From the NCBI RefSeq assembly GCF_018390535.1, contig NZ_JAHBBW010000002.1:434001-498000 (forward strand): a DNA stretch of 64,000 bases, given 5' to 3'. Below, piece after piece: positions 1 to 64,000 of the stretch. Position numbers and translations under genes: made by a program. The notes beneath the pieces were generated by a model. The model was not told the DNA's origin. It did no database searches and saw only the letters and a program-made list of their open reading frames with translations. Position 1 is the stretch's first letter, and each line of letters starts with the position of its first letter. This DNA is from Bacteroides propionicigenes. Lineage in GTDB: Bacteria; Bacteroidota; Bacteroidia; Bacteroidales; Bacteroidaceae.

Positions 1-670
1 AGGTCATCCGGAGATATTGCATCAGTTTCCCGCAGGGACACAGGGCATGTTCCCGTTGGCGGGCATAACTCAGGTCCCCGTTGGAGAGAACCATGCCTTC
101 AGCATTGAGACAGAGGTCGCCGTAAACGTAGTTCTCCTCCGTAAGATAAATCCCATGAACAGGGTTCGGAAACCCCTCCGTGCTGCGGCCTTCCCGGAAA
201 AGGAAGATACGCTCGGCCTGTCCCCGGACTCCGAAAAAGGGATACGGGGAAAGTGCCGCGAGCGTGGCGGCATGCTCTGCCGGATCATGGAAGCGGTCGT
301 CGCTCATTTCGAGCATGTGGCCGGAGTCCTGTTCCTTTTCCTCCTGGTACTCGTACAGTGCGGCGCAGGCTTCTATGAATTCCTCCGAACGGGATGTGGC
401 AGAGCCGTTGGTTACGATATAAAAGTCATTGACAGTAATACCGTAGGCGCGTACCCGTTCGAGGATATGGCGGATGGCCCGGACGTTAAGCGACGGCTCG
501 CCGCCCGTGATGTTGAAATGGCGAATATGCCTGACATGCCGCAGCAGGTTGCTTATATGTTTCAAAGGGATATCCACGGATTCGGCATCTCCCCGCATGC
601 AATGGGTACAGCGCATGTTGCAACGTCGGGTAATCTCGATGCAGAGATTCTTGATATATAGTTCTCTCAT
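1..670 (-). CDS. Radical SAM protein (3' end beyond window)
   Basis: The first 223 residues are in the window; no stop is reached. The N-terminus carries the radical SAM iron-sulphur motif CX3CX2C (Cys17, Cys21, Cys24 in CNMRCTHC) and a GGEP motif at residues 56-59 that contacts S-adenosylmethionine in this family. Enzymes of this fold cleave SAM to a 5'-deoxyadenosyl radical. A further CPC pair appears near the window edge and could begin a C-terminal auxiliary cluster domain. The ATG at 670 lies 18 nt after the upstream gene's stop. It could be a QueE-like or peptide-modifying enzyme; the substrate cannot be told from this fragment. Confidence 0.88.
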   Translation of the reverse strand, partial: MRELYIKNLCIEITRRCNMRCTHCMRGDAESVDIPLKHISNLLRHVRHIRHFNITGGEPSLNVRAIRHILERVRAYGITVNDFYIVTNGSATSRSEEFIEACAALYEYQEEKEQDSGHMLEMSDDRFHDPAEHAATLAALSPYPFFGVRGQAERIFLFREGRSTEGFPNPVHGIYLTEENYVYGDLCLNAEGMVLSNGDLSYARQREHALCPCGKLMQYLRMT

Positions 671-687
671 ATTCGATGTAGTTCGGC

Positions 688-1191
688 TTAAGTTTCATCC
701 GGGATTTCCTTTCCCGTGTAAGGATTATACAGCGGTGTGTTGCCAACTGCCTCGGCGTCAATAGCGAAACTGCCACGGCCTACGTCGTAGAAGAGTTCCA
801 GCTTTAGTGGCGTTGAAGCGATGACTTTCTCAGCCTCGGCTTGTGACAGGCCTGAATACATCAGGCATTTGACACGACACCGGAACATTTCCGGATTGGT
901 TTCCGGCGTGGTAACTACATCAACGACCTCGCACACTTCATCCGTGATGGCGAAGCGGTCGGGATTGGGTGTGCCGTTCCTTCTAGAGCCGTCCGATGCG
1001 GCATGTCCGGTGATTGAATGGTTCCGCACCTTTTCGGCGGGATAGGTCTTATCGCCTTTGGCGAAATACGACTTGCCGGAGGCGACACAGGCATGATAGA
1101 TTACGTCGTGGACCTTTCGTCCGTTGTCAAGTATAATTGTATAGACCGTTCCCTCCTGCAAGACAGGAACGGCATTCGGTTTATGAGACAT
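688..1191 (-). CDS. Hypothetical protein, 167 aa
   Basis: No family recognised. It is a soluble protein without signal peptide or membrane segment. The N-terminal 45 residues look like a small beta domain (EGTVYTIILDNGRKVHDVIYH) and the C-terminal half contains an alpha/beta segment with SQAEAEKVIAS. It sits 18 nt upstream of the radical SAM gene and in the same operon, so the two may be co-expressed. Reading frame integrity and tight spacing support it being real. Confidence 0.7.
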   Translation of the reverse strand: MSHKPNAVPVLQEGTVYTIILDNGRKVHDVIYHACVASGKSYFAKGDKTYPAEKVRNHSITGHAASDGSRRNGTPNPDRFAITDEVCEVVDVVTTPETNPEMFRCRVKCLMYSGLSQAEAEKVIASTPLKLELFYDVGRGSFAIDAEAVGNTPLYNPYTGKEIPDET

Positions 1192-1202
1192 AAGATTTGT
1201 TT

Positions 1203-1466
1203 TTAGCTGTTTATGAATTTCGGTCTTGCACGCCGCATGATGTGTAGGTCATCGTAACCGATGGCTCTCAGTTCGGAAAGCGGGTTGCGGTACTCCTTTT
1301 CATGGGCTGGCCGTGTCATGGCGATCACGCCCGCATAGTCGGCTGCGCCATGCTGGCCGACATGCATGTAGGAGGTTATTTCACCCCGCCGTCCGCTCCA
1401 CGGTATGTCCGGGAACAGGGCGATGACCTGTCCGTCGGGATAGCGTCTAAAGACCACCTTCGTCAT
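1203..1466 (-). CDS. Hypothetical protein, about 87 aa (MTKVVFRRYPDG family)
   Basis: The open frame starts at 1547, but the ATG at 1466 (MTKVVFRRYPDGQVIALFPDIPW) is preferred: the upstream part is the out-of-frame shadow of the neighbouring gene. Proteins beginning with this kind of sequence are, from memory, common on Bacteroidales plasmids and conjugative elements; function unknown. A conserved-looking core (HVGQHGAADY) follows. It overlaps the upstream gene by about 20 nt, implying translational coupling. Confidence 0.75.
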   Translation of the reverse strand: MTKVVFRRYPDGQVIALFPDIPWSGRRGEITSYMHVGQHGAADYAGVIAMTRPAHEKEYRNPLSELRAIGYDDLHIMRRARPKFINS

Positions 1467-1626
1467 TTTTCCCGCAGATTTCCGTGTCGATTTCATAGTC
1501 CCCGTAATTTTTGAATTCATAGTCCACTTCGCTGATAATTTCGTCAACCTCTTCGTCCGTTATCTCATCGGCCTTCGGGTTGTCGATATCGAGCCGTACG
1601 GTCAGGTAGATGGTTCTTGTTGCCAT
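1447..1626 (-). CDS. Small acidic hypothetical protein, 59 aa
   Basis: Start chosen at the second methionine (MATRTIYLTVRLDI); the open frame begins at 1638. The protein is strongly acidic in its middle and starts with a beta strand followed by a helix (DEEVDEIISEVDYEF), a pattern seen in short accessory proteins of Bacteroidales mobile elements. Its end overlaps the next gene by 20 nt. No function can be inferred. Confidence 0.65.
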   Translation of the reverse strand: MATRTIYLTVRLDIDNPKADEITDEEVDEIISEVDYEFKNYGDYEIDTEICGKNDEGGL

Positions 1627-1660
1627 AATATCATACATTTTTTAGTGTCACAAAGCCGGC

Positions 1661-2179
1661 CTATGACAGGCCGACGGTATATTTCTCTATCAGCCGCTTC
1701 CGGTACGCCTTGTCCTTTCCGGCGGCAAGGCTTGCCAGTTTGCGGATATTCCGGTTGGCTTTTTCCGCGACCTGCTCCACGGTCGGTCCGGGAGTCATGA
1801 AATCACGGCATCCGGCACTGCAATACAGCTGCTTTTCCTTGACCGTCCTGCCACAGGCCGGACACCGGCGCTTGCCGTCACGCTCCAGCACTTCCAGAAT
1901 ATTGGCATGAATGCCTTTCCACCATTCAATACGGTCTATGTCATAATCGTAGACGGTTATCGTGTTCCCGAAACTGCGGGCTTCGACCTCAACGGCAATG
2001 CCCTCATCTTCAAGGCAAACCTTCAATACCGGGTCTTCGTGAGGCTCACAGTGCCTGTCATACCAGATGATATAGGTGGGATCGTCCAGTTCGTCAGGCT
2101 CTCCCAGACAGAGTTCCGTAAGACCGTTGTTCACGAGAATGTTGCGGATGGCGTCTTGTAAATCTTTGATACAGTCCAT
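1661..2179 (-). CDS. Zinc-ribbon hypothetical protein, 172 aa
   Basis: Residues 1-100 form an acidic alpha/beta domain. Around residues 105-125 there is a CPAC...CSAGC motif typical of a treble-clef or zinc-ribbon metal site, followed by a basic helical C-terminus (KANRNIRKLASLAAGKDKAYRKRLIEKY) that could bind nucleic acid. No domain name recognised. It lies inside the minus-strand operon with a short spacer to its neighbours. Confidence 0.72.
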   Translation of the reverse strand: MDCIKDLQDAIRNILVNNGLTELCLGEPDELDDPTYIIWYDRHCEPHEDPVLKVCLEDEGIAVEVEARSFGNTITVYDYDIDRIEWWKGIHANILEVLERDGKRRCPACGRTVKEKQLYCSAGCRDFMTPGPTVEQVAEKANRNIRKLASLAAGKDKAYRKRLIEKYTVGLS

Positions 2180-2211
2180 TGATATTTCGTTTTATGGTTG
2201 TTCCTCATTCG

Positions 2212-2640
2212 TCAGTTCATCTCCGAAGCGTGGCCGACGAACTGGAAGATATCGGCGTATTGTTCGCTGTAGATATAGAATCCGTCCCGTTTTTCCCCGG
2301 TCTCCGCATCTATTCCGTCAGCAAGGAGATATTCCCCGTCATCCGTCAGGTAGACATCGGTAAGCTTGATACGGGGCGTGTCGTGCTTCCCGTACAAGGT
2401 TGTCGTGACGGGGAAGTTGTTGTCATCGAGTTCCTCCTCTTCTGTAAGGCCGAGTGATACGCGGCCATATTGTGCCAGGAACTCCAGCATGAATTTCAGC
2501 ATGGCTTGCTCGGCCTCGTGCAGCCGTCCGTCGATAAAGGCGTACTGGGTGGCGAACAGATGCAGCTTGTCGGCGCTCATTTTGTCCGGGGCTTTGCCCG
2601 GCTCCGCATTGTCTTTCTGTATTTTATCCATATCTGTCAT
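2212..2640 (-). CDS. Acidic hypothetical protein, 142 aa
   Basis: A soluble, acidic protein with a Lys/Asp-rich N-terminus, a helical segment (FIDGRLHEAEQAMLKFMLEFLAQYG) and a beta-rich C-terminal half. No family recognised. It is separated by about 10 nt from the upstream gene. Nothing in it suggests an enzyme. Confidence 0.65.
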   Translation of the reverse strand: MTDMDKIQKDNAEPGKAPDKMSADKLHLFATQYAFIDGRLHEAEQAMLKFMLEFLAQYGRVSLGLTEEEELDDNNFPVTTTLYGKHDTPRIKLTDVYLTDDGEYLLADGIDAETGEKRDGFYIYSEQYADIFQFVGHASEMN

Positions 2641-2650
2641 ATTGTTGGTT

Positions 2651-2971
2651 TCATGTTTCCAGCGGGGTGAAGGAGACGGTCAGTATCACTTTCTCGTCAC
2701 CCAGGTTGAACACTTTCAGGCAGTCGTTACTGATAGTCCTTTTCAGGATGTCTCCCCGGTATCGGGAATTGCGTACCTTGAAGGTAAAATCATCAATGAA
2801 CGAGCTGATGCAATGAAGCACGTGGTCGAATTCTTCCTTACCATACCGTTCCATTTCAGGGAAAATGCCTTTCAGATGCGCCCGCAGGCTCAATATGTAG
2901 TTCGGGGTCTTGCCCGTGATTTTTCCCGAGTATGTGATTTTGTATTTCCTGTCCATGATATGCCGTTCCAT
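2651..2971 (-). CDS. Hypothetical protein, 106 aa
   Basis: Small alpha/beta protein beginning MERHIMDRKYKITYSG; an internal ATG at residue 6 is an equally likely start. It abuts the upstream gene, whose stop is at 2972. The beta-rich ends and central helix (EEFDHVLHCISSFIDDF) give no family match that I recognise. Confidence 0.62.
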   Translation of the reverse strand: MERHIMDRKYKITYSGKITGKTPNYILSLRAHLKGIFPEMERYGKEEFDHVLHCISSFIDDFTFKVRNSRYRGDILKRTISNDCLKVFNLGDEKVILTVSFTPLET

Positions 2972-3322
2972 TTAATCGTTACTGTCATACCAGCCCTCGA
3001 TCTCATCGAAATAGCCGTTCGAGTCCCATTCTTCCAGCAAGGTGGTCGGGTACGTCCATTCAAGGCTGTAAAACAGATCCTGGCACACCTCTTCATTACC
3101 CTTGCACAGGGCGAGCAGTGAGTTATGCGTGAAACAGCCGTCACTGCTCTCCGGCACACGCCAGTCCTCACGGTCTTCTGCCGCGTATTCGGGTATATAG
3201 CACACTTCATCGGGGCGGTTGAGAAAGGCATCCTCGTTCTTGTAGATGTTTCCTTCCCCTCCGTATTCCAGTTCATAGAACACACCTTCCGGCGTTTCTA
3301 TCCTGTTGCCAATCTCTATCAT
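2972..3322 (-). CDS. Acidic hypothetical protein, 116 aa
   Basis: The open frame extends upstream to 3499, but the first part is a shadow of the next gene; the ATG at 3322 (MIEIGNRIETPEGVFYELEYGG) overlaps that gene's stop by 4 nt (ATGA), the usual coupling arrangement here. The product is acidic and aromatic-rich with a tyrosine/aspartate-rich tail. Function unknown. Confidence 0.72.
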   Translation of the reverse strand: MIEIGNRIETPEGVFYELEYGGEGNIYKNEDAFLNRPDEVCYIPEYAAEDREDWRVPESSDGCFTHNSLLALCKGNEEVCQDLFYSLEWTYPTTLLEEWDSNGYFDEIEGWYDSND

Positions 3323-3990
3323 AGCGTTGCCGTTTCGTGGGTATATATAATCACCATCCGGGAGGAGAGCACCTTGTCGCGTACCGTGGGGTTGGCGATT
3401 GCCCAATCGGAATGGAAATGCATGTCCGGAATGGATGCGGTGTCCACAATATCGCCCCCGTTTTCCAGATGGAGATAATCCGGCTGATACAGGTCGCAAA
3501 GGAATTTGCCGTCCGTATCGCTGATGGCGTATATCTTGCCGTCGAGTGCGGCCGTCATCTCCTCCTCGCTGCGGTAGACCAACAGGTATTTACAGCCGGT
3601 CTTCATCTCTTCCGCAATCCGCTTATGCAGTTCTTCAGGAGATAATTCACGCAGTCTTGACACGACCGCCCCGATACTTTCCACGGCATCGTAGCTGTCC
3701 AAGGCATCATGGCAGGTCGTTTCAAACTCCTCTTTCGGACGACCCGCAAAATTGATGGTACGGACTTCCTGCCCGTGCCCGCCGAGCAGGTAAAAGGGCG
3801 TACCGTTCCATTGTTCCTTTCTGACAGAGAGCGGCCGGGAGCATTCCCGTGTCTGCCGGTTCACAACGGCATACAGTTCCAGACTTTCCCCGCATTCCAT
3901 ACGCAGGATATGCCGGGCGAACTCCGTAAATGTCATGATTTTGATTCCTTCCCCGTTCGCCGTGAAGAAATCCTGTCTTGTCTGTTTCAT
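3319..3990 (-). CDS. Hypothetical protein, 223 aa
   Basis: Starts MKQTRQDFFTANGEG; an internal ATG at residue 19 (MTFTEFARHILRMECGESL) matches the typical opening of a family of small mobile-element proteins and may be the real start. The body contains a helical region around residues 75-120 and a beta-rich C-terminus. It is the first gene after the terminator at 4055-4089, so it may begin a transcription unit. Function unknown. Confidence 0.7.
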   Translation of the reverse strand: MKQTRQDFFTANGEGIKIMTFTEFARHILRMECGESLELYAVVNRQTRECSRPLSVRKEQWNGTPFYLLGGHGQEVRTINFAGRPKEEFETTCHDALDSYDAVESIGAVVSRLRELSPEELHKRIAEEMKTGCKYLLVYRSEEEMTAALDGKIYAISDTDGKFLCDLYQPDYLHLENGGDIVDTASIPDMHFHSDWAIANPTVRDKVLSSRMVIIYTHETATL

Positions 3991-4054
3991 AAATCCGTTT
4001 TTTTAAGAGTAGGTAATCGTTTTGTATAAGGGGTGGAATACTCACCTCGTTTTG

Positions 4055-4089
4055 AAAAAAAAAGACCGCCGCAGCCGTAGCCGCGACGG
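4055..4089 (-). terminator. Rho-independent terminator
   Basis: Read on the minus strand, a 10-bp GC-rich stem (66-75 pairs with 80-89 in 40xx numbering) with a 4-nt loop is followed directly by nine U residues. It lies about 40 nt after the stop of the 290-aa gene and marks an operon boundary in an otherwise continuous gene string. Confidence 0.85.
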
Positions 4090-4131
4090 CCCGTCATCAT
4101 TATGGCATGTGATGAACAGGTTCTATTTTCG

Positions 4132-5004
4132 TTATTCGGCCTCGTAGTACGGTACGCCGTGCCTTACCACTGCTTTTTCCATTTCTTCCCACCAGATTTC
4201 ACTATGGCGGTCATTGTCAAAATCTATGGGCTTTCTTTTACCGAGCCGCAGCCGGTCCCGTGTCTCCATTTCCGTTTCGTACACAATCTGTTCCATTTCT
4301 TCGTCCGTAACATGGTAGGTATCGAACGGCTCCGGCAGAGATTCCAACTCCCTGCGTGACAGCTCGGATTGCCCGCAGGTGAAAACCTTGTCATAGAAAG
4401 CGTCATCTTTCGGCGGCAGTTCGGGTTCCTGTTCCGGCAGCACATCCAGATAATCCGACTCGTACAGGTAGTTTTCGCCGCGCCCCTTCGTCTGCCGGTT
4501 GTTCTTGAACTCTTCCAGATCACTTTCCGTCAGGCGGAATTCCTTCTTCTTACGCCGCAGGTACTCCATCATGTTTTCGAGGGAGGAGAACGGGGCTATG
4601 AGCTCCATGGAAGAACGGTTGTGCCAGGCATCGCTCCGGTACAGCAGGTAGACCTGCGGGCGGTTCCGGGCCGCCTCCTTACGGTATTCGCCGAACTCAT
4701 ACAGGGCGTTGTCGAAACTTCCGAATGCCAGCCGGACTTTGTCTTCGACGGATATGGACTCCCGGCATTCCTCAAAACGGCGTTGCACGTATCCGATGAA
4801 ACCCACGTCTTCCAGAGTCTCCATGACCGTGATGTCATCAGTCGAGAGCGCGATGTCAGCTCCTGCGAAATTGTCGGCTGACAGCACGTGTTTCTCTTCA
4901 TTGTATTCGTCTTCCGCCCTGCAGACGGCCAGACCGGGCGTTTCCGCCTCGATCTCCACGACCTTACGGAGCGTCTCTTCGATAGCTATCCGGTATTTTT
5001 TCAT
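4132..5004 (-). CDS. DpnD/PcfM-like protein, 290 aa
   Basis: The N-terminal about 50 residues (KKYRIAIEETLRKVVEIEAETPGLAVCRAEDEY...) match the pattern of the small DpnD/PcfM domain found on conjugative elements and phages: a beta strand with IEE, a second strand with VEIEA, a helix and a hydrophobic finish. The remaining 230 residues are charged and helical, without motifs I recognise. Its start overlaps the preceding gene by 4 nt. It is followed by a strong terminator. Role unknown; the domain assignment is by pattern, not search. Confidence 0.6.
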   Translation of the reverse strand: MKKYRIAIEETLRKVVEIEAETPGLAVCRAEDEYNEEKHVLSADNFAGADIALSTDDITVMETLEDVGFIGYVQRRFEECRESISVEDKVRLAFGSFDNALYEFGEYRKEAARNRPQVYLLYRSDAWHNRSSMELIAPFSSLENMMEYLRRKKKEFRLTESDLEEFKNNRQTKGRGENYLYESDYLDVLPEQEPELPPKDDAFYDKVFTCGQSELSRRELESLPEPFDTYHVTDEEMEQIVYETEMETRDRLRLGKRKPIDFDNDRHSEIWWEEMEKAVVRHGVPYYEAE

Positions 5005-6905
5005 TGTATGATGTTTATTTGTTTCAGTTCACGTTTGTAGTTTCTCAATGACGGCTTGTGCCCTTTCTCCCTTACGATCTGGCGCATCTGTGCAAAGGTG
5101 TATGCCTTCTCCATGTCCAGGCCGTAGTCCGTGGCGAATGCCGTCATTCCGATATAGCAGAAGCCGAACTTCCGGTGCAGCATGTCGGCCGTATAAGGAG
5201 TCATGTCTTCCGCCAGGGTTACGGGGACAGCCATTCCCCGGATCTTGAACTTCAAGCCCTCGATAAGGGTCCCGCAGTTGTCGCTGTGGTAGGTCAGGTC
5301 CCTGCGGCGGGCGCAGTAACCGATGGTCTCGCCCATGAAGGTGTTGCGGAAGATTTCCGTACGGTTCAGGTCCTTCAACTTCTCGACACCGTAATAGCAG
5401 ACCGCCTGTACGGCTTTCAACGCTTTGTCCACACGGGGTTTGACAAAGCGGGGGTCGTTTTCCGCCACGATCTTTTCCAGCCACGTGCGGTGGAAGGTTC
5501 CGACAGGCACGTCGAACACCTTCTCCGGTGTGCAGTATTTTGAATCCGACCGCGTCATCATCAGATGTGCCGAGGACGGCTCGTATTGTTCTTTCAGGTA
5601 AAAGGCCAGACAGGTATTGCCGACTTTGCAGTAAGTATAGTCGTCACGGCTGTTTTTCAGCGACAGCATCGTGGTTTCCCCGCCGTAGAACTTCTCGGGC
5701 AGTCCGGTCTGTCGGCAGAACTCCGTGAGGAAATGTCCGGGGATGGCACGTGCATAACTGCGCTCCCGGTAGCACTCCTTCGCCATTTGTGGGGTGATGA
5801 ACCGTTTGGCAAAGTCACAGATATGGTGATGGCCGTAATCATACGCCGCCTGCGTGTTCGCGTAGGTCTGGAACTTTTTGGGCATCTGGCGGAACCAGCG
5901 GAAACACGTCCCGTGCTCCATGCAGTAGTCGACAAATTCCCGCGTCCATACATTTTCAGGAAATTCGGGACAGTTGCCGTTTCTTCGGATGAATGCCTTG
6001 CACACTTCCACCGTGAGCAGGGATTGTTCAGTTTCCTCGTCGATATAGCAGTTCGTCTCCCGTTTGCTGTTATCGATGGCAATGACCAGTCTTTCCGGTG
6101 TCTTGAACCGCTTCGGCAACTCCCCGAACATGTAAGGGTGTTTCTCCATCAGCCGGTCCGCCAGCATGTCGTCCAGATATACCGACAACGGCTTGAAAAA
6201 CTGGGGGTCTGTGATGAAGTTTTTTCCTTCGGTCGAACAGACAGCCGCATGGAGAATCTCATAGGAATAGAACCGGGCGGGAACAAGCGAGAGGTCATGT
6301 TCCGCCATCTTGCGGTAGTATGCCGCAGTCTTGAAACGGGACGGCACGACGGCATCGGTAACCGTGCTCAATATTTTCATCCCGTCGAGCATCCCGTAAT
6401 AGAACTCTTGAGTCTTTACCTCAACGGGGACATATCCGAGGATAAGCCCCGTTTTCATGACGGCGTCTGTCCTGCTGTCCGTGTAATACGGGTCGTAAAT
6501 ATAGCTGCGCAAGGCCAGGTATGCCAGTTGCGCATCCCAAAGGCGTTCAGGTATGAAGGCGAGAATGTCGAAATCCCCGCGTCCGTTTCGGATGACCGCT
6601 TCTGCCATTTCTCGGGTAACCATTGCTTCGGGAACGGCCGTGATATTCTTCGTTTTTTTGCGCATGGCGTAGTCACAGACTGCTCCCGAACGGTACGCCT
6701 CCGGAATATTGCGCAGCTCGAAGCTGTGCCAGCTCTCCGTGCTGCCCGCGATGATTCGTTCTATACGTCCGGGTGTGAGGAAACGTCCCGGAATATGGCT
6801 CAGCACCTCTATTTCCTTGCTTTCGACGGCTGCTTCCACGATCTCTTCCGTGAACAGGTGTTCCGGCAGCCATTCTATGGCCGATACGATGTTATTGTGC
6901 CGCAT
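5001..6905 (-). CDS. Large helical-repeat protein, 634 aa
   Basis: The sequence is built of about 30-35-residue degenerate repeats with the signature [IV]P..[FL].T.E.....A (for example at LPEHLFTEEIVEAAV, IPGRFLTPGRIERII, VPEAMVTREMAEAVI, LPKRFKTPERLVIAI, FAKRFITPQMAKECY). This resembles DUF4116-type helical repeats, which form solenoids for protein binding. The last 200 residues change character and contain a GFCYIGMTAFATDYGLD segment. It is one of the largest proteins of the accessory operon and is coupled by a 4-nt overlap to the DpnD/PcfM-like gene. Function unknown. Confidence 0.7.
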   Translation of the reverse strand: MRHNNIVSAIEWLPEHLFTEEIVEAAVESKEIEVLSHIPGRFLTPGRIERIIAGSTESWHSFELRNIPEAYRSGAVCDYAMRKKTKNITAVPEAMVTREMAEAVIRNGRGDFDILAFIPERLWDAQLAYLALRSYIYDPYYTDSRTDAVMKTGLILGYVPVEVKTQEFYYGMLDGMKILSTVTDAVVPSRFKTAAYYRKMAEHDLSLVPARFYSYEILHAAVCSTEGKNFITDPQFFKPLSVYLDDMLADRLMEKHPYMFGELPKRFKTPERLVIAIDNSKRETNCYIDEETEQSLLTVEVCKAFIRRNGNCPEFPENVWTREFVDYCMEHGTCFRWFRQMPKKFQTYANTQAAYDYGHHHICDFAKRFITPQMAKECYRERSYARAIPGHFLTEFCRQTGLPEKFYGGETTMLSLKNSRDDYTYCKVGNTCLAFYLKEQYEPSSAHLMMTRSDSKYCTPEKVFDVPVGTFHRTWLEKIVAENDPRFVKPRVDKALKAVQAVCYYGVEKLKDLNRTEIFRNTFMGETIGYCARRRDLTYHSDNCGTLIEGLKFKIRGMAVPVTLAEDMTPYTADMLHRKFGFCYIGMTAFATDYGLDMEKAYTFAQMRQIVREKGHKPSLRNYKRELKQINIIQ

Positions 6906-7482
6906 ACAGTTTCTTTTTAAGGTTGGACGAACGGACGATTCTCACAAGGCGGCACCCCCGGTAGACATAGAGTATCCTGGATTCCCGTTCGGCGAGTTCC
7001 TCAAGTCCCTGCCAGTGCTGCGGTGTATTTATCTTTTCGAGTCGGACATGGTTGTTCACATATACCGTGATCGGTTTCATGCTGTCATGGGAGGGCGTAT
7101 CTTCGACGAAGAGCGGCTGTTCACAGTATTCTCCCTTGTCCATGACATGCCATCTGCCGTTATCGAACAGGAGGCACGTGTCCTCCATGCGGCCGAAAAT
7201 GTCTGCGTTGTCCGCGATGCGTGATGCGGATTGCCGCGGTGTTTCCCGTCCGTCACGGATCTTTGAAAAACAGTGGACGGTATCGCCGGTTCCTGTCCAT
7301 TTTCCATAGGGTGACGGTCCCAGTTTTTGTATGTCGCCCAGCGACAGCAGGGCATCTACCCGTCTGTCATTGGGATAGAACACCCGGAGTTTCCTCACAA
7401 GGTCTTTTGAAAGCGTCTCATGGAGCGCCTTGATGTGCCGGACACTGCCGTCCGGCAACAGTTTTCCGATTTGTATGCTCAT
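6892..7482 (-). CDS. Hypothetical protein, 196 aa
   Basis: Starts MSIQIGKLLPDGSVRHIKAL and overlaps the next gene by 14 nt. Alpha/beta composition with a basic C-terminus (YVYRGCRLVRIVRSSNLKKKLY). No family recognised. Upstream lies a 130-nt gap in which I see no gene. Confidence 0.68.
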   Translation of the reverse strand: MSIQIGKLLPDGSVRHIKALHETLSKDLVRKLRVFYPNDRRVDALLSLGDIQKLGPSPYGKWTGTGDTVHCFSKIRDGRETPRQSASRIADNADIFGRMEDTCLLFDNGRWHVMDKGEYCEQPLFVEDTPSHDSMKPITVYVNNHVRLEKINTPQHWQGLEELAERESRILYVYRGCRLVRIVRSSNLKKKLYAAQ

Positions 7483-7612
7483 AATAGTGCTATCTCTTGT
7501 TGTTGAAGTATAGCCGGGTCGTCCTTCTTTCGATTGACAGTCCGGCTTGAAAATTATGATTTACAGAAGTCTTCGGACTGGTATCCGGCCATGTCCGGTA
7601 CGGAACCGCGTG

Positions 7613-8281
7613 TCATTCCGTCCTGTCGTCTTCCCGTCTTTTCATTTTCAGTTCCCTGCCGGTTGCCGTGCGGCAGAGCGGCAGTTTCCCGGAAGCGGTT
7701 TGCTTGCATCCCTCGACGAGCCGTCCTTCGGACACCATTTTCCCGTACATTTCCCTGATATAACGGTATGCCGGGGAGGTGTTCGAATAAACGGACTTCC
7801 CACGGAGTGTCTTGACACGCAGCTTTTCGACGAGTATTTCCAGCACCTGCTCCCGGCTCTTGTACAGGTTCCGGCGCTTGGTGCGGAAGGCGTCGAGAAA
7901 GACACCCCCGATAGTCATGTCATGAGTCTTGTGGTAATACGCGAGTTCTTCCTCCTCCGTCAGGTCGAGAATCTCGCCGTAAGTGTCAGTACGTAGGTAC
8001 CGGAAGGTCGTTCCTTGTGCCAGAATCTTCTCGATAAGCTCCATGTGCTCTTTAAGAACAGGGCCCGATAACGATTGGGGATGACAGTACAGGCATGTCT
8101 TTCCGAGATACACCTCGGGACAACCGTCTTTGTATTTGTTTTCCTTGATGCTGAACCCTGTTTCCGTGAAAAGGCGCTTTACCTCGTCGAAGAAGCGTCC
8201 GGCTTTCTCTTCCGGCATGCGACCGCCGTCATAGCCGGACTCGACGCGGAAGTATGTGTCGATATATATCGGTGTGTCCAT
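7613..8281 (-). CDS. Hypothetical protein, 222 aa
   Basis: Soluble protein with an N-terminal alpha/beta domain (FFDEVKRLFTETGFSIKE...CPEVYLGKTCLYCHPQSLSG) and a basic C-terminal half containing RTKRRNLYKSREQVLEIL. The CLYCHPQ segment is reminiscent of proteins that describe a ligand or nucleic-acid site but is not a recognised motif. It is preceded by a hairpin terminator at 8318-8346, so it probably starts a transcript or sits after read-through. Function unknown. Confidence 0.68.
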   Translation of the reverse strand: MDTPIYIDTYFRVESGYDGGRMPEEKAGRFFDEVKRLFTETGFSIKENKYKDGCPEVYLGKTCLYCHPQSLSGPVLKEHMELIEKILAQGTTFRYLRTDTYGEILDLTEEEELAYYHKTHDMTIGGVFLDAFRTKRRNLYKSREQVLEILVEKLRVKTLRGKSVYSNTSPAYRYIREMYGKMVSEGRLVEGCKQTASGKLPLCRTATGRELKMKRREDDRTE

Positions 8282-8317
8282 TTACAGTTCTGATTTTGAT
8301 ATGTTATATAAAGCATA

Positions 8318-8346
8318 GCCCGGAACCTCCCGCTCGGGTTCCGGGC
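8318..8346 (-). terminator. Hairpin terminator after the recombinase gene
   Basis: A perfect 10-bp inverted repeat (GCCCGGAACC and its complement) with a 9-nt loop lies 17 nt after the recombinase stop codon. The following U-tract is poor, so termination may be partial. Confidence 0.65.
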
Positions 8347-8362
8347 ATCGTTGAAAATATTC

Positions 8363-8953
8363 TCATAGACGTATGGAATCGAACACTTTGTCGATGTCCT
8401 CCTGCGCCAGCCCGATGTAGCGCCGGGTGGTTTCCAGGTTGGAATGGCGGAATATCTGGTTGAGCAGGATCAGGCCCTCGGCCGAGCGTCCCATCAGCTC
8501 GTAGACATAGCGCCCGAAAGTCTTGCGGAAGGTATGTGTGGAGAATGCCCTGATCGGCAGCCTGTACCTTACCTTGAATACCTTGAGCAGCCTGTTGATG
8601 TATTCCAGCGAGTAAGGTTTCCCGGTACGCGGGCTGAGAAAGATGTACTGTTCGGGGGCGGGTTGTCCGAGCATCTCGTACAGGAAACGGTTCTTCTCCT
8701 GCACGTCCCTGTTGAACTTGATCAGGCGGTTTTTCTTTGTTTTCTGCTCGATGCGGGTCATGGTGCTTTTTCCTAAGATGTCTTTCCAGCGCAGGGTCCT
8801 CACGTCGGAGGCCCTGCATGCCGTGCAGAACGACAGCCAGCAGTAGGTCTCCCACAGGTACTCGCCGTCCTTCTCAAGCCCGCGGACCAGCCTGTTATAT
8901 TCCGCTATGGGCAGGTAGTCGGCTGTCGTCAGTTGTCCCTTGATTCTTGTCAC
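8363..8953 (-). CDS. Tyrosine recombinase, short form (196 aa)
   Basis: Catalytic domain of a phage-integrase family enzyme that cuts and rejoins DNA through a phosphotyrosine. Visible catalytic residues are Arg47 (CRASDVRTLRW), a Lys at 71-73, His140 and Arg143 (HTFRKTFG), His170 (FRHSNLETT) and Tyr179 (RRYIGL). The usual N-terminal arm-binding and core-binding domains are absent: the family typically has 300-400 residues. This may be an invertase or resolvase-like enzyme rather than the main integrase, or an N-terminally minimal recombinase. It lies between a DUF932/DUF3871-like gene and a hairpin terminator. Confidence 0.92.
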   Translation of the reverse strand: MTRIKGQLTTADYLPIAEYNRLVRGLEKDGEYLWETYCWLSFCTACRASDVRTLRWKDILGKSTMTRIEQKTKKNRLIKFNRDVQEKNRFLYEMLGQPAPEQYIFLSPRTGKPYSLEYINRLLKVFKVRYRLPIRAFSTHTFRKTFGRYVYELMGRSAEGLILLNQIFRHSNLETTRRYIGLAQEDIDKVFDSIRL

Positions 8954-8964
8954 GTGGCAGCCTT

Positions 8965-9864
8965 TTAAGATTCCGGCAACCCTTCCGAGAGCATCAGCTC
9001 GGCCAGCGCCCCGTTCTGGGGAATCATGGCCGGAATGTCCGTACGTCCGGGCTTGTAGATTTCGGTTGCCACGTTATAGATATCCCACGCCGTGAGCGTC
9101 TTCTTCTCTTCGGTGAGTTTGAGCAGGTCCTCGGTGAAGATGGAAATCTGGGACTGGTTCAGGGGATAGGTCTCCACCTTGGACGAAAGACGCTTGTCGG
9201 AACTGTCATGCGATACGCGCAATGCTGTCAGCAATCCGATGTAGGCGTACATCTCCACCGGGGTAATTACTTTCGCTTTCAGGCGGCGGATGCGTTCCCT
9301 GTCCTCGTTCATCTGTACCTCGAAGTTCGAGAGCCACTCGTCTACACGACCGAAAAGCTCTTCGGTGGTGACTTTGTCTTTCCCGTAGTTCGACACACTG
9401 CGTTCGGGGGAGAGGATGCACTGGTTGTGGCACACCCTGACGCACGGGCCGATGGCCGCCTGGATGCCGTCCTGATGGAAGGCGATGACAAGCGTCGTGG
9501 TCAGCTCGTCCGTTTCCCATTCCTTAATGCGGATGGTCGTATAAACGCGGCGCAGGATATGCGCCTCGACGGCCATCGCCCCGTACTTTTGTTCCACCTG
9601 GGGCAGGACGACCACGCCGGGCTGTGCCTTGTTCTTGTTCTGGGCGGCGAAGATTTCCTCCACCTCGTAATTCAGGTTGTGTTTCTGGCAGATGTCCGCC
9701 ATGCGCTCTATCACCTCGTAATGGTAGATTCCCTTGAGCGGGTTGCCATAGATGTCATTTTCCTTGTGTGTGCGCCGGAGCGTGTCGAGCGTCATCACCT
9801 CGACGTTGTTGTTCTGGAAATCGAACTGCACGGGGGCGGCCGTTGTTGCTAATGCTGTTGCCAT
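8965..9864 (-). CDS. DUF932/DUF3871-like protein, 299 aa
   Basis: The pattern of a beta-rich N-terminal half with a central CVRVCHNQC-type segment, followed by a helical C-terminal half, resembles DUF932/DUF3871 proteins that are abundant on phages and plasmids, including those of Bacteroides. These are thought to act in replication or DNA metabolism but have no established activity. The gene lies 11 nt upstream of the recombinase, suggesting co-transcription. The assignment rests on remembered family patterns and is moderate. Confidence 0.6.
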   Translation of the reverse strand: MATALATTAAPVQFDFQNNNVEVMTLDTLRRTHKENDIYGNPLKGIYHYEVIERMADICQKHNLNYEVEEIFAAQNKNKAQPGVVVLPQVEQKYGAMAVEAHILRRVYTTIRIKEWETDELTTTLVIAFHQDGIQAAIGPCVRVCHNQCILSPERSVSNYGKDKVTTEELFGRVDEWLSNFEVQMNEDRERIRRLKAKVITPVEMYAYIGLLTALRVSHDSSDKRLSSKVETYPLNQSQISIFTEDLLKLTEEKKTLTAWDIYNVATEIYKPGRTDIPAMIPQNGALAELMLSEGLPES

Positions 9865-9896
9865 AATGATTGATATTAAAAAAGTTATACAATAAG

Positions 9897-9926
9897 AAAG
9901 GCGGTGAACCGTTGTCCATCGCCTTT
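9897..9926 (-). terminator. Hairpin terminator
   Basis: On the minus strand an AAAGGCG...CGCCTTT stem of about ten pairs with one mismatch closes a 10-nt loop just after the stop at 9934. A-rich and U-rich arms make it work in either direction. Confidence 0.7.
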
Positions 9927-9933
9927 CCGGAAT

Positions 9934-10695
9934 TCATTTTGCGGTTTCAGGCAGGTAACGCCTGCATATCAGGTCCGTGATACTCGGGTAATACACGTTG
10001 CCATAAGTTCCGTATGGTCCGAAACGGGCAAGGAAGCGGAAGTAAAAATCTACCGGACGCCGGTAGCTCGTCTGTATTTTGGTTTTCAGCAGGCGGTAGG
10101 CGTACTCGTCAGAATTTTCCACCTTGACCTTGCGTCCGTTGAAATAATAGTTTCCCTCCTTATCTGAAGAAAACGATACCTCTTCCTTTGCCGGACGCTC
10201 GCCGGCAACGACCCTGAAGAAGTCCTCCAGGGAGCGGCAATCCTGGTATTCTACCGGAATCGTGTCGCCCTCTCGCAGTTTCACGTCCAGTTTGTCAAGC
10301 AGTGTCTTGATGGCGGGCGTGTAGATATTTTCGGATTGGAAGCATCTTGTATCCCGCCAGTATTTCTCGAAAAGAGAGCCGGTTTCAAGGAGTAGGAACA
10401 GGGTTTCACGCGCTGTCTGCGGTTTATCGGCCAGATATGGAATATACTCGGTCACCAGTATGGAAAGTGAAAGATACTCCTCCGGTTGCAGTTCGCTCTT
10501 CTGGTGCAGGTTACAGTGCCTCTCGAGCAGGGAGTCGATGTCGGCTTCCCGCAAGCTTTCGTCCGTCCATACCAGGCAACCTTCTTTCTTGCAGGCGGGA
10601 CATTTATCCGCTCCATACGGCAGGAGCATCACCTTGCCGCAATCGGAACAGGTGACCAGGTCGCCTCGTTCCGTATAAACATCTACCGTTTCCAT
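9934..10695 (-). CDS. Zinc-ribbon protein, 253 aa
   Basis: The ATG at 10695 (METVDVYTERGDLVTC) is chosen because it follows the preceding gene's stop at 10698 with a tiny overlap; the longer frame to 10719 is less likely. The N-terminus holds a CSDC...CPACKKEGC zinc ribbon. A central helical region and a C-terminal DFYFRFLARFGPYG segment follow. Many genes of this operon carry such ribbons. Function unknown; a role in nucleic-acid or protein contact is only a guess. Confidence 0.72.
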   Translation of the reverse strand: METVDVYTERGDLVTCSDCGKVMLLPYGADKCPACKKEGCLVWTDESLREADIDSLLERHCNLHQKSELQPEEYLSLSILVTEYIPYLADKPQTARETLFLLLETGSLFEKYWRDTRCFQSENIYTPAIKTLLDKLDVKLREGDTIPVEYQDCRSLEDFFRVVAGERPAKEEVSFSSDKEGNYYFNGRKVKVENSDEYAYRLLKTKIQTSYRRPVDFYFRFLARFGPYGTYGNVYYPSITDLICRRYLPETAK

Positions 10696-10697
10696 TC

Positions 10698-11510
10698 TCA
10701 ATCCTCCGCGTAAGGCCATTCAAGGCAGCAGTCATTGCATACGGCCACGCCCTCGTCACTCAGAATGTCAATATCTGTGCCCCCACATTCGGGGCATACC
10801 GGTACCTTTTTCTTGTCCATTCGTCGCTCTGCCGCTTCTTCCGTCAGAAGCAGCGGCACCCAGTATGCCGATGTGCCGAAATCCCGTATCCCGTTTTCAT
10901 CCTGTATGGGTTCACAACCTTTCGTTCCCATGTATTTCTGGGAGTCCGGCCAACACACGGCACGGTAACACTTGTCCCGTTCGGGAGATTTGCCGGTATG
11001 GCGTATATAGTCTTCCTCGGGCACGTAAAGCGCCCCGTTCTCCCCGCTTCCCCATGCCGGATAACCGGTTCCTTCTTCCTCGAAAGGAGCACTTTCCTCG
11101 GGAAATTCCACGAGTGCATATAACTTGTCATCCCATGCCAGGGAACACTCGCCGCAGTGGAACCGACTTTCGTGAATATCATAACGGATATTTTCCGAAT
11201 TGCATTTCGGACAGATAATGTCTTTTGTTTTTACTTTCGGGAAACTCAGGATTTCTCCGGCAATGATTTCCATGCTGGGCCAGAACAACTGTTCGCAGTA
11301 ATCGTCGGCCATCTTTTCCGCCAGATTCTGCATGTCGTCATCGCTGATCTTTTCCACATCGAAACCTTGTCCTTCCAGGTCATCGCGGTGGACGGACGTG
11401 ATAGGGAAATACCCGGCGTTCAGCTCCCGGATAAATTGTCTTTCCTCTTCTGTCGGTTCGGGTAAGTTGTTGAAATATTCCCTGAGCCGTTGATAAAGTT
11501 CTCTTACCAT
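10698..11510 (-). CDS. Double zinc-ribbon protein, 270 aa
   Basis: Two separate zinc-binding motifs are visible: CPKC...CGEC near residues 100-125 and CPECGG...CNDCC near residues 240-260. The first follows KDIICPKCNSENIRYD, the second ends the protein (CCLEWPYAED). The N-terminal 95 residues are helical and acidic. The architecture recalls phage and plasmid proteins with Zn-ribbon sensors but I recognise no named family. Confidence 0.72.
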   Translation of the reverse strand: MVRELYQRLREYFNNLPEPTEEERQFIRELNAGYFPITSVHRDDLEGQGFDVEKISDDDMQNLAEKMADDYCEQLFWPSMEIIAGEILSFPKVKTKDIICPKCNSENIRYDIHESRFHCGECSLAWDDKLYALVEFPEESAPFEEEGTGYPAWGSGENGALYVPEEDYIRHTGKSPERDKCYRAVCWPDSQKYMGTKGCEPIQDENGIRDFGTSAYWVPLLLTEEAAERRMDKKKVPVCPECGGTDIDILSDEGVAVCNDCCLEWPYAED

Positions 11511-11531
11511 AATTATATTCCTGTTTTTAAT

Positions 11532-11747
11532 CTAATATCCACCAGTCGAGGACCAGTAGTTCCGGTCCATGATTTTTTCAAGTTCGAGGTCGGAACGTTC
11601 TTTCCAGAGGTCGAAGTCATCAAGCAGCTCCGTTCCGTCCTCCAGAGAAAGCACAGTATCCTCATTGTCAAACAGATAGTCTTGTATGTCATATCCGGAC
11701 GGATAACGGTTTTCCCGGATGATTTCTTCTGCAATTTCCTTGTCCAT
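11532..11747 (-). CDS. Small acidic protein, 71 aa
   Basis: Starts MDKEIAEEIIRENRYPSG, mostly helical and strongly acidic. Another open frame covers the same stretch on the same strand (11513-11758) but its composition, rich in Arg, Ser and Thr, looks like a shadow. Function unknown. Confidence 0.6.
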   Translation of the reverse strand: MDKEIAEEIIRENRYPSGYDIQDYLFDNEDTVLSLEDGTELLDDFDLWKERSDLELEKIMDRNYWSSTGGY

Positions 11748-11762
11748 TCGGTTGCCATTTTT

Positions 11763-12299
11763 TCAGTTCGCCGGTATTGTAACCGGATTCATTTGTTTTG
11801 TCTTTTCCTTGTAAAACCTGTCGATGGCAAGGAAGTAGTCCTCCGCATCCCAATCAGTGCCCGCATGCTCAGTCTCGAATTCTTCCGCCCACTGGACGAT
11901 CTCGGCATTGACGGCACGGGAGTCCCTGTCCTCCCACAGGTTGTCCGCCCCGGCATTGTAGGCAAGGTCCACGACAGCCTCCTGCAACTTGTTGTAGCCG
12001 TTACACTCTCTACCGTTGGAACGCAGCCATAAGTCCACGTCGACGGCATCCTCTTCCGTCGTCCCATTGTGCAGGCACAGGCACTGCCCGTTGCCGTTAT
12101 GGCATACGAGGACCGGCCGTTTGGTGTCGGGGCATATCCGTACCAGCAGCTCATTGGCGGCAAGTGTTTCCGTATCATGCCCATTGAGCATTGCAGGAAG
12201 CGCCTGGCTGACCAGACTCAGGATTTCCTGTTCCTCCTTTGTCCCGGACGGCTTGGAAGCCAACAGGTTCTGTATGCGTTTAAGAAGATTGTAAATCAT
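11763..12299 (-). CDS. Hypothetical protein, 178 aa
   Basis: Begins MIYNLLKRIQNLLASKPSG, with an N-terminal helix, a beta-rich centre with several cysteines (CHNGNGQCLCLH) and an acidic helical C-terminus (EIVQWAEEFETEHAG). It ends 3 nt before the gene at 12302 would begin on the other side, so spacing is minimal. Function unknown. Confidence 0.65.
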   Translation of the reverse strand: MIYNLLKRIQNLLASKPSGTKEEQEILSLVSQALPAMLNGHDTETLAANELLVRICPDTKRPVLVCHNGNGQCLCLHNGTTEEDAVDVDLWLRSNGRECNGYNKLQEAVVDLAYNAGADNLWEDRDSRAVNAEIVQWAEEFETEHAGTDWDAEDYFLAIDRFYKEKTKQMNPVTIPAN

Positions 12300-12301
12300 A
12301 A

Positions 12302-13324
12302 TCAGCAGTCATTATGTTCTTTCCAGATTTTACGTTTCTCGTCATAGCCCTTGTTTTCCCACCATTCATTGCAGGTTTCGGCAAACCCCTGATGGTTGTC
12401 TCCGGCCGGACACTTGTCCTGACGGCAACCCGTGATCTGTTCCATTTGATTTGCGTCCAACGAGTTCCACCATTCCTCCATGCGTTCTTTGAACTCTTTT
12501 AAAGTACAGAATGGCTGATGGTCCTCGCATTCGTCGCACCAGTTATCATAGCGGTCTATATCCGTGGTACCGATGAATGTACGGGCATTCGGATCCACCC
12601 ATGCCTGGGTCTGTATATTGTCTGAACCGCACCCCTCGCATACGACAATCTCGTCGTCATTGACATCAGCGGAGATGAACCCGTGTTCTTCCAGCCAGTG
12701 GGCAATCTCAAGCAATCCCTCGGTCTGTACCTGTCCGATGGGCTCATCGAAATCCTCGCCGGCTTCGCCGTTGAGCGTGCAGAGCAGTTTGCCGTTCCCG
12801 TCGATGAAAAGTTCATAAACGGTCGCACTTTCATAACCGCCGTATCCGTAAAAAGCGGAATTGTGGACCACCACTATCGGGGAGGTTTCATACTCCGCTG
12901 ATTCCGCCTCCCGGTAATGTACGCCGCAGTTGCGGTAGAACGTGCCGATGATGTTGTTCTCCTTCTTCACGGCGTCGCGGATTTTCTCCATAAGTGATCT
13001 TCTGATGGAGATGATACTGAGGTGCGCATAATCCTTACGGAGACGTCTGTACACTTCCTGCTCGAAGTTGCCTCGAACAGAGTCGAAAGGGGATACGCCG
13101 GCGTTCTCCCGGATATATTTGTCCTCGTTAAAGTTGTAGCGCCGGCAGACAATATTCTTGACGCGGCGGAATTCCTCTCCGGCAAATTTGAGGATACTGT
13201 TCTCGCCTAGCGAAGTCGGAAAATAGCAGCGGGGCATGTGCACTGTCATTTCACGGTAAAGTGTGTCATCGTCTTCCGGAAAGGTTCTGTCTGTTTCCGG
13301 CTTTGTAGGTTTTTCCTGTTCCAT
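12302..13324 (-). CDS. Cysteine-rich hypothetical protein, 340 aa
   Basis: Middle region carries CEGCGSDN and, about 40 residues later, CDECEDH, consistent with one split zinc site. The N-terminal 150 residues are helical and basic (RRLRKDYAHLSIISIRRSLMEKI); the C-terminus has CRQDKCPAGDNH. A soluble, probably metal-binding protein of unknown role, separated from the following gene by two bases. Confidence 0.68.
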   Translation of the reverse strand: MEQEKPTKPETDRTFPEDDDTLYREMTVHMPRCYFPTSLGENSILKFAGEEFRRVKNIVCRRYNFNEDKYIRENAGVSPFDSVRGNFEQEVYRRLRKDYAHLSIISIRRSLMEKIRDAVKKENNIIGTFYRNCGVHYREAESAEYETSPIVVVHNSAFYGYGGYESATVYELFIDGNGKLLCTLNGEAGEDFDEPIGQVQTEGLLEIAHWLEEHGFISADVNDDEIVVCEGCGSDNIQTQAWVDPNARTFIGTTDIDRYDNWCDECEDHQPFCTLKEFKERMEEWWNSLDANQMEQITGCRQDKCPAGDNHQGFAETCNEWWENKGYDEKRKIWKEHNDC

Positions 13325-13383
13325 GTTGCTTGTTTTTTATCTGTAGTTGAACAATTTCCGGTTTGCCGCCCGTTGCATGGCGG

Positions 13384-13593
13384 TCACCATATTCTTATGT
13401 CATAATCTTTAAAATAGTATTCCAACTCTTTTAATCCTTCCAAAGAGTGCAGCTCGTTCTTTCCGGTCACTTCGATGTCGACGGATACTGCATTTTCATC
13501 TTTGATGTTTACTTTGGCATTGTCAAATACGCATCTTACATATTCTGCAATGCATGAGGCAGGCAGGTCGTTTTTTACAATATTAAGTACCAT
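13384..13593 (-). CDS. Small hypothetical protein, 69 aa
   Basis: Starts MVLNIVKNDLPASCIAEYVR, with a helix and two beta strands. One base separates its start from the stop of the 72-aa gene. No function recognised. Confidence 0.58.
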   Translation of the reverse strand: MVLNIVKNDLPASCIAEYVRCVFDNAKVNIKDENAVSVDIEVTGKNELHSLEGLKELEYYFKDYDIRIW

Positions 13594-13594
13594 A

Positions 13595-13813
13595 TTATTT
13601 ATTGTTCATTAAATGTTTGCTACGTCCATAAACCGGGCACCGCTTGCGGTATCTGCATTCGCCCCGGGCCGCGTCGGTATGCGCCCGGTGCCATTCATCC
13701 CAGCTCTTCACTCCATTGTCTGTAAGGAATATGATCAGTTGCATGCAGCAGAAACCGCGTTCCTCACGTTTCCGGTCATGAAGGTTGGCCAGCCCGTTAT
13801 CTTTAGGTTTCAT
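13595..13813 (-). CDS. Small cysteine-containing protein, 72 aa
   Basis: Basic, with CCMQLIIFLTDNG and a later CRYRKRCPVYGRSKH. Four cysteines could hold a metal. No family recognised; it may be partly a regulatory peptide. Confidence 0.55.
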   Translation of the reverse strand: MKPKDNGLANLHDRKREERGFCCMQLIIFLTDNGVKSWDEWHRAHTDAARGECRYRKRCPVYGRSKHLMNNK

Positions 13814-13864
13814 ACAGGTTTGATGTTACGGCAGGTTTGCTCGAAACGCCTTCATGGCATATCA

Positions 13865-14212
13865 TTAAAACCATGAGACATGCACATAGGCATCGCTTTG
13901 GTCACTGCCGTTGATTAGACAATCGAGTACTTCGATAAACTTTTCCCGGTCCATCCCGACCTTTGCCAGGCAGGAATAAAATTCTTCGGCATTCTGCCGG
14001 AAGGTTTCATCCTGTTCTGAGATATGTTTTCTTAGCTGCTGCAGACCCGAACGGGCTATTTCGAAGTCATCGGTATAGGCGTCTTCTGCGGAGTTATCAA
14101 CTTCGAACATTGTCAGGATATCATAAAAGATATCCTGACCGTCCCCGCCATACATACCCGGATATTTGTATTCGATTTGCCAAACTCTGGCTACATGTAG
14201 TTTTCTGGCCAT
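13865..14212 (-). CDS. Hypothetical protein, 115 aa
   Basis: Begins MARKLHVARVWQIEYKYPGMYGG. N-terminal beta strands are followed by an acidic helical segment (EIARSGLQQLRKHISEQDETFRQNAEEFYSCL). It shares a single base with the following gene's stop at 14212. Function unknown. Confidence 0.65.
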   Translation of the reverse strand: MARKLHVARVWQIEYKYPGMYGGDGQDIFYDILTMFEVDNSAEDAYTDDFEIARSGLQQLRKHISEQDETFRQNAEEFYSCLAKVGMDREKFIEVLDCLINGSDQSDAYVHVSWF

Positions 14213-15153
14213 TATCTTTTCATTTTTCGGATTTGTTGTCTTATGCAGTGCAGCATCAATTCGATACCACGGATGCTTTCCTCATTCTCTTTCAGTTTGT
14301 AATAGTAGGCGTTCGCTTCGTCGTAGTCTTCCCGTGCCTTGCGCAATCTGCATTCCTTGGCGTCACGGACCTGTTCATGGGACAGGTCGTAACCGATGAA
14401 CTCGTCCATGAAACAGGAAACCGTACGCCCGTAATAGTGGTCCGTGCGGGTTTCCACCGCAGTACGGATGATGTCGTCGCACCGCCTTCCGAGTGTCCGG
14501 AGTACGTCGCTGATATGCCGGTCATGGTACTCGTAACCGAAGAAACGGGTATACCACTCGTGTTCCTGCCGGTTTGTCTTCCCCGCGTAATACTCGTACC
14601 ATTGGGCGTCGCACTTGGTGTGCCTCTGGGTAACCTTGAATATGGCATACTCTTCACCGATCCATGTAAAACGTGAGAGTATCTCACTCGCTTCTTCCTC
14701 ATAGTAGCTATCCCGCCAATTCAATTCTTCGGTCTGGCTGAGCGGGAGGAATGACTGTTTGGTGATCCACTGCCCGAAACCTTTGTGCGTGACATGCGGA
14801 AGCACTTTCACGACCTTGCTCCATGCCTCGTTGCAGGCTTCATCCAGTGAAGGGAAACTTTCAGGAAAGCGTTCCCTGTCCGTTCCGTCTCGCAACACCT
14901 CGTTCCAATCTTTGTCGCAGACAATGAGGGTGAGGTCCTCCCTCACATGGCAGTCGCGTTCGCAATAGCCGTAGGGAGCATCGCAGAGCGTGTACCACTC
15001 CTTCGGTCCATAACCGTCGTCACGTCCCAGATAGCGTCTGGGCTTCCCCTTCTCTGTCTGCACCTCCCATACTTCCGTGCAGTTTCCACGGTCGATATGG
15101 TGCAGGCGTACCCTGATTTCCTTGTTATCTCGTTTTTCTTCCATGTCGTTCAT
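14212..15153 (-). CDS. Hypothetical protein, 313 aa
   Basis: The open frame runs to 15216, but the ATG at 15153 (MNDMEEKRDNKEIRVRLHHIDRGN) is favoured because it overlaps the end of the previous gene (15125) by about 30 nt, as elsewhere in this operon. The protein contains beta-rich segments, a cysteine pair (CDAPYGYCERDC) and a charged helical C-terminal coiled coil from about residue 270. No family recognised. Confidence 0.67.
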   Translation of the reverse strand: MNDMEEKRDNKEIRVRLHHIDRGNCTEVWEVQTEKGKPRRYLGRDDGYGPKEWYTLCDAPYGYCERDCHVREDLTLIVCDKDWNEVLRDGTDRERFPESFPSLDEACNEAWSKVVKVLPHVTHKGFGQWITKQSFLPLSQTEELNWRDSYYEEEASEILSRFTWIGEEYAIFKVTQRHTKCDAQWYEYYAGKTNRQEHEWYTRFFGYEYHDRHISDVLRTLGRRCDDIIRTAVETRTDHYYGRTVSCFMDEFIGYDLSHEQVRDAKECRLRKAREDYDEANAYYYKLKENEESIRGIELMLHCIRQQIRKMKR

Positions 15154-15361
15154 TTTTAGTATGGCCTGTCTTTTTCTTTTCGAGAATCCGGTAGATTTCT
15201 TCAAGGTCATGCTCATTGTCTATCGGTTGCCCGTATTCCGTATCCACGATGACCACCCTGGCATTGGCCAGGTGACATCCTGCTATCGTCTTGTCATAGT
15301 CGCTCCATTCAGGATTGATTTCTGTTACCGTGTCAAATTCAAGTCCGTATGATGTCTTCAT
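15125..15361 (-). CDS. Small hypothetical protein, 78 aa
   Basis: Starts MKTSYGLEFDTVTEINPEWSD; alpha/beta N-terminus and a basic tail (KKKTGHTKNERHGRKTR) that overlaps the next gene. Function unknown. Confidence 0.62.
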   Translation of the reverse strand: MKTSYGLEFDTVTEINPEWSDYDKTIAGCHLANARVVIVDTEYGQPIDNEHDLEEIYRILEKKKTGHTKNERHGRKTR

Positions 15362-15394
15362 TGTATTTCCAGTTATTATGCGTATTTTTCTATT

Positions 15395-15979
15395 TTATGC
15401 TGCCGCTTTGTTCTGCCCGTCGATAATATGCCTGCATTCGGCTTCCAGTTCTTTCATACATTCCGTACCATAGAATCCCCAACAACTGTCCAGTTCATTG
15501 TCATCGTCACTTTCCGGCATGATGCGATACCCGAAAACTTCCCCGGTATAGTAGTTGTCAAGGGTACTGATTTCGTCTTGCAGGTATCCCTCGATCCGCT
15601 TCCTGCGTTTCGCGGTGATGTTCTTCCACCCGTATTCCCGGCGCACCTTGTCCAACGGTACCGCGATGATTCCGAAAAATCCGGAATCCCACGGGCAGCT
15701 GAACGGCGAGGTGGATATTGTAATGCCGCCATGGTCGTAGAGGTAGACCGGCAGGGCGATATATTCCTTCAGGAACGATTCCCGGAAATTTCCGATATGC
15801 CCTTCAAAAACCTTGTCGATATCGAAGTGGTCATCAAACTCCTTCTCCGGGCGGTAGCGACGATGTGCCGTATAAAGCGTACCGAGATTGTCATACGCTT
15901 CACGCGGGCTTCGGGCGTCATCATCATAATAGATGTTGATGCGATACCCGTTATATTTGATTTGATTATATAGATTCAT
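15395..15979 (-). CDS. Hypothetical protein, 194 aa
   Basis: Begins MNLYNQIKYNGYRINIYYDDDARSPREAYDNLG. The opening and the later LPVYLYDHGGITISTSPFSCPWDSG...GIIAVPLDKVRREYG match, from memory, a conserved group of Bacteroidales plasmid and phage proteins whose function is unknown. Acidic C-terminus ends in a short helical stretch. Confidence 0.7.
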   Translation of the reverse strand: MNLYNQIKYNGYRINIYYDDDARSPREAYDNLGTLYTAHRRYRPEKEFDDHFDIDKVFEGHIGNFRESFLKEYIALPVYLYDHGGITISTSPFSCPWDSGFFGIIAVPLDKVRREYGWKNITAKRRKRIEGYLQDEISTLDNYYTGEVFGYRIMPESDDDNELDSCWGFYGTECMKELEAECRHIIDGQNKAAA

Positions 15980-15990
15980 TTGCCTGGGTA

Positions 15991-16716
15991 TTATGTTTTG
16001 TTACAAAGTCTTACAAATTGTTCCGTAATCTCGTCCCGCTCGAACTCGTCGCAGTTCAGGTCGAAGAATATACCCGAAGCCGCGAGCATGTCACGGGCTT
16101 CTCCGTAGGTAAGGTCGTTCCTGTGCCTGTATCTGTCCACCATATCCCGATGTTCGGCTTCCGCCCGGTCGTGCAGCCTCATTTTATACTGCCTGTACCA
16201 TGCGGGGAACTGTTCCTTGGAAACCATATGTTCCAGCTGCAAGTCCCGGTATCTTCCCGGTGCCAGCAGGATGTGGCTGTCAATGTAGGACTTCGCCTCG
16301 GCTATGATTCCCTCCCTGGTGAAGGGACGGTGGGAGCGTGCCGTGAAATGCACCCATCCACCATGCAACGGGTGTTCGATTTCAATCTGCACACCCTGCC
16401 TCCTGACATGTACCACGATATAGGCGGTCTGGCCGGGGAACATATCGTCCTTGAGGCTCACTTCCCGGCAGGCCGGCGGGTCAACATGGATGTAGTGGTC
16501 CTGCCTTGCGCCCTCGAGGAACCTTTCAAGCTGCCGCATCGACTGGCAGTAGATGAATGTCCCCACGCGGCACTGGCCTCGGCGGATGTCGCCGTAATAG
16601 TACTTTCTTGCCCTTGCTCCGGTAATGCGGGACTCGTCCGATGCCTCGAAATAGCTCCGGTAGGTATCGTCCGTACGGCAGAAATCATATATTTCCTGAA
16701 AAGTCCTTGTTTTCAT
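15991..16716 (-). CDS. Hypothetical protein, 241 aa
   Basis: Begins MKTRTFQEIYDFCRTDDTYRSYFEASDESR. Basic, arginine-rich helical C-terminus (YRQYKMRLHDRAEAEHRDMVDRYRHR) may contact nucleic acid. The end is separated by 11 nt from the following gene. No family recognised. Confidence 0.66.
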   Translation of the reverse strand: MKTRTFQEIYDFCRTDDTYRSYFEASDESRITGARARKYYYGDIRRGQCRVGTFIYCQSMRQLERFLEGARQDHYIHVDPPACREVSLKDDMFPGQTAYIVVHVRRQGVQIEIEHPLHGGWVHFTARSHRPFTREGIIAEAKSYIDSHILLAPGRYRDLQLEHMVSKEQFPAWYRQYKMRLHDRAEAEHRDMVDRYRHRNDLTYGEARDMLAASGIFFDLNCDEFERDEITEQFVRLCNKT

Positions 16717-16729
16717 TTGTTACTCCTTT

Positions 16730-17017
16730 TTATGTATTGTCTTCTTCCGGCGGGGGAAATTCCCCCGTCCTGTAAAATATCTCTCCGAGACGGTCAGCCT
16801 GTTCCGCCAGACCTCTCTTCCGGACAGCCGACACGGCATCGCATGCGGCCTTTTCGTACATGCCCAGCAGTACCGCCTCGGGCAGGCGTTTCGTCCGCCA
16901 CACCTCCTGTGCGGTGGCGAGCATCTCCACCTCGCAGCCCAGATGGGCGGCTGTGAGGATAATGACGGCATTGCCGATAAAGTTCGGTATGCGTTCTTCC
17001 TGTTGTTCTCCTTTCAT
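16730..17017 (-). CDS. Helical hypothetical protein, 95 aa
   Basis: Mostly alanine-rich helix (GNAVIILTAAHLGCEVEMLATAQEVW...MYEKAACDAVSAVRKRG). A short hydrophobic stretch at residues 15-32 is not long enough to be a clear membrane segment. Function unknown. Confidence 0.62.
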   Translation of the reverse strand: MKGEQQEERIPNFIGNAVIILTAAHLGCEVEMLATAQEVWRTKRLPEAVLLGMYEKAACDAVSAVRKRGLAEQADRLGEIFYRTGEFPPPEEDNT

Positions 17018-17029
17018 TGTTCCGTGCCT

Positions 17030-17209
17030 TTAATCCGTTTCGAACTCGTCTTCATAGACCTCGATCTCCTTCCCGCTCTCGCAGATGCGTACCAGCCAGG
17101 TGTATTGGAGCCGTTCCAACAGCTCTATACGGCGATAGCCCTTGTAGGGCACTTTCAGCGTTGCAATGTCTCCCGGTTTCATGTCAGGCGGGTATTTCAA
17201 ACTGGACAT
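17030..17209 (-). CDS. Small hypothetical protein, 59 aa
   Basis: Start ATG at 17209 (MSSLKYPPDMKPGDIATLKV) and stop at 17030. It overlaps the previous gene by 26 nt and ends 12 nt before the next start. Lysine- and glutamate-rich, with a short beta-barrel-like opening and an acidic tail. The frame fills a gap that would otherwise be empty in a dense operon. Confidence 0.6.
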   Translation of the reverse strand: MSSLKYPPDMKPGDIATLKVPYKGYRRIELLERLQYTWLVRICESGKEIEVYEDEFETD

Positions 17210-17369
17210 GGAAATGGAATTCGCTTATCAGGCTGCAGATCTGCGGTACTGATTTAGGATCCTCCCCGTAAGGGTAGAAGATGGTCCGGCAACGTGTCAG
17301 GCATCGGATACCCTGTTTTCGTAACCGGTACAGCAGGTAGGCCCTGCGTCGTAGTTGTTTCTTGCTCAT
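17184..17369 (-). CDS. Small basic protein, 61 aa
   Basis: Very basic N-terminal helix (MSKKQLRRRAYLLYRLRKQGIRCLTRC) suggests nucleic-acid binding. It is the first gene after the solitary RNA unit at 17404-17557, starting 35 nt downstream of it. Function unknown. Confidence 0.6.
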   Translation of the reverse strand: MSKKQLRRRAYLLYRLRKQGIRCLTRCRTIFYPYGEDPKSVPQICSLISEFHFHVQFEIPA

Positions 17370-17403
17370 CGTATAAAGGATTATGTCGTTTTGATTAGAA
17401 TAG

Positions 17404-17557
17404 CGGTGTGGTCGTCAAACAGGGGCATCTCTTTACGTTTTCGATGTAATGCCTCCATTGAAAGATGCTCATCTTGTGTTAACAGGGATGAGCATCATTT
17501 CAATGGAGGGAGTACTAATTTATTCTGACCCGCCACACCGTGCCGCCTACCGGGCGG
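17404..17557 (-). ncRNA. Solitary structured RNA unit (unit 6)
   Basis: Sixth copy of the RNA unit found behind the reverse transcriptase, here alone, starting 15 nt after the stop of the 362-aa gene. In minus-strand order it has a 5-bp hairpin (17557-17543), the 5' strand of a closing helix (17540-17533, CGGUGUGG), a long hairpin at 17509-17452 of 12+10 bp with loop CCUGUUAACACAA, a 3' box with AUCG and UAAAGAGAUGCCCC (17435-17422), and the 3' closing strand (17411-17404). The apical loop almost matches that of unit 4. The 5' loop/3' box pairing is weaker (GGUA with UGCC). Confidence 0.82.
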
Positions 17558-17571
17558 ATGGAGATGACGGC

Positions 17572-18660
17572 CTATTTCTTACGCCATGCCGCCATCTTCT
17601 TTTTGATGTTGATATTGTTGTCCGCCAGCATTTTTTTCAGGACTGCCAGCAACCGCCAGCCTTCTCCGTTTTTATACTCTTCCGCCTTGGCTGACAGGAA
17701 CGCCAGTGACTGGTACTTGTCCAGACGCCGACCCCGGTCATTGACAGCCGTGCAACCGTGGAAACGAATCAGGTTCTGCATGGTAAAGAACGCCCCGGCT
17801 CCCTTATAGGCATCCATCCATGCCTTGCTTTGAGGAGTGCCCCATGGCAGCCGGATACGACGGTCATTGAACTGTCTGACCGCGTTGTAAAGCTGTGTGG
17901 CGTCCAACGCGTGCCTGATGTGGGTTATCGCGATGGAAAGCGGGTAGTACAGTTTGGATTGCAGGTCCTCCACGAAAATATTACGGCCGTGTATACGCTT
18001 GTAGGGAACTCCCTTGCATTTTCTTGTTTCCAGGTTGCCCACGTGTTTTTTCAGCGCGTTGACATAGTCGCTCGCGATGGCCAAAACCACATCACGGTTG
18101 AACCAGCGGTTTCTCTCGGCAAAACCCGTGATGTCCTTGTGTTCCATCTTCATCTGGGCGTGCAGCTCGTTCAAGAGCATTTTCCACTGGTAATCATAGC
18201 CTTTCCGGTGAATCATCTCGGTCACCCCTGCCGGCTCTTTTTCACGGTAATGCGTGTATGACATCATATGGAACATTTGTGCCATGACCCACCGGCGGAA
18301 GAGTCGGTTGTTGGGAACGGTACCCTGTGCCATGATGCTGCCGAATATCGGGTCGTTGTCATCCAGGATGGTAAGTTTCCCGTCTTTGTTGGAGGCGATA
18401 TACTCGCCGCCCTCGGCTCCCTGCATGGCGAACAGGCAGCTCACGTCCACACCGGCACCGCGGAGTGCCTCGATACGCTCCCGCGCCCCTTTGGGAAGTC
18501 CGGCGGGAGAATTATGGCCGGCCACCACCGGATAGACGGTGCCCAAATCCGAATTCTTGCCGATAACGGTGCCCGTGGCGGCAAATTCCTTGTCCGCGAT
18601 GGCGAATTCCGTGCCGCATCCGGGGCACAGGACTTTTGTTTCTTGTTTCTTTCTGCTCAT
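17572..18660 (-). CDS. Hypothetical protein with N-terminal zinc knuckle, 362 aa
   Basis: A CPGCGTEF motif at residues 13-20 suggests half of a zinc site. The rest is basic and helical, with no signal peptide and a C-terminal lysine-rich tail (NNINIKKKMAAWRKK). It overlaps the 159-aa gene by 4 nt. These two genes are the only ones between the five-unit RNA array and the solitary sixth unit, so they are candidates for partners of the reverse transcriptase; but genes of this look also occur elsewhere on Bacteroidales elements, so the link is positional only. Confidence 0.72.
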   Translation of the reverse strand: MSRKKQETKVLCPGCGTEFAIADKEFAATGTVIGKNSDLGTVYPVVAGHNSPAGLPKGARERIEALRGAGVDVSCLFAMQGAEGGEYIASNKDGKLTILDDNDPIFGSIMAQGTVPNNRLFRRWVMAQMFHMMSYTHYREKEPAGVTEMIHRKGYDYQWKMLLNELHAQMKMEHKDITGFAERNRWFNRDVVLAIASDYVNALKKHVGNLETRKCKGVPYKRIHGRNIFVEDLQSKLYYPLSIAITHIRHALDATQLYNAVRQFNDRRIRLPWGTPQSKAWMDAYKGAGAFFTMQNLIRFHGCTAVNDRGRRLDKYQSLAFLSAKAEEYKNGEGWRLLAVLKKMLADNNINIKKKMAAWRKK

Positions 18661-19136
18661 TGTGAATTTGTTAATAGTTGATTACTTCCGGGTTCCACCC
18701 ATTTTCTGAGTATCACCAGGTCCTTGTCTTTTTCGCTTTGCCAGAACCATTTGCCCATCGTTTCGGGATTCCATGTGAACCCGCCTATAATCCGGCAGAG
18801 GATATAGAATTCCAGCTCGAATTGCGCGGTATCCCGGTGTTGCCCGTACAGCATGTCCCCGTCCTCGAGGTCACTTTCGGGCAATGCCATGAAATACCGG
18901 CGGGACTTGCTCTGGCTGCGCTCCGATGGTATCGAATGTTTATAGCGGCGGTACAGCTCCTCCACATCCGTGAAAAAATCCCCGCAGCCGTACTCCGGCA
19001 ACCACGGAGCGCCATCATACCTGCCGTTCCGTATCATGTGTCTCCCGTTTACTTTTAAACTTCTGGACTGGAAATCAATCCGGAAATTTGCGCCGTTCTC
19101 TATGGCGGTGACGGTTTCTCGGTAAATATCTTCCAT
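18657..19136 (-). CDS. Hypothetical protein, 159 aa
   Basis: Begins MEDIYRETVTAIENGANFRIDFQSRSLKVNGRHMI and includes GKWFWQSEKDKDLVILRKWVEPG. From memory, proteins with this look are common on Bacteroidales conjugative and phage elements; function unknown. Its start codon is only about 22 nt after the end of RNA unit 5, so it must be translated from the same transcript as the array or from a processed product of it. Confidence 0.7.
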   Translation of the reverse strand: MEDIYRETVTAIENGANFRIDFQSRSLKVNGRHMIRNGRYDGAPWLPEYGCGDFFTDVEELYRRYKHSIPSERSQSKSRRYFMALPESDLEDGDMLYGQHRDTAQFELEFYILCRIIGGFTWNPETMGKWFWQSEKDKDLVILRKWVEPGSNQLLTNSQ

Positions 19137-19157
19137 TTTCTCACCTGTTTACAATTA

Positions 19158-19306
19158 ATGGCACTCAAACCCCTAGCGCGTATCTTTATAGTCCTGATAA
19201 ATACAGTAGGACTTCGGTCCTGAACCAGGTAGTTGCCTGGCTCAGGACCAAGCTTGAATACTGTATCTTGAATTTGGGTCCCTCGTGCATATGCGGTCGC
19301 GCTACC
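19158..19306 (-). ncRNA. Array unit 5 (most diverged)
   Basis: Hairpin GGU-AGCGCG-ACC (19306-19295); box UAAAGAUACGCGCUA (19188-19174). The box differs from the consensus, yet its CGCGCU pairs perfectly with the altered loop AGCGCG. Variable part: outer helix 19266-19259 with 19208-19201 and inner hairpin of 8+5 bp (19249-19216) with loop CAACUA; an alternative AGGAC/GUCCU hairpin overlaps it. The end is set by a weak AUGCAC/GUGCCAU helix. Confidence 0.8.
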
Positions 19307-19314
19307 TTCTGTTC

Positions 19315-19480
19315 AGGGGACTCATCCGGACGGCACATCCCTTTAAAAACCTGATACGGGCCGCGAGTACAGCTGGAACCTGTGTCATCTGTCGTGTTAG
19401 CAGGAGATGACACAGGCTCCAGCCGTGTGAATTGCGGCTCTGTTGAAATCCCGGCCTTGCCCCCTTTGCCCTGTGCTGTT
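19315..19480 (-). ncRNA. Array unit 4
   Basis: The 5' loop sequence AGCACA is present (19477-19472) but its stem is poor. Closing helices AGGGG/CCCCU (19465-19461 with 19319-19315) and CCGGG/UCCGG; variable hairpin of 6+12 bp (19423-19372) with loop CCUGCUAACACGAC; box UAAAGGGAUGUGCCG at 19345-19331. The 5' boundary is approximate. Confidence 0.82.
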
Positions 19481-19485
19481 CTTTT

Positions 19486-19652
19486 TGCGGTTCCCGGAAT
19501 GCCGGCACGTTCCTTTACAGGTCCGATGTCTGCTGTGGCGGAAGCCGGAATGGCGCCGTCGTATAACGTTAGGGATACGACGGCGCGAGACGGGCTTATC
19601 GGGGACAGCAGGCTGAATCCATTCCCCCGAACCGCACGTTCCCGTGCTGGAA
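19486..19652 (-). ncRNA. Array unit 3
   Basis: Hairpin UUCC-AGCACG-GGAA (19652-19639); closing strands UGCGGUUC (19636-19629) and GAACCGCA (19493-19486), with an inner GGAAUG/CAUUCC helix; variable hairpin with a perfect 12-bp stem (19586-19575 with 19564-19553) and loop CCCUAACGUU, inside CUGCUGU/ACAGCAG; box UAAAGGAACGUGCCG. Here the box has C where other units have U, and the first loop has the matching G. Confidence 0.88.
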
Positions 19653-19658
19653 AAGACT

Positions 19659-19825
19659 GAAAGTTCTCATAATACCGGCACATGGCTTTATGCTTCCGAT
19701 GTATCCCGCGTATGGGTCTTCTGCGGAGTCCGAAGGCGACGGTCAGCCGCCTTCAGACTCGGAAAGAAGACGTTGGTACGCGGGATGCCCAAACCTATTC
19801 CTTGAACTTTCCCGGTGTGCTCCGG
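19659..19825 (-). ncRNA. Array unit 2
   Basis: Hairpin CCGG-AGCACA-CCGG (19825-19812); closing strands GAAAGUUC (19811-19804) and GAACUUUC (19666-19659); a multi-part variable hairpin from 19786 to 19703 with stems of 10, 7, 5 and 7 bp and apical loop GCUGACCGU; box UAAAGCCAUGUGCCG at 19690-19676. The first-hairpin loop pairs with UGUGC of the box. Confidence 0.88.
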
Positions 19826-19826
19826 T

Positions 19827-20000
19827 AACGGGTGCGGGACAGACGGCACATGACTTTAATTTCCCGATACATTACAGGCGCAGCCAGAATCGAGATGGGA
19901 TTAACCGGGTGTTAGACCGGTTAATCTCGATATGGATTCTGGTTATAAGCCTGTAACGTTGAATAGCCTGCCCGTCCACCCGTTCTGCCGTGTGCCCGGC
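19827..20000 (-). ncRNA. Array unit 1
   Basis: Minus-strand order: hairpin GCCG-GGCACA-CGGC (20000-19987); closing helix 5' strand AACGGGUG (19984-19977) continued by CGGGCAG; inner helix GCCUGUAA/UUACAGGC (19956-19949 with 19879-19872); variable hairpin 19942-19884 with loop UCUAACAC; box UAAAGUCAUGUGCCG; closing 3' strand CACCCGUU (19834-19827). The six-base loop GGCACA pairs perfectly with UGUGCC of the box. Confidence 0.88.
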
Positions 20001-20005
20001 GTAAC

Positions 20006-21277
20006 TTATAGCGATGCCACCAGCGTGTTGTACACCGCCCGGCTGGTCAGAAGGGCGTTACGCATGCAGCCGACAGTCAGGTAACCCGGTATGTCCCGGT
20101 CTGTTTTATCGCGGTTGGCCTTCACGTTGCGTCCCCGTCCCCGGACGATGCAGCCATCCGGTTTGGTTCGGACATATCCCAGACCGCCGATCTTGCACCT
20201 GCCCGTCTGAATGGCTCTAAAGCAGTCCATCACGAACTTGTTCAGCTCGTTGAGGTCACTCTTCACATTACAGACCGGCAATACCTGTATCGCCCAGCTG
20301 AACTCGCCCTTGTACAGGTAACGGTTCACGGCGTCCACGGCTTTTGCCAGTGTCGTGTCCCGGCAGCGGATTGTCCGCCGCTCGATCTCGTGCTGGAAGG
20401 TCTTGATGCGTGATGACGAGAGCGAGACCATGCCGCCCTTGATACTGAATCCTAAGAACTTGAACCAGACATCGGCTGCCAGGTATTCCACTTTCTTGGG
20501 ATTTAGCTTCATGGATTTATCTTCCAGGCGTTTTTGGAGTGTGTCCATCGCTTTTTCATAATCCTTGCCGATAAAAAGCATATCGTCGGAATACCGGACG
20601 TAGTAGCCGTTCATTTGTGACAGTTCCCTGTCTAGGTCGTAGAGCAGTACATCCGCCAGCCAGCTAGCCACAGCACAACCCTGTTTCAAGGATTGATACT
20701 TGCTTTGCAACCGGTTATCTTCATCGAAATAGAGGTCCGAGTGGTAATATTTCCTAAGTACGTCTATCAGGGCAGACTGGCCGTGTTTGGCCTCCACCTT
20801 GTCGAACGCCTCGTCGATGAACCGTATCGGAACACTGTCGAAGTATTTGGAAAGGTCGGACTTCCAGCCCAGACAGCCGCTATTGCCGGTTTCTGTCATC
20901 CGGTGGCTGACTTCCGTAACTACCTTGCCGCACCCTATACCGGTCTGGTAGGACTTGCACGAAGAGTGCAGCATCTCCGGCATCAACTCGAAGAGCAGGT
21001 CGTTGGCGATACCCAGTACTACGCGGTCCATCGGCTCGTTTACGTACACTGTGCGGAACTCACCGTTGTCCTTGGGTATCTGCGCCGTGTGGGGAGGGGA
21101 AATCTCGTACTTTCCCCGGCGCATGGCATAGGCCATCGCCATACGGGTATGCTCGTCGGTCAGCCGAATAAGTTGGTCTTTCCTAATGTCTTTCAGCACG
21201 CCTTTCTCAATGGCCTTCGTCCACTGGCCTATGTCGAAGAACATTTGCAATATCTTGTCTTCATTCATAGCACTCAA
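20006..21277 (-). CDS. Reverse transcriptase of unassigned type, 423 aa
   Basis: RNA-templated DNA polymerase by motif content: IPKDNGEFR (residues 67-75, motif 1), DLSKYFDSV with catalytic Asp141 (motif 3/A), LKQGCAVAS (197-205, motif 4/B), YVRYSDDML with Asp231-Asp232 (motif 5/C), LNPKKVEYL (motif 6/D) and WFKFLGF (271-277, motif 7/E). About 140 residues follow, including an arginine/lysine-rich stretch near 380-395. I see no maturase X domain, endonuclease domain or protease. YSDD instead of YADD or YMDD, and the lack of a template/variable repeat, argue against group II intron and DGR types. It overlaps the upstream gene by 17 nt and is followed 5 nt after its stop by the RNA array. Confidence 0.93.
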   Translation of the reverse strand: MSAMNEDKILQMFFDIGQWTKAIEKGVLKDIRKDQLIRLTDEHTRMAMAYAMRRGKYEISPPHTAQIPKDNGEFRTVYVNEPMDRVVLGIANDLLFELMPEMLHSSCKSYQTGIGCGKVVTEVSHRMTETGNSGCLGWKSDLSKYFDSVPIRFIDEAFDKVEAKHGQSALIDVLRKYYHSDLYFDEDNRLQSKYQSLKQGCAVASWLADVLLYDLDRELSQMNGYYVRYSDDMLFIGKDYEKAMDTLQKRLEDKSMKLNPKKVEYLAADVWFKFLGFSIKGGMVSLSSSRIKTFQHEIERRTIRCRDTTLAKAVDAVNRYLYKGEFSWAIQVLPVCNVKSDLNELNKFVMDCFRAIQTGRCKIGGLGYVRTKPDGCIVRGRGRNVKANRDKTDRDIPGYLTVGCMRNALLTSRAVYNTLVASL

Positions 21278-21929
21278 AACTTTTTTGGGAAAGGATAAAA
21301 TTCAGTATGTCCATGCCGGATTCTACGTCACATTCCTGCTCGTACTCCTCGCCCGTGTAGTAACTGTAACCCATGATGAAGATTTTCCCGTCTTTCCGGA
21401 GCGACGCGTTCGTGATGACCAGTTCCACGGGGTCACGGTCCACAACATGGAGATAGGTCGAGGATTGTTCACCGTTGTCATCAAGGCTGCCGCCACACTC
21501 GGAAAGCAGCTCCACGGACAGGGCGTAACATTTTTCATTCAGGGCTTTCTCCGCCACGTGATGGTTGTTCATCTCTTCCGTAAGTGTTCGGATGCGGTCA
21601 CCGCGTCTCTGCTCGGGAACCGGTTCGAAAGCGGTTTCGAACATCCAGACAGGCATCCATTTATGGAAGACGGCGGGTCCCAAGCGGCATATGTAAACTT
21701 CATCGTTCTCTTTCTCCGTCTCCGGGATATCCATTCCCGAGGCTCGTGCTGCCGCTACGCTCATGCGCTCGAAACCGCCGAGGCAGGAAGGTGCCGACTT
21801 CAAACGGTAGGGACGGATGTTTCCTACAGGGACACCCATTGACATAAGTAGCATCCCCTTAAAAGTGTCGGTAACGGGAGTGGTTTGCTGTTTGTTCATT
21901 CTTTTATTCATTTTCTGGTCTTTGTACAT
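21261..21929 (-). CDS. Hypothetical protein, 222 aa
   Basis: Begins MYKDQKMNKRMNKQQTTPVTD; internal ATGs at residues 7 and 11 are possible starts. Its last 17 nt overlap the reverse transcriptase gene, so both are probably translated in a coupled way. Acidic alpha/beta protein with a helical centre (RIRTLTEEMNNHHVAEKALNEKCYALSVELL). No family recognised. Confidence 0.68.
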   Translation of the reverse strand: MYKDQKMNKRMNKQQTTPVTDTFKGMLLMSMGVPVGNIRPYRLKSAPSCLGGFERMSVAAARASGMDIPETEKENDEVYICRLGPAVFHKWMPVWMFETAFEPVPEQRRGDRIRTLTEEMNNHHVAEKALNEKCYALSVELLSECGGSLDDNGEQSSTYLHVVDRDPVELVITNASLRKDGKIFIMGYSYYTGEEYEQECDVESGMDILNFILSQKSFECYE

Positions 21930-21942
21930 ACATTATGATTTC

Positions 21943-22590
21943 TCACGCATCCTCCGCAAGGGCTACAAGCCGCTCTTCCGGCAGCAGGAACTCCTCGTCC
22001 GTGAAGTAATAGCAGATTTTCCGGTCCACGGCCTCCGCCTCGTCCGATATGGGTGCGCCGTCTTTGCCGACCAGCACGTCTTGCAGACCCGTTACAGAGA
22101 CTAGGGTTTTGTATTCCCCGCCCGTTCCACGGAACAGCGTCAGTTCCCTGACAAAATATTCCCTGTCATTCCATGTGATAATCTCAAACATTTCCTCCAC
22201 TTCCGGGAACAGCCGGCACAGGACCGGAAACAGTTTGCAGGCATCGCTCCGGAGCATCAGGAAGACACATTCCATCAGGCATAGTCCGGCATCTTTGAGC
22301 ATGGGCAGCAATACGTCCGTGCCTGCTCCGTTTGCCTCTGCCACTATCAGGGCTTTCCAGTATCCTTCCTGGAATGAGTCCGTCCAAGGGATGAGTTCGG
22401 CTGCCCTGACGGAATAGGAAACCGCGATTTCTTCCGGATTGTCCTCGTCCGTGGAAATCAGTCCTATTTTCGTGTCATCTTCGACAGGCTCCTTTACCGG
22501 CAGGCAGACTTTCATTTTCCGGAACGTGTCCGTGTCCTCGTCCGCCCAGTTGACAAAGCCGCCGAATCTTATAAAATCATATCTGCTCAT
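21943..22590 (-). CDS. Hypothetical protein, 215 aa
   Basis: Begins MSRYDFIRFGGFVNWADEDTDTFRKMKV. Acidic, mainly alpha/beta, with a hydrophobic but not membrane-like middle (DVLLPMLKDAGLCLMECVFLML). It lies 14 nt upstream of the gene preceding the reverse transcriptase. Function unknown. Confidence 0.66.
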   Translation of the reverse strand: MSRYDFIRFGGFVNWADEDTDTFRKMKVCLPVKEPVEDDTKIGLISTDEDNPEEIAVSYSVRAAELIPWTDSFQEGYWKALIVAEANGAGTDVLLPMLKDAGLCLMECVFLMLRSDACKLFPVLCRLFPEVEEMFEIITWNDREYFVRELTLFRGTGGEYKTLVSVTGLQDVLVGKDGAPISDEAEAVDRKICYYFTDEEFLLPEERLVALAEDA

Positions 22591-22618
22591 TTGTCATTAT
22601 TGTTTATTGTTATTTACC

Positions 22619-22864
22619 TTACAATTCTTCCGGTTCTCCATCGTTGATACTCCGGTAGAAACGGTCTCCGTCCGCCCACTTCTTGGCGGTGATAGCCAGC
22701 TCGAAAGCTTCCTCTATGGAAAGGCCGTCGGCGGGAAGGGCATCAAGGAGTTCTCCCATGCATACGTCATTCTCGCGATACTCTTTCTGCACCTTTCCGA
22801 GTGTCATTCTGCCCTTGTCCGTCTTTTTACGCCACAAAAGCATCTGTTGTATCCAATTTTTCAT
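22619..22864 (-). CDS. Small hypothetical protein, 81 aa
   Basis: Begins MKNWIQQMLLWRKKTDKGRMTL; basic N-terminus and an acidic helical C-terminus (SIEEAFELAITAKKWADGD). Function unknown. Confidence 0.6.
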   Translation of the reverse strand: MKNWIQQMLLWRKKTDKGRMTLGKVQKEYRENDVCMGELLDALPADGLSIEEAFELAITAKKWADGDRFYRSINDGEPEEL

Positions 22865-22876
22865 GCGATTCTTTTA

Positions 22877-23056
22877 TTAAAGGAAATCCTTGGCATAACT
22901 GCGGGCTTCATTGAAAGTGTTGAAGCCGATTCCACTCATGCAAGAGATTGCCCAGTATCTTAATTTCCTGCTTTCGGCACGGGCAAGATAGATTTGCCCG
23001 ATACAAATCCCGTCTTTGAGAATGTCATGCCGCTTGTCTTTTGTAATCCGTACCAT
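22877..23056 (-). CDS. Small hypothetical protein, 59 aa
   Basis: Start chosen at 23056 (MVRITKDKRHDILKDGICIGQIYLA); the longer frame to 23245 is a shadow of the next gene. A beta-rich protein with ARAESRKLRYWAISC and a NEARSYAKDFL finish, a pattern common in short mobile-element proteins. Function unknown. Confidence 0.6.
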   Translation of the reverse strand: MVRITKDKRHDILKDGICIGQIYLARAESRKLRYWAISCMSGIGFNTFNEARSYAKDFL

Positions 23057-23066
23057 GTTCCGACAT

Positions 23067-23387
23067 TCACTTGTCCATTTTCCAAAATCCGTAATCGGAC
23101 CCGTCACCGAGATGAGCACCGAAATAGTACCCCTCCGGTGAGTAACTATCGAGCGTGTCGAACAGCGATTCCAGCAATCCCGCCGCGTCATCGCTGTTCC
23201 ACCAGTCTGCTTCTTTGTCCTCCATGGCATGGGCGGGGATGGCATTCATCACCTGCACGTACTCCGGTGTGTCACGGATAACGTCCAAGAACGCCGGAAT
23301 CAGGTCCTGCGTGCGCATCGTGCCGTGGGAGATACTCTCTCCCGGCACGGCATGGAGGCGGTTTTGTGTCCTCTCGTCTATGAACAT
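23067..23387 (-). CDS. Acidic hypothetical protein, 106 aa
   Basis: Start at 23387 (MFIDERTQNRLHAVPGES) chosen because the upstream gene stops at 23393. Acidic C-terminal half (LLESLFDTLDSYSPEGYYFGAHLGDGSDYGFW). Function unknown. Confidence 0.66.
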   Translation of the reverse strand: MFIDERTQNRLHAVPGESISHGTMRTQDLIPAFLDVIRDTPEYVQVMNAIPAHAMEDKEADWWNSDDAAGLLESLFDTLDSYSPEGYYFGAHLGDGSDYGFWKMDK

Positions 23388-23392
23388 GGCAT

Positions 23393-23872
23393 TTAGATAA
23401 AGGGCAGACGGGTATCTTCCAGCATGGAGGCCAGCATTTGACACATCTCGTATGAAGCACGGTTGCGGTCGTCAATGCAGCGTGAATCACGCCCTGCCAT
23501 AGCGGTAATGGAAGCCTTTACCGTTCTGAAGAATGTCTGTTCCAGTGTCTTGTGGAAATAAGGAAGAGCCTGGGCGAAACGTTCGGACTTGAATCCCAAA
23601 TCGTTCATGGCGTATTCCAGCTGTTTGGCCGCCTTGTACTCGCGGCTGTTCTCCAGGCTTTCCGGAATATCACCGAACTGTGCGGTCCGGAGCTGGCGTT
23701 CCAGTTCGATGACGGCCACCGAAAGCAACAGTTTGATGGCTTCCGGGTTGCCGATACCGTGTTTCTGCCCGTCAGCGGTATGGAACTCGATCAGGTTTAC
23801 ACTGTTATTCTCTTGTAATTCTTTGTAGCATGCGAGGGTCTTGCTGAGCGCTTTTGCTTTCTCTTTATCCAT
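23393..23872 (-). CDS. Hypothetical helical protein, 159 aa
   Basis: Start at 23872 (MDKEKAKALSKTLACYKELQENNSVNLIEF); the open frame to 24100 begins with shadow sequence. Nearly all alpha-helical: GNPEAIKLLLSVAVIELERQL, then a second helix pair. It ends 6 nt before the next start. Function unknown. Confidence 0.68.
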   Translation of the reverse strand: MDKEKAKALSKTLACYKELQENNSVNLIEFHTADGQKHGIGNPEAIKLLLSVAVIELERQLRTAQFGDIPESLENSREYKAAKQLEYAMNDLGFKSERFAQALPYFHKTLEQTFFRTVKASITAMAGRDSRCIDDRNRASYEMCQMLASMLEDTRLPFI

Positions 23873-23876
23873 AATT

Positions 23877-24152
23877 TTATCTGATTTGATTGTTATTGCA
23901 CACAAGTACGTCCCCAACGATGAAGTCTTTCGACGCCGGGTGATGAGCACGGAATATCCTGCTCGCTTCAAGATTGAGGGACAGAGGGATAAGTTTGCCT
24001 TCCTCGTTGACGACCATTGTCGTGCTCCCGTCCAGTTCCACCAGTTCGATGTAGCCGCCGACAATCGCCTGCATCTCCTCCAGCGTGAAGTCTGAGCCAT
24101 TGGCTGGCTGCACGGGTTGGCGTGTTCCGTCCGTTTTGATGATTTCTGTCAT
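23877..24152 (-). CDS. DUF3846-like protein, 91 aa
   Basis: Matches the pattern of DUF3846 phage and plasmid proteins: a short N-terminal strand, LEEMQAIVGGYIELVEL, then MVVNEEGKLIPLSLN and a C-terminal DFIVGDVLVC. The family is about 90-120 residues and common next to other small accessory genes; no activity has been assigned. It stops 4 nt before the next gene's ATG. Confidence 0.82.
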   Translation of the reverse strand: MTEIIKTDGTRQPVQPANGSDFTLEEMQAIVGGYIELVELDGSTTMVVNEEGKLIPLSLNLEASRIFRAHHPASKDFIVGDVLVCNNNQIR

Positions 24153-24167
24153 AGTTGCTTTGAAATT

Positions 24168-24626
24168 TTAAGATTCATGACTCGCCAGTATATCCAAAAT
24201 CTGTTGCAAAGGGAATTTTTCAGTATAGAATCGCTCGTCGGTATGTTTGCCGTACGCCCGGTATCTGGCTTCCCCGTTTGCAAATACCGCCAAGATATGG
24301 CTGACCAGCACATTGTCCGGCGGAACCAACCTTTCCAGTTCCGTTTCGGTCAGTTCCACGAAGCACCAGTTATTGTCTTCCGGCAAGTCCTCGCTGCCCA
24401 GTATCCCGTCCTCGTCCGGCTGGTAAAAACCAACCGATATGTCATAAAAGTTCAAAGACTGGAAACTGATGTCATCCTTGAATGGCTTGACGGCTTCCAG
24501 CCTGCCGGACTGTGTCTGTCTCCACTCTTTTGACAGGTACACGATTGCAAAGTCGCAGCAATCCCATGCACTGTCAGTTCCTGCCTTGAGCAGGAGGTAT
24601 GGGGTAGGTTCATTTGAGATTTTCAT
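24168..24626 (-). CDS. Hypothetical protein, 152 aa
   Basis: Begins MKISNEPTPYLLLKAGTDSAWDCCDFAIVYLS. Alpha/beta with an acidic middle and a C-terminus PLQQILDILASHES. Overlaps the upstream gene by 4 nt. Function unknown. Confidence 0.66.
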   Translation of the reverse strand: MKISNEPTPYLLLKAGTDSAWDCCDFAIVYLSKEWRQTQSGRLEAVKPFKDDISFQSLNFYDISVGFYQPDEDGILGSEDLPEDNNWCFVELTETELERLVPPDNVLVSHILAVFANGEARYRAYGKHTDERFYTEKFPLQQILDILASHES

Positions 24627-25519
24627 CGTATTTCCCTCCTTTTATGCCACGCGTGATACCGTTTCACGGTGCGTAGCTGGTTAATGATATGGCCAAAAAG
24701 CTCGCGTGAATAGATGCGGTAATGGAACACAGCCGAATACTCGCATACATTGCCGTGAAAGTCCACGTGGGAGCGGTCATCCGCAAAGTCGAACAAGTCG
24801 CCCTGGATTTCCAGCGTGTATTTGTTCTTCCGTAGCCAGTCAAAAAACTCGAAGATGTCCTTCTTTTGGGAGTAGAAAGTGCAGTATTCGTAGCGGTTTC
24901 CGCGCAGGTTCCTCAGCAATGCCGCCATCTCGTTCCGTTCCCGGCGGTCGCCAAATTCGGATCCCGTCCGAGTGGCGAGGTTCTTCAGGAAATATATTTT
25001 ACCTCCATACTCGAAATAGTACGGTATGTAGGTGACCGTCTTTTTGTACCAATTGACATATTTGACAAAGGAAGCCTTCTTGACGATGGCGGGATGCAGG
25101 TTTACTTTCTCCATGTGTTCCCGAATCTGGCGGTAGATTTCCGCATTGGAAAGACGTATGGGACGTTCCGCCCGGAAATACCTGCCGTCCGACTCGAAAC
25201 AGAGCGCGTACAGGTTTCGGTAATACGGTTCCCCGACAAAGAACCAGTCGCTCTGCATGCGGGCCGGAGGCAGGCATTCCAGCAGTTCGTAATAACGTTC
25301 CTCCGTAATTTCATGGAAGGGCTTGCAAAGTGCCCGGGTATAACGCTTCACAAGCAGTGTCATGCGTACCGGTGATACAGCGACCAGGTACGGGTTCTTC
25401 TCCCTTTCGCGCAGTGCTTCCAGCGTCTCGCCGCCGTAGTCGCTGTGCATGTCATCCGACATCGACGTGAGGCATGTCCCGTCGAAATAACGTGAATCGA
25501 TGATGTATCTCATGGGCAC
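24623..25519 (-). CDS. Hypothetical protein, 298 aa
   Basis: Begins MRYIIDSRYFDGTCLTSMSDDMHSDYGGETLEALREREKNPYL (second or third codon as start). Basic and tyrosine-rich, with several KR-rich helices near the C-terminus. The opening pattern occurs, from memory, in conserved Bacteroidales plasmid proteins. Function unknown. Confidence 0.68.
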   Translation of the reverse strand: MPMRYIIDSRYFDGTCLTSMSDDMHSDYGGETLEALREREKNPYLVAVSPVRMTLLVKRYTRALCKPFHEITEERYYELLECLPPARMQSDWFFVGEPYYRNLYALCFESDGRYFRAERPIRLSNAEIYRQIREHMEKVNLHPAIVKKASFVKYVNWYKKTVTYIPYYFEYGGKIYFLKNLATRTGSEFGDRRERNEMAALLRNLRGNRYEYCTFYSQKKDIFEFFDWLRKNKYTLEIQGDLFDFADDRSHVDFHGNVCEYSAVFHYRIYSRELFGHIINQLRTVKRYHAWHKRREIR

Positions 25520-25523
25520 TGGA

Positions 25524-26621
25524 TTAAATGGTTATTTTCAACACCTGACCGGCGGCATATTCGGCATTGCGGGTGAGCTGGCGCTGCCATGCCTGGTTGC
25601 GTGGCGCCCACTTGAAAGCGTTACGCTTCAAGGTTGTACGCATATCGGTATCGGGTATTTTGTCGAAGAGGATTTGCAGGCGGTCTTCTTCGAAGTTGTA
25701 GACCACCTTGCCGCCATCGAACGGAATCTCACGATTTTCACGGCTTGCCCGTTCCTGCTGCTTTTCCCGCACCTTGCGGACGAGTTCGGGATACTTGAAG
25801 ATTGAATGGCGTGCCGTGACGACAGGTTTCTTGACTTTGTCGTTCCACTCTCGCAGACGAGCGACGGCACGGTCGATGATTTCCACGTTGCCATGGTTGA
25901 CATAGGTGGAGAGTCGCCCGGCGAGGTTGCTGACGAAGAGAGCCCGGCTATAGCCTCGTGCCGTACCCGTATCGATACCGTGAATGGTCGAGGCGGCATC
26001 GTCGATAAAGGCTTTGACCTTCTGCCACTCCTCCTCGAGACGCTGTTCTTCGGGCTTGGCCGCTTCGGTAGCCTTGCGAATCGCTTCGAGTGCACGTTCT
26101 CGCCATTCCCGGAACGCCGTGACGCTCTTGGCGTGGCTGTTGCAGGCCTTTTCGTTTCGGCCCGTGTTGAAGCGTGCAGGTCCCGTAATCATCGCGCTGG
26201 CACAACGGCTGTTGGCGGCGATCATGGCAGAGAAATAGCGTTTGTAGTTTTCCATGTAACGTTCCCGCTGCTGCTCGGGCATCGACTGCAAATCCTCGTG
26301 CAGTTCCTTTTCGTGCGAGGCGATGTCTGACTCACCCCGCTCGTCGGGTGAGAAGGAGGTGAGGTTGTAGGAGCTGCACGCCTGCTTGAAATATTCTTCC
26401 AGATAGCCCGGGTGCGCCACTTCCACAACTTCCCAGTCCTTAAAGTCCGCCGGGGCGAGGATTTCTTCCTTGCCCGGATTCCCTACAAGATGGGAATAGC
26501 TGCAATACCCGTGTCTCTTTCCCCTGAAAAGAAACGCTACCGGTTCGCTTTCCGGGGCATCCACACGCCGCACCATGGTCACACGATGGGCATTTTCCTT
26601 TGTCAATAATGTTGTTTCCAT
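25524..26621 (-). CDS. Large-polyvalent-like accessory protein, 365 aa
   Basis: Residues 1-60 are beta-rich; residues 75-300 are helical with a long charged region. The end (KIPDTDMRTTLKRNAFKWAPRNQAWQRQLT) strongly resembles the C-terminal segments of phage and plasmid accessory proteins sometimes grouped with large polyvalent proteins. Base usage in the middle is arginine/alanine-rich. A role in protecting or processing incoming DNA has been suggested for such groups but not shown here. Confidence 0.68.
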   Translation of the reverse strand: METTLLTKENAHRVTMVRRVDAPESEPVAFLFRGKRHGYCSYSHLVGNPGKEEILAPADFKDWEVVEVAHPGYLEEYFKQACSSYNLTSFSPDERGESDIASHEKELHEDLQSMPEQQRERYMENYKRYFSAMIAANSRCASAMITGPARFNTGRNEKACNSHAKSVTAFREWRERALEAIRKATEAAKPEEQRLEEEWQKVKAFIDDAASTIHGIDTGTARGYSRALFVSNLAGRLSTYVNHGNVEIIDRAVARLREWNDKVKKPVVTARHSIFKYPELVRKVREKQQERASRENREIPFDGGKVVYNFEEDRLQILFDKIPDTDMRTTLKRNAFKWAPRNQAWQRQLTRNAEYAAGQVLKITI

Positions 26622-26661
26622 ACCTTTCTTCTTGATTTCGTTATTTGATTGTTTCCGATTT

Positions 26662-27189
26662 TTATTGTTGCTTCATCCGGGCGGCATGGTCCATTACAGA
26701 GGCGAACCCCACCTCGATACCTATCTGGTATCCGCCCTTGATGGTCGATTCCAGCTCCGCCTCGCTTTCGATCAGGGATTCCGAATCATCGGCATAAAGC
26801 CTGTACAGGGAGAATACGTCTGCCTCCCATAGCTTCCGGGCATTTTCCGCCGATACAAGCAGCCACACGAAACCGTCCTCACGGGTTACCTTGACGGCGG
26901 CTTCGCTATGGCTCAGAGTCCGCCACTCCTTGATGTCCAGTGCCACCCTCCACACGATATACATCAGCGTATCGTGGCGGCTTTTAATATCAGGGGAATC
27001 GCACAGGCGGCTGGCCACATCTTTGAGTGTCCGGAAAGAGTCCGCCATGAACTGCTCCACGACATACGGCTTTTCGGCAATGGCGGAACAGGCATCGTCC
27101 GCCCTGCCTGATTCCGGAACGGTCTGAATATCCTCCTCTTCAAGGAAGATTTCACGGTGCAGGTAGTCCAAGTAGTAATATGATTTCAT
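26662..27189 (-). CDS. Hypothetical protein, 175 aa
   Basis: Begins MKSYYYLDYLHREIFLEEEDIQTVPESG. Acidic, helical C-terminal half (YRLYADDSESLIESEAELESTIKGG). Function unknown. Confidence 0.66.
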   Translation of the reverse strand: MKSYYYLDYLHREIFLEEEDIQTVPESGRADDACSAIAEKPYVVEQFMADSFRTLKDVASRLCDSPDIKSRHDTLMYIVWRVALDIKEWRTLSHSEAAVKVTREDGFVWLLVSAENARKLWEADVFSLYRLYADDSESLIESEAELESTIKGGYQIGIEVGFASVMDHAARMKQQ

Positions 27190-27194
27190 TCCGC

Positions 27195-27434
27195 TTATTC
27201 TTTGGGGGTGAAAGTGATTCTCGTGTGCCCGTCATAACCGAAGGACGGTTTCAGGCCGAAGGCTTCGGCATCACTGCTGATGCAGCAGATGTCCCAAATC
27301 TCCAACCCTCCGGCGCAGGTTATGACGGTATTGTTTTCAGATATTTGCGGCGACTTGTCTTTCAATGCAGCCCCGCCGCAGATGCCGCGTAGAATAACAC
27401 CACGCTGGTGGGTAGTAAGTTCTTTCGTTTCCAT
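27195..27434 (-). CDS. Small hypothetical protein, 79 aa
   Basis: Begins METKELTTHQRGVILRGICGGAALKDKS. Glycine-rich middle with DICCISSDAEAFG. It stops 5 nt before the next start. Function unknown. Confidence 0.6.
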   Translation of the reverse strand: METKELTTHQRGVILRGICGGAALKDKSPQISENNTVITCAGGLEIWDICCISSDAEAFGLKPSFGYDGHTRITFTPKE

Positions 27435-27438
27435 AGAC

Positions 27439-27651
27439 CTAATCTTTTGCTTTTACACCGAACATGTTCTCCATTGTACTGGCGAGGGCTTCCTTGAAAC
27501 CGTCGCTTACGCCCCAGTATTCAAGTAACCCGTTGCCGATGACCTGCATCTGTTTGTCGGTGGGCATATCGCCATCATACCCGTATTCCTTGAGCAGGGC
27601 ACGGCTGATGATGACACCTTTTATCTCGTTGATTCTATGTTCCTCTCCCAT
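27439..27651 (-). CDS. Small hypothetical protein, 70 aa
   Basis: Begins MGEEHRINEIKGVIISRALLKEYGYDGDMPTDKQMQVIGNGLLEYWG. A helical protein with an acidic middle. The upstream gap to 27800 holds a hairpin and possibly a 16-codon peptide, not annotated. Confidence 0.6.
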   Translation of the reverse strand: MGEEHRINEIKGVIISRALLKEYGYDGDMPTDKQMQVIGNGLLEYWGVSDGFKEALASTMENMFGVKAKD

Positions 27652-27733
27652 AGCCGTTAATACATCTTTACCCGCAGACCAGATATCTGCTTTCTCGTTA
27701 TTTCTGTCATTTTCTTTATCCGTTTATAAAAGC

Positions 27734-27754
27734 ATAGGGGCATTCCGCCCCCAT
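27734..27754 (-). terminator. Weak hairpin terminator
   Basis: A 7-bp stem (AUGGGGG with CCCCUAU, one G-U pair) closes a 7-nt loop, 47 nt after the stop at 27801. The U-tract is short, so it may only slow transcription. Confidence 0.45.
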
Positions 27755-27800
27755 AGTTGTTATTAATTCATATTATTTTGCATGATTTTTTCCGGAACAC

Positions 27801-28064
27801 CTATCCGGCATAGATGTACTTGAGCTTGGGCACTCCGTTCTGGAGCACGGTGAAGGCGTTTTCTTCCACCTGCACGTCCTTTGCCTTTGGCCACCATAGC
27901 CACGAGAGTTTCCCGTCGGGTTTGAGGAATGCCACGGCATTACCCTGCACTTTCCCGACCTCACGCACGCCGAGGTCTTTTCCGCCCTCGAACAGCCGGA
28001 CGCACCGCCACTTCGAGCCAAGCGTCATTTTCCGTTTCACGTCTGCTAATGTTTTCATACTCAT
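27801..28064 (-). CDS. Small basic hypothetical protein, 87 aa
   Basis: Begins MSMKTLADVKRKMTLGSKWRCVRLFEGGKDLG; beta-rich with tryptophans in the middle (LSWLWWPKAKDVQVEENAF). Family of small accessory proteins; function unknown. Confidence 0.65.
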   Translation of the reverse strand: MSMKTLADVKRKMTLGSKWRCVRLFEGGKDLGVREVGKVQGNAVAFLKPDGKLSWLWWPKAKDVQVEENAFTVLQNGVPKLKYIYAG

Positions 28065-28074
28065 TGCGTTTTTA

Positions 28075-28467
28075 TTATTGCATATAAATTCTGCATTTCC
28101 GGTTGCACCGTCTCAGGCTGTCCGCCGAGAGCGGATAACTGCGGTTCAAATGGTCGGGAAACCCTTCTCGGAACATCAGCTCCGCCGTAGCGTACTCCTT
28201 GCACCATTTTCGCCGACGTCTCCCACGGGCAGGTCTCGTTTCCGGCATCCGCCTTTTCGGAGATTTCGGCACACGCCATTTCCCACCGACAAACACCGCT
28301 TCATATTCCCGTTGTAACACGCCGCTGCAATACGCCGCCACGCTGACAGCGGGCACACTTCCGAGCTGTCCCGTCGCGGCAAGGCTGTCAAGCGTATCGG
28401 TGGCAGCCTTGAAACTGGCAAAGCACCCGTAACTGCGGGTGCGCTTTGCGTCAAACACTTCTATCAT
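28075..28467 (-). CDS. Hypothetical basic protein, 130 aa
   Basis: Start at 28467 (MIEVFDAKRTRSYGCFASFKAATDTLDSLA) is preferred to the longer frame beginning at 28593. The C-terminal half is very basic (KSPKRRMPETRPARGRRRRKWC) and could bind RNA or DNA. Base composition is more GC-rich than neighbours. Function unknown. Confidence 0.6.
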   Translation of the reverse strand: MIEVFDAKRTRSYGCFASFKAATDTLDSLAATGQLGSVPAVSVAAYCSGVLQREYEAVFVGGKWRVPKSPKRRMPETRPARGRRRRKWCKEYATAELMFREGFPDHLNRSYPLSADSLRRCNRKCRIYMQ

Positions 28468-28737
28468 ATTTATTCGTTTTATTATTGGCACATCCGTTCT
28501 CCGCTTCCCCGCACAGGATAACAGCGGAAGCACGGCAGGCGGTTCCGCAGAACGCCAGACCGTGCTTAACCGTGTTATATACAAGGTAGGCACAACGCCT
28601 CACGGCGCAAGGAAGTCATATCGGAGGGAATTTTAGAAAAGTGCGGGCATTTCAGGGTGCAATCCTGACACAGTGTATATCAATGCCCGAAAAAGCGCGC
28701 ACGCCCCGCAGTTTCCGCAGCACGTGTGCGCGTCATG
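28468..28737. other. Gap with hairpins, no gene seen
   Basis: A 270-nt stretch in the accessory operon. It contains an 8-bp inverted repeat AAGCACGG/CCGTGCTT around position 28570-28530 and a second structure at 28644-28689. No open frame with coding features. It does not match the RNA units behind the reverse transcriptase. Confidence 0.5.
28644..28689 (-). terminator. Hairpin terminator
   Basis: Stem CGGGCAUU/AAUGCCCG (28689-28682 with 28651-28644) with an inner UCAGG/CCUGA helix, followed on the minus strand by CACUUUUCU. It lies about 50 nt after the stop of the 123-aa gene. Confidence 0.55.
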
Positions 28738-29109
28738 TCACTCGCCATCGTCCCCGCTGTCAATTCCTGCGGTGATGTTGCATATCTCCTGCAATGCCGA
28801 TTCTATCTGCACAAGGTCGTCGATGTCGAACTTCACGGCATCGCAGTCCTTCTCCCACACTTGGCGGGCTATGAAGACGGCATCATGCAGCGACCGCTCG
28901 GACTCTTCCAGAGCGGTCTTCAGGTCGTCCACGGTGTACTCCCCGTCCTGCGGCGGAGGTACAGTCCCGGCACCGTTTTTTGCCGGGAAATTCTTTTCGC
29001 CTATCACGTTACAGTTGCTTTCGCCCGAAATGAAAAGCGCGTATCCGTGGCATACGTCACAAGAACACGCGCTTACGACGGCAGATACGAAAAGGGCAGG
29101 CAGTCCCAC
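28738..29109 (-). CDS. Hypothetical protein, 123 aa, possible lipoprotein
   Basis: The N-terminus MGLPALFVSAVVSACSC has a short hydrophobic stretch ending at cysteines, which could be a lipoprotein signal, though it lacks the usual lysine start. The C-terminal part is acidic and helical (DDLKTALEESERSLHDAVFIARQVWEKD). If the true start is internal, the signal disappears. Function unknown. Confidence 0.55.
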   Translation of the reverse strand: MGLPALFVSAVVSACSCDVCHGYALFISGESNCNVIGEKNFPAKNGAGTVPPPQDGEYTVDDLKTALEESERSLHDAVFIARQVWEKDCDAVKFDIDDLVQIESALQEICNITAGIDSGDDGE

Positions 29110-29174
29110 ACGTTCAGCGGGCTGCCTGCCGTCCTTTTGCCTTTTTCGGGCAGGTTTCAGTTACTCCGTTGCCC

Positions 29175-29747
29175 TTATGCCGCCTTTTTGCTTTCGTCGG
29201 CAACCGTTCCGGCAGGCTGTTCCGCCACCTTTTCAGCCTTGCCGGTCTTGGTCGTTTTCTCGGCAGGCTTTTCGAGGCTGGCGAGGTTCGGGGCGAAATT
29301 CATGGCGTTGCGGATAGCCTTTGCAGCGGCATGGATTGTCTTTTGGAAATCACGGTTTGACTTCTCGAGGTCTACTTTGGTCGGCACAAGACCGATACGC
29401 GCCCAAACGCTGTCGGTAAGGTCGTACTTCTTGATACGATTTCCCGACTTCTCGCAGATGATGATTTCCGCAGGGGTTGTGGCACGGAATTTCGAGCGTA
29501 TGCCGTCGGCATCGGCACGCAGTTTCTTTTCCTCCGCAATGGTGTGCCACATAGTTGCGACCATGTTTTTAATCACACGGAAAATCTCGTTGTCCGACAT
29601 GTCGGCAGGCTCAAAGTCCGCACCGAAAAAGTGCTGTGCCGTCTGCACGAGTTCACCGTCCTTGTTGGTAGAGTTGTAAACCAACATGATACCTGCAAAC
29701 GAACCGATGTTTGCATACTGTTCCTTGTTCAATTTAGAAGTTGCCAT
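29175..29747 (-). CDS. Hypothetical protein, 190 aa (first gene of the large minus-strand operon)
   Basis: Begins MATSKLNKEQYANIGSFAGIMLVYNSTNKDGELVQTAQHFFGADFEP. An alpha/beta core of about 150 residues is followed by an alanine/lysine-rich flexible tail. As the first gene after the leader with promoter and structured RNA, it may be strongly expressed. No family recognised; possibly a single-stranded DNA or nucleoid-associated role, which is only a guess from its basic tail and position. Confidence 0.7.
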   Translation of the reverse strand: MATSKLNKEQYANIGSFAGIMLVYNSTNKDGELVQTAQHFFGADFEPADMSDNEIFRVIKNMVATMWHTIAEEKKLRADADGIRSKFRATTPAEIIICEKSGNRIKKYDLTDSVWARIGLVPTKVDLEKSNRDFQKTIHAAAKAIRNAMNFAPNLASLEKPAEKTTKTGKAEKVAEQPAGTVADESKKAA

Positions 29748-29789
29748 AATGATAAAATTTTAGAAACACTGCGCAAAATCACGCATTGC

Positions 29790-29859
29790 GGGCACTCGGG
29801 GAGTCGAACCCCGAACTCTGCACCATAGCGCAAAGTGTGGCATTTCCTGCCACGCGCCC
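29790..29859 (-). ncRNA. tRNA-like structure in the operon leader
   Basis: A 70-nt segment folds as a cloverleaf-like shape: closing stem GGGCGC/GUGCCC, a 6-bp D-arm-like hairpin around AGGAAA, an 8-bp hairpin with loop UAUG where an anticodon arm should be, and a canonical T-arm CGGGG-UUCGACU-CCCCG. The T-arm matches tRNA sequence closely (GGUUCGACUCC). The middle hairpin has no normal 7-nt anticodon loop, so I do not assign an amino acid. It may be a degenerate tRNA, a tRNA-derived attachment site, or a tRNA mimic. Confidence 0.55.
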
Positions 29860-29866
29860 AAAAATT

Positions 29867-29892
29867 TGCCGTGCATTTCACCCTGCACGGCA
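29867..29892. terminator. Bidirectional hairpin terminator in the leader
   Basis: A perfect 9-bp stem (TGCCGTGCA with TGCACGGCA) around an 8-nt loop, flanked by AAAAATT on one side and AAAATTTTT on the other, so it could stop transcription both ways. On the minus strand it sits just after the predicted start site, suggesting attenuation of the operon. Confidence 0.7.
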
Positions 29893-29918
29893 AAATTTTT
29901 CGTAACTTTGTCGCACTT

Positions 29919-29948
29919 AAAACGTACCCCATAGCAGAGCTATCCAAA
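29919..29948 (-). promoter_or_regulatory. Candidate Bacteroidota promoter with operator-like palindrome
   Basis: Minus strand TTTG (29948-29945), 18-nt spacer, TACGTTTT (29926-29919), close to the Bacteroidota consensus TTTG-N19-TAnnTTTG. The spacer contains the palindrome ATAGC-AGA-GCTAT (29931-29943), a plausible repressor site. It would start the long minus-strand transcript about 160 nt before its first gene. Confidence 0.5.
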
Positions 29949-31116
29949 TGAGCGCATTTTCGGCATATCGTATCTTTGCACGAGTTCTACTCATCGTGTC
30001 GTGGCTCTGCGCTGCTTTACTCCAATTTCGGCAAGACGCTTCTCTGGCACGTTCCGGATCTTTTCCAATCCGGCAGCTAACAGTAAGGCGGTGGGCGGCT
30101 GGTGATTATGGGCATAACATTGGCAATGCTCTTTTCTCAAGCTCCGTGCGGACTGTTTTTCCGCTACCGTGCATTTTATCTCCGTGCGCACAAGGGCGCA
30201 ATTATGGCATTATTCTTGCACGTCCTTTTCAGTGGCGGTATTCTCAATACTCCCAGCGACTTGCAAAAGTCTTGACGTATTTCCGGCACTCGGAATAAAT
30301 ACGATTTATCCCGTTCCATAAATTTCCCTACTTTCGTAGGTTGGCAATACTGGTATTATTGCCCCGTGCGAAGCGTGGTTATTTAACGCACTCTTTAAGC
30401 GTACCTAAACGCACACGGTGTTGTTTCGGGTGTTACCCTTTGACGGCTCAACAACTCACTTTCGTGTAAACGCCGTTTTTGTTTCTCGCTCTCGGCGGTC
30501 TTTGCTTTTCTGTTTTTTAATTCTGTTTTTTACTATCTATTTTTTTATTCGTTTTTCTCCGTACTTGTTTGCCGTTTGTTTGGCTTTCGAGTACATGACT
30601 ATTATAAAACCGTTTTTCAGAACTGCAAAACTTTTTGAGAAAAAAAATTTGGAACGTTCCAAAAACAGCCTTTTTGCGAATATGGAACGCACGCGCGCGA
30701 AGTAAATTTGTAAATAGCTGAATATCAATAAAATAGAAAAAATGATTTTCTTTGAAAAAAATTTTTCCTTTGCAAAAATCAAAAAAGCCCCGTTTCAACG
30801 TATGTATAAAATCAAAATCAGTTTTGTCTATTGATTATCAGATTATTAGCTGCTTAAAATGGATAAAATAGGACTGAAAAGATTTTTTTACTTTCAATTT
30901 GTAAGCAAAGATAATGTAAAAGACGTTTTTAGGCTTACTTTATACAAAAGTAAACCTAATAAATTATTGATATTCAATGGTGTAATAAAAATAAAAAGAT
31001 TAGGGAGGGTGTACCCTCGGGTGCGGATTCGGTCTCTGTCCTCGGGCCGTTTTTTCAAGTCCGGTTTTCCAAAATGGCTCAAAATGCGGCTTTCGGATTG
31101 AAACTGTAAGCAGGTA

Positions 31117-31318
31117 TCAAAAAATATACAGTAAAGTACTTGTATTTATCATGGTTGCTTAAGGTGCTGGTGTTCACCATGTCCCATATTTTTGAAATAT
31201 TCTCATTTGTGGATGCCTGTCCTTTCAATTTTCACGGGTGTACAGACTTTCTGCACGATTTCCGGGTTCCGGCTTGAAGTTGTTTTTTAGATACGCTGAA
31301 AACGCATCAAAAAATATA
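31117..31318. repeat. Direct repeat ATCAAAAAATATAYAG, two copies
   Basis: ATCAAAAAATATACAG at 31116-31131 and ATCAAAAAATATATAG at 31306-31321 differ at one base and are 190 nt apart. They may be iteron-like or regulatory sites in the gene-free region. Confidence 0.5.
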
Positions 31319-31587
31319 TAGAGACACGTCGGTATATTGACTGTTCTTAACCGGATTGGACGACGGAAAAGGAGGATGTGTATTCCTGTCATTCAGTATG
31401 TTCGGATATGCTTTTCACAATCGGACAATCTTGTAATGTTTTGTTCCTTAATCATATAGAATATACAGAACGAAGCTATCCACATGGATTCCGACTTATT
31501 TGTACGGTTTTTGTGACTTTATACAGGAAACCGTGGAAATGCAGAAGAAATGGGGTTCAGTCACCTGCCTTTTTGGTGAATTATACG

Positions 31588-31595
31588 TATATTTG
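31588..31595 (+). promoter_or_regulatory. Candidate -7 element TATATTTG
   Basis: A perfect TAnnTTTG box about 75 nt upstream of the + strand gene at 31671. No matching -33 TTTG at the usual distance was found, so support is weak. Confidence 0.3.
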
Positions 31596-31670
31596 CCGTA
31601 TTGTATCCACTTATGTATGAAGTATGGCATTTTGCTGTTACAGGAAATATCTGGATAAAGAATCGAAAGA

Positions 31671-32462
31671 ATGGAATCATATCATAAGAAGAAAATCGGG
31701 AGTATTCCGAAAGACAGCACGGGTGGGTCGTCCATTCGCAAGGGAATGGTCGTCTTCAACGGTGGGACATCGGAAACCGGACTTGTGGGAGATGTCACGG
31801 GTAATTGCGTGTCGGTTCCGGTAAGGATGACTGCGGGCAGAGAACTCGTTACCGATGACGCGGTCATGTTTCTGAATGATTGCCGGGAAGCGAGCGCAGA
31901 GCAAAAGATTGCCCTCCAACGCCTGCTGAACGAAGGCCATCTTGCATGGGACAAGCGCCGGGGTGTATGTTCGGAATCTCTCTATGCTCCCAAAGACGGA
32001 CAGTTGGTAAAACTCAGTATCCTGGATGAGCATGTAATACTGGGGGCTTTCAAGGAAATCGACGCAAAAGGACGTGTTGTGCTGTATTGCCTGCTGGACG
32101 AAGACGGGAGCCTGCGCTATTCCCTGCATGAAACAGTCGGGTACGCGGTGAATCTCCAGATACTGCCTATCGGAACCAGTGGCCGTAGCAGGCTTTCCGA
32201 TGCTCTACGCCAGAAAGGGCTTGCATGGAACGGACGGCTGAAGGAACTCGAACGGCTGGCAACACGTGTCAGACGCGGTGACAAGTACTATTACCTGAAT
32301 GACATACTGGAAATCCGTGAATGCAGGGACAACAACAGGCCGGCGGACAGGAAACGGTTGGAATGCGGGAACTATTTCATGGAGCGGAGGGATGCCGAAC
32401 TGGTACGTGACTGCGTGCGCTCTGTCGTAAGGCTGAACCGCGACAAGGATGCCAGACGGTAA
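31671..32462 (+). CDS. Hypothetical protein, 263 aa
   Basis: Begins MESYHKKKIGSIPKDSTGGSSIRKGM. Soluble, basic C-terminus (RDAELVRDCVRSVVRLNRDKDARR), with an internal helical segment (EQKIALQRLLNEGHLAWDKRRG). It is the only + strand gene between the control region and the defence pair. No family recognised. A hairpin terminator follows at 32581. Confidence 0.7.
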   Translation: MESYHKKKIGSIPKDSTGGSSIRKGMVVFNGGTSETGLVGDVTGNCVSVPVRMTAGRELVTDDAVMFLNDCREASAEQKIALQRLLNEGHLAWDKRRGVCSESLYAPKDGQLVKLSILDEHVILGAFKEIDAKGRVVLYCLLDEDGSLRYSLHETVGYAVNLQILPIGTSGRSRLSDALRQKGLAWNGRLKELERLATRVRRGDKYYYLNDILEIRECRDNNRPADRKRLECGNYFMERRDAELVRDCVRSVVRLNRDKDARR

Positions 32463-32580
32463 GAGGGTGACGGTATAAGGTATTCGTTCTGTTTCTCTCT
32501 CTTGTATCTGGGGAGGAAGTGGTCCTTTAATCCTCATCTTATCCGTTTTCAACACTTTCCGATTCAAAAAAACAAAAAAA

Positions 32581-32598
32581 CAGACGGCGTGCCGTCTG
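32581..32598. terminator. Terminator CAGACGGC/GCCGTCTG (left copy)
   Basis: An 8-bp perfect palindromic stem with a 2-nt centre, preceded by an A-tract and followed by T-rich sequence. It closes the 263-aa gene. Sequence and flanks resemble the terminator at 34940, on the other side of the RloB pair. Confidence 0.75.
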
Positions 32599-32699
32599 TC
32601 ATGATTTGTTTCTTTTTTGGTATCTTTTTTCTTTGCGTCAAAGAAAAAAGTACATCTTTCTTCTTTCTTCTTGTATAATACTACTTATAGTATTGTTGC

Positions 32700-32745
32700 T
32701 ACATTTGTAACACCCCTCCTGTCAGATACACGGTACATTTGTACC
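32700..32745. promoter_or_regulatory. Two palindromic operator-like sites
   Basis: TACATTTGTA occurs at 32700-32709 and 32734-32743, centres 34 nt apart. The second copy extends to the perfect palindrome GGTACA-TT-TGTACC (32732-32745). Another inverted repeat AATACTA/TAGTATT lies just upstream (32677-32694). The pair sits about 250 nt upstream of the ATPase gene and could bind a dimeric regulator. Confidence 0.5.
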
Positions 32746-32958
32746 ACATTGAGGGGAAAGATGTGGCGAATTTCGCGTCTTTCCACCCAAATTCCACTAT
32801 CGGGAGCATGAATCGCAAGCCGATGTTGCCGCTTCGGAAAATTGCAGTCGCCTTTTGCAGGGCAGCATTGCAAGAACGAAAACGGTCTGATTTTCACGTG
32901 CAGGAAAATAACCGCAAAAAGAGATCCGATAAAACATCTATATATGAAAAATATCCCC

Positions 32959-32966
32959 TATATTTG
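32959..32966 (+). promoter_or_regulatory. Candidate -7 element TATATTTG before the defence pair
   Basis: Perfect TAnnTTTG box ending 30 nt upstream of the ATPase start at 32997, a normal distance for Bacteroidota promoters. The -33 element is not obvious. Confidence 0.4.
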
Positions 32967-32996
32967 CATAAAATTTACATATAACTGCGATATAAT

Positions 32997-34244
32997 ATGA
33001 TTATTCAGTTCACAGTCGAAAATTTCCTTTCGTTCAAGGAGCCGGCGACCTTGTCTTTGGCTGCTTCCGCGCTGAAAGAAAAACAGACCCGGTCCGATGA
33101 GATTGTTTTTGAGCTTGAAGGTACGAACCTCTCTTTGCTGAAGAGTGCGGTCATCTACGGGGCCAATGCCAGCGGGAAATCGAATCTGGTCAAAGCGCTC
33201 GATTTCTTCAAATGGTTTGTCATCAATTCCTCCAAAGGCGTGCAGTCCGGCGAAAGCATACGGGTGGAAAGTTTCCGTCTCAACCGGAGGACGGAACAGG
33301 AGCCCAGTTATTTTGAGGCGGTCTTTGCCGACGAAACGGTCCAATACCGCTATGGGTTCGAAGTCGATGAAAAACGTGTACACCGGGAGTGGCTTTATCA
33401 AAAGGGCAACAAGCGCAAGGCAAAGGAGGTGGAACTGTTCCTGCGTGACGGCGATGAGTATGAACTGCATCCCAAATTTTCGGTCGGCAAAGAGGTTGTC
33501 GCCAAAAAAATGGTGCGCGACAATGCGCTGCTTCTTTCCGTGGCAGCACAGTTCAACGAAAGCGTCTCGGTGGAAATCATGGGATGGTTGGCCAACACCA
33601 CGATTGTTCTTGGCAGCAGCGACGAGCGGATTTGGGAAATGGCGATAGCCCAGATCGATGATCCGTCCATGAAAAGGCGTATTGTGGAGTTTGCCCGGTT
33701 TGCAGACTTCGGAATCGACGACATACGCAAGGTTGACAATACAGTCATCAGTTCACACCAGCAATATGACGAGGAGGGCAACGCCACGAAGACGGTCACT
33801 TTCCCGTTCCGCGTAAACGAGTCGGAGGGTACGATCAAATACTTCTCGCTGGCTTATCCTATAATCGACGCGTTGGATCATGGCAAAAGGCTGGTTGTCG
33901 ACGAGTTCGACTCGAAAATGCACCCTCTGTTGACAAGTCGCATCATCGGGCTGTTCAATTCCAGAGTGACAAATCCCAGGAATGCACAGTTGATTTTCAC
34001 GACACATGACACCAACCTGCTTAATGCAAGCCTGTTCCGCAGGGATCAGATCTGGTTTACACAGAAAGATTCGTTTGGAGCCTCGGAACTCTATTCGTTG
34101 GCGGAATACAAGGTTCGCAACAGTGCACCTTTCGAAAAGGAGTACCTGATGGGGAAATATGGCGGTATCCCTGTCATCGGCCAGTTTGAACGGTTATTTG
34201 ACCTGAGGGAGGAAGAATATGGCAGCACGGACGAACAAGCGTGA
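32997..34244 (+). CDS. AAA ATPase of an RloA/AbiLi-like defence pair, 415 aa
   Basis: N-terminal FTVENFLSF followed by a Walker A motif GANASGKSN (about residues 54-62) is the hallmark of AAA_15/OLD-like ATPases. Later LAYPIIDALDHGKRLVVDEFDSKMHP gives the Walker B aspartate/glutamate (VVDEFD), and FTTHDTNLL is the family's H motif. Together with the RloB gene that overlaps its end by 26 nt, this matches the RloA/RloB (AbiLi/AbiLii) pair implicated in phage defence by abortive infection. The pair sits upstream of the antirepressor, flanked by two related terminators, and is probably cargo that protects the host from other phages. Confidence 0.88.
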   Translation: MIIQFTVENFLSFKEPATLSLAASALKEKQTRSDEIVFELEGTNLSLLKSAVIYGANASGKSNLVKALDFFKWFVINSSKGVQSGESIRVESFRLNRRTEQEPSYFEAVFADETVQYRYGFEVDEKRVHREWLYQKGNKRKAKEVELFLRDGDEYELHPKFSVGKEVVAKKMVRDNALLLSVAAQFNESVSVEIMGWLANTTIVLGSSDERIWEMAIAQIDDPSMKRRIVEFARFADFGIDDIRKVDNTVISSHQQYDEEGNATKTVTFPFRVNESEGTIKYFSLAYPIIDALDHGKRLVVDEFDSKMHPLLTSRIIGLFNSRVTNPRNAQLIFTTHDTNLLNASLFRRDQIWFTQKDSFGASELYSLAEYKVRNSAPFEKEYLMGKYGGIPVIGQFERLFDLREEEYGSTDEQA

Positions 34245-34851
34245 TCCACGCGCGGCACGGACACTCAGGCGTATCAGTTTTGTCCGTGAGGTCAAACAAT
34301 CCTTCCTGATCATCTGCGAGGGGGTAAATACGGAACCGGATTATTTCAATGCATTTCGCCTGACTTCCGCCAATATTAAAGCGGTAGGCCAGGGACTCAA
34401 TACGGTAGGTCTTGTCCAAAAGGCTTTACGGATGAAAGAAGAAGAGCGGAAGAAAGGACGCGAGTATGACCAGTGCTGGGTGGTATTTGACAAGGATGAC
34501 TTTCCCGATCGGGATTTCAACCGGGCTATCGGTATGGCGGAAGCCGGTGGCATGAGGGTGGCATACAGCAACCAGGCTTTCGAGTATTGGTTCTTGCTGC
34601 ACTATAACCTGGTACAAGGCCCGATGCACAGAAATCAATATGAAACAAAGCTATCCGGCTTGTTGGGCTTCTCCTACAACAAGGAAGCCGGTACAGGCGG
34701 TCGTGTTTTCAGGGAGCTGGGCGGTAAACAGGCTCAGGCCATCACGAACGCAAAAGCCGTATTGCGCCGAATGGAGGGAATACCGCCGGCACAGGCGGAA
34801 TCTTCGACAACGGTGCATCTTCTTGTGGAAGAACTGAATAAGTATATTTAG
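34219..34851 (+). CDS. RloB-like protein (AbiLii-type partner), 210 aa
   Basis: FLIICEGVNTEPDYFNAFR at the N-terminus is the characteristic RloB opening (an acidic Toprim-like strand with EG..TEP.Y). WVVFDKDDFPDRDFNRAI and the SNQAFEYWFLLHYN segment also fit the family. It is thought to act as the effector nuclease-like partner of the ATPase; the exact reaction is not shown. Start at 34219 overlaps the ATPase gene by 26 nt. Confidence 0.88.
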   Translation: MAARTNKRDPRAARTLRRISFVREVKQSFLIICEGVNTEPDYFNAFRLTSANIKAVGQGLNTVGLVQKALRMKEEERKKGREYDQCWVVFDKDDFPDRDFNRAIGMAEAGGMRVAYSNQAFEYWFLLHYNLVQGPMHRNQYETKLSGLLGFSYNKEAGTGGRVFRELGGKQAQAITNAKAVLRRMEGIPPAQAESSTTVHLLVEELNKYI

Positions 34852-34939
34852 CATATTCTGTCGTTTGCCCGGATAATATTGTACCCGGCTACCACCTCCT
34901 TCCGGTTTTATCGGATTTTATGTCGCAAAAACACAAAAA

Positions 34940-34972
34940 CAGACGGCAAATCACAACGATGCCGTCTGTTTT
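34940..34972. terminator. Terminator CAGACGGC/GCCGTCTG (right copy)
   Basis: A 9-bp stem (34940-34948 with 34960-34968) and an 11-nt loop, with an A-tract before and T5 after, so bidirectional. It ends the RloB gene on the + strand and the 35003 gene on the minus strand. Confidence 0.85.
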
Positions 34973-35002
34973 TATTCATTTACGTTCCGTGGACAGATAC
35001 GC

Positions 35003-35446
35003 TCAAACTTTTCGGTGTCTCTCTTTCCATTGGCTGACCTCTTCGTCAGAGACGGATGCCACGGTCCTTTTTTCCACATCGAACATCCGATGACAGAATG
35101 CCCTGGTAGAAAAAGGATTTCCAAGTTCCGCCAATATCCCTACAAGCCGGTTGTAGGAATCCATGTGCCACAGGTAATCGTACATCCCGCTGACCGGCAC
35201 CCGTTCAAGCAATCCCATACGCGTTGTCTTTTCCACGCACTTGTCGAAAATCCGCGAACCCATCTCCATGTTCTCCATGTAGTACCGCTTGCTGCGCAAG
35301 GTGTCGTAACCTTTTTCACGCAGGCGTGTACGGTCTGCCATGTACAGCATGAAGATGACCTCTTCCGGGGTGAACGCGCCGACCAGCCCGGTGAAGCATT
35401 TCATAAACGGTATCACGTGTTGCCTTTTGTCGTCATTCCCTTTCAT
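35003..35446 (-). CDS. Hypothetical protein, 147 aa
   Basis: Start at 35446 (MKGNDDKRQHVIPFMKCF) is preferred because it overlaps the previous gene's end at 35433; the longer frame starts at 35515. Basic helical protein with a WHMDSYNRLVGILAELG segment. Looks like a winged-helix or replication-associated regulator, but no family is recognised. Confidence 0.62.
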   Translation of the reverse strand: MKGNDDKRQHVIPFMKCFTGLVGAFTPEEVIFMLYMADRTRLREKGYDTLRSKRYYMENMEMGSRIFDKCVEKTTRMGLLERVPVSGMYDYLWHMDSYNRLVGILAELGNPFSTRAFCHRMFDVEKRTVASVSDEEVSQWKERHRKV

Positions 35447-35672
35447 GTCCGTTTTCGCGTTCGTTCGTCCGTAATGTTTCCGCTTCCCCGTCATCCTTAA
35501 TCGACGGATTGACATAGAACTGGCATATCCTGCCGTTTATCATCGGTTTATACACGGCGTATCCCAGTTTTTTGGCGTAACGCCCCACGGATACGCGGTT
35601 GGCGAACTTGCCGGTATGTTCCGTCAGGTGTTCCGACATCTCCCCGACGGTCATTCTGCTTTTCAGTTTCAT
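35433..35672 (-). CDS. Small helix-turn-helix-like protein, 79 aa
   Basis: Start at 35672 (MKLKSRMTVGEMSEHLTEHTG) within an open frame to 35765. TVGEMSEHLTEH...NRVSVGRYAKKLGYAVYK has the helix spacing of a DNA-binding HTH. It lies in the regulatory block next to the antirepressor, so a transcription regulator is plausible. Confidence 0.55.
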   Translation of the reverse strand: MKLKSRMTVGEMSEHLTEHTGKFANRVSVGRYAKKLGYAVYKPMINGRICQFYVNPSIKDDGEAETLRTNERENGHERE

Positions 35673-35828
35673 ATCATTCGCGTTTAAATGTTTTCCTGAT
35701 AAAGGATAGCCGCGACTAATACGAACTGTTTGCAAATGGTATGAATTAATAAGAGGCGGTTCCATGAAATCGGCAAAGGAGGAATCAACCGGTTATACTG
35801 ATACTTCATTCATGAAACCGTCCCTCAT

Positions 35829-36266
35829 CTATTTTCCCATTATCCGGACAATCTCCCGTATCGTGTCGAAGTTCCGCTCGTCCAGCCATTCTTTGGCCAC
35901 GTTCCACGAGAGCGACATTCCGAACTTCAGGTTCTCCATGGTGATGGTATGGTGCGACAACCTGCCTTCAGTGGGCTTGAGCCCTGCCGCATGCAGTTCA
36001 CACAGTCCGTCCTGAAAGAATGTGCACCCGCCTGCTTCCTGTTTCGCCTGTACCATCGGCACGATATACGGGATTTTTCCTAACAGCAGGCCTACCGCCC
36101 ACCGAGTGGGTGCAAGACGCTCCCTGTATCCGGCTTTCAGCAACCGGAGGATGTCTTCCGGCGTACCGAGGCACGGTATCCGGCATTGCTGCCTGCACAG
36201 ACGGCAACGGCACTCTACCGGCCGTCTTCCTGTCTTGCGGATGATCCGCTGTAATGCCGTTTCCAT
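35829..36266 (-). CDS. YkgJ-like cysteine-cluster protein, 145 aa
   Basis: Cysteines in CRCRLCRQQCRIPC followed by GTPEDILRLLKAGY and a later CTFFQDGLCELHAAGLKPTEGRLSHH match the YkgJ-type zinc or iron-sulphur cluster family. Such proteins bind a metal cluster of unknown role. It ends 3 nt before the antirepressor gene begins its own reading frame on the same strand. Probably cargo. Confidence 0.75.
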   Translation of the reverse strand: METALQRIIRKTGRRPVECRCRLCRQQCRIPCLGTPEDILRLLKAGYRERLAPTRWAVGLLLGKIPYIVPMVQAKQEAGGCTFFQDGLCELHAAGLKPTEGRLSHHTITMENLKFGMSLSWNVAKEWLDERNFDTIREIVRIMGK

Positions 36267-36268
36267 CG

Positions 36269-37402
36269 CTATGCACCCGGTGGGCAGTATTCAGGGTTCC
36301 TCTTGCGCCACAGTTCTATGATACACTCCCGTCCGGCCTGTGTCCATCGTTTGGTGGATCCGAAAGTATATACCTTGCCCCGGCTGTTCTCCCACGTGTA
36401 AGGCACATCGCATTGCCAGGCCCGGCAGGAAGGAAAGACCACCCATTGCCGCTTCTCGTACTTGCAGATGCCCTCTTCGGCAAGGAACTGGTGCAACTGT
36501 CGCGGCGATATGCCGAGTTCGTCAGCGATGCGCGTGCTCTTGAACCAGTCCCTGTTCTCGATAAACTCCTCGTAGAATACGATTTTCGGCAGGGATTCAC
36601 TCACCACCTTCCGCAGTTCCAGAATCAGTCTCGTCGCCGATTCCATATCCTGCGGCATGGGACAATCCATACAGGGCAGACCGGGTGCCGCCACCCTGGG
36701 GCGTTCGCGTACGATTGTCTTCCCTCGTTTCACGGAGAGTTTGCCGATAGCCTCGCCCAACCATTCCGCCAAAGACAGGTCAGGGGCGATCCATCTGGCC
36801 AACGGTATGACAAGCGGTGATTCCAACCAGGTCGCACCGTGCCCCCGCCCCCGTGTGGTGAAGACTTGCGACTCGTATTTCCCGGTATGTCCGTTGCCGG
36901 CCATTTCCCTGCGGAGCATATCCGTGGAAGCGATGCGTAGCCATTCAGACGGGATTTTCCCGAAGTGCATCGTGATCTGCGTGGCGTTGACCATCAGCTT
37001 GTCGCCGACACGCCGGAACGTGACGGGGAACCCTTCCTCGAAGTGCATGACGATGTCGTCCTGCGGGACGGCGTGCAGCTCCCCGGCTTCCAGTTCCAGA
37101 AGCTTGTTGCCCCACACTTCCAATTCATCAAGCAGGTCACGGGGTATAATAGTCTCCTTGCGTACCAGTTGTAAAAGCCGGCGCATATCGATGGGACGGA
37201 AACCCCACTGTTCCCTGCCGTTTTTCCGGAAACTGATTTTCAATGCCGTCGGGCAAACACGGGCGATGGCGCCGTTTTCAAGCAGTTCGTCCCGCTTGAG
37301 TATATCGCATATATCCACGGCGCAGATATGGAGCTGGCCGTTATGGTTCCGGGAAACCCTTATGTTCCAGTCCCGGAACGGAACATTCCTATTTTCCCTC
37401 AT
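36269..37402 (-). CDS. Phage antirepressor with Bro-N-like, KilA-N and KilAC domains, 377 aa
   Basis: Start at 37402 (MRENRNVPFRDWNIRVSRNHNGQLHICAVDICDIL). Residues 1-115 resemble a Bro-N domain; VTFRRVGDKLMVNATQITMHFGK through LARWIAPDLSLAEWLGEAIGKL (about 130-230) is a KilA-N DNA-binding domain; the C-terminal third (ENRDWFKSTRIADELGISPRQLHQFLAEEGI...TQAGRECIIELW) is a KilAC domain. Such proteins counter the prophage repressor and favour lytic growth. The gene stands in a minus-strand regulatory block directly upstream of the divergent virion operon. Confidence 0.9.
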   Translation of the reverse strand: MRENRNVPFRDWNIRVSRNHNGQLHICAVDICDILKRDELLENGAIARVCPTALKISFRKNGREQWGFRPIDMRRLLQLVRKETIIPRDLLDELEVWGNKLLELEAGELHAVPQDDIVMHFEEGFPVTFRRVGDKLMVNATQITMHFGKIPSEWLRIASTDMLRREMAGNGHTGKYESQVFTTRGRGHGATWLESPLVIPLARWIAPDLSLAEWLGEAIGKLSVKRGKTIVRERPRVAAPGLPCMDCPMPQDMESATRLILELRKVVSESLPKIVFYEEFIENRDWFKSTRIADELGISPRQLHQFLAEEGICKYEKRQWVVFPSCRAWQCDVPYTWENSRGKVYTFGSTKRWTQAGRECIIELWRKRNPEYCPPGA

Positions 37403-37757
37403 AGGTATTTCCTCCTTTCTTTTGGTTATCAGACTTACGTTTGTTTTCAAGCAAGGCTCTCTTATGTGCCATCTTGCGCACCGGATAGTACGTGCGTTTC
37501 TCGCCGCAAAGGGCGTCATAATCTTTCAGCATCAGTGTGCCGAGGTCGGCCAGCTCGATTTCCACATCCGGATGCAGATGCCTGAAATAGAGTCCGCCGC
37601 TGCATACATACTTGCCCGTGCAACAGAATGAGATAGCCTGCAAGTTGCCTTTTGTCAATTCCGCCGCGCTGTGCAGCGAGCGCGTGACCGCTACAAGAAC
37701 CTGTGCCCCGTTGAAGATGAGCACCATCTTGGGTCGTTTAAATGTGCTGCGTCTCAT
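37389..37757 (-). CDS. Hypothetical protein, 122 aa
   Basis: Begins MRRSTFKRPKMVLIFNGAQVLVAVTRSLHSAAELTKG; an alternative start is at residue 11. Basic C-terminal tail (KRALLENKRKSDNQKKGG). It overlaps the antirepressor by 14 nt. A LHSAAELTKGNLQAI(S)F motif recalls the homeodomain-like DNA-binding or NUMOD-type segments seen in phage proteins, but this is uncertain. Confidence 0.6.
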   Translation of the reverse strand: MRRSTFKRPKMVLIFNGAQVLVAVTRSLHSAAELTKGNLQAISFCCTGKYVCSGGLYFRHLHPDVEIELADLGTLMLKDYDALCGEKRTYYPVRKMAHKRALLENKRKSDNQKKGGNTYEGK

Positions 37758-38190
37758 GTTGTTCTAAAATTTGCGTTAATTCCTCCTTTGTAAATCTAAG
37801 ACCGGCAGCCTGTACCAGCCAAGTGTCTGAAACCGTAAATCCACCGGACAGCAGTTCGTCCACGCGCTCCAGAAGGTAGACACCGAACGCGGGATCGATG
37901 TAAACGACAAATAATAGAGCCAGACATTCATCAATTAACAGGTGTCCCGACGCCTCGTCACGGATGATCATCTTTTCCCTGTCTATTCCGTAGGCGTCTG
38001 CCAACGCCGTTGCCCAGTGATGGAAAGCGACACGGAAATCACGGACATTATGCCGGCGTGCATCTCCTTTGGCCTGGATGAAGCGTGTCGCGTCGAAATA
38101 GACCGGTCCGTCTTCCCGTAACGTTCCGAAAAGCAGATCGGGGAACTCCCTGTACCGGATTATCCGGCAGGGAATCTTTTCTTCTTTCAT
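37738..38190 (-). CDS. Hypothetical protein, 150 aa
   Basis: Start at 38190 (MKEEKIPCRIIRYREFPDLLFGTL) preferred over 38235. A KilA-N-like or ORF6C-like pattern (FDATRFIQAKGDARRHNVRDF) is present near residues 45-65, so it may bind DNA. First gene of the minus-strand regulatory block. Confidence 0.58.
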   Translation of the reverse strand: MKEEKIPCRIIRYREFPDLLFGTLREDGPVYFDATRFIQAKGDARRHNVRDFRVAFHHWATALADAYGIDREKMIIRDEASGHLLIDECLALLFVVYIDPAFGVYLLERVDELLSGGFTVSDTWLVQAAGLRFTKEELTQILEQHETQHI

Positions 38191-38478
38191 GTTCTCTTTT
38201 TCATTGTTCTTGGATTTGTATCTAACGTGGTGCAAAGATATATCTTTTTAATATGAAATACACTATAAATATATACATAAATTACACTTTTAATAAATTG
38301 TTAATCACTGATAATAAGATATTTACAACATAAATAAAACCGAAATATCTATATATTTAAGTTGTATATTTCGGTTTGTAAATCAAGCATTAAGAGTCCC
38401 GTTCTCCATATATTCTTTTAGCCGTAAAAACCTCTCTTGAGGATTGTCTCTACTCTTTGAACAAGAAACAAAAAAATT
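38191..38478. promoter_or_regulatory. Divergent promoter region between regulatory and virion operons
   Basis: 288 nt, very AT-rich. On the minus strand TATCTTTG (38240-38233) is a good -7 element for the regulatory block. On the + strand a TACTCTTTG box (38450-38458) lies 20-28 nt before the portal start, one base longer than consensus. I see no strong palindromic operator. Confidence 0.45.
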
Positions 38479-39801
38479 ATGGCTACATCGGACAAATCAT
38501 TTAACGGGGAACTCTTGGAGAGTATTTTTAAGACCTCCAAAAAGACAATTCAGGAGTATGTCCGCGAAATCGAGCGCAACAACCGCTACCGTTCATGCCG
38601 TCAGGATACCGGCTCGGGATATATTCTCGATGACCGCGCCCGGCTCATTGACCTGTATGAAGCCTGCCTGCAACAGGACGCTCATATACGTTCCGTTGTC
38701 GAGACACTGGAAAGCCAGATTCTCGGCGACCGCTATATGCTTGCCCGTGTAAACGAAAAGGGAAAATACATCAAGGACGTGGCGAACTCCCTGAAGATAC
38801 AGGGTTCGCAGTTCGACAAGATAATCAAGGGCATAGTGGAATCCAAGCTCTACGGGTACACCCTGCTTGAAATCATGCCGCATACTGACCCCAGAACGGG
38901 CAGGCTGGCGGAAGTCAACATCATCGAACGGCGTAATGTGTTGCCGGACCAGAAAACGGTACTGAAGCGGCAGGGACTGTGGGAGCCGCATTGGGATTTA
39001 CATGACCCGGCATATTACCGTTGTTATGTACTGGTAAACTCCGGCGACTTGGGACTTTTTTCCGCCACGACCCCTTTGATACTGGCCAAGAAATTCACGG
39101 TGGCCAACTATGTGAACTTTTCCCATACTTACGGACAGCCGATTATCCACGGAAAGACGGTCAGCGAGAGCAACGCCGACCGCAAGAGGCTGGCTAACGA
39201 GATAGCCAACGCGGCACAGAACAAGGTGGTGGTTACCGGCATTGAGGACGAGGTCGATATCAAGACATTCACCATGTCCAACTCGGAAAAGATATATACC
39301 GGGCTTATCGAGTTTGTGAACAAGGAAGTTGCCAACCTCGTGCTCGGCTCCGAGTCGATGGCCGGAGGGATGCAGTCGTACGTGGGTTCCACGAAAGCAC
39401 ACCAGGACATTTTCCGCGACCGTATCGAAGTCTACCGTCGGTATATCGAAAACGTCATGAACGAGGAGATAATCCCCCGCCTGGTGGCTATCGGGTATAT
39501 CCCCGGAGGATTGGAGTTCCGGTATTCGAACCGGATAGAGATGAGCAACGAGGACCGCATCAAGCTCTATTCGCTGATCACGGACAAATATGAAGTGGCG
39601 GCCGATGAGATCGAGAAAGAGTTCGGTATCAATGTGGGCCGGCAGCTCAATGTTATCCCGGGATTAGGTTTCGGAGCCGAAGGCGGCTCATCCGGTCTCA
39701 GCCACAACGACCGGGGCATCATGTCGGACGAGGAGTATTTCCGGCGTTACGGACGCCCCCGGGGGGCGAAGGTCGGAAATTTTCTGCGGGGAGCGGAATA
39801 G
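38479..39801 (+). CDS. Portal protein (DUF935, Mu gp29-like), 440 aa
   Basis: Forms the dodecameric DNA channel at one capsid vertex. IEFVNKEVANLVLGSESMAGG, AHQDIFRDRIEVYRRYIENVMNEEIIPRLVAIGY and the C-terminal RNRIEMSNEDRIKLYSLITDKYEVAADEIEKEFGI are typical of the DUF935 portal family. Length fits the family. First gene of the virion operon; unusually, no terminase gene precedes it in this window. The next gene's frame runs on from its end. Confidence 0.92.
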   Translation: MATSDKSFNGELLESIFKTSKKTIQEYVREIERNNRYRSCRQDTGSGYILDDRARLIDLYEACLQQDAHIRSVVETLESQILGDRYMLARVNEKGKYIKDVANSLKIQGSQFDKIIKGIVESKLYGYTLLEIMPHTDPRTGRLAEVNIIERRNVLPDQKTVLKRQGLWEPHWDLHDPAYYRCYVLVNSGDLGLFSATTPLILAKKFTVANYVNFSHTYGQPIIHGKTVSESNADRKRLANEIANAAQNKVVVTGIEDEVDIKTFTMSNSEKIYTGLIEFVNKEVANLVLGSESMAGGMQSYVGSTKAHQDIFRDRIEVYRRYIENVMNEEIIPRLVAIGYIPGGLEFRYSNRIEMSNEDRIKLYSLITDKYEVAADEIEKEFGINVGRQLNVIPGLGFGAEGGSSGLSHNDRGIMSDEEYFRRYGRPRGAKVGNFLRGAE

Positions 39802-40025
39802 AAGCCCGTCTTCCGCTCCCGGACAACGCTCCGTTCAGGGCTGTCAGGGCATCTGCAACCACGGAATCCGATACGGAAAAGGAGTATCGTGTCATTTTCG
39901 ATGCATTCCGCAGGCTGATCCTCTATTGGGAGAACAGCGCGGAACGTCTCGACATTATAGAGGACATCATCACCCTGCGTGCCTCTTTCCTCATAGACCG
40001 TGCGCTGACAGGTCTGCGAATCGAT

Positions 40026-40661
40026 ATGGACCGGGCATTGGAGATACTGAAAAATCACAACTCCTTTACAACAGAGAGGGAACGGCAGCAGCGTGACATC
40101 CTGATTGCAGCTATAGACAACCTGGTGGATTTTGCCGCGGCAGAGGAGTATGCCATGCTCGGGGAACTGCCCGAGACAGCGGATGAACAGGACATGGAAG
40201 CATACGAAAAGATATGCCGCAGGTATAACCTCGTCCATGCGGAGGAAGAGAACAACCAGGTATTCTTCGCGGCCTCGATGGCCGCATGGTGGATGGCGGT
40301 GGATATGGATACCGTGCTTACCTACATGACACAAGGCGATGAACGGGTACGTGCCTGGCATCTTTCATTGGAAGGGATTTCCTTCCGCAAATCCGAGTTT
40401 CCTCCGGAGCTGATACCGCCGATCGAATGGGGATGCCGCTGCTTTCTGGTCGCGGAGGGGTTCGCCGCTGTCCGGGCGGCTTTGCCGGATAAGGGAGACT
40501 ATCTGGAAAAGGTGGATCCGGTCTTCCGGGAGAGCCTGGCAACCGGCGGGCGTATCTTTTCCGATGCGCACCGCTATTTCTCCGTCCCGCTTCCGGGTTA
40601 CATGAATGATATTGTGAAACGCATTAAAGGAAAGTTCGCCTATGCCCAAGATAACGCTTGA
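40026..40661 (+). CDS. Minor head protein, Mu F-like (gp30 type)
   Basis: The C-terminal part (TQGDERVRAWHLSLEGISFRKSEFPPELIPPIEWGCRCF) is the diagnostic Phage Mu protein F signature: D.RVR..H..L.G......PP..WGCRC. These proteins take part in head assembly and contact the portal. The first ATG is at 40026, but the same frame is open without ATG, GTG or TTG back past the portal stop (39798 and beyond), with coding-like sequence in between. Either a non-standard start is used or the N-terminus is lost; the family is usually longer. It overlaps the next gene by 20 nt. Confidence 0.85.
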   Translation: MDRALEILKNHNSFTTERERQQRDILIAAIDNLVDFAAAEEYAMLGELPETADEQDMEAYEKICRRYNLVHAEEENNQVFFAASMAAWWMAVDMDTVLTYMTQGDERVRAWHLSLEGISFRKSEFPPELIPPIEWGCRCFLVAEGFAAVRAALPDKGDYLEKVDPVFRESLATGGRIFSDAHRYFSVPLPGYMNDIVKRIKGKFAYAQDNA

Positions 40662-41220
40662 TGAGTTTTGCAGCCACTGGGTAAGCAGGACCAGTACGCG
40701 CGTCATGGCCAGCCGGCTGGAGTTCAACGTATTCGACTTCGCAACTGCTGCCGGTGACTATACCAGGCAGCAGTTCGTGTCCTCATTCGCTTCGGGGGGA
40801 TTCAACGGTAGCAAATGGGCGCCTCGTACCTCCAAATGGGGAAAGAGGTTCACCCATCCTCTCATGAACGATACGGGGACTCTGGCCCGGAGCATACAGT
40901 CGGAAGCCGGCCGGACAGACATAGTGGGACGGCGTTCGGACCGTACGCGCATCTTCCGGAAAGGCGCCAGGTATTGCATGTGGACTACGGAAAAGAGCTT
41001 TCCAGTCAAGGGCAAGCGGGGACGCAGCAAGGAGCGTTACGGGCATTATGCCGCCATACACAATACCGATCCGAAGTTCGGGCTGTACACGGTAAACCAG
41101 TATTCCACGCGCCGTCCCGTACACCGGCAGTTCATCGGATTCTCACCGAAGACGGACGACTATATCGCCGCCCATTTCATAGATATGATTTTTAAAGGAT
41201 TTCCACACCAGCCGTTATGA
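40642..41220 (+). CDS. Phage virion morphogenesis protein (Mu G-like), 192 aa
   Basis: Small basic protein beginning MPKITLDEFCSHWVSRTSTRVMASRLEF, matching the head-tail morphogenesis family that includes Mu gpG and P2 gpS (tail completion). HPLMNDTGTLARSIQSE and RGRSKERYGHYAAIHNT with the C-terminal RPVHRQFIGFSP are typical. Length is usual for the family. It overlaps the preceding gene by 20 nt and the next by 4 nt. Confidence 0.82.
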   Translation: MPKITLDEFCSHWVSRTSTRVMASRLEFNVFDFATAAGDYTRQQFVSSFASGGFNGSKWAPRTSKWGKRFTHPLMNDTGTLARSIQSEAGRTDIVGRRSDRTRIFRKGARYCMWTTEKSFPVKGKRGRSKERYGHYAAIHNTDPKFGLYTVNQYSTRRPVHRQFIGFSPKTDDYIAAHFIDMIFKGFPHQPL

Positions 41221-41921
41221 TAAAAGACAAACACCCAGCACCACAGCCCGCACAACCGTCGGCACCGGCGGAGAGCCTGCCTGAAGAAGTTTCCGCGAAC
41301 CCTTTCGTGGAGATATACCGGGCCGTTAAGCGGGCTGTCCTGACCCTGCGGGAGAATCCGGACGACCCGTTGTCGCCGCCCCTGTTCAAAACCGTCGCTA
41401 TCGACAACGGCCAGTTCGCCCGCATTGTCCGTGACGATAACACGGAGTATGAGACTGTGTTCCCTGCCGTGTTCATCCACTTTATCAACGTGAGGTACCT
41501 GGTACAGCAACAGCGTATCGGTGAGGGACGCGCCACCATGCGCGTGCGGTTTATCCTGAATACGCTCAACAATGCGGACGAAGACAAGGAATGCGAGGCG
41601 TTTCTGGTCTTCCAGCGGCTCAATGTAGCCATACAGGATGCCAAGAACCATGAGCCGGCGCTGAGCGAGCGGTGCAACCTGACCTATTTCGACATGCCGC
41701 TTTCAACCAATATGTTGCAGGCGTACTGGATAGACTACGAGGTATGGTTCAGGGAATCTTCCGCGTGGAAATACAGGGACTGGGTAAAAAGGTATGTGGT
41801 CATGCCCCCGTTCACCCAACACAGCGATGCGCCGCAACATGACAGCGGCGGACACGGCTTCCATCCGCGTCCGGAACATGACGAAGTATCTGGTTTTTCG
41901 GATACTGGATCGGAAAATTGA
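41217..41921 (+). CDS. Probable tail terminator/head-tail joining protein, 234 aa
   Basis: Proline- and alanine-rich N-terminus, then an alpha/beta core (EIYRAVKRAVLTLRENPDDPLS...LFKTVAIDNGQFARIVRDDNTEYETVFPAVFIHFINVR) resembling small head-tail connectors of Mu-like phages, and a histidine-rich tail. Position after the morphogenesis gene supports a joining or tail terminator role, but the family is not certain. Confidence 0.62.
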   Translation: MIKDKHPAPQPAQPSAPAESLPEEVSANPFVEIYRAVKRAVLTLRENPDDPLSPPLFKTVAIDNGQFARIVRDDNTEYETVFPAVFIHFINVRYLVQQQRIGEGRATMRVRFILNTLNNADEDKECEAFLVFQRLNVAIQDAKNHEPALSERCNLTYFDMPLSTNMLQAYWIDYEVWFRESSAWKYRDWVKRYVVMPPFTQHSDAPQHDSGGHGFHPRPEHDEVSGFSDTGSEN

Positions 41922-42204
41922 AATCCATGCAGGAGATTTATCCGCACTGCGTATAAACAGACATGAATCAGCAGATAATACAAGACTCATGATACATTTT
42001 CTGTACTTGCTGAATTTAGAATGTTCAGCATGCCGGTCTTGATACAAATAGTTGCAACCGGTCTGTAATTTGAACAATCTATTATACTGTAAAGATAATC
42101 GCATTTCCATAAATGGATGGATTCTCATATTTCCACTTCCATAAATAGCAGTGCAAAACCTTTTCTTTTTCCACCGCCTACTCTTGTTCAAATAACCCTT
42201 GCAT
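41922..42204 (+). other. Intergenic region with hairpin and repeats
   Basis: About 280 nt, AT-rich. A 7-bp hairpin (TGCTGAA/TTCAGCA, 42008-42030) and a direct repeat of TTCCATAAAT (around 42106 and 42140) are present. No gene seen. Possibly a control point between head connector and capsid genes. Confidence 0.45.
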
Positions 42205-43443
42205 ATGGATATGAACACACTTCAATATGTCGTCGGAGAGGCGAAGGCAGGCCAGCCGGCTGTTATCCGTTTCTTCGGTCGCGTGACGGAAGAGACGACC
42301 TCACGTTTCAATGACGAGTTCGACTTTTTGGAAAATATCATCCGTCCCTCCTGTATCCGCGTGTTGATCAACTCGGAGGGCGGCAGTGTCCTTTACGGCA
42401 TGTCCACCTATTCCACCATCGCCAATGCCACGGTGGATACGGAATGTATCATCGAAGGGGTCGCGGCATCGATGGCCTCCATCATCTGGGCGGCGGGCAA
42501 GCGTTCTCTCATGCGTGATTATGCCATACTGATGATTCATAACCCGATGTTGCCGGACGATGACGGAGGGGAACCGTCGGACATGGTAACGGCTTTTACC
42601 AAACAGATCGAGACGATTTACCGGAAACGGTTCGGCCTGAAAGCGGAGCATGTGCGGGCCATCATGGACGGACAGGCAGGAAAGGATGGGACCTATTTCG
42701 ACGCACAGGCTGCCGTCAAGGCCGGCATCATACCTGCGGAGCATGTCATCCATACCTCGAAGCAGCTTTGCCGTAAAGTGCATGACGAGATAGAAGGATT
42801 GACCGATACGGCCGCCATCCAGGAACTGATGAGCCGTGTCAGCGCGGGAAATAAACCTTTCAAAGGCATTGAACCTACTCTTACAGAAACGGAAAACGAT
42901 ATGGCAAACGAAAACAAGACACAAGGCTTTGAGTACGGGGCGATTGCAGCCTCGCTGGGCATGAAGGACGGTGAGGTCAAGGACGTGATGGCACGTATCT
43001 CTGAACTGGCCGCGATGGAACCCAAATACAGAGAAATACAGAAATCACTGAGCGACGCGCAGACCGTCATCGCCGGAAAAGACGCCTCCATCCGGAACTT
43101 GCAGACAGACCTGGCCGCAGCGACGGCACGCCTTTCCGCCTACGAGCAGAAAGAGAAGGACGAGCAGGCTTCCCGTATCGAGACATTGGTGGAGAATGCC
43201 ATTGCAGAAGGCAAGATTGACCGTGAGGCGAAAACGCAGTGGGTGGAGATGGCCGGTTCCAACTTCGAGTTGGCGGAAAGCACGCTGGCTTCCATTCCCG
43301 CGCGGGAGAAAATCTCGAAGGAAATCGCCGATGACCCTGCCAACATCCAGGCCACGGCGGAAGCGACAAAGACCGCCGAACAGCTGATGGCCGAGAAGGT
43401 GGCGGAAGTGGTCGGTGCGGATTTCAAGTTCCGAAAGCTCTGA
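42205..43443 (+). CDS. Prohead protease of the ClpP fold with C-terminal scaffold, 412 aa
   Basis: ATG at 42205 is preferred to the TTG at 42199. Residues 1-180 are a ClpP-like serine protease: FFGRVTEET, INSEGGSVLYGM (oxyanion strand), GVAASMAS with the nucleophile Ser, and MIHNP with the His. It processes scaffold and capsid during maturation. After residue 230 the sequence becomes a coiled coil of scaffold type (ARISELAAMEPKYREIQKSLSDAQTVIAGKDASIRNLQ). Fusion of protease and scaffold is common in such phages. It precedes the major capsid gene. Confidence 0.88.
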   Translation: MDMNTLQYVVGEAKAGQPAVIRFFGRVTEETTSRFNDEFDFLENIIRPSCIRVLINSEGGSVLYGMSTYSTIANATVDTECIIEGVAASMASIIWAAGKRSLMRDYAILMIHNPMLPDDDGGEPSDMVTAFTKQIETIYRKRFGLKAEHVRAIMDGQAGKDGTYFDAQAAVKAGIIPAEHVIHTSKQLCRKVHDEIEGLTDTAAIQELMSRVSAGNKPFKGIEPTLTETENDMANENKTQGFEYGAIAASLGMKDGEVKDVMARISELAAMEPKYREIQKSLSDAQTVIAGKDASIRNLQTDLAAATARLSAYEQKEKDEQASRIETLVENAIAEGKIDREAKTQWVEMAGSNFELAESTLASIPAREKISKEIADDPANIQATAEATKTAEQLMAEKVAEVVGADFKFRKL

Positions 43444-43569
43444 CAGACTATCCGCGGGCGTCCGCCCGATTTTAACTGACATGCCGGAGACCGCAGTGTC
43501 TCGCGCGGAAACAGCAGGTATCCGCCAGTCGGCCGAGTTTCATTCTTCAACGGAAAACTTAAAACGACA

Positions 43570-44619
43570 ATGGCTGATACAGTAAACTTTCTTCAAAACG
43601 GGTATAGCGGCGAAGTACTTGAGGACTTGCTGACCTATACCGTGCAGGGCAATGATACAGTCCGCGAGGGACTGATTCATATCAAGACGGGCATCCAGCA
43701 CCGCTATACGCTTCCTGCCATCAAGCTGGGCAACATTATCCAGGACAACGTGCCGACCCCACAACCCATCCACGGAGCCAAGGGCGATGACGGCACGAAC
43801 GAGTACCAGTTCACCGAACGCCATCTTGAGCCGTCCGATTTTATGGTCTATCTCGAGTTTAACCCGAGGGACTACGAGAAGTACTGGCGTTTCGCGCAGC
43901 CGGAAGGCAATCTCGTGTTCCGCGAGCTCGACCCGAAAATCCAGGCGACGATGCTCCGTCTCCTTATGGACAAGAAAAACGAGTATATCGGAAACGCCAT
44001 CTGGACTTCCGCCCGCGGAGGAGAGACGGTGGCCAAGATTACCGCACCGGAAGGCTGCACGAAAATCGGAGCCAACAAGGAGAAATATTTTGACGGGGTC
44101 ATCAAACGGATCCTCGACAATGTGAACTCCTCCGATGCCGAGGTGGTTGCCGGAGGGCAGTGCATCATTTCGGGAACGACCGAGCTGACGGACGGGGCCG
44201 CGGTGGAGGCGGCGCTCTATGCGATGTGGAGGAAATGTCCGAAGCAGATCCGAAAGAAGACATCTCTGACCTTTGTGGTCGGATGGGACGCCTGGGACGC
44301 GTATGACCAATATATCTCGGACAAGCAGGTCAAGTATTCCGAGAATACCGAGGTCAACCGCTATCGCTTCAAGGGCAAGCGCATCGTCCCGGTCGTGGGA
44401 ATCCCCGAACACACGATGGTGCTCGGCGAGTTCTCCACCGGCATGGACTCCAACCTGTGGATGGGGGTGGATTACGCGAACGACACGGACATCCTGAAAA
44501 TCGACCGTCTGCAGGCCAACTCCGAGCTGTTCTTTTTCCAGATGCGCATGAAAATGGACGTGAACATCGTCCGCCCGGCGGAGATCGTGGTCCATACCGC
44601 CTACAAGAAGAGCGAATAA
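43570..44619 (+). CDS. Major capsid protein, 349 aa
   Basis: Follows protease/scaffold directly, as in HK97-fold capsid operons. It has an N-arm (FLQNGYSGEVLEDLLTYTVQGNDTVREGLIHI), a central region WRKCPKQIRKKTSLTFVVGWDAWDAYDQYISD and a C-terminal beta-rich end (MRMKMDVNIVRPAEIVVHT) typical of phage major head proteins. No transmembrane segment. Assignment is by position and pattern. Confidence 0.85.
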   Translation: MADTVNFLQNGYSGEVLEDLLTYTVQGNDTVREGLIHIKTGIQHRYTLPAIKLGNIIQDNVPTPQPIHGAKGDDGTNEYQFTERHLEPSDFMVYLEFNPRDYEKYWRFAQPEGNLVFRELDPKIQATMLRLLMDKKNEYIGNAIWTSARGGETVAKITAPEGCTKIGANKEKYFDGVIKRILDNVNSSDAEVVAGGQCIISGTTELTDGAAVEAALYAMWRKCPKQIRKKTSLTFVVGWDAWDAYDQYISDKQVKYSENTEVNRYRFKGKRIVPVVGIPEHTMVLGEFSTGMDSNLWMGVDYANDTDILKIDRLQANSELFFFQMRMKMDVNIVRPAEIVVHTAYKKSE

Positions 44620-44694
44620 CACACCTTTCTTCATTCTCAATATCCACCCGGGGAGCGGAGGCAAGGCCCCGTTCCCCATTTTCATTCTACTGTT

Positions 44695-45042
44695 ATGGCA
44701 AAGAAAATCAACACGGAGGAAACTCCGCAGACAGACAACAATAATATTCCTGCACCGGAGGCTCAGGCGGTGCCCGTTCCGGAAACGGCATCGGAAAACC
44801 TCGGGACAGGCGGCGAGACTGAAGACAGGCTGCCGGCCAAGACCGCGGGGAAAGGGAATGCAGGGTCGGAGGAGACGACAGAGCCTCACATCCTGTCCCT
44901 GTTGAAAAAGTTCCCGGCATATCCGTCGCTGTACATCGACACGCACGGAGGAACCTATGCGCCGGACACGGCGGCCGCCATCAGGGGCAAGGCCGTACTC
45001 TACAGGAATCCTTTCTACAACGAACTTAAAAAGAAATCATAA
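44695..45042 (+). CDS. Hypothetical small virion protein, 115 aa
   Basis: Low-complexity N-terminus rich in Pro, Glu and Thr, followed by a compact C-terminal domain (LLKKFPAYPSLYIDTHGGTYAPDTAAAIRGKAVLYRNPFYN). Located between capsid and sheath, a capsid decoration or head-tail connector is possible. It shares its last base with the sheath start. Confidence 0.65.
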   Translation: MAKKINTEETPQTDNNNIPAPEAQAVPVPETASENLGTGGETEDRLPAKTAGKGNAGSEETTEPHILSLLKKFPAYPSLYIDTHGGTYAPDTAAAIRGKAVLYRNPFYNELKKKS

Positions 45043-46394
45043 TGGCACTCGGTAATGTATTTATCAAGGATGTGGACGGCAATATTCCTTACGATACCGG
45101 CTCGTCGGGCGAGAAGGTGACGGGACTGCTGTTCGACGTGTCCCTCCAGCCGACGCTTTTCACGGAGGGGTATGGTAAAACCAATGAGACCAGGCTCAAG
45201 CCTGGCGATGTCTGCTACATCACCTCGTTCAAGTCCGCCGTGAACGACTTCGGTATCATCGAACGTGTGGAGGCAACCGACGAGGAGGAGATGAATGTCA
45301 ATTTCCTGCACGGCATCCCGGCATACCATATCCGTGAATTTTTCCGCATGTCCGGCAATCCGGGCGGTTCAGGAAAACTCTACGTGATGTTCGCGGACTG
45401 TTCGGCGAACTGGGATGCGCTGGAAATCATGCAGCGTGCTGCCGGGGGTATGATCAACCAGATAGGCATATGGACGGAACAGCCGCTGTGGAAAGCGAAC
45501 GGCGCATCGGAACAATACAACCTCAATCTGGTAAAGGGGCTCAACGACGTGGCCGTGGGGCTTGCGGAGCAGAACCAGCCGCTCTCGCTCATCCTTTCCG
45601 CCAATCCTTCCAATACGGGGGCGGATACGACTGAGGGGCGTCAGATTGACCTGAATAAAATACCTTCATGCATCTGTGAATCAAGCCGTATCAGCTGTAT
45701 ATTCGGCCAGGCGCATCACGAAAAGATCTCCACGATGCAGATGTGCAACAGGAACCATACGCCCGTGGGATTTTTGGGAGCGGTTATGGGAGCCATAGCA
45801 AAGGCCAACGTGCACGAATCCATCGCATGGGTCAAGCAGTTCAATCTCTTCGCGGACGATTTCCAGGAAATAGAGTTGGGGTTCGGGGACATCAACCTCG
45901 ACGAGGCAGAGGAGAACTTCCTCAGCCTGAACCGGTACGAGTCACTCTCCCCGTCACTGCTGGACGAACTCGACGATAAGGGGTATATTTTTCCCATCAA
46001 GTATGCCGGCCGCGAGAACGGGATCTACATCTCGAAAGACCAGACATGCTCACATGGGGATTTCCGTACCATTGCCCGGAACCGCACCATCAACAAGAGC
46101 CGCCGTGCCGTGCGTGCAGCCCTGCTGCCGTATGTGAACTCACCGCTGATGGTCAATCCTTCAACCGGGTTCCTCGCCCCGTCGAAGATTACAGCTTTCA
46201 AGACACTCATCGGGGATATACTGGCCAAGATGCAGGCGGCGCAGGAAATTTCAGGATACGCCGTCACTATCGACCCGAACCAGAACGTGTTGGTGGACGA
46301 CACGCTGCGCATCTCCTATGTCCTTGTCCCGGTGGGCGTGGCCGTGAAGATTTATGTAGAGGAAGGACTGTCATTAACCGCAAATAAGACATAG
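45042..46394 (+). CDS. Contractile tail sheath protein (DUF2586-like), 450 aa
   Basis: Begins MALGNVFIKDVDGNIPYDTGSSGEKVTGLLFD, with central SANPSNTGADTTEGRQIDLNKIPS and a C-terminal sheath fold (VRAALLPYVNSPLMVNPSTGFLAPSKITAFKTLIGDIL...DDTLRISYVLVPVGVAVKIYVEEGL). This fits DUF2586, the sheath family of Bacteroidales-type myophages. It forms the outer contractile tube and is followed at once by the tube gene. Confidence 0.88.
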   Translation: MALGNVFIKDVDGNIPYDTGSSGEKVTGLLFDVSLQPTLFTEGYGKTNETRLKPGDVCYITSFKSAVNDFGIIERVEATDEEEMNVNFLHGIPAYHIREFFRMSGNPGGSGKLYVMFADCSANWDALEIMQRAAGGMINQIGIWTEQPLWKANGASEQYNLNLVKGLNDVAVGLAEQNQPLSLILSANPSNTGADTTEGRQIDLNKIPSCICESSRISCIFGQAHHEKISTMQMCNRNHTPVGFLGAVMGAIAKANVHESIAWVKQFNLFADDFQEIELGFGDINLDEAEENFLSLNRYESLSPSLLDELDDKGYIFPIKYAGRENGIYISKDQTCSHGDFRTIARNRTINKSRRAVRAALLPYVNSPLMVNPSTGFLAPSKITAFKTLIGDILAKMQAAQEISGYAVTIDPNQNVLVDDTLRISYVLVPVGVAVKIYVEEGLSLTANKT

Positions 46395-46397
46395 CAT

Positions 46398-46853
46398 ATG
46401 GCAATAATCAACAATGTAGCATACTCGTGGTCGATGATAACCCTGTCATCGACCGCCCTGGGAATCGATGAAGGTTCCACGACCCTTGAAGGCGTGTCGG
46501 CCATCAAATGGTCGAAGAAGCGCAAGGTCGAAAGTAACTACGGCATGGGAGGACGGCCGGTGTCGAGGGGGTTCGGGAACATTACCTATACGGCGAGCAT
46601 CACGATGGACTATGCCACGCAACAGCTGTTGCGTTCGGTGTACGGCTCGCTGCTCGAAATCGGCGAGTTCGACCTGATTATCAGCTTTGCCAACCCGATG
46701 GCCGGCGAGGACTGGACAACGACGACCGTAACGCTCAAAGGTTGCATCTTCACGGAGGATTGTCTCGAGTCACAGCAGGATGATACCAATATCACCCATG
46801 AATTCGATCTCAACCCGTTCGATATCCAAATCGGCTCGGGTGATACAATCTAA
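46398..46853 (+). CDS. Tail tube protein, 151 aa
   Basis: Small beta-barrel-like protein directly after the sheath gene (MAIINNVAYSWSMITLSSTALGIDEGSTTLEGVSAIKWSKKRKVES...). Length and position fit the inner tail tube. It ends with a beta-rich EFDLNPFDIQIGSGDT. Confidence 0.82.
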   Translation: MAIINNVAYSWSMITLSSTALGIDEGSTTLEGVSAIKWSKKRKVESNYGMGGRPVSRGFGNITYTASITMDYATQQLLRSVYGSLLEIGEFDLIISFANPMAGEDWTTTTVTLKGCIFTEDCLESQQDDTNITHEFDLNPFDIQIGSGDTI

Positions 46854-46859
46854 GCTGTC

Positions 46860-47351
46860 ATGGATGTAACTTTCGAGGGGAAATCTTCTACCGGAAAGAA
46901 CGAATGGCTCACGCCTCCCTGCCTGCTTCGGAGGCTGGGGCCGTTCGATTTGGATCCGTGTTCGCCCGTAAACCGCCCATGGGATACGGCGCGACATCAC
47001 TATACCATTGAGGATGACGGCCTGCAACAACCCTGGTTCGGACGTGTGTTCTGCAATCCTCCCTATGACACTGCACTGATTGTCCGGTTTATCCGCAGGT
47101 GTGTCGAACACAGGAATGCCGTCGCGCTCACTTTTGCCCGCACGGACACGCGCCTGTTCCACGAACTGATATTCCCAAACGCCGATTCAATACTCTTTAT
47201 CAAGGGACGGCTCAGTTTTTACCATGTTACGGGGGAACAGGGTGGTACGGCCGGAGCGCCGTCATGCCTGATCGCCTTCAACAAAGAAAATACCGCGGTT
47301 CTGGAAACATGCGGTATCGACGGGAAGTTGGTGAAGCCACGACTTCAATAG
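46860..47351 (+). CDS. Phage DNA N6-adenine methyltransferase (Dam, phage type), 163 aa
   Basis: Short phage-type Dam: KNEWLTPPCLLRRLGPFDLDPCSP, FCNPPYD with the catalytic NPPY motif, and a C-terminal DSILFIKGRLSFYHVTG. It methylates adenine with S-adenosylmethionine and may protect the phage against restriction. Being embedded in the tail operon, between tube and chaperone, is common for Bacteroidales phages. Starts 6 nt after the tube stop. Confidence 0.9.
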   Translation: MDVTFEGKSSTGKNEWLTPPCLLRRLGPFDLDPCSPVNRPWDTARHHYTIEDDGLQQPWFGRVFCNPPYDTALIVRFIRRCVEHRNAVALTFARTDTRLFHELIFPNADSILFIKGRLSFYHVTGEQGGTAGAPSCLIAFNKENTAVLETCGIDGKLVKPRLQ

Positions 47352-47377
47352 TCAACCATAAATTTGTTACATAATAA

Positions 47378-47418
47378 CCCGTCTGTTTGCCGGATATTGA
47401 CCTTGGCTGACAGACGGG
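47378..47418. terminator. Convergent terminator
   Basis: A 9-bp stem (CCCGTCTGT with ACAGACGGG) with a 23-nt loop between the Dam gene (+) and the metallophosphoesterase gene (-). It shares the GTCTG/CAGAC core with the two terminators at 32581 and 34940. Confidence 0.7.
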
Positions 47419-47435
47419 ATTTATGTATGGCAGAC

Positions 47436-48200
47436 TTAAATCGAAATATGCGCTTCCTTATCGAATGACGTATGCTCGTTACTGAACACATAGCCCAACT
47501 GGTTGCATATGCACCGGGTGTTTCCGATGACCTTATTGATATTGCGGTGCGAGTGGCCATATATCCAGTATTCAATCGGGCTGTCTGCAATGAAACCGCC
47601 AAGCTCCACGGTAAATGCCCCATTGAGCGGACTGCCCTTGAACTCCGGCGCCATCAGTTCGAATGACGGTACATGATGAGTGGCGACAATGAGATGTCTG
47701 GCAGTACTTTGTTTTACGCTCTGTTCCAGAAAACGGAAACAGCGCGAATGTTCGTCATTGAACCTTGTCCAGTCCAGCGGTTCGCTGCCGTAACGCATCC
47801 TGCGGAAATCTGTGATGGCTGCCTCAGTTTCATAGGCATCCTGCAACAGGATATGTGACCACAGTGTGGTAGCGATCAATTCTATATCGTTACCCAATGG
47901 GATAACGGCATTATAGTGGCAGGTGATGTTTTCCCTGATTTTGAGCGACCAGCCGTTATACAGCTTGTCTATGTCGAACATCTTGTAAAACTCGTGGTTT
48001 CCGGGAACCACGATGACCCGGCTGTAATTTCCGGAAGCCCAGTCCCAGAACGGATGTCTGGAGTAGTTCTCATCTCCGATATATCCTATATCTCCGGCAA
48101 GGACAAGCACTTCTCCGGCAACAGCCAGCGGGTTGTGCTTCAAAAAACTGCTGTTCTCCCGAAACTCGAGATGCAGGTCGGATGCGTATTGGATTCTCAT
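47436..48200 (-). CDS. Calcineurin-like metallophosphoesterase, 254 aa
   Basis: All metal-binding motifs of the family are present: DLHLE (Asp8, His10), GDIG, GNHE, THH and GHSH near the C-terminus. Hydrolyses phosphoesters; the natural substrate is unknown. It overlaps the nucleotidyltransferase gene by 4 nt and is last in a three-gene inverted operon with the AbiE-like pair. It could be an effector or a modulator of the toxin module. Confidence 0.9.
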   Translation of the reverse strand: MRIQYASDLHLEFRENSSFLKHNPLAVAGEVLVLAGDIGYIGDENYSRHPFWDWASGNYSRVIVVPGNHEFYKMFDIDKLYNGWSLKIRENITCHYNAVIPLGNDIELIATTLWSHILLQDAYETEAAITDFRRMRYGSEPLDWTRFNDEHSRCFRFLEQSVKQSTARHLIVATHHVPSFELMAPEFKGSPLNGAFTVELGGFIADSPIEYWIYGHSHRNINKVIGNTRCICNQLGYVFSNEHTSFDKEAHISI

Positions 48201-48979
48201 TGTTGTGTTATGAAATTGGCTTCAAGTTGTTCCAATAACTGTTCTCCGGAAATGCTTTTAAGTCCTGCCGATTTGAAAAAATCAGAGTTTGGCACTTCTT
48301 CTTTGACAGCCAGGCAAAACCTGTCAACATCTTGTTTAAGCGAATCAGGAACTTCGTAGGTGTCGGCAGGAGCAAGCATGGCAACCAGCCGGAATACATC
48401 TTTCTTGTGCTTGACGATATGTTTGCTGTCCACTTGTTCTCCATTGCTTTTCCGCTCGGTCATTTCTAAATAGGCCCTGCATTTCAGACAGATAAGACTT
48501 TCAATGTTCGCAATATGTACGCCCTCCTCCAACGTGCTGTGTTCAATGGTATAATAATAATAGTCATCATCCATCAAAATGGCTGACAGACTTGACAGGT
48601 CATCATCAACCGGAATGGGGGTAATGTGGGCATCGTCCGGGAATTTGACAACCCCGATATTTCGTGAAAAGAGTTCTATCTGATACGGGAAATCCGGATT
48701 TCCCGGTTCCTTGAACCTGTAATATTCATGCCTGCATTCCCCGTTCCCGGTTCCCTTATTCCTTTGTCTGTACCCTGCGGTTTTTACAAACTCCCAGAAT
48801 TTTGCAGCAAAATCCGAAGACAGCGCCTCCACAATCAGTATAATGTCTATGTCCTTGGTCGCCCTTGGAGTTTGTGCATATATTTCTTCATGCATTTCAC
48901 AGGCAGTACCACCTATGATGACATAGTTTCCTTCATATCCGGTGAAAAACTCCCTGAATTTATCAATTCCTCTTACCAT
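48197..48979 (-). CDS. AbiEii-like nucleotidyltransferase, 260 aa
   Basis: GYEGNYVIIGGTACEMHEEI followed by RATKDIDIILIVEAL gives the GG-T-A and TKDIDI motifs (two catalytic aspartates) of the AbiEii toxin group, a nucleotidyltransferase that modifies tRNA or other targets in type IV toxin-antitoxin systems. Partner gene upstream supports this. A basic helical C-terminus follows. Overlaps its neighbours by 7 and 4 nt. AT-rich compared with the surrounding virion genes, a sign of recent transfer. Confidence 0.82.
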   Translation of the reverse strand: MVRGIDKFREFFTGYEGNYVIIGGTACEMHEEIYAQTPRATKDIDIILIVEALSSDFAAKFWEFVKTAGYRQRNKGTGNGECRHEYYRFKEPGNPDFPYQIELFSRNIGVVKFPDDAHITPIPVDDDLSSLSAILMDDDYYYYTIEHSTLEEGVHIANIESLICLKCRAYLEMTERKSNGEQVDSKHIVKHKKDVFRLVAMLAPADTYEVPDSLKQDVDRFCLAVKEEVPNSDFFKSAGLKSISGEQLLEQLEANFITQQ

Positions 48980-49956
48980 ATCATATTATTTATCATAGTT
49001 TCCAATTCTATTTGAATGCGTTCATCATCCATATCCTTCATGGCCAGAAATAAAGACAATTTGTCTACAATGCCGTTTTTTGAGAAAAAACATGGATTGT
49101 AACGCCATATCTCTATGCGGGTCTCGCCATATTCCTTGTCTGTCCGGATTTGCAACCGTCGAGCTTCTTCTTTTGCAATGGCATAAGTGTCATTTTTTTC
49201 CTTGTTCAGCATTGAATATTCCGACAAGGCATTTACTCCACTAATACAAAATACTTCATCAGGCAGACTATCGGTATATACAATCCGCTCGATGGGGTTC
49301 GCCAGGAACGGCAACATCCTGTCCCATAATTCACGCTTTTTGAACTGAAATATCATACTCTTTGTCTTGCCGCCGGATAAAGCGATAACTTCTTTATCTT
49401 TCAGCCATCTGACCGCCCGGTTTACATTGGCATACGACACGTTGAAAAGATCTGCAATATCATAAGTTCCTTTCCCTTCGAGAGACTTTACTTCAAGATG
49501 ATAAAGGATTATGCATTGGGCAATTGCAGGAATCTGCGTTTCTTCACCTCCCCCGATATTATTTTTATGCGGTTTCAAATCTATCAACAAATCCGGTATG
49601 AACATTTGCTTTTGCGGTATGATGAAATTTACACGATGTCTGACAAGACGCCGTACATTATAGGCCGCCACTGTACGCAATACAAATATTACCGGGCATT
49701 GGGCTTTTCGCTCAACCAGTTCTTTTTGTTTCCGCATCTGCCCCGGAGTATATGCAGAACTGTCTGCACTATACAGAAGAACTACGTCATGCCCCAACAA
49801 GTTAGCCGTACAAAATGTATAACCGGCAGTAATATTGGCTGGGAATGTATGCAAGACATCCTTTTCGACCGGCCTGATGTCCGCCCTCAAATCAAGCAAT
49901 TCAGCGATGTACCGGCTTGTCACATCTATAAAATCATCTATTTTGCACATAATCAT
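48973..49956 (-). CDS. Putative AbiEi-like antitoxin/regulator, 327 aa
   Basis: The centre has a winged-helix type segment (YDIADLFNVSYANVNRAVRWLKDKEVIALSGG) and the C-terminal half is typical of proteins paired with AbiEii-like toxins. The protein would bind its promoter and neutralise the partner. It is the first gene of the inverted operon, which has its own promoter at 49974-50004. Assignment depends on the partner; the sequence alone is less diagnostic. Confidence 0.65.
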   Translation of the reverse strand: MIMCKIDDFIDVTSRYIAELLDLRADIRPVEKDVLHTFPANITAGYTFCTANLLGHDVVLLYSADSSAYTPGQMRKQKELVERKAQCPVIFVLRTVAAYNVRRLVRHRVNFIIPQKQMFIPDLLIDLKPHKNNIGGGEETQIPAIAQCIILYHLEVKSLEGKGTYDIADLFNVSYANVNRAVRWLKDKEVIALSGGKTKSMIFQFKKRELWDRMLPFLANPIERIVYTDSLPDEVFCISGVNALSEYSMLNKEKNDTYAIAKEEARRLQIRTDKEYGETRIEIWRYNPCFFSKNGIVDKLSLFLAMKDMDDERIQIELETMINNMIW

Positions 49957-49973
49957 TTATGTTTGAGAATATG

Positions 49974-50004
49974 CAAAATTAACGATTATATACTATATAT
50001 CAAA
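49974..50004 (-). promoter_or_regulatory. Promoter of the AbiE-like operon
   Basis: Minus strand TTTG (50004-50001), 19-nt spacer, TAATTTTG (49981-49974): an exact match to the Bacteroidota consensus. It ends about 18 nt upstream of the first start codon. Confidence 0.8.
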
Positions 50005-50174
50005 GAAATATATGAAATATATTCAGCGAAATTTCCTTTAAAGACTGATCTGGGAATATCAGGAGCAAAGAAGTTTTTTGTATAACATATGGATTACAAG
50101 TGAATAAGAACCGTGTCTTCAACCTTTCCACGATTCTTTGTCCTACTCTTTCGGTGAATCAAAACAAATTCGAT

Positions 50175-50531
50175 ATGGACGAAAAAATGCTTTCATTGGA
50201 ACAGGAGATCAAGATCAAGGAAAAAGCCCTCAAACTGAAAGAGGAGAAGAAACTCCGCAAGATTTGTCCGATGGTCGTTTTCGGAGACACCGCAAACGGC
50301 GAGAAAGAGATTTATGTGGCCTACATGTCCGAACCGAGCTTTCCGCAGTTCAGCAAATTCATGGCCGCTTCCAAAAAGGACGAGGTAATCGCCATGCGCA
50401 CGTTGGCCCGCGACTGCTTCGTGGACGGAGATAAGGAACTCGTGGACGACGAGTCGCTCTTCCTGTTCGGTCTGATGGGACAGCTTTCCGAGCTGATCAC
50501 CACCCGCCAGAGTGTCCTGGTAAACTTATAA
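50175..50531 (+). CDS. Probable tail assembly chaperone (gpG-like), 118 aa
   Basis: Start at 50175 (MDEKMLSLEQEIKIKEKALKLKEEKK) within a frame open from 50100. Highly charged coiled-coil N-terminus, then VVFGDTANGEKEIYVAYMSEPSFPQFSKFMAASKKDEVIAMRTLARDC. Its place upstream of a smaller gene and the tape measure fits the chaperone pair that guides tail tube assembly. The stop is followed after 11 nt by the next gene's GTG. Confidence 0.72.
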   Translation: MDEKMLSLEQEIKIKEKALKLKEEKKLRKICPMVVFGDTANGEKEIYVAYMSEPSFPQFSKFMAASKKDEVIAMRTLARDCFVDGDKELVDDESLFLFGLMGQLSELITTRQSVLVNL

Positions 50532-50542
50532 GCCGGTGGGTA

Positions 50543-50728
50543 GTGACCGACGAGCAGCGCATCCGCCAGCGGATGATCTATGTCCGCCACTACTTTCCCG
50601 GCGTCAACCTCGACACGATTTCCGACGAGGAGTTCGCGATGCTTTCCGAAGAGGCGTTGTGGCTGCACGAGCAGATGCTCATCAGCCGTATGCCCGTTCC
50701 GATGTCATTGCCGGAGAGGACTCCTTGA
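50543..50728 (+). CDS. Second tail chaperone (gpGT-like), 61 aa
   Basis: Starts at GTG (50543). In many phages this product is made by a programmed frameshift from the preceding gene; here the frame also stays open upstream through the end of the first gene, so fusion through a -1 shift is possible, although no classical slippery heptamer is present. Helical (RIRQRMIYVRHYFPGVNLDTISDEEFAMLSEEALW). Confidence 0.6.
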   Translation: MTDEQRIRQRMIYVRHYFPGVNLDTISDEEFAMLSEEALWLHEQMLISRMPVPMSLPERTP

Positions 50729-50821
50729 CCTGCCGCCGTAAGCTTCCGGTTTGCGGCGGCCTTCGTTTCATAATCTCCGCCCTTGCGGAAAGACTATTCT
50801 TTTAACGCAGTACCCATTACC

Positions 50822-53800
50822 ATGGCTCAGGAACAGAACTATCAGGTCAACTACTCCATCAACGTGGATGCCTCTCAGGGCACCAAGCAGGTTATCGCCT
50901 TCGGTGAGGCGGTAGGCAAGCTGGTACAGGCGAAAGCGTCCCTGACTCCGGCCGTCACGAACATCAAGAATATGATGGACGAGATAGACCGCGTGTTCCG
51001 CACCAAGAACGGCAAGAAACGTAATTTCGATTACCGCCTGACCATCGATACGAAAAAAAGCGAAGAGAAGCTGGAACGTATCAAGGGGTTACTCACGGAT
51101 ATTTCCACGCTTTCCAAAGGCATCAGCCTGACCATCAATGCCGGTCAGGCTTTGGACAGCAAGAAAATCAAGGCCAACGCCAAAAGCCTTTACGAGAAAA
51201 AGGCTGCCGAGATGCGCAAAGCGGAGATCGAAAAGAATGCCGCCTCGTCCGTTGGCACGATGGCAGACGCGCAGAAACGCATTACCAAAGCCATCGGGAA
51301 AATCAACTCCGCCCTGGTTTCCATGGAACGTGACCGGGAACTGCAAATCAAGACCGGGACGGCGGAAAACAGGTTGCAGCAGATACTTTCCCTATTGGGT
51401 CGTATCAAAAGTGCTTCTGTCATTTCTTTCAACATGCAGGGAGGCATACCATCCGAAGGACTCACACCTTCCGTTCCGGTGCCATATGCTCCGCAGGCCT
51501 TCGTAATGCCCGAAAAGGCCCGGCAAAAACTGATGGAACGGCTTTATGCAGGACAGCAGCTGCATCGCCAGAAACTGGTCCACGCGGAGGAGCTCTTTAC
51601 CGCAGACCAGCGCCGTAAGGCGGCTCTGGCAGAAACCGCCGCGGCGGAAAAGCGGCGTGCCGATGAAGCGCGGGCTAAAGAACGGGAGTGCAAGAATGCC
51701 GCCCGTGCTGCGGAGAAAATACGCCGGCAGGCAGAACAGGCACGCCGTAAGGCAGAAACGGAACGTATAAAGGCCGAGCAGGCTGCAAGACGGCAGGAAC
51801 AGCGCAATGCGATGCAGTCCGTCAGGCTCATGCAGCGGGAACATACTGCAGCCGGTACGCTCTACCGCAGTAAACGCCGTGCCGCCATCAACCGTATCCA
51901 GTATTCGAAAGCGCCGTCACTCAGGAACCTCCCGTTCGCTTCGATGCTCAATGCCTATATGGGTTACAGCCTGATCCGTTCGGAACTGACGAAGGCCATC
52001 GACTATTCCAACATCATGGAATCGGCACATTCCATCCTCCGTGTGGCGGACAGCGACCTCAAGACATTCGAGACCCGTTTTGACAGTATGGCCCGTCATG
52101 TCCGTAAAATCGGCATCGACACGAAATACACAGCCGTGGAGATTGCCGGTGCCGTCAAATACCTGTCGATGGCGGGCATGAATATCGAGACAATCAACAA
52201 GTCCATCCGCCCGATCACGAACCTGGCACTTATCGGTGACAACGACGTGTCGTATATCGCCGACCTGGCCACGAACATCATGGCCGGTTATGATATCCAT
52301 AACGACAGCATGGACAGCGTGGCGGACATTATCTCCTCCACCATTTCCCGCTCGAATGTGAATATCGTGGAGATGGCGGAGTCATACAAGATGGCTGCCG
52401 GTTACCTGCGTATGGCGGGCGTGGACTTCACGGAAAGCAGTGCCGCCATCGGTCTTTTGGGCAATATGGGTCTGAAGGGAACGCTGGCGGGAACCTCGTT
52501 GCGTGCTCTTTCCACACGTTTTGCCAAACCTACCAAGGAGGCACAGGAAGTTCTGGACCGCCTGGGCATCCGGTTCACGGAAATGCGCGACATCGAGGGG
52601 GTGCAGGTCGAGAAACTCCGTCCTATAGCGGACATTTTCGAGGAATTGAACAAGAAGGGCGCGTCGATGGCGGATGTCCAGGCAATCTTCGGGAAAATTG
52701 GCGGTAACGCGGCGATGATGTTCCTGAAGAACTACGACAAACTACGAGAACTGACTTCATATAACCGGGGGTCCCAGGGCGTTTCCTCAGAACTGGCATT
52801 GGTAAAGCAGAATACGACCAAGGGATTGTGGGCGCAGGTGACCTCCCAGCTGACCGAAGGGTTCATGCAGGCATACGAGGTGTTGGAACCCTCTATCCGC
52901 ACTGTGCTCCGCACTTTTCTGGCAAAGTTCAAGGCTCCGGAATTTACCCGTGGCCTGGTGTCCATCGGGAATGCCTTGTTGGACATCTTCACCGTGATCG
53001 GCAATATCGGCGCATGGGTGACCCGCAATTTCCATTGGATAGAACCGCTTGTCTTTACAGGCGTTGTCGCGACCCGGCTGTTCAAGGTGGCGGGAGCCCT
53101 GACGAATATCGGCATCGCCATGGGGTTTATCGGCAAACAGTCTGCGGCCACGACATCAATCAGTGTCGTGCAGGGGCTGCTGGGGGCGGGTGGTATCGGT
53201 AAGGTTTCGTTTGCCCAGAAGCGGGCCATCGTGTCGGCCATGCAGTCCGCAGGCGTGGCGGGACGGGGAGCGATGAACCGCGCCTTGATGGCCGGGGGCG
53301 GTGTCATCGGAGCCAAAGGAGTCCTGCAGTCGCTGTTTGCCACACAGGTGGCTACCGGCAGCGGACTGACCGGTGCTGCCGCCTCGTTGAGTGCCATCAG
53401 TACAGGCGCGGTTGCCGCCACGGCAGGTATAGCCGCATTGGTCGGGACTTTGGGATGGGTGGCTTACAAGACCTGGAAGATAAAGGAGGCGAAGGATGCC
53501 GTACTGGAAGAGATCGAATCGAACCGCAAGTACCGTTATCCGTCCATAGAGGCACTTTACTCCTCCCTGAGCGAGACCTATAACATGGCTGTCAAGACAA
53601 AGCGTGCCGTGGACGAGGTCGTTGCCGGCAAAAGTATCGAAGAGGCTTCGGGACATAAAATCGGAGCCTTCACATCCAACTGGTGGGCCGGGTTCTTGGG
53701 GGAATTTGCCATCGCTTCATCTGAGGGGATGGTATCGCGAGACCATGTGTATAACATGGACAAAGCCCGTCAGGATGACATAAGGGATGCGCTTGTCACC

Positions 53801-54664
53801 CTTGCCAAACGCGACAGCCAGACACGTATCGATGCCGCGTACGCCGAGTTCGGGAAGATGGGTACGGTATTGGAAGTGGACGCTTTCCTCAAGACGGTAA
53901 AGGAGCGTTTCGGGCAACAGGAGAAGGATCTCGACAAGTCTTTGTGGCGTATGCAGGATGGCAAGGCCGTCTATGTGAATGATATCGGGGACAGGTCGGA
54001 AGCGGTTGCCGCCCGCACATACGACTATGCCCGGTACATGAACACGCAGACCGTTCCGGAGATTGTGCGTGCCGCCACCGCTTATCGGAATGCCATATCG
54101 AGTGCCGCCAATGCGCATGAGCTGATGCGTAAGGGAGGGTTCGACTTTGACCAGTTCAGGGCCTGGGGATTCGAGCAGGACGAAAACGGGCTATGGAAAC
54201 AGCGGGCACTGGGGCAGAACGCCACCGATGCGCAGCGTATAGACAACATCGCGCATCGCAAGCTGGCACATACGACACTCGTGAAGTTCTTTTCATCGCT
54301 CCGGCAGACTTTCGGAGGTTCGGCGGAGGCAGCCGAGAACATCCTCCGCGTGGCGGGCTTCACTCCCGACCAGTACGGCAACGAACCGGATTCCAACGAT
54401 ACACGTCCGTTTGCTGCCAACCCGATTACCAACACGCATCTGGATGACGGAGGGGCCGGCGGCAACTATTCCGGCACGGGGCGGTTGTCCTCGGCGGCAC
54501 CTAAACAGGTCATCGTGAACATAGAGAGCCTGCTCAGTGTCAGGACCATCGACCTGATGAAGTCGAAGGAGGGGCAGACGGAAGAGATACAGAACCTGAA
54601 AGAACAACTGGCACAGGCGCTCATCGATGTCGTGCATGACTTCGATGCCTCCTGGAACGCATAA
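50822..54664 (+). CDS. Tail tape measure protein, 1280 aa
   Basis: Start at 50822 (MAQEQNYQVNYSINVDASQG); the track frame starts 13 codons earlier at 50783. The longest gene. It contains a TP901-type tape-measure core (MESAHSILRVADSDLKTFETRFDSMARHV...GLKGTLAGTSLRALSTRFAKPTKEAQEVLDRLG), a long coiled coil rich in Ala, Glu, Lys and Arg (about 230-390) and a hydrophobic glycine/alanine-rich stretch near residues 850-900. It sets tail length and is passed into the host at injection. Confidence 0.93.
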   Translation: MAQEQNYQVNYSINVDASQGTKQVIAFGEAVGKLVQAKASLTPAVTNIKNMMDEIDRVFRTKNGKKRNFDYRLTIDTKKSEEKLERIKGLLTDISTLSKGISLTINAGQALDSKKIKANAKSLYEKKAAEMRKAEIEKNAASSVGTMADAQKRITKAIGKINSALVSMERDRELQIKTGTAENRLQQILSLLGRIKSASVISFNMQGGIPSEGLTPSVPVPYAPQAFVMPEKARQKLMERLYAGQQLHRQKLVHAEELFTADQRRKAALAETAAAEKRRADEARAKERECKNAARAAEKIRRQAEQARRKAETERIKAEQAARRQEQRNAMQSVRLMQREHTAAGTLYRSKRRAAINRIQYSKAPSLRNLPFASMLNAYMGYSLIRSELTKAIDYSNIMESAHSILRVADSDLKTFETRFDSMARHVRKIGIDTKYTAVEIAGAVKYLSMAGMNIETINKSIRPITNLALIGDNDVSYIADLATNIMAGYDIHNDSMDSVADIISSTISRSNVNIVEMAESYKMAAGYLRMAGVDFTESSAAIGLLGNMGLKGTLAGTSLRALSTRFAKPTKEAQEVLDRLGIRFTEMRDIEGVQVEKLRPIADIFEELNKKGASMADVQAIFGKIGGNAAMMFLKNYDKLRELTSYNRGSQGVSSELALVKQNTTKGLWAQVTSQLTEGFMQAYEVLEPSIRTVLRTFLAKFKAPEFTRGLVSIGNALLDIFTVIGNIGAWVTRNFHWIEPLVFTGVVATRLFKVAGALTNIGIAMGFIGKQSAATTSISVVQGLLGAGGIGKVSFAQKRAIVSAMQSAGVAGRGAMNRALMAGGGVIGAKGVLQSLFATQVATGSGLTGAAASLSAISTGAVAATAGIAALVGTLGWVAYKTWKIKEAKDAVLEEIESNRKYRYPSIEALYSSLSETYNMAVKTKRAVDEVVAGKSIEEASGHKIGAFTSNWWAGFLGEFAIASSEGMVSRDHVYNMDKARQDDIRDALVTLAKRDSQTRIDAAYAEFGKMGTVLEVDAFLKTVKERFGQQEKDLDKSLWRMQDGKAVYVNDIGDRSEAVAARTYDYARYMNTQTVPEIVRAATAYRNAISSAANAHELMRKGGFDFDQFRAWGFEQDENGLWKQRALGQNATDAQRIDNIAHRKLAHTTLVKFFSSLRQTFGGSAEAAENILRVAGFTPDQYGNEPDSNDTRPFAANPITNTHLDDGGAGGNYSGTGRLSSAAPKQVIVNIESLLSVRTIDLMKSKEGQTEEIQNLKEQLAQALIDVVHDFDASWNA

Positions 54665-54676
54665 AATGAAAGGATT

Positions 54677-55654
54677 ATGGGAAGACTGATACAAATCGCG
54701 GCCTCGACTTTGTTGAGCGGAGGCATACTCAACCACGGTTCGCTTGGCGGATACATCAGCAACGCCACGCGTCTGGCGTTGGGCATGGGGCTTGCCGAAT
54801 TGCAGGACGGGCAGGTACATTACTTCTCCAGGCACCATGACCTGCTCAAACGGGCAGCCATACAGGTTGCCTCGCAGACGGCTTACGGGTTGCTACGTTC
54901 CTATCCCCGATACCTCAAATACTGGGAACAGCAGGTGCGGGACAAATATCTTCAGACACAGTCGCAGTCCAGCCTTGCGAACAAGACCGGACAGTACTAC
55001 CAGCTCATCAGGGAACAGCAGGCGGTGGCGCAGAAGAAAAACCATATCGATTCCATCGTCGGCCGGACAGTGGCGGATTTTCTGGAACTGTCCATATCAG
55101 AGGAGGGGAAGTATTATGACAACAGCGAGTGCAAGGTTTTGCCGAACAGCCGGTATGGACTGGTGACATTCGTGGACCTGGGACCGCAGGTACAGGTCAG
55201 CAGCCGGAACAATATCCTGCTGACCCGGGTACAGGGGCGGGACTATACCCGCAAGGAATATATATCCGGGGGTGACCTCGAGATTACCATCAACGGCAAG
55301 ATCACCTCCAAATACCCGGACGTGTATCCCGAGGCGGAAGTGTCCAAGTTTATCAGGCTGGTACAATACAAGGGTGTCATCGATTGCGACAACACGGTAT
55401 TGCGCCAGTTCAACATTTCACGGTTGATTATACAGGGCTATACCTTACAGCCTACGGATTGCCGGAACGTGCAGCCGTATTCGCTGAACTGTGTCGCCGT
55501 GGAGCCATCGGAAGCCGTGGAACTGAAACTGGCGGAACAGGAAAAGGTGGACACGGCCATCAAGCACACGAACAAGTGGATCAAGTATGTTAAATTCGGT
55601 ACGGAGGTCATCGACCCCGCCTCGTTGCTTAAACTGACACGTTTATGGGTATAG
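54677..55654 (+). CDS. Baseplate/tail protein (DUF6046-like), 325 aa
   Basis: Begins MGRLIQIAASTLLSGGILNHGSLGGYISNATRLALGM. The second half (DLGPQVQVSSRNNILLTRVQGRDYTRKEYISGGDLEITINGKI) is typical of DUF6046 proteins found after the tape measure in Bacteroidales phages. It may bind the tube end or baseplate hub. Overlaps the next gene by 10 nt. Confidence 0.72.
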   Translation: MGRLIQIAASTLLSGGILNHGSLGGYISNATRLALGMGLAELQDGQVHYFSRHHDLLKRAAIQVASQTAYGLLRSYPRYLKYWEQQVRDKYLQTQSQSSLANKTGQYYQLIREQQAVAQKKNHIDSIVGRTVADFLELSISEEGKYYDNSECKVLPNSRYGLVTFVDLGPQVQVSSRNNILLTRVQGRDYTRKEYISGGDLEITINGKITSKYPDVYPEAEVSKFIRLVQYKGVIDCDNTVLRQFNISRLIIQGYTLQPTDCRNVQPYSLNCVAVEPSEAVELKLAEQEKVDTAIKHTNKWIKYVKFGTEVIDPASLLKLTRLWV

Positions 55655-56970
55655 CTGCAATGGATATCCTCTGCTGTCGCATCACCATCGGGGATGCCGA
55701 CCCATCCAATCCGATGAGGATACAGAACGGCGTGGAGATTACGGAAGTCCAGTCGCTCGAAATCAACGAGAGTTACAAGAAGCTGATCGGAACGGCCAAA
55801 GTGATATTCCCGAAAGGGTCGGTATGCCGCTCCACGATTATCGGGAACGTGACATTGGAGGGCAAGGACGTGTCGAGGATAACGACGGAGGTGATGCAGG
55901 ACGGTGTCATCATCGAGAAACGCAGCGCGCAGCGTCTGGTTGACGAGACGACATTCAAGGTCGGACAGCGCATCAATATCAAGCTGGGCTACAACGGCGT
56001 GCTGAAAAATATGTTCGACGGATACATTACCGGATACAATTCGGACAGCACGCTGGAAATCCAGTGTGAGAATATGGCCTACAAACTCAAACTGAAACAG
56101 GCACCTCATTTCGAGACCCCGGCGAAAGGGACGACGGTGAACGAGGTGCTGGAAGGCAAGTATAATATCCTGAAAGATACCGGCTTCAGGATACACTCGG
56201 ATACGAAGCGGTTTGAGATACATATCGGCAAGGTAAAGGTCACGGACAACTTCACGGTAGCGGATATCCTTTCCGAATGGTCGAAGTACAAGGTCTACTG
56301 TTTTTTAAAATACGATGCCGATGATGACGGGGCCATACCGTCCATTGCCGTCGGGCGTCCTTATTCGTCCAGCAAGGCTCAGCCGGTATTCCCGGAGGAT
56401 GAATCGACAGGACCGTACAGGATATACTTCAACGAGCATGTGGCGCAGAGCAACCTGAAAGTGGTCAAGACCGATCCGAAGTTTTTGGCGGTGACGGGCA
56501 AGGCACTCGGGACGGATGAAAAATTCTTTGAGGTGACAGTACGCATGAATCCTGAATACGACCCGGCGACGCCGGGCAGCAAGGAGTTTCAGACGGTCAA
56601 TGCCACGCAGATTTCAAAAAAGACGCACAAAGTAACGGGCAACACGACGGCATCAGGAGCGAAGACCAGGACCAAGGTGGATTTATCCACATATACCATC
56701 GTACCATATATGTCACCTCATGTCGGAATCAATTCCGACCGGCTTGTAGAAGAGACGACGGAATACTTTCGGAATTACAATCTGAACGGAATCACCGGCA
56801 ATGTGACAGTATTCGGGGATTTCGGACTGTCTCCTGCCGTACAGGTGGAACTGATCGACTACCGTAATCCTTCCAAGAACGGCGTATACCTCGTGGAAGA
56901 GGTAACGACTACTTTCGGGGTGGGTGGATACAGGCAACAACTGAGTATTCCGTATAAAATTAGGAAATAA
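55645..56970 (+). CDS. Baseplate hub protein (gp27/late control D-like), 441 aa
   Basis: Has the barrel-type pattern of phage hub proteins: an N-terminal beta region (VQSLEINESYKKLIGTAKVIFPKG), GQRINIKLGYNG...MFDGYITGYNSDSTLEIQCENMAYKLK and a C-terminal GNVTVFGDFGLSPAVQVELIDYRNPSKNGVYLVEEV. It would connect tube and spike. Followed by the SEFIR gene inserted in the opposite direction. Confidence 0.82.
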   Translation: MGIAAMDILCCRITIGDADPSNPMRIQNGVEITEVQSLEINESYKKLIGTAKVIFPKGSVCRSTIIGNVTLEGKDVSRITTEVMQDGVIIEKRSAQRLVDETTFKVGQRINIKLGYNGVLKNMFDGYITGYNSDSTLEIQCENMAYKLKLKQAPHFETPAKGTTVNEVLEGKYNILKDTGFRIHSDTKRFEIHIGKVKVTDNFTVADILSEWSKYKVYCFLKYDADDDGAIPSIAVGRPYSSSKAQPVFPEDESTGPYRIYFNEHVAQSNLKVVKTDPKFLAVTGKALGTDEKFFEVTVRMNPEYDPATPGSKEFQTVNATQISKKTHKVTGNTTASGAKTRTKVDLSTYTIVPYMSPHVGINSDRLVEETTEYFRNYNLNGITGNVTVFGDFGLSPAVQVELIDYRNPSKNGVYLVEEVTTTFGVGGYRQQLSIPYKIRK

Positions 56971-56979
56971 GATTTACCG

Positions 56980-58182
56980 TTATTCAACAGGAGGAATTTC
57001 TATCAATGGTTCTTCGTTTATTACCTTGATAATATTCGGAAGTTCGCTATTGTATTTATCGTCAGTAGAGCAATCAAAACCTTTTCTTCCACTAATGAAA
57101 TCCGGTGTCGAAGTTTCAAAAGACCCTTTGCGTACAACCGGTATAAATTTAGTGGTTCCCTGATTGTTATATATTTCATGTGATATTATACCCCCTTCAT
57201 AAGCGGCACCTCCTTTACCGGATTCAGCTTTCTCTTTATACTTTGGAGTCAGAATGCACAGAACTTTAGTTGCCTTACGGATGCTTTCAAGCATAAATTT
57301 AGGCAAGTCAGTTCCATGAGGTTGATACTGGTCTATTTGAGCATCAATCCCTCGTCTTCGCAAATCTTTGGCGAAAGTTTGAATCCAATTCATAAAGACA
57401 TTGTCTTCTACCTCCCACGCATACGAAATCAACACAAACGGCTTGTTTTTATTCACAATTGGTTCTTCCGCCACTTTATTGAGAATTTCAGGCAGAGGCG
57501 TATTATCGATTGTAGGAATGTCTACATCTGCCCAAGGATTCAAAGCTTCTTGTATCGCATCTTTTGGAGTATTCATTAGCAGCAGCCTGTTTATTTTGAT
57601 AGACAAATCTTTGAGGAATTTTTGTACATCATTCTCATCAAGAGCTAAAAATAAAGTCCTATACCATTTAATTCTTGATGTAAATTCTTCCTTTTCCCGC
57701 AATTCTGCCATATATTCCCCATATGTATGAGGTAACGACAATGTTGTTAAATATGGCCTGATTGTATTATAAAACAATGGTCCATCTACATACAGCGGCG
57801 CATAATCATTTTCTTTGTTCGATCCGATAATATTCCAAAGCTGTTCATATATATCTGATCTACTGGTCTCTTTTTCATAAATTGTCCGCTCAAGGGAAAT
57901 TTTAGGAATAACACACTCTCCCCCATTTATAACATCGGCACCATTCTCCGTAAGAGCTATAAAATCTCTATCTTTTAAGTAGAGATAGCCATTATCAATG
58001 AGGGTATTTACCAGGAAATACAATATACCCAATTGATTACGAGTAAATTGCTTTTCAGCTGCAAATCTAAAATTTCTGAGCATGTTACCTTGCCCGGCTT
58101 TAAAGCATCTTGATTTTTGAAAGAAATCAAATATATATGTAATATAGGATTCTAAAATTTCTTGTTTCATAAGTAATATCAT
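56980..58182 (-). CDS. SEFIR/TIR-like defence protein, 400 aa
   Basis: C-terminal SEFIR domain (about residues 245-390): PFVLISYAWEVEDNVFMNWIQTFAKDL, RRGIDAQIDQYQPHGTDLPKFMLESIRKATKVLCILTPKYK and GGAAYEGGIISHEI. This TIR-related domain can degrade NAD+ in bacterial defence. The N-terminal 230 residues are helical and may sense infection. AT-rich, inverted and with its own promoter, the gene interrupts the baseplate operon: a typical moron encoding superinfection exclusion. Confidence 0.88.
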   Translation of the reverse strand: MILLMKQEILESYITYIFDFFQKSRCFKAGQGNMLRNFRFAAEKQFTRNQLGILYFLVNTLIDNGYLYLKDRDFIALTENGADVINGGECVIPKISLERTIYEKETSRSDIYEQLWNIIGSNKENDYAPLYVDGPLFYNTIRPYLTTLSLPHTYGEYMAELREKEEFTSRIKWYRTLFLALDENDVQKFLKDLSIKINRLLLMNTPKDAIQEALNPWADVDIPTIDNTPLPEILNKVAEEPIVNKNKPFVLISYAWEVEDNVFMNWIQTFAKDLRRRGIDAQIDQYQPHGTDLPKFMLESIRKATKVLCILTPKYKEKAESGKGGAAYEGGIISHEIYNNQGTTKFIPVVRKGSFETSTPDFISGRKGFDCSTDDKYNSELPNIIKVINEEPLIEIPPVE

Positions 58183-58190
58183 TGTCTTTG

Positions 58191-58221
58191 CAAAAGTACA
58201 AAATAATTGGCAACCAATAAA
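58191..58221 (-). promoter_or_regulatory. Promoter of the SEFIR gene
   Basis: Minus strand TTTA (58221-58218), 19-nt spacer, TACTTTTG (58198-58191). The -7 element is exact, the -33 has one mismatch. It lies 9 nt before the start codon, so the leader is very short if this is correct. Confidence 0.6.
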
Positions 58222-58251
58222 CTATGCTCCTCCTATTCTTTCAAAAAACTC

Positions 58252-59142
58252 ATGTCTTCAGACAAATCCAACCAGTTGCTTATCCGTGAGGCTATCCGCA
58301 AGATAGCCTTGGGACGGAGTATGGAGCGTATCAATCTGGCTCCCGGAGGCATGTCCGGTATCGGTACGGCCCGCATGATACACGGCTATGTCGCCAAGAT
58401 ACACGACAACCCCTCGGACGAGGAGTTTTCCGACTACGGCGGTACCATTGATGTCGGCGAGTACCCGGACGAGACGGCCTCCGCCGAACCTGTTATCCAT
58501 AAAGGCGTGTTGCTCTCGGCCGCCACCAACAGCGAAGGCGGCTTCCTGATCGTCCCCGCACTTTTTTCCGACGTGACCATCTTCATGGATGCCGCCACCC
58601 GTTATGCCTATGTGGTTAACTTCTCCCATGTGGATATCCTGCGGCTCAATGCCCGCACGGAAACCGTCATCGGCGTGACCGAAATGGAGGAACTGGATCC
58701 GGAAAACGACTCTTCCCCGGACTACGACGAACTGGAAACCACCGGTAACGAGACCTCCACCCACTATACGCCGACGGCCGTCACAACAACCGTTAGGAAT
58801 GACAAGGACAAGGAAGCGACAACCGTTATCGATGCGGAAAGCATCACGCATACGGTGGACAAGTCTGAAGTCAGACAGACAGCAGATAAAGTGGTACAAA
58901 AGGTCAATTCCACGACCGTTGCCGTTGCCGACAACAAGGTGACGCTCGGTGACGAGAATGCCACCGAGCCGCTGGTTCTGGGTAATGAGCTTGCCCGGCT
59001 GATGCTCGACTTCCTGACGGAATGTTCGAAAATCATGACTCCCACACTGATGGGCACGATGTCGCCGATCAATATGCCGAACTTCATCTCGCTGACATCA
59101 CGTATCCAGAAATTTCTTTCCAAGACCAGCTATACCAAATGA
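58252..59142 (+). CDS. Baseplate spike/puncturing protein, 296 aa
   Basis: Start at 58252 (MSSDKSNQLLIREAIRKIALGRSMERINLAPGGM); the longer frame from 58207 overlaps the SEFIR promoter. N-terminal OB-like part (GTARMIHGYVAKIHDNPSDEEFSDYGGTIDVGEY) and threonine/valine-rich C-terminal repeat (TTVRNDKDKEATTVIDAESITHTV...QKVNSTTVAVADNKVTLGD) resemble gpV/gp5-type spikes that pierce the cell envelope. It overlaps the next gene by 4 nt. Confidence 0.72.
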   Translation: MSSDKSNQLLIREAIRKIALGRSMERINLAPGGMSGIGTARMIHGYVAKIHDNPSDEEFSDYGGTIDVGEYPDETASAEPVIHKGVLLSAATNSEGGFLIVPALFSDVTIFMDAATRYAYVVNFSHVDILRLNARTETVIGVTEMEELDPENDSSPDYDELETTGNETSTHYTPTAVTTTVRNDKDKEATTVIDAESITHTVDKSEVRQTADKVVQKVNSTTVAVADNKVTLGDENATEPLVLGNELARLMLDFLTECSKIMTPTLMGTMSPINMPNFISLTSRIQKFLSKTSYTK

Positions 59143-60827
59143 GCGTACAACTGCATCCCGATATAGAAACCCTCGACAAGGAGAGCCTGTGCTATTCCAT
59201 CTATGCACAGCTGTACCATAACTTTTTCAATGCCCAGCAGAAAAAGGACGACGAGCATCCTTACGGCATCGAGGAAGGCGACGAGACCAGCCTGAGACTG
59301 AAGAATACCGCTTACGGTTTTGCATCCGCCATTGCCGGAGCCGTTACGGGAGAAGGCGGTTCCGGAAGCGGTGGCTTGCTGTTGGATTACCTGAAGAAAT
59401 CGGGCGGTGACATGACCGGCAAGCTCAGTGCCAATTACGGTTTCGAAGCCGGCATTGGAAACACCCGTATCCTGGAAACCTATTCGCAGGACATTACCGA
59501 TCCGGAAGGTGTGGTAACTGCCATCGAGTACGGTATCAGGATTACCGGCAACCTGAAAGTCGGGGGCGACAGCCTGCATATCGGCGGCAGGCAGTTGCTC
59601 CGTTACGACGCGGACAAGGCCACCGCTACAATCAACGCTTCCCATATAGACTTTCTGGATGCGACGGTACATTCCAAAGGGGCATGGATTATCGGGGACG
59701 AGGATACAGGAATATCCATCTCCCCGACACGGCTGGCCGTGGGCGGGCAGGATGTCTATCATCGTGGCAACGCCAATACGGACACGGTGGATTGGACGAT
59801 GCGGGACGGCATGGTGAGACGGAATCTGACGGTGCGAGGGAGTACGGTCATGGATGGCGGACTGAAAGCCTTGCAAGGCGTGGAACTGGGCGACAAAGGG
59901 AAATGTCTGCTTTCGTTTTCGGAAGAGGATGTCGCGCTCGGCGGGTTCCTCTCGTTCCTGGACGGATTCGGCATCCGGATCGGAGATGTTCCCGTACTGC
60001 TCTGTACCGACAAGGACAAGATACAGTTCGGGAGTATCGGCGGTGACCTTCTTTTAGGCGGCGACCATACCCCGAAGATACGCCTGTTCTCCGGCATATC
60101 GGACGTGGACGGCGAGTGTCTGATGCTTTCCCCTTACGGAAAGGCTTGTTTTCCGGGCTCGCTGACTGTCCGCCACAACTACGGCGCCGACCTGCTCTCC
60201 TCATACCGGGTAGACACTTCCGATGAAGGTATCGTTATCCACAAGCGCTTGCGGATGGGCACAGCAGAGGGATTTATGTTCACAGGCGACAGGGAGCGCG
60301 TATCGCTTTCTTCCGAGGTAATCTACGAGGAAGAGGACGTAAGGACGGCTATCCCTCACAGCACGGATTTTTCACACCGTCCGTCCGTGAGCTGTTATGC
60401 CCCGCAGAACCGTCACAGCGAATCGTTCCATATCCGCACCGATGCCGATTTCGTTACGGTCGCTGTTCCGTTGGAAGCAGCCGGGCATATCGGAATCCAT
60501 GCGTCGCCCACCCGGATTACTGACAGAATCCTATACTTGACAGAGGCGTTACGCCTGCAAGCGGTGGAGGACGGTATCCGGCATTACGGAAACAGCGTCT
60601 TTACCGGGTCGCTCTCTTCGGAGTTCTTTTCCCCGGGCCTTTCCGGAAGCGGATGGGCTGTCCGCCGGAACCGGACGACAGGAGGCGTCTCCGCCACATT
60701 CGACGAGGTGGTGGCCCGCCGTAAGTTCCGCGCCTATGAGTTCGAGGTCGAAAAGACTTCGGTAACCAACGGTTCCTTCTGGATCAGCGACAGCTGTTCG
60801 GGAGACACCGTGGAAAAACTGTCATAA
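59139..60827 (+). CDS. Tail/baseplate fibre-type protein, 562 aa
   Basis: Start at 59139 (MSVQLHPDIETLDKESLCYSIYAQLYHNFFN). The frame open from 59022 is a shadow of the previous gene. After a helical N-terminus comes a long beta-rich region with repeated GG..L.. and GD..L.IGG patterns, as in tail fibre shafts or receptor-binding appendages. Function by position. Confidence 0.75.
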   Translation: MSVQLHPDIETLDKESLCYSIYAQLYHNFFNAQQKKDDEHPYGIEEGDETSLRLKNTAYGFASAIAGAVTGEGGSGSGGLLLDYLKKSGGDMTGKLSANYGFEAGIGNTRILETYSQDITDPEGVVTAIEYGIRITGNLKVGGDSLHIGGRQLLRYDADKATATINASHIDFLDATVHSKGAWIIGDEDTGISISPTRLAVGGQDVYHRGNANTDTVDWTMRDGMVRRNLTVRGSTVMDGGLKALQGVELGDKGKCLLSFSEEDVALGGFLSFLDGFGIRIGDVPVLLCTDKDKIQFGSIGGDLLLGGDHTPKIRLFSGISDVDGECLMLSPYGKACFPGSLTVRHNYGADLLSSYRVDTSDEGIVIHKRLRMGTAEGFMFTGDRERVSLSSEVIYEEEDVRTAIPHSTDFSHRPSVSCYAPQNRHSESFHIRTDADFVTVAVPLEAAGHIGIHASPTRITDRILYLTEALRLQAVEDGIRHYGNSVFTGSLSSEFFSPGLSGSGWAVRRNRTTGGVSATFDEVVARRKFRAYEFEVEKTSVTNGSFWISDSCSGDTVEKLS

Positions 60828-60830
60828 TCC

Positions 60831-63098
60831 ATGTCCGTATTCCGTTATCCGACATACAAGATCCGTATTGCCCCCGACTCGCAGAAGACACAGGGACTGC
60901 AAGCCGGGGATATCATCCGCAGGCAATATGCCGAACGGGAGCGTACCGTCTATTCGCTGATGTGCGTGACAGAAACCGGAACGGAGCTTGTCGGAGACAA
61001 GGACGCCCCTTATTTCATCGGGGCATTGCTGGACGGGGACGAACCGCAGGGCGGTGAACTGCTGGACTTCGTGCGGATTACCAACCTGTTCGATACGGCA
61101 CGTAGCGGCGCCTTGTACCTGACGGCTTCTGACAGCGATTCACCCTATATGGATGTCATCGACGGCATGGCGACCGAACGCTCCCTGTGCTATCCCGTCA
61201 TGGACGGAGGCATGGCGGGAGTGCCGGACAAGTCCAGGTACGCCGTTTATGGCAGCATGCTGCAAACGGAATATCTGGATGCCGATTCGGAAGCGACACG
61301 CATTGTCCGCATTATCCGCAACGCGGAACCGGCAGGAAACGCTTCCTTCGGGCTGATGCTGACATTGGAAGAACCGGTCGGATACCCGGAGCGCCTGCTG
61401 GTATCGTTCAAGGTCAGGTCTTCCAAAACATCAGGTTCCGTACCGATCCGATTCGGCTATACGAACCGTGAAAAGACGGATGCGGAAGATGAAATCTCCA
61501 TCGGCCGGGAATGGAAGTACAAGTTATGGGTCATCACCGTGGATTACCCGGCACAGTACAGCCGGAGCCTGTTTCTTGACCTGACATCAAGCCTGGCCTC
61601 CGAGGGGGACTGGTGCGAGGTCGCCGACCTGAACATTGTTCGTCTTGCCTCCGTATCCGCTTTCAGCGAGGCGAGCAAGGCCCGTGTGGGAAAGGTCAGC
61701 GGCATCATCGATCCGGTCTTCGGCATGTTGGATGGTTACGGGGCCTATTTCCAGAATCTCTATGCCACACGCAATGTCAATATAGCCGGCACGCTTACCG
61801 CGGGAGACGAGAACGGTTTTTCAAGCACGTTTTATGTGGGCAAAATCCACAAGAATGTCATACCCGACAGCCTGTCCTGCCGGTTCAGCCATTCGGAAGA
61901 GCTGGATGAAACATCTCCCGCCGGACTCGGGCGGTGTGTACGGATAGCCGGAGACAGTCTTCTTGGTGCGCAAAGTGCCGCCTGGCGGGAGGCTCATACA
62001 GGAGTCTGTTATTGTTTCTCAGTCTGGATAAAAGCGGAAGATACGGCAGCCATCCGGTTCTATCAGGATGAACATCTTGTCGGTGATCGGACGGTGGCTG
62101 CCGGTAAAGGATGGGTCCGTTATAATGTCCCGTTCCTCATACGCGGGTCAGATTCCCCCGTCATGTGTCTCGGCATTGCCGCTTCCGTCCCCCTGTCGTT
62201 GTCCGCCCCTCAATTGGAGGCCGGAAGGAACGTGACCCCCTATCAGGCGACCGATGAAGCCTTGTCCTACACGGACGATTACGGTGCCTGGTTCAATAAG
62301 GGAGGTATCGGGGGTACCATACAGAATCCCCTGTTGCGGCTGAACGAAGACGGCTCGATCGTTTCACGGGACGGTTCTTTCGTCATCCATCCGGACGGGA
62401 CGGGCCATTTCGCCTCGGGACGGTTCAAGTGGGGCAAGGATACCATCGAACTGCGCGATGTGACCATCCGCTGGGAAGACCTCGATGAGGAGGCGCAGGA
62501 ACTGCTCAAGCCCCGTTCCGTCTCCCTGACAGGCGGCACGGCGTTCCATTTCAAGGACGAGCTTTCAGGCGCATGCGAGCCGGAGAATATCCCGCTTGTG
62601 GCGACCGAATACAATTTCGAGCCGGAAAGTCGGCAGTGGGAATACCTTGCCGTTGACGGCATATGGAAAGATGCCGGATGCAATGCCGCCGTATTTGAAA
62701 TGACACCCCCGTTTCATGGCTGGGAAGGGCGCGACGTGCTGACCCTCCGCTACACGGCAACATACCGTAATGAAAAAATCAGTGCGACCCATACCTTTTT
62801 CAAACTTTACGACGGATCTCCCTCCTATACTGTTTATGTGGAGTCTGAAAACGGCACGACATTCCGCAACGGAATCGTCTCGACGGTACTCCGTGCCAGG
62901 GTGTACAGGGGCGGTGAAGAGATTACATCGCTCATTCCCGACGGCAATTTCCGCTGGATACGGACGAGCCGCGATACGGAGAGTGACAGGATATGGAACG
63001 CCGCACCGCGTTACGGCAGGGAGATAGAGATAACCGGCGGGGACGTGTGGCGCAAGGCCGTTTTCGATTGCGAAGTGGAAATAACAAATAACCGATAA
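60831..63098 (+). CDS. Tail fibre/appendage protein with carbohydrate-binding-like domain, 755 aa
   Basis: Around residues 340-480 the sequence (VIPDSLSCRFSHSEELDE...GVCYCFSVWIKAEDTAAIRFYQDEHLVGD...LSAPQLEAGRNVTPYQAT) has the pattern of a jelly-roll carbohydrate-binding module of the kind found in phage appendages. The rest is beta-rich. Probably part of host recognition. The next gene follows after 6 nt. Confidence 0.76.
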   Translation: MSVFRYPTYKIRIAPDSQKTQGLQAGDIIRRQYAERERTVYSLMCVTETGTELVGDKDAPYFIGALLDGDEPQGGELLDFVRITNLFDTARSGALYLTASDSDSPYMDVIDGMATERSLCYPVMDGGMAGVPDKSRYAVYGSMLQTEYLDADSEATRIVRIIRNAEPAGNASFGLMLTLEEPVGYPERLLVSFKVRSSKTSGSVPIRFGYTNREKTDAEDEISIGREWKYKLWVITVDYPAQYSRSLFLDLTSSLASEGDWCEVADLNIVRLASVSAFSEASKARVGKVSGIIDPVFGMLDGYGAYFQNLYATRNVNIAGTLTAGDENGFSSTFYVGKIHKNVIPDSLSCRFSHSEELDETSPAGLGRCVRIAGDSLLGAQSAAWREAHTGVCYCFSVWIKAEDTAAIRFYQDEHLVGDRTVAAGKGWVRYNVPFLIRGSDSPVMCLGIAASVPLSLSAPQLEAGRNVTPYQATDEALSYTDDYGAWFNKGGIGGTIQNPLLRLNEDGSIVSRDGSFVIHPDGTGHFASGRFKWGKDTIELRDVTIRWEDLDEEAQELLKPRSVSLTGGTAFHFKDELSGACEPENIPLVATEYNFEPESRQWEYLAVDGIWKDAGCNAAVFEMTPPFHGWEGRDVLTLRYTATYRNEKISATHTFFKLYDGSPSYTVYVESENGTTFRNGIVSTVLRARVYRGGEEITSLIPDGNFRWIRTSRDTESDRIWNAAPRYGREIEITGGDVWRKAVFDCEVEITNNR

Positions 63099-63104
63099 TC
63101 TATT

Positions 63105-64000
63105 ATGGCAGTAAAAGTAGCCCGCGGGCAGGTCACCATCATCGACCAGAACGACGCGGTATCGTTGCAGGCATTCATCGGCTCCTCGCAGCCCCTGACA
63201 CAGGTGTACAACAGAGACAACAATGCCTATGCCCCTTCGTGGGCGGCTTCTCCCTATCTGGTACTTACCCCTTCGCTCTTCGTCAGCGGTCAGGCGGCGA
63301 CCGACCAGATCACCTCGGTAGGCAATGCCGCGACGCTTACGGCAGGCGTGAAGAGCGGCTCGGCCAAGTGGTACAAGAACGGTACGGCGATCGTCTCCGG
63401 ACAGGACAGCTGCACCATCGGCGCGGCATCGGCCAAGTATGCCCTTACCGTCAAAGCCAACCACATGACCGTTTCCGCTCCGCAAGTGCGTTATACTTTC
63501 GAGGCGGTTTACATCGACGCCAACGGGCTGGAGATTCCGTTCCGGGCGGAGATTCAGTTCACGCAGCACCTGAACGCCGGAGCGATGATCGCCGCCGTGG
63601 CGTATGCACCCGACGGCATCGTATTCAAGAACGACGAGGTGGCGACGCTCAGGGCGCATTGCGACCTGTGGCGCGGAGCCTCTATCGACACGACGAACGT
63701 CACCTACGCGTGGGGCATCAAGGATTCGGCGGTATTCGCGGGCACGACACTGACAGCTGCCGCGGCAGCCGGAGCCACGACCATAACGGTCGCTTCGGTA
63801 ATGAACATGGAGGCGGGAGGCAGGATAACCATAGGATCGGCACAGTACACCATTTCGGCAGTCAACGCCTCCACGAAGGTCGTGACGCTGACCTCCGCAC
63901 TGAGTGCCGCAGCCGCATCGGGAGCCGCCGTTTCGTGTCCCTACTACAACTCCATGCTGGGTGCCGGCTGGGCATGCCTTACCTCGACCAATCCTCGGGG
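63105..64000 (+). CDS. Tail fibre or Ig-like/repeat protein (3' end beyond window)
   Basis: ATG at 63105 (MAVKVARGQVTIIDQNDAVSLQAF); no stop in the window, 298 residues visible. It has Ig-like beta segments (KYALTVKANHMTVSAPQVRYTFEAVYIDANGL) and a segment AAGATTITVASVMNMEAGGRITIGSAQYTISAVN that is widely repeated in phage tail and adhesion proteins. Probably a structural or host-contact protein. Confidence 0.78.
   Translation, partial: MAVKVARGQVTIIDQNDAVSLQAFIGSSQPLTQVYNRDNNAYAPSWAASPYLVLTPSLFVSGQAATDQITSVGNAATLTAGVKSGSAKWYKNGTAIVSGQDSCTIGAASAKYALTVKANHMTVSAPQVRYTFEAVYIDANGLEIPFRAEIQFTQHLNAGAMIAAVAYAPDGIVFKNDEVATLRAHCDLWRGASIDTTNVTYAWGIKDSAVFAGTTLTAAAAAGATTITVASVMNMEAGGRITIGSAQYTISAVNASTKVVTLTSALSAAAASGAAVSCPYYNSMLGAGWACLTSTNPR

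Follow-up and report, generated by a model that had tools for sequence, protein, structure and literature searches.

A tandem array of pseudoknotted RNA units behind a UG27 reverse transcriptase in a Bacteroides prophage

To our knowledge, the bacterial reverse transcriptase (RT) systems known so far pair one RT with one RNA. In retrons (msr-msd), an outer stem encloses a long hairpin whose sequence may vary, and the RTs carry the marks VTG and NAxxH. CRISPR and TIGR arrays consist of tandem units with a constant and a varying part. The DRT9 RT works with its own ncRNA. In DRT2, the RT is reported to bind a pseudoknotted RNA encoded next to it, of which it copies a part (PMC12039810). The locus described here lies in a stretch of 64,000 nucleotides, referred to below as the window, and shares something with each of these systems. 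Like DRT2 (PMC12039810), it combines an RT filed with defence RTs and an adjoining pseudoknotted ncRNA, but in place of the single RNA of DRT2 the window carries five separate units, and relatives carry up to about nine. The RT itself does not belong to the Drt2 family: it scores 40.5 bits with NCBIfam Drt2, whose cut-off is 390, and 46 bits with PADLOC Drt2, compared with 763.7 for UG27. As in DRT9 and DRT10, an RT is accompanied by structured ncRNA, and the solved structures closest in fold include that of the DRT9 RT; unlike in these systems, there is an array and not one RNA, and no poly-U or repeat template was recognised in it. With retrons the units share the outer stem around a long varying hairpin; they differ in that the RNA lies behind the RT, is pseudoknotted and comes in several units, and neither VTG nor NAxxH occurs as a string in the window RT protein.

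The RT fold is also shared with diversity-generating retroelements and group II introns. No template-variable repeat pair was found between positions 8000 and 34000, where only two weak pairs of 31-36 bases at 72-77% identity turned up, and no group II intron RNA was detected in the whole window at Rfam gathering thresholds, RF02943 being the sole listing. Like CRISPR and TIGR arrays, the units are tandem and have a constant and a varying part, but the varying part of each unit can pair with itself and is passed on by position, and CRISPR-like near-identical direct repeats of at least 30 bases are absent from 8000-34000. The PADLOC UG27 entry (RT_UG27, RTas346 and RTas337) is strongly matched by the window RT and both of its neighbours; the entry holds proteins only, and the window cassette adds the RNA array. 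The literature that we covered on UG27, RT-adjacent RNA arrays, tandem ncRNAs and Bacteroides phage RTs describes no such array or RNA partner; the paper that introduced the UG names lies outside this coverage.

The UG27 cassette and its prophage

The window is part of contig C2 of an assembly of 4.1 Mb and sits in a prophage, which is recognised by the following genes:

36269-37519: KilA-N/KilAC regulator
38479-39801: Mu-type portal
42199-43443: Clp-type protease
50783-54664: tape measure protein

A region carrying the structural genes shares 99.8% identity with a phage contig of 99.8 kb that comes from human faeces; for the early region of the prophage, the identity is 99.7%, to another contig. 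The cassette lies in this early region, on the minus strand, in the order:

21277-20006, minus strand: reverse transcriptase of UG27 type (PADLOC RT_UG27 profile)
20000-19157, minus strand: array of five RNA units (covariance models R1 and R2)
19136-18657, minus strand: RTas346, 159 aa (PADLOC RTas346, 226.6 bits)
18660-17572, minus strand: RTas337, 362 aa (PADLOC RTas337, 515.7 bits)

The RT matches the RT_UG27 profile over residues 6-423, with the UG26 profile as runner-up at 124.1 bits. PADLOC-DB 2.0.0 files RT_UG27 under DRT, so that host protection is here a database listing. The reading frame opens with a TTG at 21277 and has its next in-frame ATG (MNEDK...) at 21268; the latter is the more likely start, because it yields the 420-residue protein of the database. 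The catalytic residues D141, D231 and D232 are present in all 25 RT rows, and from this conservation DNA synthesis would be expected. The nearest folds of the RT include the GsI-IIC group II intron RT as well as DRT9. The protein is common, since the 90%-identity cluster that contains it holds 2180 sequences, and it is found with 100% identity in L054, L055 and L083, records named Phocaeicola coprophilus, Bacteroides gallinarum and Bacteroides ndongoniae. Identical RTs in three differently named hosts indicate that the gene has recently moved from host to host. A further record with the name B. gallinarum, L062, carries a second, different UG27 locus (82%). In phage BS-TP1 (L002, PQ571274.1; locus 5995-7257), the UG27 RT gene, with eight units behind it, is publicly annotated as 'tail protein'.

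RTas346 and RTas337 are members of the RT cassette. A full frame of each is present in 107 of the 111 loci; RTas346 is absent or cut in L063, L145, L158 and L163, and RTas337 in L063, L070, L135 and L145, several of the affected contigs being cut themselves. RTas346 is joined to the C-terminus of the RT in 13 of the 111 loci, giving fusions of 529-594 aa. These fusions speak for a shared function, and on their account RTas346 and the RT are predicted to be in contact when they work. The predicted structure of one fusion (mean pLDDT 89) again has the GsI-IIC group II intron RT and DRT9 as nearest solved folds. RTas337 begins with a zinc-ribbon-like CPGC start (a weak profile match), and fold and profile comparisons with its predicted structure (mean pLDDT 84) gave no usable match.

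Three further features of the window may be mentioned. The described Rfam Bacteroidales-2 RNA (RF02943, 346 bits) lies at 30047-30483 on the plus strand and adjoins the early region. At 32997-34851 on the plus strand, a gene for an AAA_21 ATPase of 415 aa and the frame of 210 aa behind it may be a prophage-borne defence pair. A TIR-domain protein is encoded at 56980-58182 on the minus strand, opposite to the surrounding tail genes, and is possibly a cargo gene.

The RNA units and their structure

The five-unit RNA array behind the UG27 RT is real. As the sequence-only reading had it, the array starts five nucleotides past the RT, whose stop codon ends at 20006, with 20000 as its first base, and consists of five tandem repeats with a period of 157-173 nt: two covariance models each recover five units, with spacings of 168, 173, 172 and 157 nt between boxes and 172-175 nt between unit starts. 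A mention of six units in that reading finds no support here. All units are on the minus strand:

19827..20000, minus strand: unit 1; P0 20000-19987; pseudoknot 19995-19991 (P0 loop) with 19850-19846 (box); P1 19984-19977 with 19834-19827; P2 19959-19869; box 19858-19844
19659..19825, minus strand: unit 2; P0 19825-19812; pseudoknot 19820-19816 with 19682-19678; P1 19811-19804 with 19666-19659; P2 19786-19703; box 19690-19676
19486..19652, minus strand: unit 3; P0 19652-19639; pseudoknot GCACG/CGUGC 19647-19643 with 19509-19505; P1 19636-19629 with 19493-19486; P2 19611-19530; box 19517-19503
19314..19478, minus strand: unit 4; P0 stem nearly absent (one pair); pseudoknot 19476-19472 with 19337-19333; P1 19465-19459 with 19321-19315; hairpin region 19456-19359; box 19345-19331
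19157..19306, minus strand: unit 5; P0 19306-19295; pseudoknot GCGCG/CGCGC 19302-19298 with 19180-19176; P1 19276-19270 with 19172-19166, less certain; P2 19268-19199; box 19188-19174

Folding, pattern search and alignment give the same plan for the units, which in the 5' to 3' direction consists of P0, the 5' arm of P1, UUYA, P2, AUC, a spacer, UAAAGnnA, the box and the 3' arm of P1. The small P0 hairpin has a loop of six bases (e.g., GGCACA), and this loop pairs with the box (GCACA with UGUGC) to form a pseudoknot. P1, the outer stem, has about seven pairs, then a three-by-three AAG/UGA internal loop and then a second helix. P2 is a long hairpin of roughly 60-100 bases that is different in each unit of an array. 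The purine-rich spacer between AUC and UAAAGnnA measures 7 bases in 98 of the 128 units read. The common box that had been claimed, UAAAGnnAYGUGCCG, is exact in four of the window units, and the fifth reads UAAAGAUACGCGCUA. The pseudoknot is perfect in all five (three GCACA/UGUGC, one GCACG/CGUGC and one GCGCG/CGCGC); the covarying pseudoknot in every unit, the AAG/UGA loop of P1 and the two partner proteins are features beyond those that had been noticed from the sequence alone.

Model R1 was built from 42 seed units, one of them identical to window unit 2, and recovers the five window units, all on the RT strand, with E values from 9.1e-19 to 1.3e-7; in the rest of the same genome it finds no match. 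Model R2 was built from 137 units of distant phage loci, in which the RT is at most 76% identical to the window RT, and recovers the same five units (E 2.2e-11 to 3.6e-5). On 61 other loci (about 397 kb, including 29 weak RT-profile matches), R2 gave a single match, with an E value of 0.52. The long hairpins are far more stable than dinucleotide shuffles (z values of -9.1, -9.1, -7.9, -7.0 and -8.2; for each hairpin, none of 200 shuffles was as good). The earlier description of the units as self-contained structured RNAs is supported.

The pseudoknot is likewise maintained by compensatory changes across homologues. When P0 was picked by its own shape, ignoring the box, five Watson-Crick pairs were found in 90 of 124 units, compared with a mean of 22.4 and a maximum of 34 for shuffled boxes. 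A perfect pseudoknot is present in 150 of 177 ungapped non-seed units (shuffled mean 28.6, maximum 39), with 22 Watson-Crick combinations; in this count, made over 252 matches, 36 were left out for gaps in the ten pseudoknot columns. On the 42 seeds the covariation score was 0.810, while shuffles gave 0.245 and slid pairings no more than 0.180, a score that leans towards structure because the seeds of R1 were chosen with the pseudoknot, P0 and P1 formed; the shape-picked and the non-seed counts are the fairer tests. At places with a single mismatch, G-U is preferred over A-C in P2 (35 to 14, p 0.004) and in P1 (42 to 22, p 0.017), as would be expected if selection maintains the coding-strand RNA; on the same question, plain folding energy pointed in the opposite direction to this mismatch test.

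The P2 hairpins are inherited by position and differ by unit, as judged from sequence comparison. Within the window their mutual identity is 47-61%. When nine arrays were compared, some of them close relatives and two (L056 and L057) holding further units missed by R1, 153 of 180 comparisons gave the P2 of the same ordinal as the best match. The earlier claim that all hairpin stems differ thus holds within one array, but between homologous arrays the stems are conserved by position. Conserved in this way, the hairpins are not a freely changing memory. As a minor point, a stretch of unit 2 (19694-19729) resembles 14059-14094, 5.6 kb away, over 36 bases at 72% with 14 consecutive identical bases, which is near chance level.

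Company of the units and the RT

Relatives of the RT were found at 37 loci among 84,980 species genomes, all with names that we take to be those of Bacteroidales, and on viral contigs, from which the best 80 of 111 were taken; none was found on plasmids at E 1e-30. One distant RT protein record carries the name Bilophila, perhaps through a binning error. In a search of 395 genomes of the class, the UG27 profile scored below E 1e-30 only in the genome of the window itself, and the other 64 matches were weak (best E 4e-23).

Units were searched in 77 sources, picked by eye from 119 (40 + 79), mostly by dropping near copies and cut-off contigs. R1 found units at E values of at most 0.05 in 69 of the 77 loci, and all 252 matches are on the RT strand, although some of them are weak (E 0.01-0.05) or partial (L080, L081 and L086). 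R2 added units in L078, L139, L150 and L151, so that 73 of the 77 loci have units; the four in which neither model found any are L087, L157, L158 and L088, the last a contig of 3.9 kb. The number of units starts at one (L080, L081 and L086); phage BS-TP1 has eight in an unbroken row, and L136 has nine that form two groups. In certain phages, e.g., L072, L084, L136, L140 and L147, RTas337 is followed by some of the units or by the complete set.

Searches that started from the units gave the same picture. Among 393 genomes of the order, units and RT occur in the same three genomes; one extra unit match had an E value of 0.0075, and about three such matches are expected by chance over 393 genomes. 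An 18-base unit motif selected 21 stretches of a viral collection, and the RT is present on all 21 contigs, in 18 inside the fetched stretch and in L095, L101 and L129 according to the viral-contig RT search. A covariance model had been proposed as a check on whether the units are tied to this RT clade, and in the sets searched they were not found without the RT. Since they occur only beside a UG27 RT in these sets, the units are likely to be the RNA partners of the RT.

Possible roles of the array

The explanation that we prefer, with a probability of roughly 0.4, is that the units are RNA partners of the RT, bound through their scaffold, and that the P2 of each unit is copied into a different hairpin DNA. 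The RT would dock on the constant scaffold of each unit, i.e., P0, the pseudoknot and P1 with its AAG/UGA loop, because this scaffold is what the units have in common. The unit-specific P2 would be the cargo and probably the template, giving hairpin-shaped DNA, and RTas346 is predicted to act in contact with the RT. The resulting set of different cDNAs or ribonucleoproteins may act in the conflict of the phage with rival phages or the host; this is a guess, and such conflict seems the likeliest field because this RT is listed among defence RTs and is carried by phages. The company with the RT, the covariation of the pseudoknot, the combination of a constant scaffold with a position-kept hairpin and the precedent of DRT2 favour this explanation, as do the retained catalytic aspartates, the RT-RTas346 fusions and the nearest folds of the RT. 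The missing units in 4 of the 77 loci count against it, and the selection on P2 as RNA counts against a pure DNA product, which needs no such selection.

That selection leads to a rival which we consider a serious one while still thinking it doubtful, namely that the units are RT-bound scaffolds or decoys and not templates. The RT would then copy something else or make untemplated DNA, and P2 would act as RNA by binding proteins or nucleases or by aligning several RTs. P2 is selected as coding-strand RNA much like the scaffold, and some defence RTs are reported to make untemplated DNA (PMC13213688), but a hairpin that is unit-specific and kept by position is unexplained unless each one binds a different partner. 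Another candidate for the template is the single-stranded segment that runs from P2 to the pseudoknot (AUC, some 7 bases and UAAAGnn), which could be a short template copied repeatedly, as in telomerase or DRT10. In telomerase RNA, too, the template lies next to a stem and precedes a pseudoknot (PMC12039810). This stretch does vary among units, but the repeated A-B-A' ends that DRT10 needs were not seen in it (within the single-stranded stretch of 142 units, the longest word shared by spacer and box averaged 3.07, compared with 3.00, and at most 3.19, in shuffles). It is also purine-rich, as the loops of pseudoknots often are, and we regard a short repeated template as unlikely.

We give slightly less credit still to a guide array, in which the hairpin arms would be antisense RNAs or guides against rival mobile elements. 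The constant scaffold with a varying part resembles guide arrays, and 23 of the 24 bases of the P2 5' arm of unit 1 (19941-19918) match the chromosome of the same genome at C1:243623-243646, in antisense orientation to the start of the coding sequence of a gene that presumably has a role in conjugation and whose protein starts MKRIISIWILLLCAG. This chromosomal match, which we regard as a curiosity, was sought with a 20-base pattern and is absent from all of the other 197 genomes, however, and, apart from loci fetched with a P2 word, phage and viral loci totalling 2.2 Mb gave no excess of matches to 181 P2 regions; inheritance of the hairpins by position also speaks against guides. That the array is a coding region in decay, or a series of transcription terminators, is hardly credible. 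Part of it is spanned by an open frame of 165 aa (19186-19683, minus strand), but among the relatives this frame is whole only in the near-identical L058 and L096, is broken in L054 and L094, and elsewhere is absent, fragmented or interrupted by stops. Together with the compensatory changes, which in effect refute a coding origin, this upholds the view that the array is not degenerate coding sequence, and only one weak terminator-like match was found in it (19221-19208).

If the RT does serve each module, this would be a multiplexed system and would provide a natural modular docking RNA for an RT, with an exactly defined pseudoknot; the role of the unstudied UG27 clade would also become directly testable. 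We tentatively go a step further, though with more doubt than confidence, and suggest that the cassette may represent a class of its own, a multiplexed retro-RNA system. Tandem interchangeable cartridges, each a pseudoknotted dock with its own hairpin, would be used by the RT and two helper proteins to make several DNA hairpins or ribonucleoproteins at once, each directed at a partner of its own in conflicts of the phage with its host or with other phages, and lineages would enlarge or reduce the set between one and about nine cartridges. One UG27 RT is accompanied here by a row of RNA modules with a common dock and different cargo, in phages that are widespread in the gut.

A shorter arrangement is seen in the rumen relatives L080, L081, L082 and L086, in which the RT is followed by a single short unit. 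The RTs of L080, L081 and L086 are 52-57% identical to that of the window, and the unit match of L082 is weak (E 0.16). These loci are possibly the simplest form of the system.
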